Source of the DNA: Tridacna crocea
Lineage: Eukaryota; Mollusca; Bivalvia; Cardiida; Cardiidae
Direction of reading: 5' to 3'
DNA length: 64,000 bases
NCBI GenBank assembly: GCA_943736015.1
Contig: OX031066.1
Span: 6,882,245 to 6,946,244, forward strand
Shown here: positions 1 through 64,000 of the stretch, in pieces
Numbering within the stretch: position 1 is the first letter of the stretch
Layout of the letters: each line of letters opens with the position of its first letter
Notes under the pieces: model-generated
What the model saw: only the letters and a program-made list of their open reading frames with translations
Told to the model about the DNA's origin: nothing
The model's database searches: none
Translations under genes and position numbers: made by a program

Positions 1-38
1 GAGGAGGATAAATAAATAAATATATAAATAAATAAAAG
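1..38. repeat. (AAAT)n microsatellite
   Basis: Irregular run of AAAT/TAAA units at the window start. Nothing gene-like was found between here and about 905. Confidence 0.7.
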
Positions 39-904
39 TGAAATATTGGCCTTTACAACCGCTTTGTCCTTCACTGCTCCCACGCCTATTCCATCCAAAC
101 CACGATTGGACTGGAGTTTCAACTTGCATACCAACTGCTTTTTTGTTATATATCCTGAATACTGTGGCGTAATTGATCCCATAACATTGTCCTACTTTTT
201 CATGTTTGCCAATTAACCCTCTACAATTCTGATTGTTTCACTGTTATCTGTTAATGTATCGAATATTTGCGATCAGTTTGAATTCAGTGATATTTCTTTA
301 TGGACAATGACTTTTGACGGTGCTTAGAAATCTCTGGGGGTCCAACATTCCGAAAGCAACAGTTACTGTTTGTCTGAGGAAAAGGTAAAGGCATATATGG
401 TCATGTTACTTGATAAAAAGTACGATAGAACCCCAAACGTATGTTATATGACAGAATAAGTCGCGAGTTTCTTAGAAAAGGAAACCTGTATACAGTGCAA
501 GACAAAGTATGCAACACAAGCACGCAAGAAACACACAAACGAAAAAAAAGTTAAGTGATTCAGCTTAATTCCCCTCGAGGCCATGAAACTTAAAAACAGC
601 AGCGCTAAATCTGTCAAAAATCTGTTTTTCTCATTTAAATATGACAAAAATCCCCTAGGTGTGATTCTACATTTTTTGTTTTCAGTCTTGAATTATTGTT
701 TATTTAAGCTGTTTTCCAGGATGAAGTACAAATCTAATTATTGAATTCAAACTGAAACTTGACACATGGATTCCCCGGAAGGTATTTTATCAGCTTTAAT
801 AACAATATCCATTTGCATTGTATTGACATAAAGCATTAATTAGGGTCATATAGGCATTTGCAATAAACATAACTAGGTAGAACAGACCCTTTCGCTATAG
901 GGTA

Positions 905-1062
905 ATATAACAGATGGTGCTAGTGATGATGAGGTACAGCATCGGCCTCGTTACTATATCGTCCCTAGTTCGATACCCTGGAGCAGGTCTCAACTTTAGG
1001 ATTGCTCATTGGCCCAACCATTCGGGCCAAGTATTGTTGAGGTTCCAAGGAACCAGAATCTG
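905..1062 (+). repeat. Decayed tRNA-derived SINE
   Basis: Contains a box A-like stretch (GTGCTAGTGATGATGAGG), the typical SINE anticodon-arm text CGGCCTCGTTA, and a box B-like AGTTCGATACCC, followed by an unrelated body. Order and spacing suit a Pol III tRNA-type head; the sequence is too degraded to be a working tRNA gene. Confidence 0.45.
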
Positions 1063-1319
1063 GAGTGATTAGCGCAAGTTGTACGAAGATGTTTCTCAAT
1101 CTATGTATTGTTGGAACAAAGAGTACATTTCATCGTTCTAAACTGAAAGAAGAAAAAAGTCGATTAACATGCCTATGTAAAAGTGAAACTTGGATCTACA
1201 TCCACCGTCTACATGTAAAGTCAAGCCTATATATATATTTTTTTAAATCTTACTTAATTTCAGTGTTTTTGCAGCTGTCGAAAGGTATAAGGTATGTTTA
1301 TGTTTTTGGCTAAGAAAAG

Positions 1320-1815
1320 TTTAAACCTTTGCCAGACGATCTAAATTGTCCAAATTGAAAACATTTGCAGATGACATCAAAAGAATAAATTTAATGGAGT
1401 GCAACACGCGAAAAGGGTCATTCGGACATTTGCGTAAGTGTCGTGTCGGATTAGCCTGCGCAGTCCGCGCAGGCTAATCCGAGACGGCACTTTACGACTA
1501 AATTAGATTTTGTGATACAGTAGACTTGCGTAAAACAGAAAATCACATAAAATCGGAAAGTGTCGTTTCGGATTAGCCTGTGCAGACTGCACACGCTGAT
1601 CATAGACGACACTTTACGCAAATGTCCGAATGACCCTTTTCGGGAGTTGCACTCCAAATTTAATGTAAATCAAATAATGGATTTTGTCTTTGATAGGATG
1701 TTATTTGTAAGGAAAGGAGAAAATGCTGGTTATTAGCATTTTCTCCTTTATGCAAAATGTTTTCAGGAGGCTTCTCTCTTCAGATCGTTAAGATGCGGGA
1801 CCGTGTGGTAAAAGA
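1320..1815 (-). mobile_element. MITE family A copy split by a family C insertion
   Basis: Outer parts match family A in reverse orientation: TTTAAACCTTTGCCAGACGA on the left, the core GGAGAAAATGCTGGT at 1717-1731 and the degraded right end GTGTGGTAAAAG. The element is interrupted at 1396-1655 by a different palindromic element, so A was there first. Confidence 0.7.
1396..1655. mobile_element. MITE family C with 9-bp target duplication
   Basis: 260-bp element with inverted ends GGAGTGCAAC / GTTGCACTCC extending into CGAAAAGGGTCATTCGGAC. It contains two internal palindromes built on GGATTAGCCTGCGCAG. It is flanked on both sides by AAATTTAAT (1387-1395 and 1656-1664), a 9-bp target-site duplication that fits Mutator-type better than hAT (8 bp) elements. 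Confidence 0.8.
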
Positions 1816-3362
1816 TAAATGACATTATCTTTTAACTATATTACCTTGAGATTAAGAAAACATTGTGAATGCATCCAAACAATTATCAACGACACAAAAG
1901 TATACTTAACGACGTATATGACAATTCTTCGCGCCCATCCTCCTGCGTATGTTTTTTTGTGGTGGATATTGAATAAAAGGTAAATCTTTGTTTGTTTTTT
2001 TTTATATAATGGTAATACTAGAGCTGCACTGCGTCAAATAGCACTTTCTTCGGCTAAAAGAGAAAAAAAATGGATCTTTGAACTGTCACCTTGGAATAAT
2101 TTAAATGTTGCTGACACGGTGCCACACACCAAATAAGGAAACAAAGGCAGATAATTTAAGGTTGTGAAAGTATAGCTATTTCCACTTTGAAAGTTATTAT
2201 TAGGAAGGAGAAATCGCTCTTATTGAACAATTTCACCTTTTCCCACCATATCTGCTAGGCTTTTATCCTATATTTTCGTTTAATAAATAAATAAATACAT
2301 CTTCCACAGTGACCTTCAATCTTGTTTTTTGACAAAAAAAGCACCGGTAGGTAACTTTTTTTCTAACTGTTTAGAATATAAAAACTATAAATGTGGAAAG
2401 CTTAAGAAAAATCTATCTGTTAGAAAGTATGTATTTTTTTAAGATTAGCCCATAACCCGATCAAATTATCTCCCTCTTTAACTCAATAGTCTATGTATAA
2501 CATGCATATTTGTACATTTACCAGGCTTTTATATGTTTTTTGTGCAAAAATATATCAATTTTTAGTGAAATGATGTATATCTGTATATTATTACTGTAAT
2601 TTTCCCATCTAACAGACCATTAAAGAGAATAATCTCCTAGAGACATGATGAAAGTTGTGTGTGCAAAGTTTGGTTATAAATCTGTTCTGAAAATAATGTC
2701 ATATACATCGCTAAGTCCTTTTTTACTTTCCAAGGTAATCATGCATTGGATATTAACATCCTATGTCAGTCATTCACATTTCCATTTCCATTTAGTAAAG
2801 CTCTGTTGTGGCGCATAGAATGAAAGTATAACGAACAGTCTTTCATTGTAATGCAACCGTATGCCGTTTTATTCGACATTGTCCATTCATAAACAAGGGA
2901 TGATGCAGTCGATGAAATTAAAAAAAAAAATGCACATCTAATCATTGTAACGGTTAGTGACATTGAAGTTACATTTTCGTTTACCTGGGAGTTAACCGAA
3001 AATACATTTCACTTTCGCTCGACTTTCAGTTGAAATCGTAACATTTTTGTGTGTGTGTTTTTTTTTGCCAGTATAAATGACGGATATAAAATTTTGTTTC
3101 AGGGGATATATTTTAAGAATTTTGATTCCCTGGCATTGAATTTGACACTTTAAAGCTAATGACCATGATCATACTCAAAATCAAGAAATAATATTTCATA
3201 TTGGAAATTAAAACATTTAAGAAAGTCCAATTAACAAACTGTCTTTGGCGTATGATGAGTAGTACCATTGAAAAGTAATCAGGTCATCCCAAGGATTTTA
3301 ATCTTAACATGGAAAGACGGGATTGTGTTTTACATCTGGAAAAGGCCACAGAGGAATAACAT

Positions 3363-3590
3363 TTAACCCATTACCACACAACCCCTACTTTTGACGACCC
3401 CGAGAAAGAAGCTTTTAGAAAACATTGTCGGAAAAGGAGAATTGCTGGTAACCAGCATTTTCTCCTTTTTTCACAATGTTTTCTACTCTTCACAAAACAA
3501 ATTTCAAATTTGCAGTCACTTTTATTTTGTCGTCTGCAAAATCTTTGAATTTTGACAAACCTAAAATATTGTCTTTTGGTAATGGGTTAA
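3363..3590 (+). mobile_element. MITE family A (complete)
   Basis: Complete copy from TTAACCCATTACC to GGTAATGGGTTAA with the central palindrome GCTGGTAACCAGC and flanking GGAGAA/TTCTCC arms. The conserved right half reads CAGTCACTTTTATTTTGTCG. See the first finding for the family description. Confidence 0.9.
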
Positions 3591-4943
3591 GGTCGTATTG
3601 ACACAGTTTAACGATCTGCTTTATTTCACCTTCTTGTATAACAAGGAATTGTAGTTGACAAGCGAACCCTTTTATTGACATTTGAAAGCATACGCTTCTC
3701 GTTGTTGCCACAGTAAGGTTTACGTTTCCAGCAGTTATACCGTTGAAAACAGATTAACAGATGTAGAAGTCGATAGTAATTTGCTTGTAAAAGATGATTA
3801 TTTTTGCACCAATGTTTACCTTTCGGAGAACAAGTAAAATAGGCAGATTCTTTCCTTCTTTTTAAGTTTCTTTTCTGAGTTTTGTGTGGGTATGTTTTTC
3901 ATTTGGATATTAAATATCTTTGACATTTAATTCTGACTTTGTTTAACTTTTTTTTATCTGTTTGTATTTTCAGGACATCAAGACCTTGGACAGAGCTATA
4001 GTTGGCCTAGTCAACATTAAAGCTCAAAATATGCAACCATCGAAAGTATTTCTTTGTTTTTGTATCTTCAGCCTAGTTTTTTTTAAGAATACTGGAGAAT
4101 CCCGACAGATCTGCCAGTTAAATGCAGAAAATTAGCATTCCTGTTGTTGATCTAAATTAATCAAAATAAAGTTGCCAAACTGAAGTTAACGTTACTTCTT
4201 ATTTGTATTGTCCTTAGATTCTCTATAAATTTCAAGTATCTAAGGTTTGACCCAATTCGTTATTTTATAGTCATGAACATGTACTCCATTTTTGGGAACA
4301 AAACAAAACTCTATTTTATTAGTAAAAATAAATTAGGTAGTCACTCTTTGTCAAATACTATTATATTATTTCTTTGTATTATGGGCCGGTGGCTTAGATA
4401 CTGAATAAAATGTCTATGCCTTTATCCATAACTTTTGAATCCAAGATTTTTAACGCCCTCAGAGTATGATTGTTCTGGAAAAACCCTGAGGGCAAATGGC
4501 GGACAGCTAAAGAGTTCCCTGGGTACTCCTTCCTTTGAGAAATTACAGTCAAAGCTTCATAAATATGCCTACACAGCCTTTTGTGACCGTGCCAGTAATA
4601 TGCAGAAAGTGCAAACCAAGATCAAACTGCACAGACAAGCCTTCTAATCTGAATCTATGTTCTCCTGTTTTCTATTTGCTGCATGTACCGCATGTATAAT
4701 CAACGATTAAATGCAAAAAGATGTACTGAAATATTGTTCTGCATTAGTAAACAAAGTGCACATGTATTTGCATGATAACAATTAAGACCACTCTAGGGAT
4801 AAAAAATGGAAAATCCTAGGAGTTGACGGTCTGTAATCTCTAGACAATGATATTCTATTAATGTAACATTAACAGACAGGATTTTGGTCTATAAATGTTA
4901 AGCGGAACAGGAACTAAACCTTGGCGTCAGGCAATTTTTCACT

Positions 4944-5028
4944 GTTAACGCTTAGGATATTAAGCGCGACTCACTGACCCTTGTAGGTTAGGGATAGACT
5001 GCACAGAACGTGTAGGCTTATCTTTTTC
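4944..5028. repeat. Palindromic family D, decayed fragment
   Basis: Contains AAGCGCGACTCACTGACC and GACTGCACAGAACGTG, which match intact copies at 36.8, 54.8 and 63.3 kb, but the second arm is lost. Confidence 0.55.
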
Positions 5029-6091
5029 TATTCAATGTCCAATCTTGAACTTATTTTGTTTCCTCACAGATGCATTTGAAATTGCATAATTTGCATTTTT
5101 TATTATCAGCTTGAAGATTTTCGTTTTACTTATCTAGCGGGATAAGAGTTATTCGTGAATAATTGTTTATACCGAACTGGCTCAGTTATCATAAAATTTC
5201 TGAACGAGGGAAGGATGAAGAAAATTTCACGGTTATATCTGGCTAGTTTTTAAATTCAAATCTTCGACTTTGTTCAGAGTTTTAATTTTTAACAGAGCAT
5301 TGGTTGCTAAATAGACTATGATTTGTTCTTAAATTACTGCAAAAGACTTGCTAACTTGGATCGTAATTCTAAGGCATTATTGCCTTGTACATGACTGTAT
5401 ACGATTTTACCGGCTTTCTTTGCAGGACATACACAGCAACGAGACAGCTACAATGCTTCCACTTTGTTTGTGTTTTTTTTTTTTCCAATCACAGCCAGTG
5501 TAACCGAGTCAAAGTATTGTCTTTTTGCATGAAAACAGCCACTTGGAGTGGTTCGATTCTTTATTTCAAAGATAGGATATAAAATAAGCCTGCAGATTTC
5601 TAAACAACAGGGTACGGGTTTAATTTGGTGTTATGGTTATTGGTTCATCGGGTCGACTTGACAATTATACTTAATTCTGCATGTATCGGTTGATTGCGTT
5701 GAAAGTACCGTAACAGCAAAATCACAAAAGTTTGATAATCAAACACAAGGAAGGGTAGGTCTTGAATAATGCATTAGCTTTTCTGACTTAATTGTCTCAC
5801 CTGCGAAGTCTCAATCCCTGAGCATGGTCTGAAGTGTGTCAGCTTGTTTGACCTTTCTATCAGCGAATCTGTATCTTTAAGGGGTTTTACACAAATACAA
5901 TTCAAACGGCAGTTTTAAGTTTTACTACAAGAAAATATTGATGCATTTAACATAAATGACGCCGCAAATCAATTGCTTCTGAAATAAGTCACATTATTTC
6001 ACAACCAAAGTAAATTTATGCAGAACTAGGTGCGAAATGAACTGAAAAGTCCTAAAGAATCCTTAGAATGCAACTTGAATTAAAAAAGAAA

Positions 6092-6111
6092 AAATAATAA
6101 TAATAATAAGA
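6092..6111. repeat. (AAT)n microsatellite
   Basis: Short AAT run inside an otherwise unrecognised AT-rich stretch. Confidence 0.7.
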
Positions 6112-6245
6112 ATGGTAAGACACAATCGTAGCCATTCTTCGGCAAAATTTAACCTTATTTCAATTGAAGCTATGTACAAAAGCAACTGTAGAACACAACA
6201 AAAAAGTTTTAAAAGTAGGTTCCGAATTAATAAATTGATATTAAA

Positions 6246-6394
6246 AAATGGGTATGAAATGACCAAAGTGTTTACGAGATGATCGAAGTAAGTAAGTACG
6301 AAATGACCAAAATAAAAAGAATCAGTGGGTACAAAATGACCAAAAATTGAACAAAATGGCCTAGGTACAAATTGACCTAGTTACGAAATGACTT
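6246..6394. repeat. Degenerate short tandem repeat (TACGAAATGACC units)
   Basis: At least six imperfect copies of TACGAAATGACCAAA separated by variable spacers, directly left of the fold-back structure. Confidence 0.7.
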
Positions 6395-7293
6395 GAAGCC
6401 GAGTAAACAATATGGCTGCCTCCATAGGTACTTTTCAAAACCTAATAAAAATATAGTGCCTCATGCGGCGCCACAATTATACGATCATCTCTCGTAATCA
6501 GATTACCAAGCTTGTAATAGCTTGGATATGTAGCAACCAGTTTTGCAATAAAAACGAGAGTTGCAATAAAATGTTCATATACGCGTATATCATATTCGAT
6601 CGTTTCCCAATCGAAACCAAATTAGAGTGCAATTTAATGTTAGGATGGATTATGTGAGACCTAAATTAAGTTACTGAAAGTGATTAAATACCGTAAATAA
6701 CTTGAATTATGATTTCTTAGGAAACAATATGTTTTTAATCAGTATTGCAATAAATTATTGCAAAATTCTTTGCGATGACAGAACCTTTATTACATTTCAC
6801 TTCACAACCAGTTTTGCAATAAAAAAAGAATTGCAATGAAATAATTATATATATCAAATTCAATCGTTTTCCAATTAAGACCAAATGAGAGTGCACGTTT
6901 ATGTTGAATTGAATAGTGCAAGACCTAAATAATGTTACAGAAAGAGTGCTTCAAAGACCAATAAGAACATTTAAGGCTATACACTTTTTAGGCTGAAATT
7001 TTTGAAAATTATCATAAAGCCGATTTGATAAGGTAAACAACACTAAATTCCGACTGCATAGGAAACAGTATGTCTAAAACCAGTATTGCAATGAATTATT
7101 GAAAAACTCGTTGCGATTACAGAAAATTTATTACATTTTACTTCGCAACTGGTTTTTAAATAAAAACGAGAAATACAATCAAATGATTATGTGTACCATA
7201 TTCGATCGTTTTTCAATCAAAACCAAATTAGAGTGCAATTTTATTTTGGATACTATTATTTAAGACCTGAATAAAATTACAGAATGTGAAAAT

Positions 7294-7319
7294 GAAAAAA
7301 AAAAAAAAAAAAAAAAAAC
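7294..7319. repeat. Poly(A) run
   Basis: About 25 consecutive A residues inside the left arm of the fold-back structure. Confidence 0.85.
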
Positions 7320-7980
7320 AATGAAAGCATTTATTGCTAATCTCCTTTTAGGACTAAATGTTTAGAAACTGTCATAAAGTCAATTACATACCATAAAGAA
7401 TTTTAAATTTGACTCCTTAAGAAACAATAAGTCTTAAACCAGTATTACAGTAAATTATTGCAAAACTTTTTTGCGATGACAGAAAGTTTATTACCGTTCA
7501 CTTCACAGCTAGTTTAGCAAGAAAAACGAGACTTGCAATAGAATCATTATATCATTTTCGACTATTTTCCAATCAAAGCCATGTTCCACCAGATTCTTTT
7601 GAAGCTTTAAAAGAATAATTGCATTGTCATTAGGGCGAGTCCTATCGAAAATTAACAGATTCCATTGGAAAACCCAGAAAAAAGGATCATATGGAACTTT
7701 CCTATTATGCAATAAGGACGAATTGTCATCCGATTCTTTTGAAACTTTTTATGACTGTATATTCAATAGGATGAATACTGTTTAGAATTGGATGATTCCA
7801 TTGGAAACATGAGAAAAGGAGCCTTATAACTCTTTCGTCAGAATTCCTTAATTCCTTCAATTACTAATAGGGCCTTCGATTTTTATTTGATTTCTTTAAA
7901 AGATTCCCTGAAAATAGACAAGTAAGACTAATTTGTTTTCACATCCACCAGTCTTTTGAAACAGTTATCAGTTTTTTTTA

Positions 7981-8200
7981 ATCCTCCGAAGCGAAGCGGG
8001 GTGGGTGGTTTGGGGGGGGGGGGTTATAGTAAGAGTCTTCGTCTGCCAGTCTGTCTGTCAGTCATTCCTTTGCCGCTCAATATCTGCTGAAGCCTTGATG
8101 CGATTTTGAAAATATCTTATACACTAGTGTATTTTGATGATACGATGTACACAGCGCATAATTAGGTCACCTAGCTTTAAGGTCAAGGTCTCAGCAGGGC
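7981..8200. repeat. Fragment of the CCGT-type dispersed repeat
   Basis: TCCTCCGAAGCGAAGCGGGG, a poly(G) run and CGTCTGCCAGTCTGTCTGTC resemble the start of the repeat at 11.3 kb (CCCCGAAGGGCGAGC then TCCGTCCG). It sits in the centre of the fold-back structure and may be a later insertion. Confidence 0.45.
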
Positions 8201-10019
8201 TCTAATGTCAATGCAATATATTCTTATTCCTTGTATATCTCTTCAACCTCTGGTCCTATTTTTCGGCCTCCGCATCGATAGATCATTTTATTGCAATTCT
8301 TGTTTTTATAGCAAAACTGATTATGAAGTGAAATGTAATAATTTTTCTATCATCGCAACAAGTTTTGTAATAATTTATTGCAATACTGGTGTAGATATGT
8401 TGTGACTTGATAATTCACAATTTATTGTTGTAAACGGTATTAAATTGACGTTATAAAGGTTTTAAAGAATTTAAGCCTTATTAGTGCTAAGTCTGAAATG
8501 TTCTTATTGTTCTTTGAATTATCACTTTCTGTAATTTTTTTAATGTCTTACATAATCTTATTTAAAAATAAATCGCTATCTAACTTGGCTTTGATTGGAA
8601 ATGGTCGAAAATGATACGATGCTTTTATTGCAATTCTCGTTTTTATTGCTATACTTGTTGTGAAGTGAAAAATGATAAATTTTCTGTCACCGCGACGAGT
8701 TTTGCAATAAATTATGGTTTAAAACATATTAATTCTAAAGCAGTTAAAATTCAATGCTGTTCACGGTATTTAATCCTTTTTATGAAATTTTCCAAAGATT
8801 TAAACCCTAAAAATGTTTAGTCTGAATTTTTTTTATAGGTCTGTAAAGCGCACTTTCTGCAACTTAATTTTGATTGAATAATGATCGAATATGATATGTA
8901 AACCATTTTATTGCAATGCAAAACTGGTTGTGAAGTGAAATGTAATAAAATTTATGTCATCGTAGCGAATTTTGCAATAATTTATTGCAATCCTGATTAA
9001 AGAAACTTTATTTCGGAAAGAGTCAGAATTCGATGATGTTTACGGTATTAAAGCGATTTTATGAAAGTTTCTAAAGATTTAAGCTTAAATACTGTTAAGC
9101 CTGAAATGTTATTGGTCTTTGAAGTGAACTTCCTGTAACATTATCCGATTTAGCATACAATTTCACTCTAATTTGGTTTTGATTGGAAAATGATCGAATA
9201 TGACATATATAATCATTTTTTCGCAATTCTCGTATTTATTGCAAAAAAACCCCAAAAAATGGTTGTGAAATGAAACACGATAAATTTTCTGTCATCACAA
9301 CGAGTTTTGCAATAATAAATTGCAATTATCGTTTTTACAGCAAAACTGGTTGCTCCATAGGTATATTATTTTTCAACTGCAAAAAGATATCTGATTAGAT
9401 AATATTCCCCGTACACTCGTGGCTGTGCAATGGGAAAAGTACACGTTAAAGCAAATTCCTTTCGGGAGCCCCCATATATATAAAGTTTACACTTTCAACA
9501 CAGCAACACTGTGGCGTATAGATCTCGTTCGATACGAGTCGCCCACAAAAAAAACATACTGAGTAGCCAGCATCGTAAACTGGCTAATCTCCCTTGATGG
9601 TTGTCAAGCGGAAAGAATGGATTGATTTTGTGAATAAACGAATATAGTTACCTATATTACCGTTCGTTGTCATTCTAAAATACTTGGGTTAAAAAGAACC
9701 GTCCCTTCATTATATATTTTACCGTTAAAGGATAACCTAATGGTCATTTGATACATCTAATGATCGTTCAATTTCGTAAACAAATCATTAAGATGCAAAA
9801 TTACTTACCTTGAAGTTGTTTAAATCTAAAAAGACGTTGATTTTCTATAGCAGTAACAGCGTCAAGTTCTTCAATCAAAAGGAAATAACTCGAAAATATA
9901 CATGCCATAGTTACGGTTCTTGCGCATGACACTTTGTCTCATGTACCATACAATAGGCCTGACTTAATATTTGAGTCGAACAATTAGAGCTCGTTCTGAG
10001 GATTAGGATGTTTCTGTTT

Positions 10020-11260
10020 TTTCTTGACTGGTCGGAGAGTAAGGACAGCCCGTCTAGTTTTCCCAATCCTGTCTTGGATATCTTGTTTTGTGCCTCCTGT
10101 TTTGCTGATCACGCTATCAACGTAGGTGAAGGTGTTTTCTTATTCAGTACTCTTTTACATATAGACTGAGTAGTGTGGTTTGTGTTGTATTTAGACAGAG
10201 ACACTTTGTTTCTGTGTTTCTTTAATATCGAACTCTAGTCCAGTGGTTTTTGCTACTTCCTGAAGTTGTTCCCTTTCTTTAATGTTCTGGTAAGCATGAG
10301 TAAACAGACCGATGCCGTAAGCAAAATCAAGGTCCTCTAGTGACTTTGTCATAATCAATTGGAGGCATCTTGGTTGATCTTTAGTATTTCTAAGAACCCA
10401 GTTTATCACAATGGAGATGATCAATGGAGAAAGTAGGCGGCCTTGTTTGGACTTGAAAAGCCCTGATAGTCAATATCATATCGTGGATAATAAGGCATGT
10501 ACTGTTGTACGGCCTACAAATCATATTTAGGATTTTTGAAGGAATTCCATCGTATCTGAGGATGTTCCATATTACATTACCATCAACCTTATCAAATGTC
10601 TTTTTGAAATGTACATTTATTGGTGCTTGTCATTCTTAAGATTGTACAATGATAATGCGGAGTGTTGCAATTAGGTCTGAACAAGATGTGAAGCCAGTTT
10701 GACATTGTCTTGATTTTACATCAATTGCTGATTTGATTCTCTAAAACTAACACGGGTTTGAATATTACTTTGGATAGACAGAAGGTATATCGCCAGATCA
10801 CCCTACGTTGGAAGTTTGCCTATATGACCTTTACATCATTCGTGGGGAGCCTGTTCTTCTTCCCATATTTTTTGAAAAAGGTCTAGCAGAGTCTCAGCTG
10901 TGAGCCATGAGGATGTCTAAACAGGGAGGATGTTATCAGAGCTTTTCTATTCTTTAGTTTCAATACAGCTGCTATAAATTCTTCTTTATCAGACCTGTAA
11001 AAAATATTGAGGTCTGGTTCTTTTCATAAACCGAAGGGTCTCTCACAGGAGATCCTTGTAAGAATTCTTCATATCGTTCTTTCTACCTGTTTTGGTTTCA
11101 ATTCTCATGACAATTTAGCCATGCTTATCTTTAAAAGGTTTGGTTATGTTGTCCCTGTTCCTGTCAATTGCCGAGTAGTGTTGTAATATTGTGAAGAGTT
11201 CTCATGCTGCCTTGATGAGCTGCTTCTTGAGCATGACAGGCTAGCTTGTGAACATGATCA
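10020..11260 (-). pseudogene. Decayed non-LTR retrotransposon reverse transcriptase (LINE)
   Basis: Fragments of a reverse transcriptase in shifting minus-strand frames: near 11.2 kb an ACHAQEAAHQGS-like stretch, near 10.68 kb FTSCSDLIATLRIIIVQS, near 10.35 kb LEDLDFAYGIGLFTHAYQ, and near 10.1 kb FTYVDSVISKTGGTKQDIQD followed by RIGKTRRAVLTLRPV. The LEDLDFADD catalytic block has become FAYG, so the active site is destroyed. Order and spacing fit the palm and thumb of LINE elements common in molluscs; the clade (RTE- or Jockey-like) cannot be fixed. Many stops; no endonuclease part found. Confidence 0.8.
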
Positions 11261-11309
11261 CCTTTGTCTTTTCAAGCTATCCTTTCCATTTCGCTGTTTA
11301 TGGCATTTT

Positions 11310-12260
11310 TATGCTCCCCGAAGGGCGAGCATATAGTAGCCGCTTCGTCTGTCCGTCCGTCCGTCCGTCTGTCCTTCCGTCCGTCCGTCCGTCCGTCCGT
11401 CCGAAGCCATTTCTTCACAACCCTGGACCAAATTAAATAAAACTTCATATATGAACTCTTTAGGGTAAAGCGCTAATGAATCTTTCCCAGTTTTTGAATT
11501 TGACCCCGTGTCATGGAAAAAAAGAGGCCTAATGCAAAATTGCAATTTTTACTAATATCTCGTTCAGTTTTCGTCAAAATTTCATGAAACTTCATGGTTG
11601 TATTGTTAATGGAAAGTTTCAGAGTATGCCTTTGCTATTTTTAATCTAGGCTTTTTTTTAAGTTAACATTTTGTCATGGAAAAAGGGTTTTCTTTTGCCA
11701 AATTCAAATTTTTACTGATATGTCATTCAGTTTTTATCAAAATTTTATTAAACTTTATGGTTATATTGTTTTTTTAAAGTTTCACAATGTGCTCTGCTTT
11801 CTTTATGTATTTTTCAATTTGACCCTCTATCATGGAAAAGGGTAAAATACCAAGGAAAAAGGGGCCTTAATGCAAAATTGCAATTTTTACTAATATCTCG
11901 TTCAGTTTCTGTCAAAATTTCATGAATCTTCATAGTTATATCTTGTTTTTAGAAGTTGCAACATGTGCCCTTATTATTTTCAATCTATGAATTATTAATG
12001 CGCAAATACCTCTTTCCTGGTTTCTCAATTTGAGGCTGCATCACGGAAAAAGGGGACTTCATGGAAAAAAAGTTTTTCACTAGTATCTCCTACATCAGTG
12101 CTCAAAACTTTGTGAAATTTAAAATCTGATCTTTTTTTAACGTTGTCCAGGTAGATTTCCTTTTTTTGAAAAAGAGTCATTCTGTTGGCAAAGAAAGTCA
12201 AAAATCGTTTCATCACAATACCATGGTTAACGCCCAGATAAATGTCAAAATTTGTTTTCA
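11310..12260. repeat. Dispersed repeat with CCGT satellite and ~170-bp direct repeats
   Basis: Begins CTCCCCGAAGGGCGAGCATA, followed by (TCCG)n at 11350-11403, then three to four imperfect direct repeats containing GCAATTTTTACTAATATCTC and CATGAAACTTCATGG near 11533, 11700, 11875 and 12065. Probably one non-coding repeat family; no protein supported. Confidence 0.6.
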
Positions 12261-12327
12261 TTCACATTCCTTTACTGGGTCCTATGTATAGTAGAAACAA
12301 AATGGCTGTTTAGAAATTCGTTTCAGT

Positions 12328-12439
12328 GTAGATCAAGAACATACTGCATAGACCAGTAGACCAAGAACATGCTGCAAAGACAAGTAGATCAAGAACATAC
12401 TGCACTTACCAGTAGACCAAGAACATATTGCACAGACCA
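12328..12439 (+). repeat. 28-bp tandem repeat, four copies
   Basis: Four units of 28 bases, each a variant of GTAGATCAAGAACATACTGC plus eight bases, starting at 12328, 12356, 12384 and 12412. Units alternate between GATCAAG and GACCAAG, which suggests a doubled 56-bp step. Confidence 0.9.
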
Positions 12440-13402
12440 GTAAATTTGGTCATGAATCTACACAGTCCGCTTCTCTATCACATATTTTGATAAAACCAAA
12501 TTTAAAAGTGCAATTTCGGCATTTGTAACACTGGCTCCGAGTGTCCTTTTCACTCATGTCATTTATCTAAGTAGTTTTATTTGTTTCATTTATATAGCAC
12601 TGCCTTAGTTTAAATCAGGTCATTAGGCTTGATGAAATCGTTATGACCATTTAAATATAAGTAAAGATCAATGACACTCTGGTTGGTACATGATCATAAT
12701 ATTATGCATGTAGATAACCGGAGCTTGTATCTTGACGGTTCGGGGGAAAACTCAAATCCAACAGCTGAAACTTATTGGACACAATCAATGACCAGAGTCT
12801 ACTTACAATATTTCCAACCCCAATTTAATGGCATGCACGCACACATGTACATTTCTCGAATCACTGAATCATTCATCGAAAGTCGGTCTGTGGAAAAACT
12901 TGCGGAATCCTGCATCGCGTCTATACAACTAGTAAGGTTGTTGCAGCCAATCAGAAATAGCAGTGATTATGAGCTTTTATAAACTATATAAATTTTAGTT
13001 ACAGCTGTAGTGGTCAAAGTTGAACACCGGTATGTGACAAAGGGCAGGGAGCCTGATGGGATCCTGACTCCAAAACCGTCCAGGTAGGTTCGTTACTTAA
13101 AGAAGGAAGATACGCATACATGTGTACATAGCTTCCATTATTTTTTGAGTGAGTAATATGCATGTTTTATTAAGTTTCATATTATTCATAGTATCAATAA
13201 ATTTCCAGCAAATTCGATAAATCTTATCTCGAGAAATGAAAATGACACCGGACAAAAAACACAACCGCCCACTATGCTTGGCATTTAAGGCTGTAACAAA
13301 GGACAACAGTTTTTACTTTTCCAATTTGAAACAAATTGGCAAACGTCATATCAAATATGGTTCAAATTGGTTGATTTGTTATTTACGGGGTTTAATGCAT
13401 TT

Positions 13403-13465
13403 TGGAGAAACGGAGAAATTGCTGGTTACCTGCATTTCCTCCTTTTTCCTGCAAAGTTTATTAGA
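13403..13465. mobile_element. MITE family A, core only (decayed)
   Basis: GGAGAAATTGCTGGTTACC with a degraded second arm (CATTTCCTCCTTTTTCC). Ends not recognisable. It lies inside a spurious 133-codon open frame. Confidence 0.5.
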
Positions 13466-15020
13466 GCTTCTTTCAAGCTTGTGCAAACACTTTACTGTTT
13501 GGTACGTGGTTCAAGCAAATGAAATCTTTTGCACCGAAGACAAAATCTCGTTGAGTCTACGGATATTGTATATCAGTTTTAAACTGAAAAAAAAAATGTT
13601 GCAAGACAAACATCAACAAGGAGGAGGCATAAGATAAAAGATCCTGTGTCCACTAGATTCACTTATTAACCAGTGAACAAGACTCAAACATCTCGTTGGT
13701 ACAAGCTTATCAAATTGTGGCCACGGAGTATGAATTATAAAACGATACAAGTTTCAAATGAAAATTAGTCTTAGACACTACATGGAATTTGTTTTCATTG
13801 CTAATTGTACCATGGGCACAAGATAATTGAGATGTAATCATAAGACAGTTGATTTATAGTCACAATATATCATTTAAGGTTATCGTATGTTCAGCTTTGA
13901 TAAACTAAAGTCGTGCTAAGAGTTATTTTGTCTTTTCTAGCATGCCCTATTTATCCCGCCTTCATCAGAGGCAAACAATTTTTAGTAGTGTCAACGAAGT
14001 GGAGCCATAGGTGTCTTTTTTCTTTTGGCTAAACCTTTGGCACTATTTTACGTTTTATCTTCCACATTTACACCTTTCCGAGTCAATCCTGATCTTGAAG
14101 AAGGCTACAGAAAATACTATGGGAAATACAATGCTACTAAGCAGTATTTGTCTCTCTCCAACATCCTTTTCTGTAAGAAAAAAAGCTTTCAAGCACAAAT
14201 ACAGTTATTAAGCTTATTTCAGTTTGAGGTCTGCCATTGCCTTTAAAACGGAAGAGTCTAATCTAAGTATTGCAAAGGGTCTACAAGGATGTTTCTGTAG
14301 GCGTCTGCTCCATAGCATTTTAGGAGACAATGACATAATGGCTTTGTCGTGCTGCTTGTACCATTAAGTCAACGTTTCAAAATCGTTTGATCCAAAGAAA
14401 TTAGTTTTATAAGTCCCAGGGTGGTACAGCCATTCCAATTAAACTCTTGCATTAGATTGCACTAATGTTGCACTTCCCGTTGAAACAACCTCATTATATT
14501 ATAAATGAATGAAATTTATTCATTATATTTATAACTGAATTTCAAGAGAAGGAATTGAAAGAAAATCGTTGCATTTTCATTTGAATTCACAGCTTAAGTC
14601 CTTTTCAAAGAATCCTGTGTTTTAATGACTCTTGTGAAGAAGATTTTGTAACATTATGGGAAAAGGAAAAACAAAATTACCATTACACACCATTTTCTTC
14701 TGTTCCCAGATTCTTTTCGACTCTGACACAGATAACTCTGGGCCATATTAAATTTGCCGTCAGGTTTAATTTTTGTATTAGCTAGTAAAGATGGTAACTG
14801 ATTATCTATGGGTATTTTCAAACTCGTATGCAGTAATTTTATACCCGTTAATTATTTGTCAATTTAAAGTTATTGAAGCTGCACAAAAGTTGATTTTGTC
14901 AAAGGGACTTAAAACCATACCTTGTTTTACAACTCTTTGTAAGAAAGTCTTCACAAATACTGGTTAAACGCATTCGAGTCCAAAGACAGCAATTAAAATG
15001 CAGTATTAGTTATACAGTCA

Positions 15021-15826
15021 GACGGCAGGGGACTTGGAAACTTGTTTACCGCTGTAGTGAATCATGTCGAAAAGGGGGGGGGGTTGGCGACATGATTTTT
15101 AGCCGTGGACGTTACCTGGGGTGTTTTCCATATTAGACGCCACCAAGAGAAAGTTCAACGTCAAAAATAATATCTATGATGTGCTTTATATTGTTATCTA
15201 TACGGGTGACTGAGCAAATTTCTGATTCTGTTGGTTTTCAAACATTAAACTTTTGCTTGTATTTGAAAATATTGTATCAGACAAAAGAAGAGGTTTTTAT
15301 TGCGTTTTTTGTCTGCGGTAACAGAAATGGAACTTGGCATTAAGAAATAATATGTTTTAGTTAAAATGGTTTATTTCTGGTTTGTTTAAGTAAACAAGCT
15401 TACAATTAGGGGACAGTTTTTGTAACGCTATTCACTCATGATTTATACTACATGTATCTAATGCTCGACAAATAGCTTTGATTCGCGATATATCGCTTGC
15501 AAATGTCTGAAATTTTGCATGGACAAAATTCAATACAATGGAAACTAGAAATTTTTCCGACATTTTCTGACCCGCAATTTTACCGTTTTGGCAATTTGGC
15601 CGATTAACTTTACAATGAATGAGTTTTAACTTCATAATTTTCTTATCTGACGCAGTGATGGCTCGTGTTACCCCGTGTAAACTTTATCATACCTGTCGCG
15701 AATCATGTTGCCAACTCGCTTTCAGCTCGGATGATCCGCTATAAAAAAACGTGAACAAGTTTCAAAATCTTCAAGTCCCTTTGGCGAAATGATTCGCCAC
15801 AGCCATGAACAAGTTGTCCCCTGCGA
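15021..15826. mobile_element. Putative TIR element (~0.8 kb)
   Basis: The left terminus GGCAGGGGACTTGGAAACTT... continues to GCTGTAGTGAATCATG. An inverted match ends the element at 15786-15826 (TGATTCGCCACAGCCATG ... TTGTCCCCTGC). A second inverted copy of the terminus occurs near 15751-15780, and a direct fragment lies at 33565-33640. No transposase; likely non-autonomous. Confidence 0.55.
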
Positions 15827-15999
15827 CCTGATCGTGCAACTAATAATGTAAACGGGACTCCCGATAGAAAAAACTTTTTTTACGTGGATTTTGCCCGTGT
15901 ACAGGAATGTATGATCGGGGCATGTTATCGCAAGAATCCTTTTGCATTAAGATAAATATTTATGACCCATGCTATGCGATAAAAGGAGCTTAATGCATT

Positions 16000-16088
16000 T
16001 GTGAAAAGTATCTACAGAAACTTTTCGCTATTGGTCAATTTTCTGTTTGTCCTTGGATCAGTTTACCTCATAATTCAATTTACTTGCC
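16000..16088 (+). repeat. Palindromic family G fragment
   Basis: Carries AACTTTTCGCTATTGGTCAA and CCTCATAATTCAATT, which match the family G copy at 44.6 kb. Confidence 0.45.
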
Positions 16089-16182
16089 TGTTGAAGGTCC
16101 AGTAAAGGCCAAAATATCAAAGCATGTCATAATGTATTAAACTTATATCATATAAAAGTATGGAAAATAGTGTGGAGATGAC

Positions 16183-16534
16183 ATAGAGGATAATCAACTG
16201 GTTGTTTTTGATATGAAAAATATCTCACGAGGATGCGTTGTTAGGCATTGAAAAAACGAGCGCGCAGCACGAGTTTTTTTAACGCCTTACGACGCGTCCG
16301 AGTGAGATATTTTTCATATCAAAAATAACCAGTTGATTATTCTATTTATCATATACCTTATTAACATCATTATTTGTAATTTTGCGCTTGAAAGTCGAAA
16401 AAAATGTAGTCGAAAAAAAAAAAAGTAGTTCCCAAATTACGTCAGGAAGTGAAAGTGAAAGTTGATATCGTCACTACTGATGATATTAAAATTTATTACA
16501 CTGGGAAATTCCAGGATTTCACTGCTAGGTATAT
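16183..16534 (+). mobile_element. Palindromic family E, copy 1
   Basis: Starts ATAGAGGATAATCAACTGG. Long inverted arms (TTTTTGATATGAAAAATATC, inverted at about 16300-16340) surround a centre reading AAAAAACGAGCGCGCAGCAC. A non-palindromic tail follows with AGGAAGTGAAAGTGAAAGTT and TTCCAGGATTTCACTGCTAG. Near-identical to the copy at 49344-49668 over its whole length. Confidence 0.75.
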
Positions 16535-17009
16535 AATAAAGTCTGTTATCGTGTTCTCATATTTTAGTCACCGACAGAAAAAAAAAGATAATTTCTAACA
16601 CCAGGCAAAAGGTAAACAAAAGACACAGCAACCTGGCAGGTTTTAACCAAGTTGCATGTTGTTTCTCTGACAGCGACTAATACCTGGACCGGCTATACAA
16701 TTTACTGATTGTCAACTTCGCGATAATTTCCATACGTTTGAATGGAATGATATAAATCACATGCATTTAAACACCTGCTTTGTTCCTTTAAACAAATTGG
16801 ATCACATGGATGTATATTATATCATGACAATTTTGGTAACATATATACGGAGATGCATTAAGTTCCCTCTGTCAGATCATGGCCCAAATATATGCATACT
16901 CCATTTCAAGGTAGAATGTCATTTACTGTAGAATTTTTATTATGTTTGTAACAAAGTTGTTCTTGCACACCAAAGGATAAAGACATTTTTGACAGTCAAA
17001 TGTCGAATG

Positions 17010-17084
17010 TCTCCTTAGTTCAGTGTTAGAGTCATCGAATACGGATATAAAAGTCCTGGATTCGAATCCTTTCTGAGGCAATTT
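17010..17084 (+). repeat. tRNA-like sequence (SINE head or tRNA pseudogene)
   Basis: TGTCTCC ... GAGGCA can pair as an acceptor stem, with a box A-like TTAGTTCAGTGTTAGAGTC and a box B GGATTCGAATCC. The anticodon and T stems do not pair properly, so it is not called as a functional tRNA. Confidence 0.45.
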
Positions 17085-17329
17085 TTGACTTTTTTTTCTT
17101 TCTTATTTCTAACTGAGTATAAACAGTTACAACCATATTATCCGTGCTGAAAAATAACTTTCTCTTCTTCATAAATGTGGGTCACATTCTGGTTTGATGC
17201 CACTTTAAACAAGAAGAAGGCGAAGAAGAATTGTGTTTCTTTCATTGCTTTTATTTCAAAGGAGGTGCTCTTCGGTGTTGCCAGTGCTTCTCTCACATTA
17301 CAAGAAAACATTACAAGCAAAAACTACTC

Positions 17330-17565
17330 TTAACCCTTTACCTCATAAGGCATTTCTATGGTATCTCGAATTGACCCTAAATAACAGCAAGGATGAAGCT
17401 GTTTCTCACGTGTATACACAAATATGACAACTTTTGATAGCATAGAAAACATAGTGGCAAAAGGTGAAATTGTTCGTCACGAGCAATTTCACCTTTTGCC
17501 ACAATGTTTTCCAAAGGCTCCTACAATAATACGTAGAAATGAGTATCTATGGACTAAAGGTTTAA
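17330..17565 (+). mobile_element. MITE family B (complete)
   Basis: TTAACCCTTTACC at the left and AAAGGTTTAA at the right. The central palindrome uses AAAAGGTGAAATTG / CAATTTCACCTTTT around CGTCACG. It has the same outer layout as family A but a different core. A 152-codon open frame across it is spurious. Confidence 0.85.
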
Positions 17566-18363
17566 ATGTATTCAATGGTTTACACCATTATCAACATAAG
17601 GTTGGAACGATTTCTCGATTACCCGTTAACGACTATCTATCTTTTTATTATACGAACAAAAAAATAGGCTTTCTTTGTAACAGACGAAATACGAATGTTT
17701 TCTTCTTTTACCGTTATGCTTTCAAAAATCCGCTTTCTAAAGGTCATGAAGACATGGAATTGTATTGTACAGAACGGCCAGGGAGGATCCCAGACAAATA
17801 CATACACCAGCTGTGCTGTATATTCTCAGAGGAATTGAAAGGAAATCTTACCCTGCTATTAATAGAGACCATTATTCCCTAAAGAATAAAAAAAGTGTTA
17901 AGTCTCACATCAATAGTATGAGACCCATGGTGCCATAGAATTGAATTGTCTGATCTCCAATTTGTAATCCGTCTGCCTACTCTGAAATTAAGATTCATGA
18001 TATTCTATTTAACTCTTTGCCCAAATAGTCTGGAATTTGGATTCAAAATGGTAGAAAGCAATATATCAAAATTTAAGAAAAAAGAAATCATCTGTGACGT
18101 TAAATGTCGGGATTATTTCGCTAAGTACTAATTTTTAAGGTGAAAACGATAGACCCTTTGAGCTTTTGGGTTCCTCTGGTCCAATCTATCATTTGCAAAT
18201 TGGATTTATGACGCCGGGCACAAATGATGATGCGTGAAATTAGGCATACTGTGTTATCCATGGCAGACTAACCTTGAACTGAGCCTCATCAGATACAGAG
18301 TGCACATTATGGAATTTCTTTTTAACCCTGTGGATTACTAATAAATACTACCGAATCTTTACT

Positions 18364-18585
18364 TTTAACTCTTTACAACATGGCACATTTTATATTCGTC
18401 CACATTTAAAAACATTTGCTGAGGATGAAATGAAAATGTTTCATATGACGGTATCTACCTGAGGAAGAGTAGATAACATTGTGGGACTAAAATAAAATGC
18501 TGGTTGCCAGCGCTTTATTTCTTTTCCAGTAATGTTTTTACAATCTTACACTGTCAGGGTCGTTAAGTTATGAGATGCCTTAGTA
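18364..18585. mobile_element. MITE family A, decayed
   Basis: TTAACTCTTTACAACATGG at left, AAAATGCTGGTTGCCAGCGC at the core, CAGGGTCGTTAAGTTATGAG at right. Many substitutions relative to intact copies. Confidence 0.55.
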
Positions 18586-18934
18586 AAAAAACAAATATCG
18601 ATAAATATAATATACATTTAGGCATTTGAAGCCTAAAGGCGAGCAGTGCACCAAGTTTTTGCTACTTTCATCGAAGTAAATCTTCTTATCAAATGCCTTC
18701 AAATTACCCTCGATTCAATAAGTAGCTCTGATATTATTTTTGTGATTGTTTTTCCAATCACAAAAATCAAATTGGAGCAACCCGTCAGACAGAAGGTAAC
18801 TGGAGGTATTTTCTTCAAGAATCTCCTCTCCCTCACCCCTACTGACACAACTTTCTTTGAAGTTGTTGACTACTTATCTCACGTGCATCAGATGTGAGAG
18901 GCTAAAAGTGGCTGGAAATATAGTATACCTAAAC

Positions 18935-19025
18935 CGGGTATAGAACTAAACTGGGTATCGAACCCATAACCACAAGGTCATGAGTCAGGCACATGAGATA
19001 CCACAAGCTTCCTGGCCAGGCAGGT
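18935..19025 (-). repeat. tRNA-derived SINE head
   Basis: Reads on the minus strand AGCTTGTGGTATCTCATG (box A-like), CTGACTCATGACC, then GGGTTCGATACCC (box B). No intact cloverleaf; most likely a SINE remnant. Confidence 0.5.
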
Positions 19026-19284
19026 TTCATTTCAGAATGTGGGAGTGAAGTAAAAAACTATCGAGTTCGTTCAAATGGGGAATTAAGTTTTTATATGTCG
19101 AGAATTAAGTAGAACTATCAAGATTATTTCACCCTTGCAAAAATGATTTATCATGTGTATAAATATAATCTTATCAATGTGAAATTTTCTTGATACCAAA
19201 GTTTAACATGTTTCTTTTTCAGAAAACTTTTCAATATCTAAATAAATGTTTTACAAAATATAGGATCAGCCTCCAAAGACTTTC

Positions 19285-19365
19285 GAGTTAGTTTGGATAA
19301 ATTAGTGCTTAAGGTGTTGAATCAGTAATCTTCATGTCTTGGGTTTGATCCTAAGCCAAAATAAT
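19285..19365 (+). repeat. tRNA-derived SINE head (decayed)
   Basis: TTAGTGCTTAAGGTGTTGAA (box A-like) and GGGTTTGATCCTAAGCC (box B-like) about 35 bases apart. Weak; could be chance. Confidence 0.35.
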
Positions 19366-20194
19366 GTTTTACGATTTAAGATTCAAGATTTTTATTCATA
19401 CTTATGCATCTACATGCACTTCGTAACATACAAATATATATTCGATATAAAATAGGTCATTTAAATAATCAGATTTATATAAATAATCAAGTGTCACAAT
19501 TAGACTCAGGTAAGAAAACAAGATACACATCTGGAAAAGTGGAGAATAGGCAAGGACAATTAAGGTATTAAATCACTGTATAGTATCGTGTACATTTCCG
19601 TTGCAGCAAGATATCATTAGACTTATATCACTAGACTTGCCTCTATATTGATCATACAGTCAATAACAAAGGCAACTCTATCAACCCATCATATTCCTAA
19701 ATAATGTGGAATTTTATAGTTAACCCCTCACTTAAAACCATTACCAAACCATCAAGTGTTCTAATGACCCCAAATATGAAGTGAGAGGCCAGCTAGGTAC
19801 AACTGAAATGACTTTAAAATGGAATTACAACAGCAATTGATCAATAAAAAAGTCCTAGTTTAAAAAAAAGGATTAGGCGAAAGAAGTTTGTTAAATACCA
19901 TAGGCCTGACCGTTATCTGACATTGGCATTTAAGCTGAATTTATATTTATGTAGTCATTCTTTGACAACACAGTACTTACCAGTTTTTGTAATTCTCGAT
20001 TCAAGTTATTAACAACAAAAAGGTTTATATACATTGATAAAGGGAGATAGATCTAGGAAAGATTAAGTATTTTCAGAGATCTAGATTTGTATATTTGAAT
20101 CGTTGTAATTATTTGTGTGAATGGATTTTATGTTACATCCCATTGCAATTCAGCTTACGTAATGTCATTAACGTCTTTACTCAGTAATTTTTCA

Positions 20195-22062
20195 ACGAGT
20201 GGCTATGGTGTGCCTTGCTCAAGAATACTGCTACATGACTGGCAGGGTTTCAAACAGTATTTCAATAGAACAAACCCTTTGCCTTGACATAGAAATAAAT
20301 TTCAGTCACCTACAAAAACAAATCTACCCAAAAATATTTCACCAGTGTGAAAGAAGCGAAACTTGTCAATTATATCAGAGAATCAGCAAACGTATATTTT
20401 GGTCTCAGGCCGAAAGAAGTCCGAAGGTTTGCATATGAATGTGCAGTTACATTTAAAATAAAAGTTCCAGATTCTTGGCTTCATAACAAACAAGCCGGTC
20501 CTGACTGGTTTACTTCCTTTTTGAAGCGGCACAGCAATCTGTCTATCGGAATGCCGGAAGCAACAAGTCCCGCTCGTGCGACAAGTTTCAACAAAATAAA
20601 CATTAAAACGTTCTTTACAAAAATAGCCGAAGTTATGGACAGATATGAACTTTCTGCGGCACAGATGTATAATGTTGATGGTACGGGGTTAACGACTGTC
20701 CAAAAGCCCAGAAATATCTTTGCAGCGAAGGGAATAAAGAAAGTTGGTGCAATGACAAGCTCCGAAAGAGGCTCATTAATTACAGTGTGTCCGGCTGTTA
20801 TCGCCATAGGAAACGTCCTTTCTCCAATCCTAGTGTTTCTTCGAATGAACAACAAAGATTTTTTTTTCTATTCGGGATGGTCCGCCATGTAGTATTGGTG
20901 CTGCAAACAAGTCTGGCTGAATGATAGCAGATCACTTCCTAGATTATTTGAAGCTTTTCATCAAGCATGTATGGCTTTCTAAAGACCATCCCGTATTCCT
21001 ACTCGACTACCACGAGCCTCATCTGGCAATAAATATCGTAAATGATGCAATGGAGTGATCCCATTATCTTATCATTCACATTGGTCGCATAAGCTTCACC
21101 CACATGATAGATCTATTCATGGCCCTCTAAAGAAAGCAGTATCAACTGAATAATATAATTGGATGCAAAATCATCCTGGACAAGCAATGTCTATATACAT
21201 GTATGACCGTCCTGCCATTCTTCGAGAACCACTACAACGAACTGCTACTCCTCAGAATATAGTAAAAGGATTTGCAGTAGCGGATATATTCCCTTTTAAT
21301 CCAGAGATATTTTCAGACATGGATTTCGCTCCTTCGTACGCGATAGACCGCCCTATTGAGGCGACAATTGCAGACGACCTAATTATACAAGCTGGTAACT
21401 GTGGCGGACTGATTGAAGGGACATTTTCTGTGACAAACGACAACCTTTCCAGTGACGCTGATGGATGAGAGGCGATAGCGAGACATCTTGAAACATTTCT
21501 ATAATTTGGTTAAGGCTTTGTCTACATAGGATGTATTTTTTTCAAATTCTTGACTTGTGACAGGGTTTACCAAGTTGTCGAGTAATATTTGTTAGTTGCT
21601 GTTCGAACGGCCATGACATCCGAACACTTTTGTCTCATTTCAATCAATTCAACCCGATTTCTTTTTTTAATAGATGTACAAGATGGCATTTTCACACCCT
21701 ATACAATTCGTCCGTTGCCAAAGGCTGGTGTAAGAAAATAAAAAAAAGGAGGTTGCAGAAAGAGGAAGACAGCAATACTGACAGATATGCCGGAGAAACA
21801 AGCTTTAGAGCAAGAACAAAATGCTAGAAAGTCAAAAATCAGTAATGAAGGAAAAGGCTGTAAAAAGCTTTCATATAAATCTAAAACCAAGAAGAAAAGT
21901 AGAGAATATTTCTGCATTGTATGTGGGGAAGCGTTCTCAAACAGTAAACGCGGAGAACAGTTGTACGGTTGTAAGGAGTGGTCGGACGTTGAGTGTGTGC
22001 CGTTCAATATGTCATACCTCTGTTACAACTGTGGCTTAGTTGACTCTTACTTTATTCGCTGA
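20195..22062 (+). pseudogene. Broken pogo/Tigger-type transposase (Tc1-mariner superfamily)
   Basis: Remnant of a DNA transposon transposase. A helix-turn-helix fragment GYGVPCSRILLHDWQGF lies at about 20201. A CENPB-type DNA-binding region follows (20350-20550, with WLHNKQAGPDWFTSFLKRH). The DDE catalytic part shows YNVDGTGLTTV (20668-20700; normally DETG), LLDYHEPHL (about 20999-21025) and SHKLHPHD (21088-21108). Then come NHPGQAMS and FAVADIFPFNPEIFSD. The C-terminal part from 21760 has KTAILTD and a Cys-rich block (FCIVCGEAF ... CKEW ... LCYNCG) like the PHD-type zinc finger of related mollusc elements. The frame shifts at about 20885 and 21050, there are stops at 20920 and 21151, and the helix-turn-helix is in another frame. 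Not functional. Confidence 0.88.
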
Positions 22063-24075
22063 TGAACAGGTTTATTTGCTGTGTGACTCGTGAAGCACTT
22101 AGTTTCGAAGTTAAAAAGTAAATTCACCTAACACCGTAACCCCCAATGTATATCGAAACTCCCAATGTTTTAGCCTTATGCATACTTGCTTTAGCCCTAA
22201 GATAAGAAACTATCTTTGTCTGTTATGAAGTTAATATGCTGTGTAACTTTTTGTGCCAAAGTGAACAGCCGTTTCAAAATTTGACTAAATTGATGTTTAT
22301 GGGGCTATGTATAAACCTCCGAGTTAAGGATGGTGGAATATATACATGACGATTAAATTTATTTTTCTTACTCACAGTAGGTTTATTTGTTAAAATCATG
22401 CATTTTTAAGGTTAACTTCAAGTGAAAAAAAAAATTAACATAAGATTTTGATCTATGTAAGCATAGAAATGCAGTCTCATAAATGCGCAAGGGTGAATGA
22501 TAGGTTCCCTATTATCGACACGTCCCTTTGCCTGAAAATTTTCTAACATCCACAAGGGGGAATGCATGGTCATATATATGGTTCTCTCAGGCATTTTTAT
22601 AGCACTAAAGAAAGAAAGGCATAACAAACACAATCTCAAGTAAAATGAGGAGAATTTTTTTAAGTAAAAAAAAAATATCCGTGTAAAATGTAGGATCGGG
22701 TATCTTCAAAGAAAAGTGAAACATGCAATGGAGCAGATAACACACTGCAATTCTGCAGTAAGATAGGGGTAATTTAGTAAGAAGGCTTCTGCAAAGGCTC
22801 GAGTTGTTTCTAACACTGGTAGCAGGTAGGTAAGTGCTTGAACTTGCTACTCCACCTGCCCCAAAACCTGCTGTTACCTGCACAGAGGAGGCTACTTCGT
22901 TGCGCAGAGCAAAGTTAGTGTATAATTATTTATTGGCTATTCTTTGCTTTTAAAAATATAAAATTATGACTTATTTTAAACAAATCCTCCTCATCCATAT
23001 TAGGAAGACCTCCCTGTCGAACGATTCACCCGTTCATTGTTGATTTGTTCTGTAATTACAATCTTTTAATGACCATGCACACTCATAGAAGAGTTAGTCC
23101 TAAGCGAGCCAGAATAAATGATTTATGTGACTTCTGGTTTGTTTAATGGAGTTATGAAGTATTTTGTAAAAGATGATCCAGATTTTGATTGTCTGCTAAA
23201 GAAATCTCGGCGGTGTCAACACTGTTCAGTCTAATTTTCTGCTGCCTGGAAAAACTAGTACTGTTTATGTTGAAAATAATGTTCACAAAAAAGTCATATG
23301 TAAACAATGCGGTAACAAACATGTACATTTAACAATGAATGGTGCCGTTCTATGCATCTGGCAATTATTTGCCCCTTTTTCAAAGGTAGTTTAAACTTAT
23401 TTTATTCAACAGTATATAACAAATAGTAACAAACGTAAGTCATATTACACATTTCCAAAGTAGACACAGATGTTAGCTTAGGTGGTTTCAAAGAGGCAAG
23501 GTATATAGTGCTTATGTATATTACGAAATCTGATTGAAGAGATCGATTCAGAAACATTTTCTTCCCCTGAAAATATTACTTTATATCAAATGCCAGAAAA
23601 TCAACTGTCATTCTTCCCCAGTACATTTATCTTAAACAATTAATATATTATTAATGAAATATCTGATAGCAGAAATAGGTATAGATTATTCAATAATTGT
23701 TTCCGTGTTTTTTTTTCCGTAAAACCAATAGAGGTGTCGATTAATGGGAAGGAGATGTCGATAATAGGGCCATTGTAGTAAAAACGCCTACTTTGCCTAC
23801 TTTTATAAAAGGCTTAATGATTGGTTTAAACATGCTTCTATAACAGCCTTGTATTGAAAATTAAGCCAATGAAAAGTCGTCTTTCACTGTGACAAGAAGT
23901 AAAGCTAAAATACATTCCTCAGTATCCTTTCAATAGAAGTACATGCTGAAGGTGTCGATATACGGTGAACTTCAAAATTGAAAAGTTTCTTTAAAATTTA
24001 AAAGTTTTGTTTTATCCATTAAGTAAAAAGAAACACTTTTTTCCTAACCTACTGCGTCGGTCCAACTAACCCCCT

Positions 24076-24292
24076 CTGTCCGACACCGGGGCAAGTTGGT
24101 CCTTTTGACCTAGTCTCAAAAATTAGCTATATTGATATCATCCTACAATTTTCTGTATAGAAACAAACAGTTTTAGTTAGAGAAATGATTAATCTAAACA
24201 TGAAAAGCAAAAAATTTACCCACAAATGAGTAGTATTCTCAGAACTAGGAAAAAAAACCTGATTTAGGACCAACTAGCCCCTGTCTCCCCTA
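24076..24292. mobile_element. Short inverted-repeat element (GGGGCAAGTTGGTCC ends)
   Basis: CGGGGCAAGTTGGTCC on the left is matched by GGACCAACTAGCCCCTG on the right; adjoining bases also pair loosely (about 26 bp). Size about 217 bp. Probably a MITE; could be related to the pogo element 2 kb upstream, but I see no matching ends there. Confidence 0.55.
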
Positions 24293-25224
24293 CATGCAAC
24301 GCTCGCAGATAAAATACCACATATGTAAGAAAAAAAAAATCCATATCTTCACACTGTGACACAGAGTTCCAAATATTGTATGATGACGTCATGATGACGT
24401 AACTCACGAGCAGTGTACGGATCAATATCTCCCGCGAGAAAGGCATCCTATAAATACTCGTCATCTAATTTCTGGGTACAATGCCGCACTTTTCAAAACG
24501 ACAACCGTTACTCCGAATTTCAAAATAGAATAAACGTTTACTTAATATTAAAACGCTACTTGGCGCGATTCATTCAGCTATTAATATGATCAGCTAGCAT
24601 GTAAACTATGCACCGGCCATTCATTAAAACTGGCTTGGGTAATGGTTTTGGTAGAAGCCCTACATTTGCCAGGTATATGGGATGGGTGATGCCTAGTTAT
24701 GGCTGGCAGGTCGAATCTTCGAAGAATCAGACATGTGCAGCCAACGGTACACGTATGTATTCCCGTAATGCATCATAGAGGCACATTCAATCCCCCTTTC
24801 ACTAGAGCATGGCTCTGTCATAAATGAAGAAAAAGGCTATTTCAAAATGACTGGATTTGTCCGTGAGAGAACCGAAACATGTGGAAGAAAGAAGATAGAG
24901 AATACATTTTTTATTCTTTCTTTTTTTTTTTACACGCTTTCCCTGATAATGTCTACCCTACCGGATAATTTATCCACGTTAAAGTTCATTTGTAAGAGAC
25001 AAATCTAAACGGTTATATCGAGGCATATGCCAGATATTCTAGTTGCGATCTATTCTTCTTCTTATGTAATAGAGCATCTACCACAAGATCAAATTGATAT
25101 TTTCGATGTTGTCTCTCGTGAGAGGTCTTTCGAGTTACTTTTAAAGAACACGGTTCATATAGATCTATAAATTTCATTTCTGGTTTATTCCCTACCTTTA
25201 CTAAGTGCAAATCGAGGGGTGAAT

Positions 25225-25454
25225 GCGAAACTATGCCATCTGCATTTTGGAAAATTTACAGGTGTGGGAAATAACTTCCCATTTCTCTGGAAAAAATTAG
25301 TAGATCATCATTCTTAGGTATGTAATGCCTAATTAATATACACAATTCTACACAGCATATCTAAAAAAAGTGATCTAAAATGTCTTTTCAAAGAATGGAG
25401 AAGTTTGTTCTCTAACATGTAAAATTTTCCAAAATGCAGATGGAATAGTTTTGC
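25225..25454. mobile_element. Inverted-repeat MITE (CCATCTGCATTTTGG arms)
   Basis: Arms of about 37 bp, CCATCTGCATTTTGGAAAAT near the left and its inverse near the right end, with terminal GCGAAACTAT / ATAGTTTTGC. The 155-bp centre is unrelated sequence. Confidence 0.7.
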
Positions 25455-26630
25455 TTTTATTCGAAATATGATAGGCCAAGTATTGTAATGGTGTGCTTGT
25501 CACGATTTAAATATCAGCCAAAACATATCTATAGTGTTTTTTTCTTTTGTATGTCGCATTGCTGTATTAATGGTGCCCTTCAGATTTTTGGGACAAAAAT
25601 TTCACAAGAATACAAAAAAAAACCATCCTTATACTCCCAAAACATTTTAATTTTCATTCATAAAACTACAGTAGTCGAAAACTATCCGATAACAAGAGAA
25701 ATTTGAGATTTACTACAGCCCAGGTCGACACCGACGGAAAACATGGTCTATTTTTACACGAACAACTCGCCCATCTACATACCGGAAATATACAGACAAA
25801 GCTTCAAACAAAGAGTCCCGAGAAGACATTATATAACGATATCAAGTCCTAAGCACTTTGCGGAAGTGCATTTATTTTCTGGTTTGTCTCAGCCACACGT
25901 CATAACTCGGCCGACTTCATATACCATTTAACATTATCAAGCGGGTTTCTATTTTGAAATACTGCCAGTCACATTATGGTACCCGTGAAAATCTATTTGC
26001 AACAGCAACAATTGCAAGGGTAATAAGCAATCTATTGCCGAAAAATGCAAAATAATTGATATATCTAATTAGAAAATAAATATAGATATATACAAACAGT
26101 TTGTCATCGAAAATGTATTTAGCAAGATTCCAACGGAAAATTCTGACTGATGTTGGTTGTATAAGTGGACTATTACGATTTTAAGACCGGCAAAGATAGC
26201 GAACTCCATGATACAGCTCACGGACTTAATCATCTGGTCACCCGAGGTTTACCTTAAGGTCTCAGTCCAGCTTTAATGTGACGTGAACAGCATGCAACAC
26301 TCTACGGCTGATGCTCGATACTGAAGCTGATAAAACATTGTAAAAGAGCAAACTAATATTTGACAGATCATGAAAAACCATACTTTCTCTTTAAAAGATG
26401 GTGTCAAATATCAATTGGAATTTGAATGTTTCACTTGCTTTATATCTACGCAGACGTGAAAAGATAATAAGATGACATTTAGATCAAGCAGTTTTGAATT
26501 CACTTTATTATTTTGATTATACCATAACAGAGTTTCGATAATTAAATAATGTTTCTCTTCTTAAGTATTAGCGCTGGCCACAACACTATCTGGCTGCTTT
26601 TATCCTTCACAACAACAAGTACGATGCTTT

Positions 26631-26722
26631 CATGACCCCAAAAATATTAGGCTTTAGAACATATTGTTGGAAAAGGAGAATATACTGACGACAAGCATTT
26701 GCTGCTTTCCTTTGCAAAACTT
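26631..26722. mobile_element. MITE family A, decayed core
   Basis: CATATTGTTGGAAAAGGAGA is followed by a corrupted palindrome (ACGACAAGCATTTGC). Confidence 0.45.
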
Positions 26723-26949
26723 CCCGTCCTTTTGAAAATAAATTTTCTCACGACCCCATGAATTTCATTCCTGTACGTAACTTACTGGGCTACCGAAAAG
26801 AAAACGTTTTGGTCAAGGGTGATAACAACAGAAAGTAAAGTAAATCACAGATTGTGCACAGGTTCTATGAAATCTAATTTTCAGTCTCTTCGTTCCGATA
26901 AAGCTCTCTTTGTAGTGTGTCGTTGTGAATGGGTAAGACTAAAACATAC

Positions 26950-27026
26950 CGTCGATTTACTTCAAAAACCTCGTAACTACAGCGTGTAACAAGCTGTATT
27001 TCCGAGGTTTTCGAAGTAAATCGACG
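26950..27026. repeat. Isolated inverted repeat
   Basis: 27-bp arms (CGTCGATTTACTTCAAAAAC on the left) around a 23-bp centre. Function unknown; may be a small MITE. Confidence 0.7.
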
Positions 27027-28481
27027 ATACATTTTTTACTGAAGTTGTAATTAAGTTACAGAGCAAGTTGTTCTGCTTACGATTGTCTGTTGGCGAATTT
27101 ATTCAATTATCTTTGACATTTGTTATTGGATATTCTTTTTTATTTAGAAAGATACACATTGTTAGCAAAATGTCAAAGTCGTTTTTCGAGACATGTGCCA
27201 TCATTTGGCCCCTTTATTTTATAAGAACCTATGTTTTACCAGGTGACCCATTCGTTTGCAATAGTAATAGATTTGCGACAGACAATATTTAGTTTTTGAA
27301 AAGTAGAAATTTCAGATTACTTTTTCAATGTTTCAATACACGTTTCAATAATCAATAAACTAGGATATCTAATTATATAAAAAAAACTTTTTTGGTAAGA
27401 TTTGCGTTCAGCGCTATGCTTTTTTTCCGGACAGTGGGCTATAGATCAAGCTCTTGCTTCACAGATCGTACAGTTTGAACTTGGATGTATACCACTAGAT
27501 GATTAGTAAAGCCTGTAAGGCAAAATAGTTTTCCTGTGTTCTCATTAGATTGTATTTTTCAGTGATGGTAAGATGTCGAGGTTATTTATTTGGTTCTGGG
27601 TAAAACGTGGGATTTCTAGCTTTTTCTTTTAATTTTTAGCCTACAGATTATATCTCGGACTATAAGATTCGTAGTACTCACATTTTATTTTCGATGCATT
27701 TTATACCAGGTTACATCAAAAATGTGGTTACAAAAGGGTTTTAATCTTACGCCAGACCAGATCTTACAGACCGTGCATGGCAGTCTAATGTAACTTTAAG
27801 AGTTAGAAAAAACGAATTTAATGGCGCCGACATTGTATCCTGAAGACGACTTTTTTCGTCTTGAAGCAGACCACTTTAAAAAGAAAAAGTCTGCGAAAGG
27901 GCAGATGCTCGTAAAATTAACAATAATGTTGATCACGTATCGTCATGTACCACACTTTTCGTCTTGTCGTTTTTGACTTCCTAGGACATTTGTACCGTTT
28001 GTCCGCTACATATATTTCCTGGAAAGAAGTTAGTGAAGTGTTTTACATCAAACAAACGTTCCTGGCACTGACATACTGCCAGAAGCTTACATCTTTTTCA
28101 AAAGGTGTCTTGTTATGTAGGAAGGTTTAGTTTAACTCTTTCGCCATGAAATTATATTGTTATCTGTTAACAGTGTTTAAAGCTACCATCCAAAATAATC
28201 AAACTTCCGCTGCAAGTGAGTCAATTTTTTTGCCAAAGTTTGGAAAACTAAACTCGGCCGTACAGATTCAAAATCACATTCTGTATTGTCTGATCTTGAT
28301 CGACACTGTAGTAACTCAGTTGCATAAGTCTTGGATGGCATGAAAGGGTAGCGTGTACTAATGCTTTGTTGAACAAGGAAATGCTTTTGATATTCTGCAC
28401 TTTTCCTTGTCGCATAGACGTGAACTCTTTCGTGCATTATACCGGGCACCTCATCTTATAGATCCATTGAATTCCTTTTGT

Positions 28482-28680
28482 TTAACCCTTTAAAAACGAA
28501 AAATTGAAAGCACTTGCAGACGACAAAAATATACGTAACTCAAAAATTTAAATTTGTTTCCAGTAGGGTAGAAAACATTGCAGGAAAAGGAAAAATGCTG
28601 ATTCTCCTTTTCCCACAATGTTTTCAAAAGGTTTCTATCTTAGGGTCGTCAAAAACAGGGATTATTTGGTAAAGGTTTAA
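28482..28680 (-). mobile_element. MITE family A (reverse, core shortened)
   Basis: Bounded by TTAACCC and GGTTTAA, but the palindrome is cut short (AAAATGCTGATTCTCC), losing about 20 bases of the hairpin. Confidence 0.8.
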
Positions 28681-28833
28681 TAACTGATTGAATCACAAAG
28701 ATGACTGGTCCAATGACACACAGGAAAATTCCAAAGAGCAAAATTTTTATAGCCATTGTGGATTGTGGTGGCTGACGTAAATAGATACTTTTTGTAAATG
28801 TTTTTAGCCCCTTTCACATAATGTGACTCAGCA

Positions 28834-29060
28834 TTAACCCCTTAACGCACAATGACGACTTTTAACGATCCTGGGAGAGAAGCCTCTTGAAAATATATTG
28901 GGAAAAGGAGAAAATCCTGGTAACCAACATTTCCCAATTTTCCAAAGTGTTTTCTACTCCATCTAAAATGATTGCACTGTTTGAGGCACATTGAAATTGT
29001 TGTCTGCAAATGCTTACAATTTGGACAACGCTTAAATTTTTTCGTCTGTTAAAGGGTTAA
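28834..29060 (+). mobile_element. MITE family A (variant)
   Basis: Bounded by TTAACCCCTTAACGCACAAT and AAAGGGTTAA; the core is degraded (AAATCCTGGTAACCAACATT). The second of three A elements within 925 bp. Confidence 0.8.
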
Positions 29061-29166
29061 ATTCTGTTTCACGCTAGAAGGGTGTTCGATTATGAATGAA
29101 TTGTTGCCAATGAATTGCAACTGAAGATTCAGCGAAGATTTATCTTTTGTGTCTAGAGTTATTCCT

Positions 29167-29405
29167 TTAACCCTTTATCAAACAATCCTTGGTTTTTACG
29201 ACCCAAACGATGAAGCCTTCTGAAAACATTGTGGGGGAAAAAGGAGAAAATGCTACTAGCCAGCATTTTCTCCTTTTCGCACAATGTTTTCTACTCTTCT
29301 AAAGTCAAGTTTCAATTTTTGAGTCTTGTTTTTTTTTGTTTTGTTTTTTTTGTCGTCTTCAAATGCTTTTAATTTCTAAAATTTCGTCGTTTGGTAAAGA
29401 GTTAA
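29167..29405 (+). mobile_element. MITE family A
   Basis: TTAACCCTTTATCAAACAAT to GGTAAAGAGTTAA. Core GGAGAAAATGCT...AGCATTTTCTCC with a slightly altered centre (ACTAGCC). A TTTTG-rich expansion in the right half lengthens it to 239 bp. Confidence 0.85.
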
Positions 29406-30444
29406 GGGCCTTTCACGAATTAAACTGCTTTCTTTGACCGTGTGGATCAAAATCATACGGCACAAAACGTGAAATCTGATCTTAAATCTATATTGTTCGC
29501 TTTCCTGCAAGATTCTAACTAAAAGCAATGTTGAGACGGACGTTACCGGCACCCTTTTCTTCAAAATAGAAATTTCTATTAGGTTCATTTTTGACGCTAA
29601 GGGTTAACAATCCGATAAATAATAATAACTTCTTCAACGTAATCCTGGATAAATGATTTCAGTCACGTTATGAGACTCAAAGCAGAAAATTTTCAATTAA
29701 ATTCCAGAAAAACGCAGTAACACAATTATACTCAACGAAAATGAGCTTTTCTTCCTCCAAGTCGTCGAAATACCTTTGTTTTGTATGGGTGACATTAAAA
29801 GCTTTTAGCACCATAAGTAGAAAAAGGGAAAGCTTGTAGACGGCATAGATAAAGATCAAATTGCACTGAGCCTACTGTCTGATCTTTGATCTATGCAGTC
29901 CGCTTGTTTATTCAAGCCTATCAAACACATGAAAATATTTCACTGAATTTTAGTGGGTTGTATGATCAGCCGTCAAAAGAAGCTGAGTTTACGAGGGTTG
30001 GTCGGGAATTTCTCAGAAATGTACACATTAATCTGTGATCCTATAGATTTGGCGTTTATATAGAAAAAAAGTATTTTTATCTTAATGTCGAATGTTTCAG
30101 TCTAAATCTGTATCTGCATTCAAAGATCCAGGTAAGAGCTGTCCTTGTATTTAGACGTTTGGTCTCTAAATGTTTTGTCTCGTTGCTGAAAATTATCTGT
30201 ATGGGACAACACTCGGTGGTTTGGAAAGTGTTGCAAAAACAAACAAGAGAAGAAAGTCCATAAATCCGTGATAAATCCAAAATCAGTCTAAGAAAAGGGT
30301 TTATCTTAGAGGCTTGAATCAAGAAGAAGGCGGTATAGATCAAAGCTCAAACTGCAGGTTTTGTGCACTGTAAGACTGTTCATTGTTCTTTGCAGACTGA
30401 TCTGGATCTATATCTTTTTAGTCTGCAAAATACCAGGGTCTGTA

Positions 30445-30786
30445 ATCATCAACCATTCTTAACCCTTTCCTAAACGACAAACTTTTGGACTAGACCAAAT
30501 TGAAAGCATTTGCAGATAACAATTCAACTCTTGCTGAAAAGATGATTTCTGTCTATGATAGGGTAGAAAACGTTGTGGGAAAAGGAGAAAATGCTGGTTA
30601 CCAGCATTTTCTCCTTTTCCCACAATGTTTTCAAAAGGCTACTATTCCAGACCCGTAAAAACCAGGGATTGTTTGGGAAAGGGTTAAGAACATTCTTTAT
30701 CTCACTCTTCAAGATTTTCTGTGAAAGTAACAGAACTTCTGACTGAAGAATAAGACTGAGAATGTTCTTAAGAATGGTTGGTGATA
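30445..30786. mobile_element. MITE family F carrying a nested family A element
   Basis: Outer inverted ends ATCATCAACCATTC / GAATGGTTGGTGAT match the family F copy at 39.1 kb (CACCAACCATTC). The inner 30459-30687 is a full family A element. Removing it and one TTAA restores CATTCTTAAGAACATTC. Confidence 0.8.
30459..30687 (-). mobile_element. MITE family A (complete, nested, TTAA duplicated)
   Basis: 229 bp from TTAACCCTTTCC to GGAAAGGGTTAA, perfect hairpin core GGAGAAAATGCTGGTTACC. Inserted into a family F element, which makes the TTAA target duplication unambiguous. Confidence 0.92.
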
Positions 30787-30898
30787 GACTGATAGACTTA
30801 ACACGTATCTTACTCAATAACTAACAGGAAACTTTCAAGTCGATACCAAAAACCTCAATATTGTCATTACAACGAACATTTTATTGATAAAAATGCAT

Positions 30899-30985
30899 CC
30901 TTATAGATGAAGATCAAACTGCATTCTCTATACAGTCTGGCGTAGATCTATACATTCCTCATAAGGTCAGTGAGTCGCGCACAGC
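30899..30985. repeat. Palindromic family D fragment
   Basis: GATGAAGATCAAACTGCA and AAGGTCAGTGAGTCGCGC match family D in reverse orientation. Confidence 0.5.
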
Positions 30986-32089
30986 AGCCAAATGGTTATG
31001 TCAAGCTTCCAACGGTACAAACCAAAATTTTCAAAACTGCAGAATGGTTAATCTCATTTGCATATCATGCAAATTTAACTGAGCTGTGCATCCTGGAAGC
31101 AGGCGTGTGAAAGCTGGTTAGTGATTTTGGCAAGACAACATTTTTTTAAAACGTTAGATAAAGACTAGCACTTTTATTTGATAATCAGGTTTCAAGAGAA
31201 ACACACACTAGAAAAAAAGAACACAAAACAGGTCGATATAAATAAGTACAAGTTGATATAAATAAGTATTACAAATCAAAGTCCCGAAAGCACCGATGCA
31301 ACTGATATGCATCTTTATCAAAAAGAAACATTGTTAATTCATTAGATTGAATTTAGCAAGATAGTGTTCCTCTAGTAAAAGATGACAGTTAAGGCTCAAT
31401 TAAAACTGTTTATCTAATATTCACAAATAAGTGATCGAATAAGGCTCATTGTTCTCTTCTGTTATATTCATAATGAGTGTATTTTGTGGAAAATATGTCG
31501 TAATTATACATACACACTTTGCAATAAACATGAATGTATCTCTTAAGCAACAGAAAGGATGGAAAATATACTGTGATCCATAGTACATGGTCTTTCGTTG
31601 ATATTGAGTTATAACAAAACACACAGATAAAATAAAAACATAATTATACACTATCAATAACTTAATTATAAAACCTAAATCTAGATCAAACAATAACAAA
31701 AAAAAAACAACTCTCACAAAAATCATCAAACAGGACAAGTCAAATACTTCACAGAACAAAGTGAAGTCTATCAAAGTCCCTCGATTTTTAATAGTAAGGT
31801 CAATGAAGAGCTGCATGCGTATTTAAAAGATTTGTTTGAAAAATCTCCATGAACAAATTATCGAAAATCAGGCGGACATACTAAATATGCATACCTTTAT
31901 TTCCAAGAAAATCAGGTCATTTTAAGAAATACTATTTAAATAACCAAATACACGTGCAAGATTTTCAACACTTTTACAATGCGTCAAATGGATAACGCAT
32001 AGGACTCAAGCATGCTTCGATTTTGCAAATTGTCCTAAAAATCTTATCAACGATACATTTTTCTGGTGAACCAAGCGTAACACAGAGTC

Positions 32090-32382
32090 ATTGAATAAAA
32101 CGTAAATATACAGATGATGTTGATGTGATAGATGTGATATTATCATGTAACACGCACCTATCTATTCTTTCCTGGAGTTTCTGTGACCAGTACTCCACAC
32201 AATCTTCTTTCCAAGGCACTGACTGCTTTCCCAGGGCGAAACAGCGATCAGCGGTGAGAGGGTAATGAATCCTATCGCCATAACTATCATCAATCCTCGG
32301 AGAGAAATAGGGCGAGCCTAGGATCAAACTCACGACCTCCTGTTCTCAAGACCTGAACGCTACCGACTGAGCTACAAGGGCT
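32090..32382 (-). repeat. tRNA-derived SINE (near full length)
   Basis: The minus-strand head GCCCTTGTAGCTCAGTCGGT carries a good box A, and GAGTTTGATCC at 32331-32321 is box B. A body of about 200 bp follows, related to 60195-60368. A Pol III promoter is therefore visible, but no terminal tail repeat is clear. An 81-codon open frame over it is spurious. Confidence 0.75.
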
Positions 32383-33325
32383 TGGCATTACGTAAGACAC
32401 TGTTTAAGTCTTGATCGAAAAAAAAAGCCCGCTAAATAGGAGCTGCAAGTCACCTTTATTCTGATTTGCCTAAATGCGGCATATGGAATGACGAATTTAT
32501 CTTTTAACAAATTTACGTGTATTTTTTTTGTATTTATTGTGCACAACAACTCGTAAACAAGGAAAACTTCAGATTGACTGACTTTTTTTGACAAGTGATT
32601 TAATCCAAGATGAAGGCCCAGTAAAAACAATGGGTTATCAGATTGCATGCGTGGCTGAAATCCATCATATGTGACGTAAAAATAGAAATAAGATCTCTTT
32701 GATTTAAAACAGAACTGATACGTGGCCCACTGTCGGCGATAAAAAGTTGCATTATGTCTAAGAAGAATATGTTAAAGACTTTTTGTCTTGCTGATTTATG
32801 AAAAGAGACACTAAAGCGACTGGCAAAACGCAATCAATTCGATCAGTTTCAAAAGATGTCGCTAATACAAATGTTTATCCAATACAGCATAATGCAGGAT
32901 ATATGGACAGGTGATATTTTGTTTTTCTTCCAAATAAAATAATAAGCAGTTTGAATCAAAGAAAATGCATCATCAACCGCCATCATGATTTGACTTTTAC
33001 AGCACAAATCCACAGCTTAAACAAGTATAATATTGAAATATATGTTTGCATTTTTTGACAGGACAAAAAAACTCAAACAAATGATAGATCCTCAGACTTA
33101 CAAATTACTGAAATGGATATTTTCGGTAAGTAAATAAAAAGCATCGATGGCAGATTTCAAACCTGTTTTAGGTTGAGTAGCTCAAACTCTATCGAATACT
33201 GAAGATTCTATATTAGGCTGCGGCCTAATTGTGATCTATATTGTCGCAGAAGCAACTTCGATGTTTCTGTTTTCTGAGGATTATTTGGAATAACATTCAT
33301 CTATTTACAAACGTTGATGATAACA

Positions 33326-34411
33326 TTTATTAGGTTAAATGTATATAACGTACTGACCTTTTATGGTATTTACGGATTAAACAGCTAAACCCACATCGCC
33401 TAAAACGAAATTACTACACGTGAGCTGTAATTGCTAAAGACTTAACAATTCTTTCAAAACAGTTTTTGAAATAGCCATGACTTCTTAAACCTTTCGTCTC
33501 AAAGGCAACTTCAATTGTCTTTTCGGACTTGGTTGATCATATTCCGACATAAGTTATACGGTGAGGTGGCAGGGGACTTGGAAACTTGTTCACGGCTGTA
33601 GTGAATCACGTCTCCCTCAGCCGAAAGCCTCTATTTCACAGAGCAGGGTTCATATTTTCTCTGTCGACTAATCATTACCCATTTTTTGTACTTTGCGCTG
33701 TTTAAGGTGTTTTGACCTCTATGTACTTGGCTAAGTTTAACCCATGTTGTCTTAGTTGACGGTGAAGATAAGATCAGGCTGAACGACGTTGACACTTCAG
33801 TTTTTTAGCTGTCTGTCTGACTATATTTGAAATTAACACAAATTCTGATTGCAAATTTTTAATTTCGACAAAAATCTGATTTTTTTGTCGTTTGGTGTAA
33901 AGAGTGTAAAGATTAGGCTATGTGATCTTTCGCTAGCAAACAACTTGAACACCTCTCGTAATACCCGAGCTTGTGATTTCCTTCCAGATTCATGTAAACA
34001 GATACATGTGTGAATTCAGCTCAATATGATATACAACTGTTTACCCAAAAAAACATTTCCTATTGTCAGTTTGATCTACATGTATAGTTGTGAATCATAA
34101 ACATACCTTACACAATTCAAATATGCATTTTACATTTTCAAATGTCTTCTAGCATATATAAATTACTTAAGTTGGGTAACACTGGCTTTCGCCTGTCACT
34201 TTTTTTTCTAAATCATTGTTACTTTCACTTCTTTATGACCTACTATTTCGTATGTTGAGTCATTCATTTCCAAAATAGCAAGTATCTAGCTTGAAAACAC
34301 ATTCGAATACATTGCACTAAATACTTACTAAGCTTACTGTCTATTGCATTTTCTCTTTCTCACCAAGACGCCTGTCATACATTTAAATACTAAACTAAAT
34401 TAGACAGTTCG
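33326..34411 (-). other. Probable 3' UTR of chitin synthase, with candidate AATAAA
   Basis: Sequence after the stop codon. A minus-strand AATAAA reads at 33331-33326, about 1.1 kb downstream of the stop; an ATTAAA-like site occurs near 33860. The true polyadenylation site cannot be fixed from sequence alone. A fragment of the 15-kb TIR element (33565-33640) lies inside this stretch. Confidence 0.25.
33565..33640. repeat. Fragment of the 15-kb TIR element
   Basis: GGCAGGGGACTTGGAAACTT and GGCTGTAGTGAATCACG match the terminus of the element at 15021-15826. Confidence 0.6.
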
Positions 34412-36336
34412 TTACAAGGTTTCAACAACTACTCTTTCCGGGCCGAGGTGATATCCGTCGTCGCTATTCTTTTTAAAACTTCGTTTAAACATTCTTTGTC
34501 TCATATCATTCAGTTTATTGGAAAACCTATGACTATCGCTACGATCAAAGCGATCGGGTCTCCGCTGGCTATGAAAGGCCAGCGTGCCTTGTTTCCACTT
34601 TCTATGAATATTTTCAAGTCTATCTTCAAATATTTGCTGCAACAGTGGAACATTATTTTCGTTAGAATTACTTGGTTGATTTCTATACCTGCTTCTCTCA
34701 GATTTTAGACGTGTTCGCCTGAGAGTAGTGCGTTGTGGTCGGTCTTCAGGTGTCGGAAGTTGATTATATTGCTCTTCAATTTCTCTTATCGACCCGTTTG
34801 TAGTAATTTCATCATCATCATCGTCGTCGTAATCCGGAGGTAACTCGTCATAATCCGGTGCTGGTTCCATTCTTTGCAAACGCTGGGCTTCGGCAACAAC
34901 AAAACGCACAAAGTCCTCCTCTGTTGAAGAGTTCTTGAACCAGTCGATTCGTGTGCTTGACATAAGATGTAAAAATGTCCCCCATCTGTGGATAAACATA
35001 CTGACAAACTGAAGAGTGATGCAGAAAGCGAAAACAGACAAAAACATCAGCGACAGAGGTTCGTACTTATTGATGATATAAAAGGATTTAAGTTTGTCTT
35101 CCATCGACTGTAGTTGTAAGGTGATTACAGTCCAGAGGAAGTTAATCATAAAGTAGATAAACACGACGTTATTTTTGATTGTGATTAAATCTTTGGCAAT
35201 CTTCTCTTTGTGACTTTTATCTTCGTCCAGAGGGTGGAGATATTTATTGATGATGTAACGCCAAAACTCCGTTTCATCATCGTCTAATTTCTCAATTGGA
35301 CCGTTACCAAGATACTCTAAATGAAACCAGTAAGGTCTTTCAGGGTTTGGTTCCCACCCCGCAGGGTACTTATCCTCTATGATTGTCACAGGTTTGCTGA
35401 CCTGTCTGTCAACTCTTGGTGGCTTCTCCCTTGGTGCCGGAGTTGGCGGTTTGATTTCATCAGTTTGTACTGCAATTTCTTTCGATTCGTTTTCTTGAGC
35501 TTTGATTCCCATCAATGTTTTAGCTAATACTCTCAAGTCATTAATCAATTTATGGAAGCCAAGTCTGTGAAGCAAGGTTTTACTCTCTTTCTTCTTCTGC
35601 TTCTCCGCATCTTGTCTTTGCTTCTCCTCTAGTTCCTCCTTTGTCAGTTTCTTTGGCGTTTCTCTTGTACCCCAGGATACATTGTTCAAGTTACAAAGGT
35701 AGTAAACCGTGAGTAAGATAAAAGTAGAGGGTACTGTAAGGAAGTACAGTAAACCATAGATCAGACAGAAGAACTCTTGTGGATGCAGAATTCCAGCTAT
35801 CGTGAAAATCGTCACCAAACCTGTCAGAAACACAACGTTTGGGCTGCCGAAATTTTCCGTGACGATACTAATAATTGTGCCGACGGTCGCAATCATCATC
35901 ACCACGGTAAATATCGCACTTAGAACTGCCGCCGCCGTTATCTGGTGGTCGTTTTTCATAGTCATACATATCACAATATAAATGCCTACTGGAAAAATGG
36001 ACAGCATGTAGGATTCCCAAATGCCGATATTTAACACAGAGTGGTAGGATCCAGTAATCATAAGGATAATGGTTGAGGGAGCCAAAATTGTCGAAGCCAT
36101 GAGAATAAACTGGTAGAGAACGTAAGGTCTACTGATGTTGTCGTTGATACGCACTGTGTCATACCATCCAGACAGGAGGTCCATCATGTTAGCAAGGGTG
36201 GATGGAGCCCACCGTCTGCGCTGGTTAAAGAATTCATTGAACGTTTCAGGGGCAAAAGTCAAAGCGTCTGCTCCGGCACAATAGTCAATCCTGTGCCCTT
36301 GTTGCAGCAATAGTGTGCAGAGCCACCGATCCTCAC
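34412..36336 (-). CDS. CHS: Chitin synthase terminal exon: EDRW, QRRRW, SWGTRE, C-terminal tail
   Basis: Last exon, 640 codons plus TAA. It opens with GEDRWLCTLLLQQG (catalytic base region) and FFNQRRRW (processivity motif). Five hydrophobic helices follow and end at SWGTRE. Next come a charged coiled-coil stretch (KEELEEKQRQDAEKQKKKE), a block with PERPYWFHLEYLG, two more helices, and a cytosolic tail with an acidic run (PPDYDDDDDDE, including a PPxY motif) and an Arg-rich part (LRRTRLKSERSRYR). Acceptor ATTCAAACAG at 36339-36337. The frame stays open upstream to 36451, but that part is intron because it lies before the acceptor. Confidence 0.96.
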
Positions 36337-39300
36337 CTGTTTGAATAGAAAGGAAAGCAAGGTTAATCCCAAAATCAACCCCGAAAATAGATAAATTATT
36401 TTTTAATTCTTCAAACATGCAGTCATTTTCCCAGGTAGAATATCGAAACATGCTTCAAAACGGGACAGTTACGACGATTTTTTTGGTGCTTTCCGTTACA
36501 TAAACTACATAGTATACCGTACTTTACACGACTCCGCTTCAAATTACCCTTATATATTATAATAAACTCAAACAATTTCATTGATTTACATGTAAAAAAT
36601 TATCAAATATCTTTAAATTGATGGGAATAATATATGAATATCATAATATGCGCTGTATACAGAAAACCATCGCGAGTGATAGCTGTCACAATTTCGGAAA
36701 AAGACAGTAGTAAATGTATATGAAGATGTATAATTGTAAACGTCTTGGAATTAATTTTTTGTGGCTGTTTACGCACAACTATTAAAAACATTCAAAATTT
36801 TACCCTTTGGGTGCTAAGCGTGACTCCCTGACCTTTTGCGGACAGTGTAAACCAAGATCAGACTGCACAGAACGTGCAGTCTGATCTTGATCTACACTGT
36901 CCGATAAGGAGACATTATTCCCTAAAACATAACTTTAAACCTTTCCCAACGACAAATTTTAGACTCTTCCAAAATGAAGGAGCTTGCAGACGACAATTTT
37001 AACTTTTATAACAATGGCAGAAATTTATCCGAACAGGCAGAAAACACTGTGGGAAAAGTGTTTTCAAAAGACTTGTTCTGCAGGCACGTAAAAACAAGGG
37101 CTTGTTGGGGAAAGGGTTAAAATAGCAATATTTGACTTTTAACTATCAAATTAAAAATTTCAATTTAGTTATTCAGTATGATATGCGTTACCTACCTTGT
37201 TCGAACTGGATATAATGTCTAGCTTCAGTCGGCTTGGTCGTGTACATCTTCATCACGTTATCGTCCATTAGGGCTGATCCACGGAACAAGGAGAAGCAGC
37301 CCGGACAACAGAGGACGCAACCAAACACATGCTCAGCCGCCTTTTGTAGCCAGTGACCGACGGCGTACTCGAACTGTTGGTACCACACCATAGGACCTGA
37401 AAAGGATACATATCACGTGGCTAGATCATTTTTTACCGGGAAAAATCGGAAAATAAAAGTAAAAGACTAAGAATGTCCATCGGAATGGTAGTTGGATTCG
37501 GGTCAGGTCAAATTCCTGAGTACATCAATTCATAAAACATTTAGACCTCTTTCAACAGGGTTCAGAAGAGTCATGCTATAATAATACATGTAGGTCACCT
37601 TTATGTATTTGTCATCAAACATGCTTCATCATTGTTATCATTTCCCTCGCATACATCAAACAAATTTAGATCCGTTTTAATTCAAATTGTATTTGCCTGA
37701 ATGATACATAATTTAAAAATGAAGTATATGTCATATTTCAAAACCTGTATGGTAAACAAAAAAAAAAACCCCGAACTCATTGGGCGTTTACTACACATTT
37801 CTCGTGACGTCACAGATACCATTATGATACAGCATTAGTTATACATGGCAATTACCGTTACATCAAGGTTGATTGATCGAAAATTGTTGTAAAATTATTA
37901 TTTATATGACAAATCTGTCAAAGATGGTGAAAACAATATATTTTAATTCTTTCAAATGTTACTGAAAGGGAATTTTACTGCCAAAAAAGTTTCCCCTCTC
38001 CCCCAAAGCGTCCTTGGATGAGACAGTTTAAGGCCTCTGCCTAGTTGAGGTGATGCCTGGGAAAAGCATGAATACATGAGCTGTCACCATGATTTAGTGT
38101 AGCAGACAAAGGTTAGACTACAAATGCTCAGGATGTACAAATGCTCAGGATGACCCTGGGCTACATAATTTGAAGTAAAAAATAAGAATGTCGCGATACG
38201 TCGTACGTTGGTTTCATGAGGTTTCTCAAAATCCATTCTTCTATGGCTGACATGATGATAGTAATTTCAAGTATTTTTATTGGCGGAGAAAAGCAAGACT
38301 AGACCGTACAGACCATGCAGTCTTATCTTAACCTTTTACCCCATATGGCATCTCTAATTGACCCTATATGATAGCAAGGATGAAGCCGTTTCTTAAGTGT
38401 AAATGACACCTTTTGATAACATGAAAACATTGTGACAAAAGGTGAAATTGCTCGTCACGAGCAATTTCACCTTTTGCCTCAATGTTTTCCAAAGGCTCCA
38501 ACAAGCAATGTTTAGAAATGAGTGTCTGTGGAGTAAAGGGTTAAATTCACTTCAGGTAAATTTGCCAAGTATTATTTCAGATAAAATATAGGATGCGATA
38601 TTTGGATCACTCACTCTACAGAAAGCTAAGCGTTCTTGACATTTATTTTGCATTCTTGAGGTCAAGGTCGATTTTTTCAGAATCTTTATTTCAATGGAGA
38701 GTCTCGCATGTCGCACAAACACGTTTGCAGGTGTAAAGCATTAATCTTCACGTGTTTATGTCACTCTTTCAAAGCTAGATGGCTGACATACCTGTGAGCC
38801 ATGCTCTGAAAAAAGGGGGTTTGAACGCATTTGCAGCAAGTATCGACCAAGATCAGTCTGTCCAATCCGCGCATGCCGACCTTGATCGCAACTTTTTGCT
38901 TTCAGGCAATTTTTGCATGTCCAAGGACCAATCTTCTTCATAGTAAGCCCATATTAATTATTTGACGACTTACTTGGTATAATATATCACAGAAATTCAT
39001 CAAACATTGCCAGAGCGTGGCTTATACTATATCTATAGATTCAGTTTTCAAATAGTGCAGCATAACCTTATATTCTGGGCCCGTATTCACCAACCATTCT
39101 TGAGAATATTCTCCAAGGTTTTCTAATTTTGTAAGTAACACAACCTCTGATTGGCTAAATCATTCGGTTTAGCCAATCAGAGGTTGTGTTACTTACAAAT
39201 GTAGAAAATTCTAGAGAATGAGACAAAGAACGTTATTAGGAATGGTTGGTGAATACGGGCCCTGATCTTCATCGAAACAGTCTGCTCAAGCAACTAAGTT

Positions 39301-42300
39301 TCTTTTTCGAACTAAATTTGATTGGATCGAGCGAATCCGATAAATGATACCACCCAAAAGGAAAATTTCATTACAATAAATAGGGTTGTCAGTAATCATT
39401 GCGGTTTTAGTAAAAAAACATGGTTTGTAATTCTCCTTTTTTTATTTTAGACAGACATGGCTCCTAAACCACATTTCAAGTGCGTCAAATACGTTACGAT
39501 ATTACCATGGACAGAAAAATTCTAGGCTGACGCTTAACTCTCTATCAGACGTACAATTTTAGACCAGTCAAAGTCCAAAGCATTTGCAGAAGACAAAACA
39601 AACGTGACTCAAAAAAACTGAACGTCGTTTAGAAAATGCCGGTTTTTAAAAGGCATTTTCTTCAGTGTTGTTAAACTCAAGAATGTGTGATAAGAACTTA
39701 AAAGTATATTTGATTCCCTTGTCTTCGATAAATACTCATGTCTACTCAACTTTATAAATAGTGTTTGACACGACATATTACATACACCTACTCCCCCACC
39801 CAGTAAAAAATCCTAAAAGTAATATCATGTACCACTTAAGTCTATACATTCTTGCATAATGTTCAACAAGTAGATATGTCATAGAAATGGCAACAAATTA
39901 TCTAATTATGGTCAGAGGTTCGTTGTCCTTTATTTCGATGACGAAACACCTCTAGCCCAGTATAATATCTATTCTTTGCCAACAGTTACAAACATATACA
40001 TGTATTTGAAAGTCTTCAAGGAACGATATTTGTAAGAATCAAATCTGCAGAAATTGTGATTGCTTCTATAATAATAAAAAAAAAGAATCTACTACATTAT
40101 ATTAATCGAGTTTCCATGTGTTGACTGGCAAAAAAAATATAAGTGAACCCATTATCACACAATCCCAACTTTTGCAAATCTTGAGAAAGAAGTCTTTAGA
40201 AAACATTGTGGGAAAAGGAGAAAAATGCTGGTAACCAGCATTTTCTCCTTTTCCCACAACTTTTTCTATCCTTCACAAAACAAATTTCAAATTTTCGATC
40301 ACTTTTATTTCTTCGTCTGTAAATGCTTTAAAATTGGAAACGCCAAAACTTTCGTCATTTGATAACAAGTTAAAACATAAAAGAAAATGCTGCTCACAGT
40401 TTTACAGTACAGACCGACCGACCGACCGTCCCACAAACCCACTGAACGACCCACAGATTGATTGATTGATTGATTGATTTATTTATTGATTGATTGATTG
40501 ATTGATTGGCATTTTATGTCACTTTAAGCATATTTCAGTCATATCACAGCCACAGCTTTTAATAACCCTATACCTGTGTTTCACAATCACACGTCTAAAG
40601 TCTTATCCAGGGTACTCCCACAAAATGTTAAGTACTGAAAGTAAGGCTTCACCCAAGGATTTTGGGTTACGAGACCTACAGTTTTACCACAGAACCATGC
40701 GGGACCCCAGGATAAAACCATCAATTCAACTTTAATACTAATTTTGATCAACTGGAAACCATGGAACATGTGTACACTTACCAGAGCCGATTGGATGAAT
40801 CCGACCACAAACAGCGCCGCATTTTCTGTTTTTCTTCATTCGATCGATCAACAGCTTGACAGATTCCGGTCTGAAGTCGACGTCACCATCGAGCGTCAGG
40901 ATGAACGTGTTTTCAGCCTGTAATGATAGGAAACACATTGTGTTTATGTCTGATAAAGTCTTTTCCAACCGTAAAATTTAAAATCTTCTGAATCATGAGA
41001 CAGACTAGTCCTTTGACATGAAATAAAATTGACCGAAAGCAAAAAGTTAGACCGAGATCAGTTTGAACTGACTGCAACGGTTGACTTGGGTCTACTATTT
41101 TTACAAATCCAGTTATTCCCTCTCCATAGAGCATGGTACACATGTATTAGCAGAATTCATATGACATATGACATATGAATAAAGTGATGGTATTAAACTT
41201 TACCCAAACGACAAATTTTGGACTCTTCCAAACCAAAAGAATTTGCAGACGACAATTTTACATTTGGAGAAAAAATGGCAGAAAGTTCTCAAAAAGGGTA
41301 CGCCAATGTCCGAATGTCCCTTTTGCTTGTTGTAGGCCATATTGTTATTTCTGGGAAAAAAGTGAACTAACATTTGCTTCTTTTCACACGATGTTTTCAA
41401 AAGTAGTTCAGGGTCGTGAAAACACTTGACAGTTTTGTAAACGGTTTGGCGGATAAAAAATAAAAAAATAAACATATATATATATAGCTGTCATTTTAGG
41501 GTTAGCTTGACTTAGTAAGTTTTGAAAAGAAAAGCTCCACAGAGGTTAACAACCCGCGAAATATGAAACTTTGATGGAGGACTTTTAGATCTGCTATTTT
41601 TATTCATTTGTTACTTTTAAATCCCCTCCCGATTTTATTGCTTTCTAAAAGCCATCTTAACCCTTAACCATACAACGAATTTTTATTTCTCTCAAGTTCA
41701 AAATAGGTTCAGACCAAAAAGTCAAATGTGTTTTATAATAATGAGATTTTTCTTCATTGAATAAAATCAGTGTGGAAAAAGCAGAAAATGTTGGCTACAG
41801 GTATTTTCTAAGCTTTCAACAATGTTTGAAAAAGATTTTGTCTAAACGTCGTTGTAGCGCGTGATTGTTTAGTCACGGGTTAAAAGCCTATTACATAACG
41901 AGGCAAGGTTAGATAAAAATAGTTCATGATAGAAAAAACAGTCATTTTCATTAGAGGTTGTTAGAACCATTTTTGAAATAAAATCCAACTGGATTTTATT
42001 TCAAAAGTGGTTCTAACAAAGGTTTAATAACTATTATCTCCTTGAAAAAAAAATGGCGGATATGCTGAAAATATAGCAATAAAATACATATCTTGAAATT
42101 GTATGAAATACATAAACACATGAATTAATCCCGACTAATTTTATCTTCCTCTTATATTTTTGGAGAAAAACACCTCCTTATTGGAGAGTGTAGATCCAAG
42201 ATCACCTTCCGTGCAGTCTGATCTTCATCTACATTGTCCACAAAGGGTCAGCGTTTTGCTCTATGCAGCTTATAGGTTAAGGGTTAGGGTTGGTTAGAAA

Positions 42301-45300
42301 CAAAATGTTGTGGATCATTATGCCCTTATACATTTACGACTTGTACTCCGATTGCTACTTTACGTGACAAACGGGATAAGAAGTTCCATAGATAAATAAA
42401 GTAACAACAGTACGTCCGCCGTGTTTTTGGAACGTATTCTCCATCAACATATTACACTAAAGTTTATTTATTTAATATATAATAATATTATATTCAATCT
42501 TTGCAGGCGATTATAAACTGACATTGTTTGCATTTTTTTATTGATTATTTCAAATTGTTGAAATCTACTTTAGTGCACCTCAGAAGACTTTACTGCAACA
42601 AAGGGTTCTCAACTGTAGTGTGATATGAGTATACTAGTATATTACAGTCGTTGTTTTTTTTGTATTTTATTCTCAGCGGCGTTGGTCGTGTGGGACTTGA
42701 CCATTTCCTATCATACCTTACAACTCACACGTATACAGTCGTCGTAATCCGTTAATGAAATAAGATCCGACTACATATACGCAGTCTAATCTTGTTCTGA
42801 ACTTTTCAATAAAAACTGAGTTCAAGCAGAACAGTAAGTATTGATATTTGGTTCTGGTTTTATAACTAGCAAGAACGCCATGTCACATGAAAGCGAAGAT
42901 CTCGGCTACTAAAGACCACTCAAGACAGGAAAATAAAAGCTTTATTGCAACCACCCGCGTTGTAATTTCCGTACAATCATATTTGTTCCCTTTTATTTCT
43001 AGATTTAAAAGTGACTGTAAAGCCCTTGGGATTTCTGGTAGGAAACAAGAGAAATAATTAGAGTGGTTTGAACTGCATGTTTTAATATCAACCCTTAACA
43101 AGCTAAATGATTTGATTAAAATTTCAAGCCTAGAGTTAAAACAGAAATAATACTATTTTAAAATTAATATTTGGAGAAAAATATCACGTTTTCTGTGCAG
43201 TCTGATCTTGATCTACACTGTCCGCAAAAGGTCAGTGAGTCGCGCTTAGGGGCCCAAGGGTTAAACCCCGGGGTGCCAAATGAGCAAATAGACATTTTTA
43301 GACAAGAGGTGAAATCTTGTAGGATTTTATGCAGTGTTATCCAAAATAGTTTTACGCATCTGAAAATATCGATCCAACTACTTGCCATGATTATGCTCTT
43401 TTGATTTTTTTTCTTCAATGACTTCAAAAGCCTTTAACTCATTACCACACGAGAAAATTTTGGACTGGTCCGAATTGAAAGCATTTGCAGACAACAAAAT
43501 AAAGGTGACTGAAAAATAGAATTTTTTTCTGGGAAGGGTAGAAAACACTGTCGGAAAAGGAGAAAATGCTGGTTACCAGCATTTTCTCCTTTTCCAACAG
43601 TGTTTTCAAAAGGCTTCTTTCTCAGGGGCGTCAAAAGTAGGGATTGAGTGGTAATGGGTTAAACAACAACAACAAAAAAAACGTTCATTTAGTTCATCAA
43701 ATCTCGACTTCATCTAACACGTGTTTTACTCTTTACCAGAGAACAATATGGTCTGTAACACGCGAAAAGGGGTATTTGAATATTGGCATAAAGTGTCGTC
43801 TCGAATTAGCCTGCGCAATCCGCGCAGGCTAATCCGAGACGATACTTTATGACTACATTAGATGTTGTTCTACAGAAGACATGAGCGAAACAGAAAGTCA
43901 CACACAACTGGATATAGACGAACTTTATGCAAACGTCCGAATGCCCCTTTTAACGTGTTCCAGGCAAATTATTGTAGAAAGTTCCAATTTTAAAAAAGAA
44001 GTTTGACGACGAAATAACGAGTTAAGATTGCAAGATTTATATAAGATACGGCATAAAACATTGTTGAGAGAGTGGAACATAGTGGTTTACGTTTTCCCCA
44101 ATATTTTCCAAAGTATTCTTCACAATAATTTTGCAAAAGTTTTAAACTTACCTTTTCGTACTGTTCCGTATCCAGCTTGTTGAAAAGCGACTTGATTGGT
44201 CTAGACAAGTAATCCTTCTTCGAGCGGCCCTTCTTCCTGTTTCTTGCTTTCGACATCCGGCTTTCCAATTCGGAATCCTCGGTGAAGGCCCTTTCCGTGT
44301 CTTTAGCCCCGAACAGACGGAAGCCCAGCAAGTAGTACATGTACATACACTGTAATTAAAACAACGCAATGAATGGTGCGGGTGATGTAAGGATTGTGGG
44401 TCGGCTTCACACATCGAAGGTCGCGCGTTTCAGTGCTGTTATTTAGTCTAATAATTGACTTGCTTCAGAGGTAGCATGGTCTTTTGACATGCAGAAAATT
44501 GACCTGGATCGATTCATTTGAAGATGCTGTTAGAGTTTCTCATGTGTATGAGTCATGCACTATAAAAATGGGACTTACTGCATCTGCAAAGAGTATCGAC
44601 CCAGGTCAGCCCGCGCAGTCCGCGCAGGCTGAACTTAGTCGAAACTTTTCGCTATTGGTCAATTTTCTGCATGCCAAAGGCCCAGTCTATCTCATGATTA
44701 ACTCAATTATTAATATAAGTAGCTATAATGCATCCACGAGTACGTGATGGCTTGCTAGTTGTCATGTATCACGAAGATGCATTTAGCTCCCTTTTACCAG
44801 AGTCTGTCTCATATCATTTACGGACAGTCTTAGCTGTCATCAGAATTTTACGCTTTGATAGACACAGGTCTTCAAGATGTTCTTTGAAATGCCAAATAAA
44901 TATTATATTTGCAAGAACAAATATTCGATCTGCTAAGTGTCTGTAATTCCATTAAATATCCTGTCATTTACGTTTTAACTCATGACCACACAGTCCCTAA
45001 TTTTGACCTTTAGAAAACATTGTGGGAAAAGGAGAAAATGCTGGTAACCAGCATTTTCTCCTTTTTTCACAATGTTTTCTGTTCTTCACAAAACAAATAT
45101 CAAATTTTCAGTCACTTTTATTTTATCGTCTTCAAAAGCTTTCGACTTGCACAAGCCTAAAAATTGAGTGGTTTGATAAAAATATAATGGTTACGTTGAT
45201 ATCAAGGTGAAATTCGACTGCGAAAGGTACAAAACTACAGATAAAGATAAACTTTTATGTCCATGAGGCCTGGTAATTTTTTTCCTAAATGAAGAAATGT

Positions 45301-48300
45301 TACCATGTTAACAAGATAATATACATAACTATCTGGTAGTTGGGGTGAACATACACATTGACTAGTATTAATGTGATAAGTAAATAGAAATTACACCCTA
45401 CCCCCAGCTACCCTCATATATTTGTAACAGTTCTAACAAGCAGTCGTCATCGGTGGGGTTTGAACCCTGGACCTCCGTGTCGCAAGGTGAACACTCTACC
45501 ACGTGGCTATAAAAGCTAGCTCTATAGGAAGGCAGTATAAGTGTCCCCTCATATCAACACAAGCTATACCTTTACATCTATCTGTGAGATAGACCATAGG
45601 CACTTGGTTTCTTTGTCTTTTACTTTTGTGCCTTACCTCTTCCATTTCGGCTGATCTTAAATACTAGAAGGTTTCGCAGCGGCCATGTTTTAAAGCAACG
45701 GAAGCACTTGACCAGGTTTCGATATACGCTGACTCCCGAATCGTTATTAAAATGCTGGCAAATAAAGGTACCAGGATAATGTAAACAAGACGTTCTATTT
45801 TAAGAATAGAAAAATATTTCACTTCCGTTGCTTTAAAACATGGCCGCTGCAAAACCTTCTATTATTTAACTCTTTACCACACAAGAAAATTTTAGACTGG
45901 TCCAAATTGAAAGCATTTGCAGACGACACAATAAAGGTAACTGAAAAATTGGAATTTGTTTTGTGAAGGGTAGAAAACATTGTGGGAGAAGGAGAAAATG
46001 CTGGTTACCAGCATTTTCTCCTTTTCTCACAGTGTTTTCAAAAGTCTTCTTTCTCGGGGGTGTCAAAATTAGGGATTGTGTGGTAATGGGTTAAGATTTG
46101 CAGGAAAAGAACAGGTAAATTACAAAAGTAAAAGACAAGGAAACCGAGTGCCTGTTGGATAGACCAGTATACTACATATTCAATGATTATGCAAAAGGTG
46201 CATCACAGAGCCATAAGCCTGGTACACGAAACCACGAACCAGGCTGCGCCAAGACAGACAAAGTCAGAGTTTAATGATGGAAAACAAGAAAAAAATCAGG
46301 AGTAATAATGTCAAAAAAAAAAAGTTTCGTACCTGTGACCACCGTTTCCTGTGTCTGATCTTATTCTTGTCTTTCAGGTGGACGTTCAGTTTGGTGTGCC
46401 CGGGCATGGTCCATACCAGGCGACCTCCATAGGGTGTGGCATACTTCGTGGGTGGGGATATTACAATCGGTCCCTTCACTACAGACCTGTTTGGGAAAAA
46501 GTAAAATCAGATGACCATAATTATTTTGCAAACGTCCTTACAGTAATTCACCAAACATGGTACAGTTTCCTTTGTTGCAAAATAAGATCAACCTCTTATT
46601 CCCTTTGCCGCACAATGACGACTTTTAACGACCATGGAAAACAAGCCTTTTGAAAAAATTTTGGGAAAAGGAGAAAATGCTGGTAACCAGCATTTTCTCC
46701 TTTTCCGACAAAGTTTTCTACCCTATCAAAGAAAAATCACATCATTTGAGCCACTATGAATTTGTCATCGGCTATTGCTTTCAATTTGGATAGGTCTAAA
46801 ATTGTGCCGAGTGGTAAAGGGTTGATAAATAAAGCAAGTCCAATCTTTTGTGAAAACCTAATTATCACCCTTCATAATTCTTTTCCCCAGAAAACTCAAC
46901 AACGTGTCGAACAATTAATTTCAACGATCAGATTGCACGTTCTGCACAGTCTGATCTTGACCTACACTCTCAGCAATAGAGTAATGAGTAGCACTTAGTA
47001 ACCCTAGGGTTAAATCGGTTTATCTCGAGAGCTCCTACAATCCGCTGGATGACGGCGCCTTTGTATCATAGCTTTAACAATGTACCAGAAAGTTCAAATC
47101 TAAGATCAGACCGCAAGTTTTGAGTATTCTGATCCCCATCTGTATTGTCCGCGAATGTATAGAATGCAGAATGAAAAAAAAAAAAACTAAATCGATATCT
47201 TTTCGAGATAAAATTATTTTTCATTGTTCTCGATCAAATTACCTGTCATTAACCCTTTCCCAAACAATCCCTGGCTTTTACCGGTCAGGAATAGAAGCCT
47301 TTTAAAAACATTGTTGGAAAAGGAGAAAATGCTGGTAACCAGCATTTTCTCCTTTTCCCACCATGTTTTCTATCCTTCACAAAACAAATATCAAATTTTC
47401 AGTCACTTTTATTTTGTCGTCTACAAATGCTTTCAATTTGGACCAGTCTAAAATATTGTCGTTTGGTAATGGGTTAAACATTAGAGATGTGCAGTATGAT
47501 CTTAATCTATATACCTTGCGCAACGGTGACTAAAATCGCCCTAAGCTGGCACGAGGCCTTTGTATGACATTGCAGTTACAGAAAATTATCTGTGATAATT
47601 ATTGATTGATATAATCGTGATCATACTCGCCTTTTCGGTCGCATTTAATGTCGGACACGTGACACGGGAAGTAATATAATTGACGGCCTGCCTATTTTTG
47701 TCTTATGAATATCTATGCGTTCTTTTTTGAATTGACGTTTTCATTCCTCACCTACGTTTAGTTTGCTCCTGCCGACAGATATACGGTAAAAAACGGAGTA
47801 GAAAATATTGTGGGGAAAAGGGAATCGCTGGTTACCAGCATTTTTCTCCTTTTCTCACAATGTTTTGGGAAGCGTTCTGCCGTCCCAGGGATGTTAAAAA
47901 ATGGCTCTGTCTGGTAAATAGTTGAACTGCCTAAATCTTTGATATCTGCCATTACTCATAAAATGTCAAAGTTGTATATATATACTGTTATTGTTTTCAA
48001 AAGTGACATATAGGCCCATGGGGCCGGGTGTTTTTGATTTCATCATTTATTTGTGAAACTGAATTTCTTATAAACATGTCACTATAATAAAATATTTACT
48101 TACTTACTTCTTGGAAAAGGAGAAAATGCTGGTAACAGCATTTTCTCCTTTTACCAGAATGTTATCTACCCTGCTGGAAACACATATCAATTTTTTAGTT
48201 ACCTTTATTTTGTCATCTGCAAGTGCTCTCAATTTAGACCAGTCTAAAATTTTGTCTTTTGGAAAAGCGTTAACACGACGGGATTTTTCTTTGAACTGGT

Positions 48301-51300
48301 GAAAACACCCAGAAGAGGGTGAGAACATGTTGAAAATATTGTCACCGTTTCATTCAACATTTATTATGGCTTTCTTCCGTAAGGAGTATAAATCAAGGCA
48401 TTACTTTACACAAGTAATGACAGACTTGGAGATGATTCAACGCACTCAACTGTGATTTGGAGAAATAACGTGTACAGTGACTATGTATGATATAGAAGGC
48501 GCATCAATATAAACCATTGCACTCAAAAACTTGCATAAACCAATCTGTTTGCAAAATTAGGATGCCGGGGCATGACGGAGCTCGGCGTTCAATAAGAAAT
48601 ATTTAGAAATTGTTTGCCTATCTTTTTTTCTCAATGAATGAAATCAAGTCAGGTCAATTCCCATATTTGGAAAAAAACATTTCACGGTGCTTAATAACAC
48701 TGTCATTTAACGTCCCACTTTAGAAATTAAAGACAAATAATGTGTGTGTCTATATGTACAATTGTGTAATGAAATTTTTGGTGCCTATCCTATGGATATA
48801 ATACATGAAATTCAAGAGATATTTTTATTTGTATTTATCAATACGTGTTACAACTCACATGAAGAACATATGAAGAACACATCACACACAAACACAAAAT
48901 ATGCTTGTTGGTAGCAACTGCTGCTTTTTCAAAACTATTTCTCTGTACTGACAAGAGCTGAATTTTGGAACTGTAAGATAAAAGTACTCATCTCTTTCGA
49001 AATAAAATGTGATTGGAATAATTTTAGATATAATAGTCCACGAAGAATTAAATAAAATTATAATGTAGAAAAAACAGTGGTCACAATAGAGAAAACTATG
49101 TTGCTTTACCTTGCTGCGTCCTCGAGACAGTCAACCAACTGTTTCACGAAATGGTTGGGAACGTATTTATCTACATCGTCATTCAGCTCGAATGCATCGT
49201 CGAAAATGATGTGAACTAAACAAGGAGAAAGGAAAGAGGGATACGTTAGCGAAAAGGAAAAATATCCAAACTAAAATTGTTTTTCTGACAATGGAGATCA
49301 AGATCCGAATGCACAGAAGGCCTTGAATTTTATCTGATATATAAATAGAGGATAATCAACTGGTTATTTTTGATATGAAAAATATCTCACAAGGATGCGT
49401 TGTTAGGCGTTGAAAAAACGAGTGCGCAGCACGAGTTTTTTTAACGCCTTACGACGCATCAGAGTGAGACATTTTTCATATCAAAAATAACAAGTTGATT
49501 ATTCTATTTATTATATACCTTATTGACATTATTATTCTTAATTTTTCGTTAAAAAAAAGTAGTTCCTAAATTACAGCAGGAAGTGAAAGTGAAAGTTGAT
49601 ATCGTCACTAGTGATGATATCAAAATTTATTACACTGGGAAATTCCAGGATTTCACTGCTAGGTATATGGTAAGTATTTTTATCAATAGACTAAATAATC
49701 TACTTCGCTTAATAAGCACCATAAAAGTTGTATGTAATAGAATATTAAAGTTTATCATTTCTTGTCAATGGGATAGGACTGTATAAAGCATAGACATTGC
49801 CTTTGAAATCTAAATTTCCGGGGTGCAATCTCGTTTCAAAAAGTCAATATATTTGCATTCTTGATTATCTTGGATCTACACTAACTGATAGGAACACCCT
49901 TTTGTCCTCAATCAGTATCTTTGAAATACTAAAATTATGTTTTTTACATTCAATGGAAATATTTCATTCACTACTATGGCAGCTTAAGGCATATTTAAGT
50001 CTGTAACCAGCACGTTCCCACAGACGAGACGATCCAAAGTATATAGACCAGTTGCTAAGCTCTGGCATCTGATATACACAGAGTGAGGCATCCGACAATT
50101 CAACTATTCGGCGTCAGAGTCAGCTGATATATCATAAAAAGAATCCATGCATTTCGTTCAGAAGTTTTAATTTGCATTTATCTAAGGGAGGTAATTATTC
50201 TAGCTATGGCAGAAATTATAAACAAATTAGGAATACACAATAAGATTATCATTGTCATATCATTAATCTATACAGATTTTGAAGAGAGTGGAACGACATC
50301 TATCAAAAACAAGAGCACCGCATACTGGTGTCAACTCTCCGCGGCACTCACTTGATTTTCAGTGAAATTTCTACGTCGAAAAAAGGTCATTTATACAGAG
50401 TAGAAAAAAATCAATAGTTATCTGCCTTTGTTGTATCTATTTTATAGTTAGCAAAACGTCCAAGTTTAATGTACATGTAAATATCTTCAGTAATAACTGA
50501 AATATAATTCAATGTCAGACGATGACGACGACGCTGTTGCAGACTTTCACGCAAGGCTATTACAATACCTCGAAGCTTTCATGGAAGGAACAGCCGAGCC
50601 TAAAATAAAACTTACTTTCAAGGTCATAGTAGTCTGGGTCCTTGATGCGGAATTTTTCCTGGGCAAGACGACTAGCACAGTGAACATAGTCTAATCTGAA
50701 ATATTTTATAGGAGTAATTGTGAGATAGAGAGAGAAGTTGAGGTTTGCAGAATCAATTCGAATATTCATTGTCAAAATATAGTGTAGCGAAAAGAGGCAG
50801 GGAGAAATTAACACTCTCTGTGCCACTGGGGAAAACAGGAAGTTACACGGACAACATAGATCAATGTTAGACTGCACAGGACATGCCGTGTAATCTTGCC
50901 TCTGTACCAGCTGCTTATTTAGTCAACACTAGAACATGAAAAAAGAATCTTTCTAAACTTCAAAGGATTGTTATTCTCAGCCGTAAAAAGGTATCGAAAT
51001 TATGTCGTGGATAGAGTAAATATGGAAGGTGTATATGGTTACAGTTGCTGCACGAAATCTAACAATATTGAATCAAATCAGAAAACAAGTTTATGTAGTC
51101 CGACCCTCGATCTTCTGGCAAAATTACTTTTGCATTTGGAATAATTATGTTGAGGTTTTTTCACCTTCTAACTGGAATTACATTCATTTCATTCAGCTTA
51201 CAGTACTTAATAACTTTTGAAAAGTGAAGTTGTTAACAAAGGTAGACACATCTCCTACAACTCTTGAAAGGAGACTATACCTGAACAAAGACTTCAGTAA

Positions 51301-54300
51301 TTGCGTCATTTCCTGTCTGGTCTCGTGCCACATAGTCGCGCATGCGTAGATAGTCGGTATCACATTCTTTGAGTTCATGTTGACGTCCTCGCCATAATTA
51401 TCGTCTCCAACATAGCGGAATGTATCGAAACCAGTCAATCGAATCTCCTTATCGTTCCTACGTCGTTTCAGTGTAAGCGAGAAATCCGGGAAAAGTCCAA
51501 CAAAGTGTGGTGTTATGAACAATCTACAAAAGTAATTTCAAATGCCACCATTTTCATTGCTTAAAGAACGAAATGAAATATGACAAAAACAATTTCAAAA
51601 TCGGATTATACATGTACCTAAGTAATTTTAGAAGGATTTGGAAAAACAATGAGTAAAAACAGATACGATTCGATGACGTTTCTGTGAGGTAATATTTCAG
51701 CATGATGAAGCGTTCGAGACAGAAGTTTCCTCTGTTTTCGGTATTTACCTTTAGTAAACAATCAAATGTTTTAAGGACCCTGGGAATAAAGCTCCCGAAA
51801 ACATTGTGAGTACAGAGGAAATGTCGGTGACCAGCGTTTTCTTCTATTCCCACAACACTATATACCCTTTTAAGAAAAATCCAACCATTTTCGACACACC
51901 TAATTATCTTTTTGATAACTAACATCAATATGATAGGGGTCTAAGATTACCTCGTGCATTGAAAATGAAAACCAATGGTTTCATGTAAAATTATCAGCAG
52001 CTCTTGTTCATATCCATTTTTGATCAACAGAACAATCTAGTCAAGAGATTCAGAGTAGAATCTTAAACTCGATATATTGTAATTCAATTCTTTTTCTTTA
52101 CTTTTGCAAGCATTTATAATAAAAATAATCTTACTTCTCAAGTTTAGCCATCCTCTCACTCTGAGGGAACCAGATATGTCCAGTAATGATGATGTACGAA
52201 AACCACAACACTGAAGCGCAAATTAGGGGAATCATCAGCTCTTGTAAAGAATCGCCAGCACAGAACCATCCACCCATATGCCAATGGGCCGGTATAAACT
52301 CAAACGTGCATTGTAAATACACGACAGCCAACGAAATAGGTGGAGCCAGTATAATCGGCAGAGAGAAAGCCATCTTCTGCATGTGAAGTTTGCAAACGAG
52401 TCCGGAGAGATAAGAAATCAAAATTCCGGAACCGATCTGGAGATACATTAGACTATAGCAATGTAGATGTTCTTCAAAAGCACTGATATGGGTGGTGTTG
52501 TCGTTACTGTAGTCGGATGTCGCAAGTTTGAAACTCGTGTTGTAGGTCAACAGCCTTGCCAGCAAGACAGTAAAGCCTATTTTCCACGGGTAGACCAAAA
52601 GGCAAGCGGTATCACGCGAATCTTGCAGAATTTTTCTCCACTGTTTAAATGGAATATGAATCTTTCCAAAAACTGACCAGTCCCCTGATACATAGTTCTC
52701 CCAGTATCCAAGCGACATCAAAATAAGGCCAACCGGAAGTTCCCATGAGAGGGCAGGACCTATTGTGACAGGCGTGTGTTTGTACGCTGTGCTGTTTATG
52801 CCCTCCAGGATGGTATGGTTGCCTTCCATCAAAAAGTTGCCCATACTGAAGAATGGTATAGAGACAATTTGTACCAGGAAAGCCGAGATGTTCAGAATCA
52901 TGGCAACGATCTCACTGATACTTGGATTCGGTCGCTTTTCAAGAACGATAACTTTGAGCAGACTTGGAATTTGGCAAATGGCGAAAGTGAGGATAACTCC
53001 TCGAAATATATCCGTCGATGGCAGGACCCTAAATATCACGAGACAGGCTCCTAGAGTCTGGAGACATTCTATTACCACCAACTGAAAAGAAAAAAAAAAA
53101 GATCATAAGTTTGATTTATTTTGTTGTTGTTTTATTTGATTTTTGATGTCAGTAAAACATTACCTTCTGTCAACATAATGAAATTTCTGCCTTAACCCCC
53201 TGGAGCGCTAGGTAAAGAAAATGGATATTTTTTGCTTGGATAAAGAATCATATAATACATTTTTAAAGCTCTTTTACCAACAAAATCTCAGCAGACTCGA
53301 CATTGTGAGACCAAGATCAGACTGTACATTTTGAGCTATCGGGTCATGAATCTACACTGCTCCCAGAGGCAACATGTATGTTTATTATAGAGAGTATAAT
53401 AGTAGAAATTTCATCTGTTATCTGAAGAACGATCTTTTATTATTCTGGACAGTAATTGATTACTCCAGATGACGGTTGTAACTTTAATGTTTTACATAGA
53501 CAAAGATGAATTACGTTCTTTGTGTGTAACAGACAAAACTGAAATTCTGCCAATCATTAAATCACAGAGCAGGATGTATATCGCTTATATCTGATGTCTT
53601 TTGCGATATGAGAGGGAACAAAGATTAGCCTATGCTCCTTTCATTATCAATTAATCTTTCAAGTTTTCTTATTTCTTACTTGTGGTGCCCGGCAGGAGAC
53701 TAAAAGTGAAAGCTTTGTGACATAAGGAAAAATGAAAAAAAAAATCCTTGGCCTCTATGTACTGTTATTTATCTCTATCCCATGTTTTATATCAATGCAC
53801 TTAAACACGTTTGCAGCAGTTAATGAATTAAACTACCACAAAATCCTGAGTTTTAACGAAAGTGAGAATAAGGTCTTTTTGAAAACATTTTGGGAAAAGG
53901 AGAAAATGCTGGTAACCAGCATTTTCTCCTTTTCCCAAAATGTTTTCTACTTCATCAAAGACAAAAATCTGTCATTTGAACGTTCTTTGAATTGATGTCG
54001 GCTTTAAAGTTAGGCCTGTCCATTTTTGTTGTTGTGTTGCTAAGAAGTTAATTCTTTAACAGATAAACTGGACTTTTAATCACACTGAGGGAGATAACTT
54101 CGAAAATATAAAATTGGAAAATGTTCTTATCAACATTTTCCTTTTTCGACAATGCTGTGATATATGATAAAGAAGTTTCATGTTTTGAATTCTTTCTTCA
54201 CTGTCTACAAATGATTTCGATTTGAAAGACGCCAAAATTTTGTCGTGTAGCAAAAGTTTAACCCTTTACCAGACGACAATATTTTTGCCCTGTCTAAATC

Positions 54301-57300
54301 GAAAGCATTTGCAGACGACAATTTCAATGTGGCTCAAATTGTGCAATTGATTATTGATTGGGTAGAAAACATTGTGGGAAAAGATGAACATGTTGGTTAT
54401 CAAGATTTTCTCCTTTTGTCAAATTGTTTTCAAAAATCTTCTTGCCAAAGGTCGTCAAAAGTCGTCATTGTGGTGTTCATTAGAAAGCACATAATATTTG
54501 GTATTTATTATGACGATTTCATTAACGAAATACGTACTTATAGACTGGCATCAAGTAAACAGAAATGATGACCTTTTTTTTCTATGTTTTTTTTTATAAC
54601 CATGTGCGGTACCAGAAATATCATTTAACTCTTACTACGAGATGGGAAAAAATCTAATCTAACTTTGCGAGATTTTAACTAAATTTGCTTGAATATACAA
54701 GCGGGCGGTAGCGATCCAGGATCAGACTGCACAGTCTATGACATCTGATCTTGATCTTGGCCGCCTTTAAAGGCATCTGTTTTTGCCTAGAGCGTAAAGC
54801 GTTAAAGGGCCTAAATGAAAGAAAATAAATATAGTTGGGTCTTTAACCCTTTGGCTGTTAAGCGCGACTCGCTGACCTTTTGCGGACAGTGTAGATCAAA
54901 GATCAGACTGCACAGAACGTGCAGTCTGATCTTTGATCTACACTGTCCGATAAGGAGACATTATTCCCCGAAACATAACTTTAAAGCAACAATATTTGGG
55001 TTATCAATATCGAATTGAACATTTGCTTTTAGTTATAGAGCAGGACAAAGATTAATAGTTTGTTGGCAGCCGTTATCACAAATTAGTTCCTCTCTAGACA
55101 TTGAATTGTAAAAAAAGGCTGACTCGAGACAGAGTAATTTTTGTTGATTCTACAATGCACTTCCTTCGCAAAAGTTAATTGGGGAAACATTATTATTTCC
55201 CTAATGAGATAACGTAGATTTTACGTGAACTATCATTGTACGTTCGTTGCAATTGACCGTAGGGACTGTTGTGGCGAATAGCTTATATATAGATTATGTT
55301 TATCCTTTTGACAGAAAGTGAAAGTGTAAATTTTTACATGCTTTTTTGAGGACAATGTAGATTAGGATAAGACTGCACAGAACTTGAACAGAACTTGCGA
55401 TCGGATCTTGATTGATACATTTTTCGATATTTTATGGCACATTACGACAAAAAAAAAACGAGATGCCATAAAATCAGGATATTATAGTTCATTATTGCTG
55501 ATTGGTTGAACTCTCTTATTTGGCGTTCACATCAAAACTCATACAAAATGTCCCTTAGGCTATAGTAGCAACTCCTGGATCTTTTCTATGACAGTGTAGA
55601 TTATGATCGTACTGCACACAGCATAGAATGTGCAGTCTAGTCTCGTATCTACTCAGTCTGATATGAAGATAATTTCCCCTCAAAACACCTTTGGAATTGT
55701 AGATTATGGGTTCTTGAAAATTTTCATTTCACATATTTAGTAGGAGAAGGGTTAAAGTCGACGTTAAGTGCTATTTTACTACATAGACTATGATCAGACG
55801 GTACAAAGCATGAAGTTCGATCCTTGGTCTAAACTTTCCTGTTTTTTGTAGACATTTTTAAGACAAAGTGTAATAGTGCCACTGCAATACATTTGTCTTC
55901 ATCAAAAGATGAAAGTACGTCGGCAAGTGAAACCCTTTACAAAACATACATACCCTTTTTTTTACCCCGAGTAGGTTTCTGAAAACATCAGAGCTTCAGT
56001 TAGAGGTAGTGATTTTGATTTCAAAAGTGAAAATATTAATTATTCCCCAATAAACCCTATGTTATGGGTACTCATTAGAATCGTCTCATTGAGACGATTC
56101 TAATGAGTACCCATCACATAGGGTTTGGAAGAGAAATAGCGGATTTAGAATACTACCATCCCCTCTTATATGGGGCTCTATTTATGAAAAAGGATGAGAA
56201 AATTACTTGTAGCCTGCAAACCAAGCGTTTCTCATTTTCCATAGTGTTTATCAACCTTGAATATACCGGTAAGTTTCCCATAATCTAAGCCCTGAGTTGA
56301 TGTTTCGTCTGCAGATGCTTTCAATTTCGACCTGTGTAAAATGTTGTCGTCTGGTATAGAGCTAACCTTAGTATTCCCCACCCTCTCTTAAATGCGAGAA
56401 TCCATGAGGTCCCCGCTGCAGTTTGATTTACATTTAGTTTCACTTACAGATGAATTTGAAATGAATTGGCATTTTACAGCCATTCCCAGGAGATATAGAT
56501 TAGAATAATAGCATTACGCCGAGGTACGTGATCTGCAATATTAACCCGACGGCACCCTTTCTCTTTAACCTTTTATCTCACAATAGAATTTTAGCATTGT
56601 TTGAATTGAAAGTATATAAGCTGTACTTTTTCAAAAGCGGGCTTAACCCTTTACCCCATAAGGCATTTCTATAGTATCTCTAATTGATCCTAAATAACAG
56701 CAATGATGAAGCCGTTTCTTATGTGTATATGACACCTTTCTTATAGTTTAGAAAACATCGTGACAAAAGGTGAAATTGCTCGTCACGAGCAATTTCACCT
56801 TTTGCCACAATGTTTTCCAGAGGCTTCTACAAGCAATGCGTAGAAATGGGTATCTATGGAGCAAAGGGTTAAATAATCCCCTTGATGCGTCATACCTTAC
56901 GAGTTATTACTTAATTATGGGTTCACAACATATTTTTTGACACACGATCGAGTGATACGTGAGGCAGACTGATTCTTTCGCAAGTAGAAAATTGACCTAT
57001 AGTAAAAAGTTTCTACCCAGGTCAACCTGCGCACACTGCATAGGCTGACCTGGGTCGATACTTTTTTTTCGGAAGCATTAAGCCCTCTTTTCACAGAGCA
57101 TGGTTTACATGCAAACGACGAATTCGATGTAGCTCTAATGTGAATTTCCATTATTTAACAGACACATCATGGAATTTGAGAAAATGGCGGTGCCTTCTTC
57201 CTTACGGTCGTTATAATATTGGCTGTGTTGTGAATAGTTTACCTTTTACCAAACCAGCCCGTGGTGTTACGGCCTATTTCATTTTCTGATAAAAACAAAA

Positions 57301-60300
57301 GTATTGCAATGGCACTAGTACTCTTTTCACAAAAAAAAAAAAAGAATTGTCTAAAAAAAAGACATGACAACGTAGCCGGAATGAGCTAAAGATGCGGTTA
57401 TACTGATACACTTTTGCGGGTGATACAAAGACAAGTAAACAGCACAGAAAGCAATTAAAAAAAGACAAACAATCAAATAATCTTACGATCAGAAACGTTC
57501 TGAAAGATGGCCAGTCTTTTCCACCAAACAGAATTTTCATCAGCGACATGAACCAGTTGTAGGCCAGAGGTCCGCAGATACAGAAAAGCAAGGTGGTCAC
57601 ATATTCCCCACGTTCAGACTTCTCCTGAAAAGAGGAAAGTGGAAAGAGTGAACAGTTATTAATTTCCCTTATCCTACTAAATATCTAATAAATTTTTCAC
57701 TCAATATAAAAAAGCCAATTTTGCTATTGCAAATTTCTGTTATTGGTAGTGATATCTCCTCGGTCAGTGTAGATCCAAGATCAGACTGCACGTCTGTAGG
57801 AGTTTAATGTATCTCCGAAATCCGTTATACCAAGCAGGACATCATACATTCATGGATCCATTAAATCAATTTTTACTTTCACCTCACTCAAACGTTGCCT
57901 AGAATGATCATTGAACTTAAATAATATTGATCTAAAGCGAAAAGCTTTGACATAGGTTAGCCAGCACTGACTGCGCAGCCTGACCGAATTCAATTCTTTT
58001 TGCAGATAATGATATTAAATCTCTTTTTACAAGCATTGTTCCTATCCAATATTGCTCCTATCCAATATTGCTCCTATCAGATATTGCTCCTATCCAATAT
58101 TGCTCATATCCAATTGACAGTTAGAGACAAAAAAGTCCATTTAACCCATTACCACACAAGCCGTACTTTTAATGCCCTTGAGAAAGACACCTTTAGAAAA
58201 CGTTGTGGGAAAAGGAGAAAATGCTGGTCACCAGCATTTTCTCCTTTTCCCACAATGTTTTGTACCCTTCACAAATCAAATTTCAAATTTTCAGTCACTT
58301 TTATTTTGTAGTCTGCAAATGTTTTCAATTTGAACTAACCTGAAATTTTGTCGTTTTGTAATGAGTTAGCATACAAATAAACAGCTGTCGTACCTTGTTT
58401 ATACCAGAAACGAGCACCATGATTGACAGGCGGTTGACGACGGCTCCTCCAAGGATAGCACAAAATAAAACCACATACATTAACAATCGAACCAGTTTGA
58501 GAATTTCCTTAAAAATGGCGTCACTCTCCTCGAACTCTCGTTCTGATACTTGGAAAATGTCATATGGGCGCCTAAATAAAAAAGAAATTACATGAGAGAA
58601 GTGACTACTGAGACGGTAGAAGCACCAAAGGTAAATTATTCATTGGCAGCAACTTCGATATAAGAACTTATCATATAACTGGGATTCTTCTTGATTTCGC
58701 GTGCAATCAACTGTAGTTACGTCTGCTCCATAACTTTGATATTGTGTTTCTTTTTCTTTTTCGTTAAATGCGAATTTCAAGAATATTTTGGATATGAAAA
58801 GACCACAAGCATAGCTATGTCTTAACATTGTATTATGAAACTTTCTGGCCATTAACATTGATACATAAAGCTTAAAACATGACAAAAACTCCCATTCAGA
58901 CATATCTGAGATAAAAGTGCATACAAAGTCGTTTGATTCAACATATCACCGGACAAAAATATGAGCTTTGTCCAAACTGTAAGCATTTGTAGACGACAAA
59001 TTGAAAGCGTCTTGGAAAAGAGAAATTTGCCTTTTGAAGGGCAGACAACAATGTGGAGAAACGAGACAATGCTTGTTACAAGATGTTACCAAAATGCTCA
59101 TTTTTCTTTCCCTACAATGTTTTCAAAAGCTGTCTTTCTCCATGTCGCTAAAATTAGTTGATTTGTGAGGTAAAGTGATAAAGCAGCAAGGCAAGGACAA
59201 GAAAAACAGAAGCGCCTAAAACAGAAACTGGTAATTGTATACTGTTAAAGATTATTAATATTCATTAAACGACAAGTTTTGCACGGCATGCAAAACTGCA
59301 ATAATTATATGGTTTACAAAACTGGGAAAAATTGACTCTTTAATTCCATACAATCATTTATTTTCATTAAAAAACCCCAAAAATTTGGCTTTGTAATAGT
59401 AGCTTTACGTGAAATTTGTAGGAATGAAGTGACGCAGTTACGGACTCCCTCTTTACCAGACGACAAAATCGTAGACTATTCTAAATTGAAAGCGTTTGCA
59501 GACGACAAAAGCATTTTGACAAAAAACATGGGATTTGTTTGTAAAAGGGTAGAAAACGTCGTAGGAAAAGGAGAAAATGCTGGTTACCAGCATTTTCCTT
59601 TTCCCACAATGTTTTCCAAACATGCTCTCTCAAGGTTTTTGATACTCGGGATTTGCGGCTAAGGGCTAAATGTGTTGAATCCATTCAAAAAAGACGTTTA
59701 ATCGTAAGAAATGTTCTCTGAATCCTTTAGAAGGTTGTTCTGTATTTTATCCGCCGTCATGCAGAAGGCTTGCGAAAACATTTTGGAAAAGGGAGAAAAC
59801 GCTGGAGACCCCAACATTTCCTTCCTCTTCCTTAACGTTTCTATGCTTCAGAACAAACTTAATCACCTGTGCGTCATCACCTGGAATAGAATTTTGTCAA
59901 GTCTAAGATACTACTGTCTGTAAAAGATTTTAAGGTCTACGATCCCTATCGCTTCTTGTGCATCATTGAATATAACGTCTTGTTTGTTGATAAATAAGGA
60001 TATATACTGATATAATATTTTTGTACATTTTCAACCACCAGAAAGTCCTTTGACATCCATTATGAAATTATTTGCCGATACTTTTGGTAGTAGTTTCCTG
60101 ATAGTGGGAGGTAATTATTATCTCCCTTTGTAATAAGAATATTGTTTGAATAACTGATTGATTGTTTTCAACATTATTTCAGTTATATCACGACAGTCAG
60201 CGCATCTATCCATGCTTTCCTGAAGTCTCTGTTATCAGTATTCTGCACAATTTTCCTTCCATGCCACTGGCTGCTTTCCCACATAACCATCGTCATAACA

Positions 60301-63300
60301 ATGATGAGCGGTGGGAGAGGAATGAATCCTGTCGCAATGACTATCATCAATCTTCAGAAGGAAACTGTTATGAAAATATGGTAGTTCAGATTTGAAAATG
60401 TGATTCTAAGAAAAAAAAAATGATATTATTATGGTGGAAATAGTTATTTTCCATTAGGGGTCTACTTCCTTAAGGTAGTGGACCCGTAATAGGCCTAGTG
60501 CAGCATGGCATAAAAGTTTCGTGATATAATACTTTTGCACATTTCTAACCGACCAGAAATTCCTTTGATGTTTATCTTGAAATCATTTGTTGATACTTTT
60601 GTTAGTTTCCAGAAAAGGGAGGTAATTATCATATCCATTTGTAATGAAAATATAATGGTTTTAGATTTACAAATGATAATTCTGGGAAAGACTAAAAAGG
60701 AAAAAGTGGCTCGGTGAAAGTAGTGCAATAATACTAATTTTTAATCCTAGCAAATTTTGTAGTACAATAATATAGTGGAAATAGCTGTTTTCTATTCAGG
60801 GTCCACTACGTTAAAGACAAACTCCATCCTTTGATTTGAAAACCGCATGCTGTTCTGTTTTCATCTCATTTATAAATGGCAAAATCTTTTACCTACAGCA
60901 TCGTTAAAACTTAAAATTATTTTGTAATTCAACTCACCACTGCTCGCTTGATCCTTCCGACTCGTACGAGCCCGTTGTCGTACTTTTGCTATCCTCCGAA
61001 AGTTGTCGTTTCGGGGGTAAGCTAGCGTTGTCATTGTTGAGGTGGCGGGGTGGGGGATTTGGGGCGTGGCGTTTTGTGGGACGACCGATACTCTCCAAAG
61101 GTCCATCTTCGTTATTGCTTAGCTGTGAGAGTTTCTCCTTCAGAAGAGCTGCCGTGTCTGTGAAAACTGAAAGCAAGGAACTTGGATGGATGAGCCACGT
61201 TCAGTTAACCCATTACCACGCAATCCCTTCTTTTGACGCCCCTGAGTCAGAAGTCTGTAGAAAACATTGTGCGAAAAGGAGAAAATGCTGGTAACCAGCA
61301 TTTTCTCCTTTTCTCACAATGCTTTCTACTCTTTGCAACACAAATTTCAAATTTTCAGACACTTTTATTATGTCGTCTGCAAATGCTTTTGATTTGGACG
61401 AGCCTAAAATAGTGTCGTTTGGTAATGAGTTAAACAGAATTTTGATGCATTTCCGTGATGCAATGGCCTTTTATCACACAATGGCGACTTTTAACTTCCC
61501 CGAAAGATAAGCGTTTTGAAAACATTGTGGGAAAAGGAGAAAATGCTGGTTACGAGCATTTTCTTCTTTTCCCACAATGTTTTCTATCCTATCAAAGAAA
61601 AATCATTTAATATGAGCCACATTTAAATCTGTCATCTGCAAATGCTTTCAATTCCGACAGGTCTAAAATTGTGTTGTTTGGTAAAAGGATACTATTAAAA
61701 CTATTAACCCTTTACCCCATAAGGCATTTCTATGGTATCTCTAATTGGCCCTAAATAACAGCAAGGATGAAGCCGTTTCTTATGTGTATATGACACCTTT
61801 TGATAGCATAGAAAACATTGTCACAAAAGGTGAAATTGCTCGTCACGAGCAATTTCACCTTTTGCCACAATGTTTTCCAAAGGCTCCTACAAGCAATGCG
61901 TAGAAATGAGTATCTATGGAGTAAAAGGTTAAGTCATCACATAACTATAGACCTATAATGGCAATTTCACAAATAGTTGACTAAATAATGGGGTAGAATG
62001 ATATTTAGATATGCAGAAAACTTAGCAAAGGAAAACATGATGTCCTGGTGAGCCTGCGTGGACTGTGCAAGCTGACCTAGGTCAATATTCATCGCAAATC
62101 CATTAAATTCCCTTTTCACTGATCAAGGATCGTATAAACATATATTTGCAGTGACTGTCGCAATATCTTTGAAACATTGTTGAAAACGGCGTTTAACACC
62201 ATACAGACAAAAACAGGTCAGGATATTTTTCAATATCGCATTGGAACTTAATTACAAATACATTACAAAACAGGATATCTTTTTGTTTCTTTCGTCTAAC
62301 ACATGATGTATGTTTTGCTCGAAAAACGTCAGATGTTCAATGTAGAGAGATATATCTTCATTTGACATGAACGATTGCTATAGATGCAACAAACTAAACC
62401 CTTTTTAATGCAGTGTGCATAAATGTTGTGTTGCCTTTTGTGGACAGTGAAGATCAAGATCAGACTGCACGGAACGTGCAGTCTGATCTTGATCTTCACT
62501 GTCCAATATCTAAATGAGATATCTTGGACTTAAACGTATTGATATTGCTGAAGGTTTCTAGGATTGAAAATACACTTTTAGCTTGCTAAGCACTAATCTT
62601 TTTTGTTGTTAAGTGAAGAATGGTTATTTCGACGTTACTGTCTGATGAAAAGATGACCGAATACATTTTATTGTATCGATATCATCTCCAATTTGGAAAT
62701 TCCATTCCTGACTTTTTTAGGGAGGGCGGACGGGGAAAGTAGAAAGGTGGGGAGAGAAAATGAAAATTTTAATCCACGTCAACATTTTTTTCTCTTCAAA
62801 ATGTTTTTCAGAGTTCACACACAAAAAATGCAAACTACGGTTAAATTCTTTTTAGTTAATGTCTTACAAATTGTAGATCGTAAATAATGCGAAAACAAAC
62901 TAGATGTAGATCTGCTATCATGTAAATGTAAAATATAGATTACAGAAAATATTGACATTTCAAAATATTGCGGTTTACTTTTCAAACAGAAATGTACATC
63001 AGCGATCATATTTAACGTCTAAGTTTTTAAGAAGAAATGGTTTTAAATATAACATTACAACTCTTAGCTTTACCAATTCAATTTTACTAATTAGCTCACT
63101 GGGAAATGTTAACTAGGGGACTTCGAACAGAAATGCAATAGATTGTCTTAGCCTATGACTGTGCTTTTATGACGTCACATAAGACATAAATGATTTATAA
63201 TCAGCTTCATATACGATCATAAAACAAAAATGAAGGTAGGCTCCTGTGGCTATTTAAATCTAAGCTGCTAAGTGCGACTCGCCGACCTTTTGTGGACAGT

Positions 63301-64000
63301 GTAGATCAAGATCAGACTGCACAGAACGTGCAGTCTGATCTTTGATCTACACTCTCCGATACGGAGATATCATGTACAAAAACATAACTTTGAAATACCA
63401 GTATTTGTGTTAATACAATCAAATTGGAACTTTAGTTTTAGTAATGTAGTAGGCTGGGGTTAATCCATTACCACACAATCACTACTTTTGACGCCCCTGA
63501 GAAAGAAGCCTTTAGAAAACATTGTGGGAAAAGGAGAAAATGCTGGTTACCAGCATTTTCTCCTTTTCCCACAAATTTTTCTACCCCTTCACAAAATAAA
63601 TTTCAAATTTTCAGTCACTTTTATTTTGTTATCTGCAAATGCTTTGGATTTGGACCAGTCTAAAATATTGTTGTTTTGTAATGGGTTAACATTGAAAATC
63701 CGGCTTTACGTATTGTAAAAGATACGTTGAAAAGGCAAGTGTAAAGTATTTACCGATTCCACTGTCTTCCGGTTTTCTCGGTGAACTCTCAGCCGGTCCC
63801 TCCGCAAATTCGACATTTTCGGAGGACATTGACAATAAGGACTCGTGGGACGCTCGTCGGCGTTCTAACTCCTCAATTTCTTCTTGTTGACGTTGCATGC
63901 GTCGCCTCTCTTCTTCCTCTTCTTCCTGTTGACGTCGCTCGAACTCGAGTCTCCGTTCTACTTCACGCTGACGCTGTAGCTCTAATTCACGTTCTATTCG
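34412..64000 (-). CDS. CHS: Chitin synthase, spliced, 5' partial (13 exons visible)
   Basis: Membrane glycosyltransferase (family GT2) that polymerises UDP-GlcNAc into chitin and extrudes it; in molluscs it is linked to shell, radula and gut chitin. Exons in transcript order: 64000-63754 (continues upstream), 61166-60938, 58571-58394, 57624-57487, 53081-52135, 51523-51281, 50695-50616, 49215-49110, 46486-46333, 44349-44152, 40917-40782, 37396-37196, 36336-34412. Every intron is GT-AG and the phase holds at each junction, giving 1593 codons and a TAA at 34412-34414. Landmarks in this partial product: coiled coil about 1-55, first membrane helix about 190-210, membrane block 265-580, CATMWHET about 640, FDDAFE about 693, LDGD 849-852, EDRW 954-957, QRRRW 991-995, SWGTRE 1173-1178, last two helices about 1370-1460, then an acidic/basic tail. 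The order matches animal chitin synthases. Molluscan ones carry an N-terminal myosin head, which would lie beyond 64000; that is inferred, not seen. Confidence 0.95.
36803..36930 (+). repeat. Palindromic family D (intact)
   Basis: Start CCCTTTGGGTGCTAAGCG, then a hairpin of about 27-bp arms on AGATCAGACTGCACAGAACG with the inverse after it, then CACTGTCCGATAAGGAGACA. It lies in the last intron and abuts a family A copy. Confidence 0.8.
36935..37120 (-). mobile_element. MITE family A lacking the core hairpin
   Basis: TTAAACCTTTCCCAACGACA at left and GGGAAAGGGTTAA at right. The centre reads CACTGTGGGAAAAGTGTTTT, so most of the palindrome has been deleted, consistent with hairpin loss during replication. 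Confidence 0.8.
37196..37396 (-). CDS. CHS: Chitin synthase exon, GPMVWYQ and acceptor-site region
   Basis: Continues HPIGSG into GPMVWYQQFEYAVGHWLQKA and CCPGCFSLFRGSALMDDNVM, then YIQFEQG. These are core chitin synthase blocks around the growing chain and the channel entrance. Acceptor ATCCTTTTCAG, donor CAAG|GTAGGT, phase 1. Confidence 0.96.
38328..38544 (+). mobile_element. MITE family B
   Basis: TTAACCTTTTACCCCATATG to AGTAAAGGGTTAA with the AAAAGGTGAAATTGCTCG palindrome. In the intron between the HPIGSG and EDRW exons. Confidence 0.85.
38800..38945. repeat. Palindromic family G, degraded
   Basis: CATTTGCAGCAAGTATCGAC, a GATCAGTC...GACCTTGATC inverted pair and CAATTTTTGCATGTCCAAGG match the 44.6-kb copy. 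Confidence 0.5.
39077..39262. mobile_element. MITE family F (long terminal inverted repeats)
   Basis: GGGCCCGTATTCACCAACCA at the left end with its near-perfect inverse at the right. The arms extend almost to the centre, where AACCTCTGATTGGCTAAA pairs with its inverse; a 186-bp near-complete palindrome. Related to the copy at 30445-30786. Confidence 0.85.
39534..39680 (-). mobile_element. MITE family A, truncated
   Basis: TTAACTCTCTATCAGACG and CAAAGCATTTGCAGAAGAC match the reverse-oriented element; the right part is lost after a short AAAATGCC/GGCATTTT hairpin. Confidence 0.55.
40144..40373 (+). mobile_element. MITE family A
   Basis: Left end slightly decayed (GTGAACCCATTATCACACAA), right end GATAACAAGTTAA. 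The core GGAGAAAAATGCTGGTAACC is intact apart from one extra A in one arm. Confidence 0.85.
40456..40508. repeat. (GATT)n microsatellite
   Basis: About twelve GATT units with two TTTA variants. It lies about 270 bases beyond the donor of the LDGD exon. Confidence 0.9.
40782..40917 (-). CDS. CHS: Chitin synthase exon, LDGD catalytic motif
   Basis: Codes AENTFILTLDGDVDFRP, in which the Asp residues of DGD correspond to the metal/UDP-GlcNAc binding motif of GT2 enzymes, then KLLIDRMKKNRKCGAVCGR and IHPIGS. Acceptor ATCATTACAG, donor TCTG|GTAAGT, phase 1. Confidence 0.96.
40960..41125. repeat. Palindromic family G, degraded
   Basis: Reads GTCCTTTGACATGAAATAAA, AATTGACCGAAAGCAAAAAG, and an inverted pair around AGTTTGAACTGACTGC. 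Confidence 0.45.
41202..41450. mobile_element. MITE family A, decayed, with family C-like piece
   Basis: TTTACCCAAACGACAAATTT and AATTTGCAGACGACAATTTT at left, TTTTGTAAACGGTTTGG at right. In the middle AATGTCCGAATGTCCCTTTT resembles the end of family C, which suggests another nested insertion. Confidence 0.5.
41657..41883. mobile_element. MITE family A, old copy
   Basis: TTAACCCTTAACC to GTCACGGGTTAA, still 227 bp, but the core has diverged (GCAGAAAATGTTGGCTACAG). Confidence 0.65.
41951..42024. repeat. Isolated inverted repeat
   Basis: GAACCATTTTTGAAATAAAA pairs with its inverse after a 4-base loop. Intronic. Confidence 0.7.
43187..43264 (-). repeat. Palindromic family D, half copy
   Basis: CTGTGCAGTCTGATCTTGAT, ACTGTCCGCAAAAGGTCAGT and GTCGCGCTTAGGGGCC match one arm and one end of family D; the other arm is missing. 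Confidence 0.6.
43434..43662 (-). mobile_element. MITE family A (complete)
   Basis: 229 bp, TTAACTCATTACCACAC to GGTAATGGGTTAA, core GGAGAAAATGCTGGTTACC intact. Confidence 0.9.
43753..43963. mobile_element. MITE family C, second copy
   Basis: CTGTAACACGCGAAAAGGGG at left and CCCCTTTTAACGTGTTCCAG at right; internal palindrome ATTAGCCTGCGCAATCCG. Ends differ from the 1.4-kb copy in the outer ten bases; no clear target duplication. Confidence 0.7.
44152..44349 (-). CDS. CHS: Chitin synthase exon with basic insertion
   Basis: 66 codons, phase 0 at both ends. Starts CMYMYYLLGFRLFG, the conserved YMYYLLG helix, and then holds about 50 residues rich in Lys, Arg, Ser and acidic residues (SKARNRKKGRSKKD) before the next exon starts AENTFILTLDGD. 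Insect enzymes, as I recall them, have only about 16 residues between YLLG and AENT, so this is an insertion of about 40 residues next to the active site. Acceptor TTTTAATTACAG, donor AAAAG|GTAAGT. Confidence 0.93.
44475..44712 (+). repeat. Palindromic family G, best copy
   Basis: GGTCTTTTGACATGCAGAAA at left, an internal inverted pair CAGCCCGCGCAGTCCGCGC, then TTTTCGCTATTGGTCAATTT and TGCATGCCAAAGGCCCAGTC. The outer blocks are inverted versions of each other (ATGCAGAAAATTGACC / GGTCAATTTTCTGCAT). Confidence 0.65.
44975..45192 (+). mobile_element. MITE family A
   Basis: TTAACTCATGACCACAC at left; core GGAGAAAATGCTGGTAACC intact; right end decayed (GTGGTTTGATAAAAATAT). Confidence 0.85.
45245..45525 (-). 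repeat. tRNA-derived SINE
   Basis: Minus strand reads TAGCCACGTGGTAGAGTG (box A), TTGCGACACGGAGGTCC, GGGTTCAAACCCC (box B). A body follows that ends with a TACCAGGCCTCATGGAC block, distantly similar to 47997-48100. Confidence 0.65.
45667..45859. mobile_element. TA-flanked inverted-repeat MITE
   Basis: About 38-bp ends GAAGGTTTCGCAGCGGCCAT / inverse, with TA on both sides (45665-45666 and 45860-45861), as for Tc1/mariner-type elements. It sits six bases from the next family A element. Confidence 0.78.
45866..46094 (-). mobile_element. MITE family A (complete)
   Basis: 229 bp, TTAACTCTTTACCACAC to GGTAATGGGTTAA, core intact. Intron before the YMYYLLG exon. Confidence 0.9.
46333..46486 (-). 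CDS. CHS: Chitin synthase exon, TPYGGRLVWT motif
   Basis: 51 codons after a split Arg codon. Contains TPYGGRLVWTMPGHTKL and DKNKIRHRKRWSQ, both near-identical to animal chitin synthases; this part contributes to the donor-binding fold. The acceptor is CCCAAACAG; another AG 7 bases further in would break the frame, so 46486 is the true start. Donor CACAG|GTACGA, phase 0. Confidence 0.95.
46596..46825 (+). mobile_element. MITE family A
   Basis: Left end altered (TTATTCCCTTTGCCGCACAA), right end GGTAAAGGGTTGAT; core GGAGAAAATGCTGGTAACC intact. Both TTAA sites have mutated. Confidence 0.85.
46925..47012 (-). repeat. Palindromic family D, degraded
   Basis: CAGATTGCACGTTCTGCACA with CAGTCTGATCTTGACC, then TGAGTAGCACTTAGTAACCC. 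Confidence 0.5.
47249..47477 (+). mobile_element. MITE family A (complete)
   Basis: 229 bp, TTAACCCTTTCCCAAACAAT to GGTAATGGGTTAA, core intact. Confidence 0.92.
47770..47925 (-). mobile_element. MITE family A, decayed
   Basis: GTAGAAAATATTGTGGGGAA, TCGCTGGTTACCAGC, then GGTAAATAGTTGAA at the right; left half lost. Confidence 0.6.
48110..48273 (+). mobile_element. MITE family A, left-truncated
   Basis: Starts at the core (GGAGAAAATGCTGGTAACAG) and runs to GGAAAAGCGTTAA; the left 65 bp are missing. Confidence 0.8.
49110..49215 (-). CDS. CHS: Chitin synthase exon, FDDAFE motif
   Basis: 106 bases coding IHIIFDDAFELNDD and then VPNHFVKQLVDCLEDAA. The FDDAFE block is a conserved part of the animal chitin synthase catalytic domain. 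Acceptor TCCTTGTTTAG, donor GCAAG|GTAAAG, phase 2. Missed by a simple ORF scan because of its length. Confidence 0.92.
49344..49668 (+). mobile_element. Palindromic family E, copy 2
   Basis: Same start (AATAGAGGATAATCAACTGG), hairpin and tail as 16183-16534, with a short deletion before GTAGTTCCTAAATTAC. It lies about 130 bases upstream (transcript sense) of the FDDAFE exon. Confidence 0.75.
50310..50400 (+). repeat. Possible SINE/dispersed repeat start
   Basis: AACAAGAGCACCGCATACTG followed by CAACTCTCCGCGGCACTC resembles dispersed-repeat starts common in molluscs. Only one copy in the window, so weak. Confidence 0.25.
50616..50695 (-). CDS. CHS: Chitin synthase exon, small catalytic-domain exon
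   Basis: Only 80 bases (phase 2 in, phase 1 out). It codes for a stretch starting LDYVHCASRLAQEKF and ending KDPDYYDLE, equivalent to the DPDYYEFE region that precedes the FDDAFE motif in insect enzymes. Acceptor AATATTTCAG, donor GAAA|GTAAGT. Too short to be found as a free open reading frame; placed by homology and phase. Confidence 0.9.
51281..51523 (-). CDS. CHS: Chitin synthase exon, start of catalytic domain
   Basis: Codes for about 81 residues at the start of the cytosolic glycosyltransferase region: a basic stretch (LKRRRNDKEIRL), an acidic patch (VGDDNYGED) and the signature IYACATMWHET followed by MTQLLKSLFR, which is diagnostic of animal chitin synthases. Acceptor ACTTTTGTAG, donor TTCAG|GTATAG, phase 2. 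Confidence 0.95.
51770..51906 (+). mobile_element. MITE family A, decayed
   Basis: AAAACATTGTGAGTACAGAG, TCGGTGACCAGCG, TTCCCACAACACTATATACC. Confidence 0.5.
52135..53081 (-). CDS. CHS: Chitin synthase exon, multi-helix membrane domain
   Basis: A 947-base exon coding for 315 residues with about seven hydrophobic helices. Family landmarks include PSLLKVI, SWELPVGLILMSLGYWENYV and, at the end, ITGHIWFPQSERMAKLEK, which leads into the cytosolic catalytic part. Potential N-glycosylation sites (NHT, NST, NTS, NDNTT) cluster in predicted extracellular loops. Acceptor TTTTCAG after a long T tract; donor GAGAA|GTAAGA, phase 2. The antisense strand carries long open frames that are only shadows of this exon. 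Confidence 0.95.
53828..54000 (+). mobile_element. MITE family A, right-truncated
   Basis: TTAAACTACCACAAAATCC at left; core GGAGAAAATGCTGGTAACC perfect; right part ends after AAAAATCTGTCATTTGAACG. Confidence 0.8.
54056..54261 (+). mobile_element. MITE family A, decayed, shares TTAA with next copy
   Basis: TTAACAGATAAACTGGAC to AGCAAAAGTTTAA, with AAAATGTTCTTATCAACATT as corrupted core. Confidence 0.6.
54258..54485 (-). mobile_element. MITE family A, adjacent reverse copy
   Basis: TTAACCCTTTACCAGACGAC at left; core degraded (AAGATGAACATGTTGG); right end decayed near GTGGTGTTCATTAG. Its left TTAA is the right TTAA of the preceding copy. Confidence 0.65.
54700..54790. repeat. Palindromic family D-like, degraded
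   Basis: GGATCAGACTGCACAGTC and CATCTGATCTTGATCTTGGC form a weak hairpin. Confidence 0.45.
54843..54985 (+). repeat. Palindromic family D (intact)
   Basis: TTAACCCTTTGGCTGTTAAG at left, near-perfect hairpin CAGACTGCACAGAACGTGCA, and GAAACATAACTTTAAA at right. It starts with TTAACCC, as families A and B do. Confidence 0.82.
56052..56126. repeat. Long perfect-type hairpin
   Basis: AAACCCTATGTTATGGGTAC... is followed at once by its inverse; about 37-bp arms with one mismatch and almost no loop. Confidence 0.85.
56225..56372 (+). mobile_element. MITE family A, right half only
   Basis: TCTCATTTTCCATAGTGTTT, GTCTGCAGATGCTTTCAATT, GTCGTCTGGTATAGAGCTAA. Confidence 0.5.
56643..56872 (+). mobile_element. 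MITE family B (complete)
   Basis: TTAACCCTTTACCCCATAAG to AGCAAAGGGTTAA; palindrome GTGAAATTGCTCGTCACGAG intact. Confidence 0.9.
56930..57122 (-). repeat. Palindromic family G, degraded
   Basis: GTAGAAAATTGACCTATAGT, CCAGGTCAACCTGCGCAC and TAGGCTGACCTGGGTCGA form the inner hairpin. Confidence 0.55.
57487..57624 (-). CDS. CHS: Chitin synthase exon, second membrane helix region
   Basis: Exactly 46 codons, phase 0 at both ends. Contains a hydrophobic segment (YVTTLLFCICGPLAYNWFM) followed by a loop (KILFGGKDWPSFRTFLI). Acceptor CTCTTTTCAG, donor ATC|GTAAGA. It belongs to the N-terminal membrane cluster before the catalytic domain. Confidence 0.9.
58035..58112 (+). repeat. 16-bp tandem repeat, five copies
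   Basis: Units of TATTGCTCCTATCCAA with few changes. In the intron between membrane-helix exons. Confidence 0.9.
58141..58368 (+). mobile_element. MITE family A (near complete)
   Basis: TTAACCCATTACCACACAAG at left, GTAATGAGTTAG at right, core GGAGAAAATGCTGGTCACC. It ends about 25 bases from the donor of the first-helix exon. Confidence 0.9.
58394..58571 (-). CDS. CHS: Chitin synthase exon, first membrane helix
   Basis: Codes for 59 residues after a split Trp codon. It opens with RPYDIFQ, close to the aromatic/Asp motif at the cytoplasmic start of animal chitin synthases, and contains one clear hydrophobic helix (LLMYVVLFCAILGGAVV). Acceptor TTTATTTAG, donor AAG|GTACGA, ending in phase 0. 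Confidence 0.9.
58950..59175 (-). mobile_element. MITE family A, old copy
   Basis: AGCATTTGTAGACGACAAAT, CAATGTGGAGAAACGAGA, ACAATGTTTTCAAAAGCTGT, TTGTGAGGTAAAG; ends lost. Confidence 0.55.
59446..59668 (-). mobile_element. MITE family A
   Basis: CCTCTTTACCAGACGACAAA at left; core GGAGAAAATGCTGGTTACC with a 3-base deletion in one arm; right end GCGGCTAAGGGCTAAA. Confidence 0.75.
59760..59925 (+). mobile_element. MITE family A, decayed
   Basis: GCGAAAACATTTTGGAAAAG, GGAGAAAACGCTGGAGACCC, and TGGAATAGAATTTTGTCAAG. Confidence 0.45.
60010..60665. repeat. Direct-repeat pair around a SINE fragment
   Basis: A block with CCTTTGAC, GAAATTATTTG and GGGAGGTAATTATTATC at 60015-60130 recurs at 60535-60645 (CCTTTGATG, GAAATCATTTG, GGGAGGTAATTATCAT). 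Between them lies a SINE piece (60195-60368). Either a SINE entered an older tandem repeat, or the two blocks are ends of one unit. Confidence 0.55.
60195..60368 (-). repeat. SINE body lacking its tRNA head
   Basis: Aligns by eye with 32155-32310: TTTCCTGAAGTCTCTGTTAT vs TTTCCTGGAGTTTCTGTGAC, then CACTGGCTGCTTTCCC, GAATGAATCCTGTCGC, ACTATCATCAATCTTC. The head with box A and B is missing. Confidence 0.7.
60938..61166 (-). CDS. CHS: Chitin synthase exon, Ser/Pro-rich linker
   Basis: Codes for about 76 residues: a short helix (TAALLKEKLSQL) and then a polar, probably disordered linker with NPPPRH and a Ser/Thr-rich end (EGSSEQW). Acceptor TTTCAG at 61169-61167; donor TG|GTGAGT, phase 2. A second in-frame acceptor (TTCACAG) lies 9 bases downstream and would remove three residues. 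There is no recognisable domain; the assignment rests on phase continuity with the exons on both sides and on the expected position just before the first membrane helix. Confidence 0.8.
61205..61433 (+). mobile_element. MITE family A (complete)
   Basis: 229 bp, TTAACCCATTACCACGCAAT to GGTAATGAGTTAA, core intact. It ends about 38 bases before the acceptor of the linker exon in transcript sense. Confidence 0.92.
61462..61690 (+). mobile_element. MITE family A
   Basis: CTTTTATCACACAATGGCGA at left (TTAA lost), core GGAGAAAATGCTGGTTACG, right end TTTGGTAAAAGGATAC. The second of three MITEs in a row. Confidence 0.85.
61704..61932 (+). mobile_element. MITE family B (complete)
   Basis: TTAACCCTTTACCCCATAAG to GTAAAAGGTTAA, palindrome GTGAAATTGCTCGTCACGAG; 229 bp, the same length as family A. 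Confidence 0.92.
62010..62120. repeat. Palindromic family G, degraded
   Basis: ATGCAGAAAACTTAGCAAAG, GGTGAGCCTGCGTGGACTG, AAGCTGACCTAGGTCAATAT. Confidence 0.5.
62430..62515 (+). repeat. Palindromic family D (hairpin intact)
   Basis: ACAGTGAAGATCAAGATCAG ... its inverse, loop GGAACG; outer parts diverged. Confidence 0.8.
63258..63398 (+). repeat. Palindromic family D (intact)
   Basis: GCTGCTAAGTGCGACTCGCC, hairpin on AGATCAGACTGCACAGAACG, then CGATACGGAGATATCATG and AACATAACTTTGAAA. Confidence 0.8.
63460..63689 (+). mobile_element. MITE family A (complete)
   Basis: TTAATCCATTACCACACAAT to GTAATGGGTTAA, perfect hairpin core, 230 bp. It lies 64 bases beyond the donor of the coiled-coil exon. 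Confidence 0.92.
63754..64000 (-). CDS. CHS: Chitin synthase exon, coiled-coil linker (runs off window)
   Basis: First visible exon, open to the window edge. It starts with about 55 residues that are almost all Glu, Arg, Gln and Leu, typical of a coiled coil or single alpha helix, followed by a Ser/Glu/Pro-rich stretch with likely phosphosites (ASHESLLSMSSENVEF). The donor is CG|GTAAAT, leaving phase 1, which joins to the Val codon of the next exon. In the molluscan family this lies between the myosin motor and the first membrane helix and could act as a lever arm or dimeriser. No start codon can be assigned in the window. Confidence 0.85.

Follow-up and report, generated by a model that had tools for sequence, protein, structure and literature searches.

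A TTAA-flanked, piggyBac-like MITE family in Tridacna crocea and its resemblance at one end to resident piggyBac transposons

Which kind of transposase moves the short element found at 30459-30687 of a 64,000-nucleotide stretch of Tridacna crocea DNA? In this stretch (the window, C11:6882245-6946244 in the contig naming of the genome), the element, a member of family A, lies inside an element of another family, family F. A sequence-only reading had called family A piggyBac-like, with TTAA as its target sequence and CCC...GGG as the element proper.

The nested insertion and its empty sites

First, the nested element was compared with its host. The element, which runs from TTAACCCTTTCC to GGAAAGGGTTAA, is inserted in family F just as the sequence-only reading had described (Table 1), and it matched the family A profile with 202.9 bits (the copy itself is one of the eight profile seeds). 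The alignment on which that reading relied, CATTCTTAAGAACATTC with CATTCCTAATAACGTTC, was genuine, with 14 of 17 bases the same, and the uninterrupted second copy of family F was present where it had been placed (about 39077-39264). Its arithmetic of the removal needed correction: CCC...GGG comprises 221 bases, and the cut is these 221 plus one TTAA, 225 in total, not 225 plus one TTAA. When the flanks were rejoined at one TTAA, the junction was gap-free against three uninterrupted F arms. The opposite arm of the nested F element (30785-30684) carries the empty site CCATTC TTAA GAACATTC, with a single TTAA, and has the same bases as the rejoined site across CAACCATTC TTAA GAACATTCT. The right arm of the second F copy (39264-39174) also aligned with the rejoined site, with CTAA replacing TTAA, and so did its left arm (39077-39112), with TTGA at the target. 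The uninterrupted arm within the nested F element itself, missed by the sequence-only reading, is a better empty-site control than the one used there. Since the F terminal repeat contains TTAA, F arms may be recurrent targets. Another family A copy, at L038:40-271, apparently lies within a family F arm.

Table 1. Positions of family A and family F features in the window
Feature	Position	Strand	Basis or remark
Family A MITE including both TTAA copies	30459-30687	+	Element proper CCC...GGG at 30463-30683, 221 bp; sequence, profile match, genome copies
TTAA target duplication, left copy	30459-30462	.	Sequence, many-copy count, empty-site comparison
TTAA target duplication, right copy	30684-30687	.	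Sequence, many-copy count, empty-site comparison
Family F left terminal arm, interrupted by the MITE	30436-30458	+	Matches 39077 onward; outer boundary set by eye
Remainder of the family F element, including the uninterrupted opposite arm	30688-30790	+	Outer boundary set by eye
Unoccupied TTAA in the opposite F arm	30768-30771	-	Empty-site control within the same element
Second family F copy, uninterrupted	39077-39264	+	Target equivalents CTAA (39236-39239, minus strand) and TTGA
Family A central palindrome (AAAAGGAGAAAATGCTGGTTACCAGCATTTTCTCCTTTT and flanks)	30566-30632	.	In the best-conserved part of the family; conservation by position, DNA fold
Family A copy, TTAA on both sides	43434-43662	+	Profile match
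Family A copy with a clean empty-site relative	45866-46094	+	Relative at 45704-45598, single TTAA, 86.9% over 107 bp
Family A copy, TTAA on both sides	47249-47477	-	Profile match
Family A copy, TTAA on both sides	61205-61433	-	Right end against PB7 5' end: 39 bp, 82%
Family A copy, second core type (GGTGAAATTGCTCGTCACGAGCAATTTCACC)	61704-61932	+	Profile match
Family A copy, TTAA on both sides	63460-63689	-	Profile match

Allowing up to two mismatches, TTAACCCTTTCC has 48 occurrences in the window, whereas 100 shuffles gave 7.2 on average and never more than 15; a chance origin of family A is therefore excluded. A profile built from eight window copies found 42 non-overlapping loci in the window at E <= 1e-3, partial ones included. 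At 221 bp family A is too short to encode a transposase, given that the PF13843 (piggyBac transposase) stretches in full-length resident transposases measure about 1.1 kb. The window also holds a separate inverted-repeat family, the palindromic repeat AAGTGTCGTxTCGxATTAGCCTGCGCA... at 1436-1618 and 43791-43851, and pieces of chitin synthase (PF03142 and PF23000) on the minus strand at 34412-36454 and 52131-53102.

The search for empty TTAA sites, which the sequence-only reading had proposed, was extended to 50 rejoined junctions compared with DNA in which family A was masked. For minus-strand copies the flank filter lacked precision, since it used the far and not the near part of the flank, and this affected which 50 junctions were chosen; as family A was masked correctly in the searched DNA, none of the empty sites listed is itself a family A copy. 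Ten of the 50 junctions had a relative that runs across the join, and the other 40 had none. Five junctions were gap-free within 10 bases (window:30459, window:45866, L018:549, L037:199 and L034:554), with four bases between the flanks, either TTAA or CTAA, TTGA, GTAA or GCTA. The sixth, L028:603, kept TTAA and had a gap 7 bases beyond it. Four junctions were gapped at or near the join and were uninformative (L016:544, L037:612, L028:1009 and L038:40). The cleanest empty site was that of the copy at 45866, and the L018 and L037:199 copies apparently lie in the same target repeat.

Target duplication and terminal bases

A single nested insertion in TTAA cannot separate a TTAA duplication from a TA duplication of an element with A...T ends; a test over many copies can. 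To the window we added 39 further loci from the same genome (1.05 Gb, 31 contigs), chosen around the sequences that best matched the window copy; 40 of 1,106 first-look candidate matches were scored. These 39 loci and the window yielded 134 hits to the profile at E <= 1e-8. Both ends could be mapped with enough flank for 74 of them, 19 of these in the window, and the remaining 60 were dropped. A perfect TTAA was present on both sides of 53 of the 74 copies, on one side of 17 and on neither side of 4. Each of the eight TTAA positions was kept in 67-72 copies (1.41-1.79 bits), while the eight positions outside TTAA carried 0.02-0.24 bits. For the 21 copies in which TTAA is imperfect on one side or, in four of them, on both, we assume decay or misplaced ends. 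The alignment of copies with their flanks thus showed TTAA kept and the neighbouring outer bases nearly free, and together with the empty sites the 53 doubly flanked copies bear out the earlier claim that TTAA is target sequence and CCC...GGG the element proper.

These counts also bear on the reading that the duplication is TA only and that family A is a Tc1/mariner- or pogo-type MITE starting with ACCC and ending with GGGT. One nested insertion in TTAA fits TA as well as TTAA, and a frame in the window at 20299-20892, possibly a pogo-like transposase remnant, has a weak match to a Tc5-type DNA-binding domain, below the cut-off (E 0.0052). However, the outermost T of TTAA is present in 67 left ends and 70 right ends of the 74 copies, whereas the adjoining outer position is nearly free, with T in 36 and 38 copies (a mild T preference). 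A TA duplication is excluded because the outer TTAA positions are kept while the bases beyond them carry at most 0.24 bits. Resident piggyBac elements, moreover, share the TTAA flanks of family A. We therefore rejected the Tc1/mariner TA-only duplication, with the outer T and A kept in 67-70 of the 74 copies, and consider this reading extremely improbable.

The terminal bases were examined in the same 74 copies. Sola3 also targets TTAA. The family A end began with C in 69 left and 68 right ends. The second base was T in 16 left and 6 right ends, so that CTC variants exist, and the fourth base was A in 13 and 14 ends, so that CCCA variants exist as well; the ends of PB7 and PB63, two resident piggyBac elements described below, carry the same CTC- and CCCA-type variants. 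The window copy has CCCT at both ends and fits the CC[C/T]T terminal motif of piggyBac-type MITEs as given in PMC2872659. The sequence-only reading had taken TTAA targets with CCC/GGG termini as the hallmark of piggyBac; this stands for the combination, but TTAA alone is not diagnostic, as Kolobok also uses it (PMC9587614). Family A could in principle be of the Kolobok type, comparable to the T2-MITEs of Xenopus: as described in PMC9587614, Kolobok duplicates TTAA, as family A does, and is reported from molluscs, and the T2-MITEs are a TTAA family assigned to Kolobok (PMC6004289). The Kolobok termini given in PMC9587614 are, however, 5'-RR...YY-3', whereas family A ends begin with C, and one family A end resembles an end of resident piggyBac elements. 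We rejected a Kolobok-type MITE on the terminal bases, the C start not fitting RR...YY, and see only the slightest chance that it is correct.

Resident piggyBac transposons and the ends of family A

PF13843 had 118 matches in the genome of the window, some of them pieces of one gene, and zero matches in 14 control genomes. Thirty of the 118 matches were examined as transposase loci. The element named PB7 (L080:167-7369, 7,203 bp) has four further copies on other contigs that are 99.6-99.96% identical over about 7.2 kb, and two older copies at 97.7-98.2% and, in pieces, 95.3-96.9%. Its ends, TTAACCCATTACCGTTCAATAACGCCTTTTGACGCCCC and TTAACTCATTACCACTCAGAGAGG, were defined by the limits of homology between copies. 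Among the five near-identical copies (L078-L082), three have TTAA on both sides; L082 has an altered left end and L081 an altered right end. One of eight wider regions, L085, had no match over 250 bp to PB7 and was dropped. The PB7 open frame of 492 codons matches PF13843 with E 2.7e-88, and in the PDB its transposase matches piggyBat 9c0f (9.3e-40) and 6x67 (3.3e-36). The aspartates of its VDE, FDN and GVD motifs, which we take to be the catalytic residues, align with those of piggyBat. The near-identical copies and the open frame make PB7 a strong candidate for recent transposition. The second such element, named PB63 (C7:18507265-18513640, 6,376 bp), was seen in one copy; its transposase is 79.7% identical to that of PB7, the frames are intact in both, and the homology between the two elements stops at TTAACTCTTTCCCACACAATCCCGACTTTTTACGACCCC and TTAACTCTTTCCCACACAGACAGG. 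Four other piggyBac types with TTAA-flanked paired ends were also present, with the ends CCCTTTATATAC, CCCTTTCAGYGC, CCCTAGTCATGC and CCCATTTATGCC.

PB7 and PB63 carry 35-bp tandem repeats just inside one (5') end, within the first 140 bp in PB7 and from about 15 bp inside the 5' end in PB63 (ACAATCCCGACTTTTAACGACCCCATCTTATTTGA), and these are possible transposase-binding repeats. The family A right end holds one stretch that resembles the 35-bp repeat unit. Like the piggyBac transposons with solved transposases (PDB 9c0f piggyBat, 6x67 and 6x68), which the PB7 transposase matches, the resident elements have TTAA flanks, but they differ from the solved systems in their length of 6.4-7.2 kb and in having subterminal 35-bp tandem repeats at one end.

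Family A is itself present within these elements. PB7 holds a full-length nested family A MITE at 6345-6574 and several shorter stretches like pieces of the MITE, and PB63 has family A-like stretches between the transposase and the 3' end. The sequence CTCATTACCAAACAAAAAA(A/T), found next to seven PB7-type transposases, at first looked like an end in common with family A but was discarded, as it belongs to the nested MITE of PB7. No family A interior was recognised in PB7 outside nested-MITE-like stretches or pieces, in the portion of the comparison that was inspected. The reverse nesting was also seen: at L054:775-3762 another piggyBac type (ends CCCTTTATATAC) apparently lies inside a family A MITE.

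The ends of family A were then scored against those of the resident elements as identities over the 34 (or 24) positions after TTAA, taking the best of the 74 family A copies. The family A left end reads CCAAACGACAAAATTTTAGACTGGTCC; one example of the right end is TTAACCCATTACCACACAATCCCTACTTTTGACG, and the window copy has TTAACCCTTTCCCAAACAATCCCTGGTTTTTACG there. The best family A right end matched the 5' end of PB63 (TTAACTCTTTCCCACACAATCCCGACTTTTTACG) at 30 of 34 positions and that of PB7 at 28 of 34. The right end of the window copy itself agreed with PB63 at 26 of 34 positions and with PB7 at 20 of 34. Because the higher figures are best-of-74 scores, the same scoring was applied to 2,125 TTAA sites that lie outside family A: 2,123 reached at most 23/34, and two reached 31. 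Both of these are the same end, similar to that of family A, which adjoins the elements of L052 and L062 and has no family A core next to it. Over 24 positions the PB63 5' end scored 22 and the PB7 5' end 18, and the eight ends of the four other piggyBac types scored 10-15. At the left end, the best family A copies matched the 3' ends of PB7 and PB63 at 21/34 and 20/34, which is within the background range, and at 16/24 and 15/24, which is barely above the other piggyBac types. Over the first 12 positions the left end of the window copy shared 9 with the PB63 3' end and 6 with the PB7 3' end.

Among the 30 transposase loci examined, no piggyBac with both ends matching family A was found. A search of L048-L087 with the family A ends only gave four matches, three at L054:775 and one in L078, and no new autonomous element; the three at L054:775 apparently represent a MITE split by another piggyBac. 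The autonomous piggyBac with the same ends, which the sequence-only reading had suggested looking for, was thus found for the right end (PB63 30/34, PB7 28/34) and not for the left (20-21/34, background). With a match to PB7 and PB63 at one end only, the class is supported, but the direct source element was not found. With its TTAA target, its CCC/GGG termini and a resident piggyBac with one similar end, family A is piggyBac-like, as first proposed.

We put the probability at about nine in ten that family A is a non-autonomous piggyBac-type MITE served in trans by a transposase of the PB7/PB63 lineage or a close relative. In the proposed mechanism, such a transposase would be supplied in trans and bind the family A ends, and family A would be cut out at TTAA and then inserted at another TTAA. 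Every copy would lie between two TTAAs because the transposase excises and inserts at TTAA. A competing reading keeps the piggyBac type and assigns the movement to a lineage other than PB7/PB63, with its own left end, that is unsampled or extinct. The background-level match of the left end favours it, and so do the lower scores of the right end in the window subfamily (26/34 with PB63, 20/34 with PB7) and the sampling of 30 of the 118 transposase matches. Against it, family A right ends reach 30/34 with PB63 and 28/34 with PB7, far above the other piggyBac types examined. We give this other lineage slightly less than an even chance. The movement of family A by the PB7/PB63 transposase lineage is itself inferred.

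Abundance, central palindrome and relation to known MITEs

The subfamily of the window copy, defined by at least 90% identity over at least 190 bp, was present in 34 of the 39 loci, with five loci having no qualifying copy. Both TTAAs were present in 26 of the 34 copies and one TTAA in 8; in two of these eight (L024 and L038) the match stops before the right end. The median identity was 97.0%, and the window subfamily therefore spread recently.

At E <= 1e-8, family A accounts for 10.1% of the window sequence (31 hits) and for 8.0% of the 122.8 kb in the 30 transposase loci (56 hits). These loci are a non-random sample and include several PB7 copies that carry the same nested MITE. In four arbitrary 2-kb places it was found in 4/4, with 9 hits and 21.9% coverage. 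It is plausible, from these small samples, that family A makes up about a tenth of the genome. Some copies abut directly, as might be expected when each copy brings new TTAA targets. The 39 MITE loci had five such junctions, four of them at TTAA; the transposase loci had three, of which two were at TTAA and one was at TTAT; the four arbitrary places had one, and the window had none (E <= 1e-8).

We also analyzed the conservation of family A along its length. In the 74 copies, columns 101-180, which include the central palindrome, carried 1.51-1.80 bits per position in ten-column blocks, against 0.92-1.56 in the other blocks. This conservation is only suggestive, because about half of the 74 copies come from one young subfamily and detection by profile favours good cores. 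The DNA fold of the whole element had a z of -9.8 relative to shuffled sequence, with the palindrome as its longest helix. The second core type (Table 1) keeps the palindromic form with different bases. Our guess is that the central palindrome or the subterminal repeats may have a role. A bolder proposal is that family A makes up about a tenth of the 1.05-Gb genome (hundreds of thousands of copies) and that its palindrome, better kept than the rest and not recognised in PB7 outside nested-like stretches, is a selected part of the spreading machinery; we find this somewhat unlikely.

The closest precedent is the CMITE group of the coral Acropora with the piggyBac-like element AmiPB1, as described in PMC2872659, and family A is another member of the same kind. 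According to that source, CMITEs are likewise short MITEs that duplicate TTAA and have termini of the CCC type, in some families CCCTTTCCC; one of the families has terminal repeats in common with the resident AmiPB1, and an empty allele, tandem arrays and an inner region better kept between families than the ends are reported too (PMC2872659). The CMITEs are about 96-108 bp long, with 18 to 737 copies expected per family (PMC2872659), whereas family A, TTAAs included, measures about 229 bp, contains a long palindrome at its centre and occurs at far higher density; the likeness is one of description. The T2-MITEs of Xenopus resemble family A in having a TTAA target and in being prevalent, long-lived and recently active, but have AGGRR termini and a different, Kolobok transposase (PMC6004289). 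Among the titles in the literature listings, none names family A; repeat libraries such as Repbase lay outside this comparison, and the family may have been named earlier.

The class assignment, which at first stood on seven terminal bases, now has behind it a large number of insertion sites, as well as resident piggyBac elements whose transposase frames are intact and one of whose ends is similar. Recent movement is indicated by the PB7 copies, which are nearly identical, and by the MITE subfamily at 97% identity. PB7 and the MITE would thus make a practical system for studying how a MITE comes to outnumber its helper, and whether end sequence, subterminal repeat or central palindrome is what is recognised. 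If the abundance estimate holds, a large share of a genome would derive from one piggyBac MITE family.
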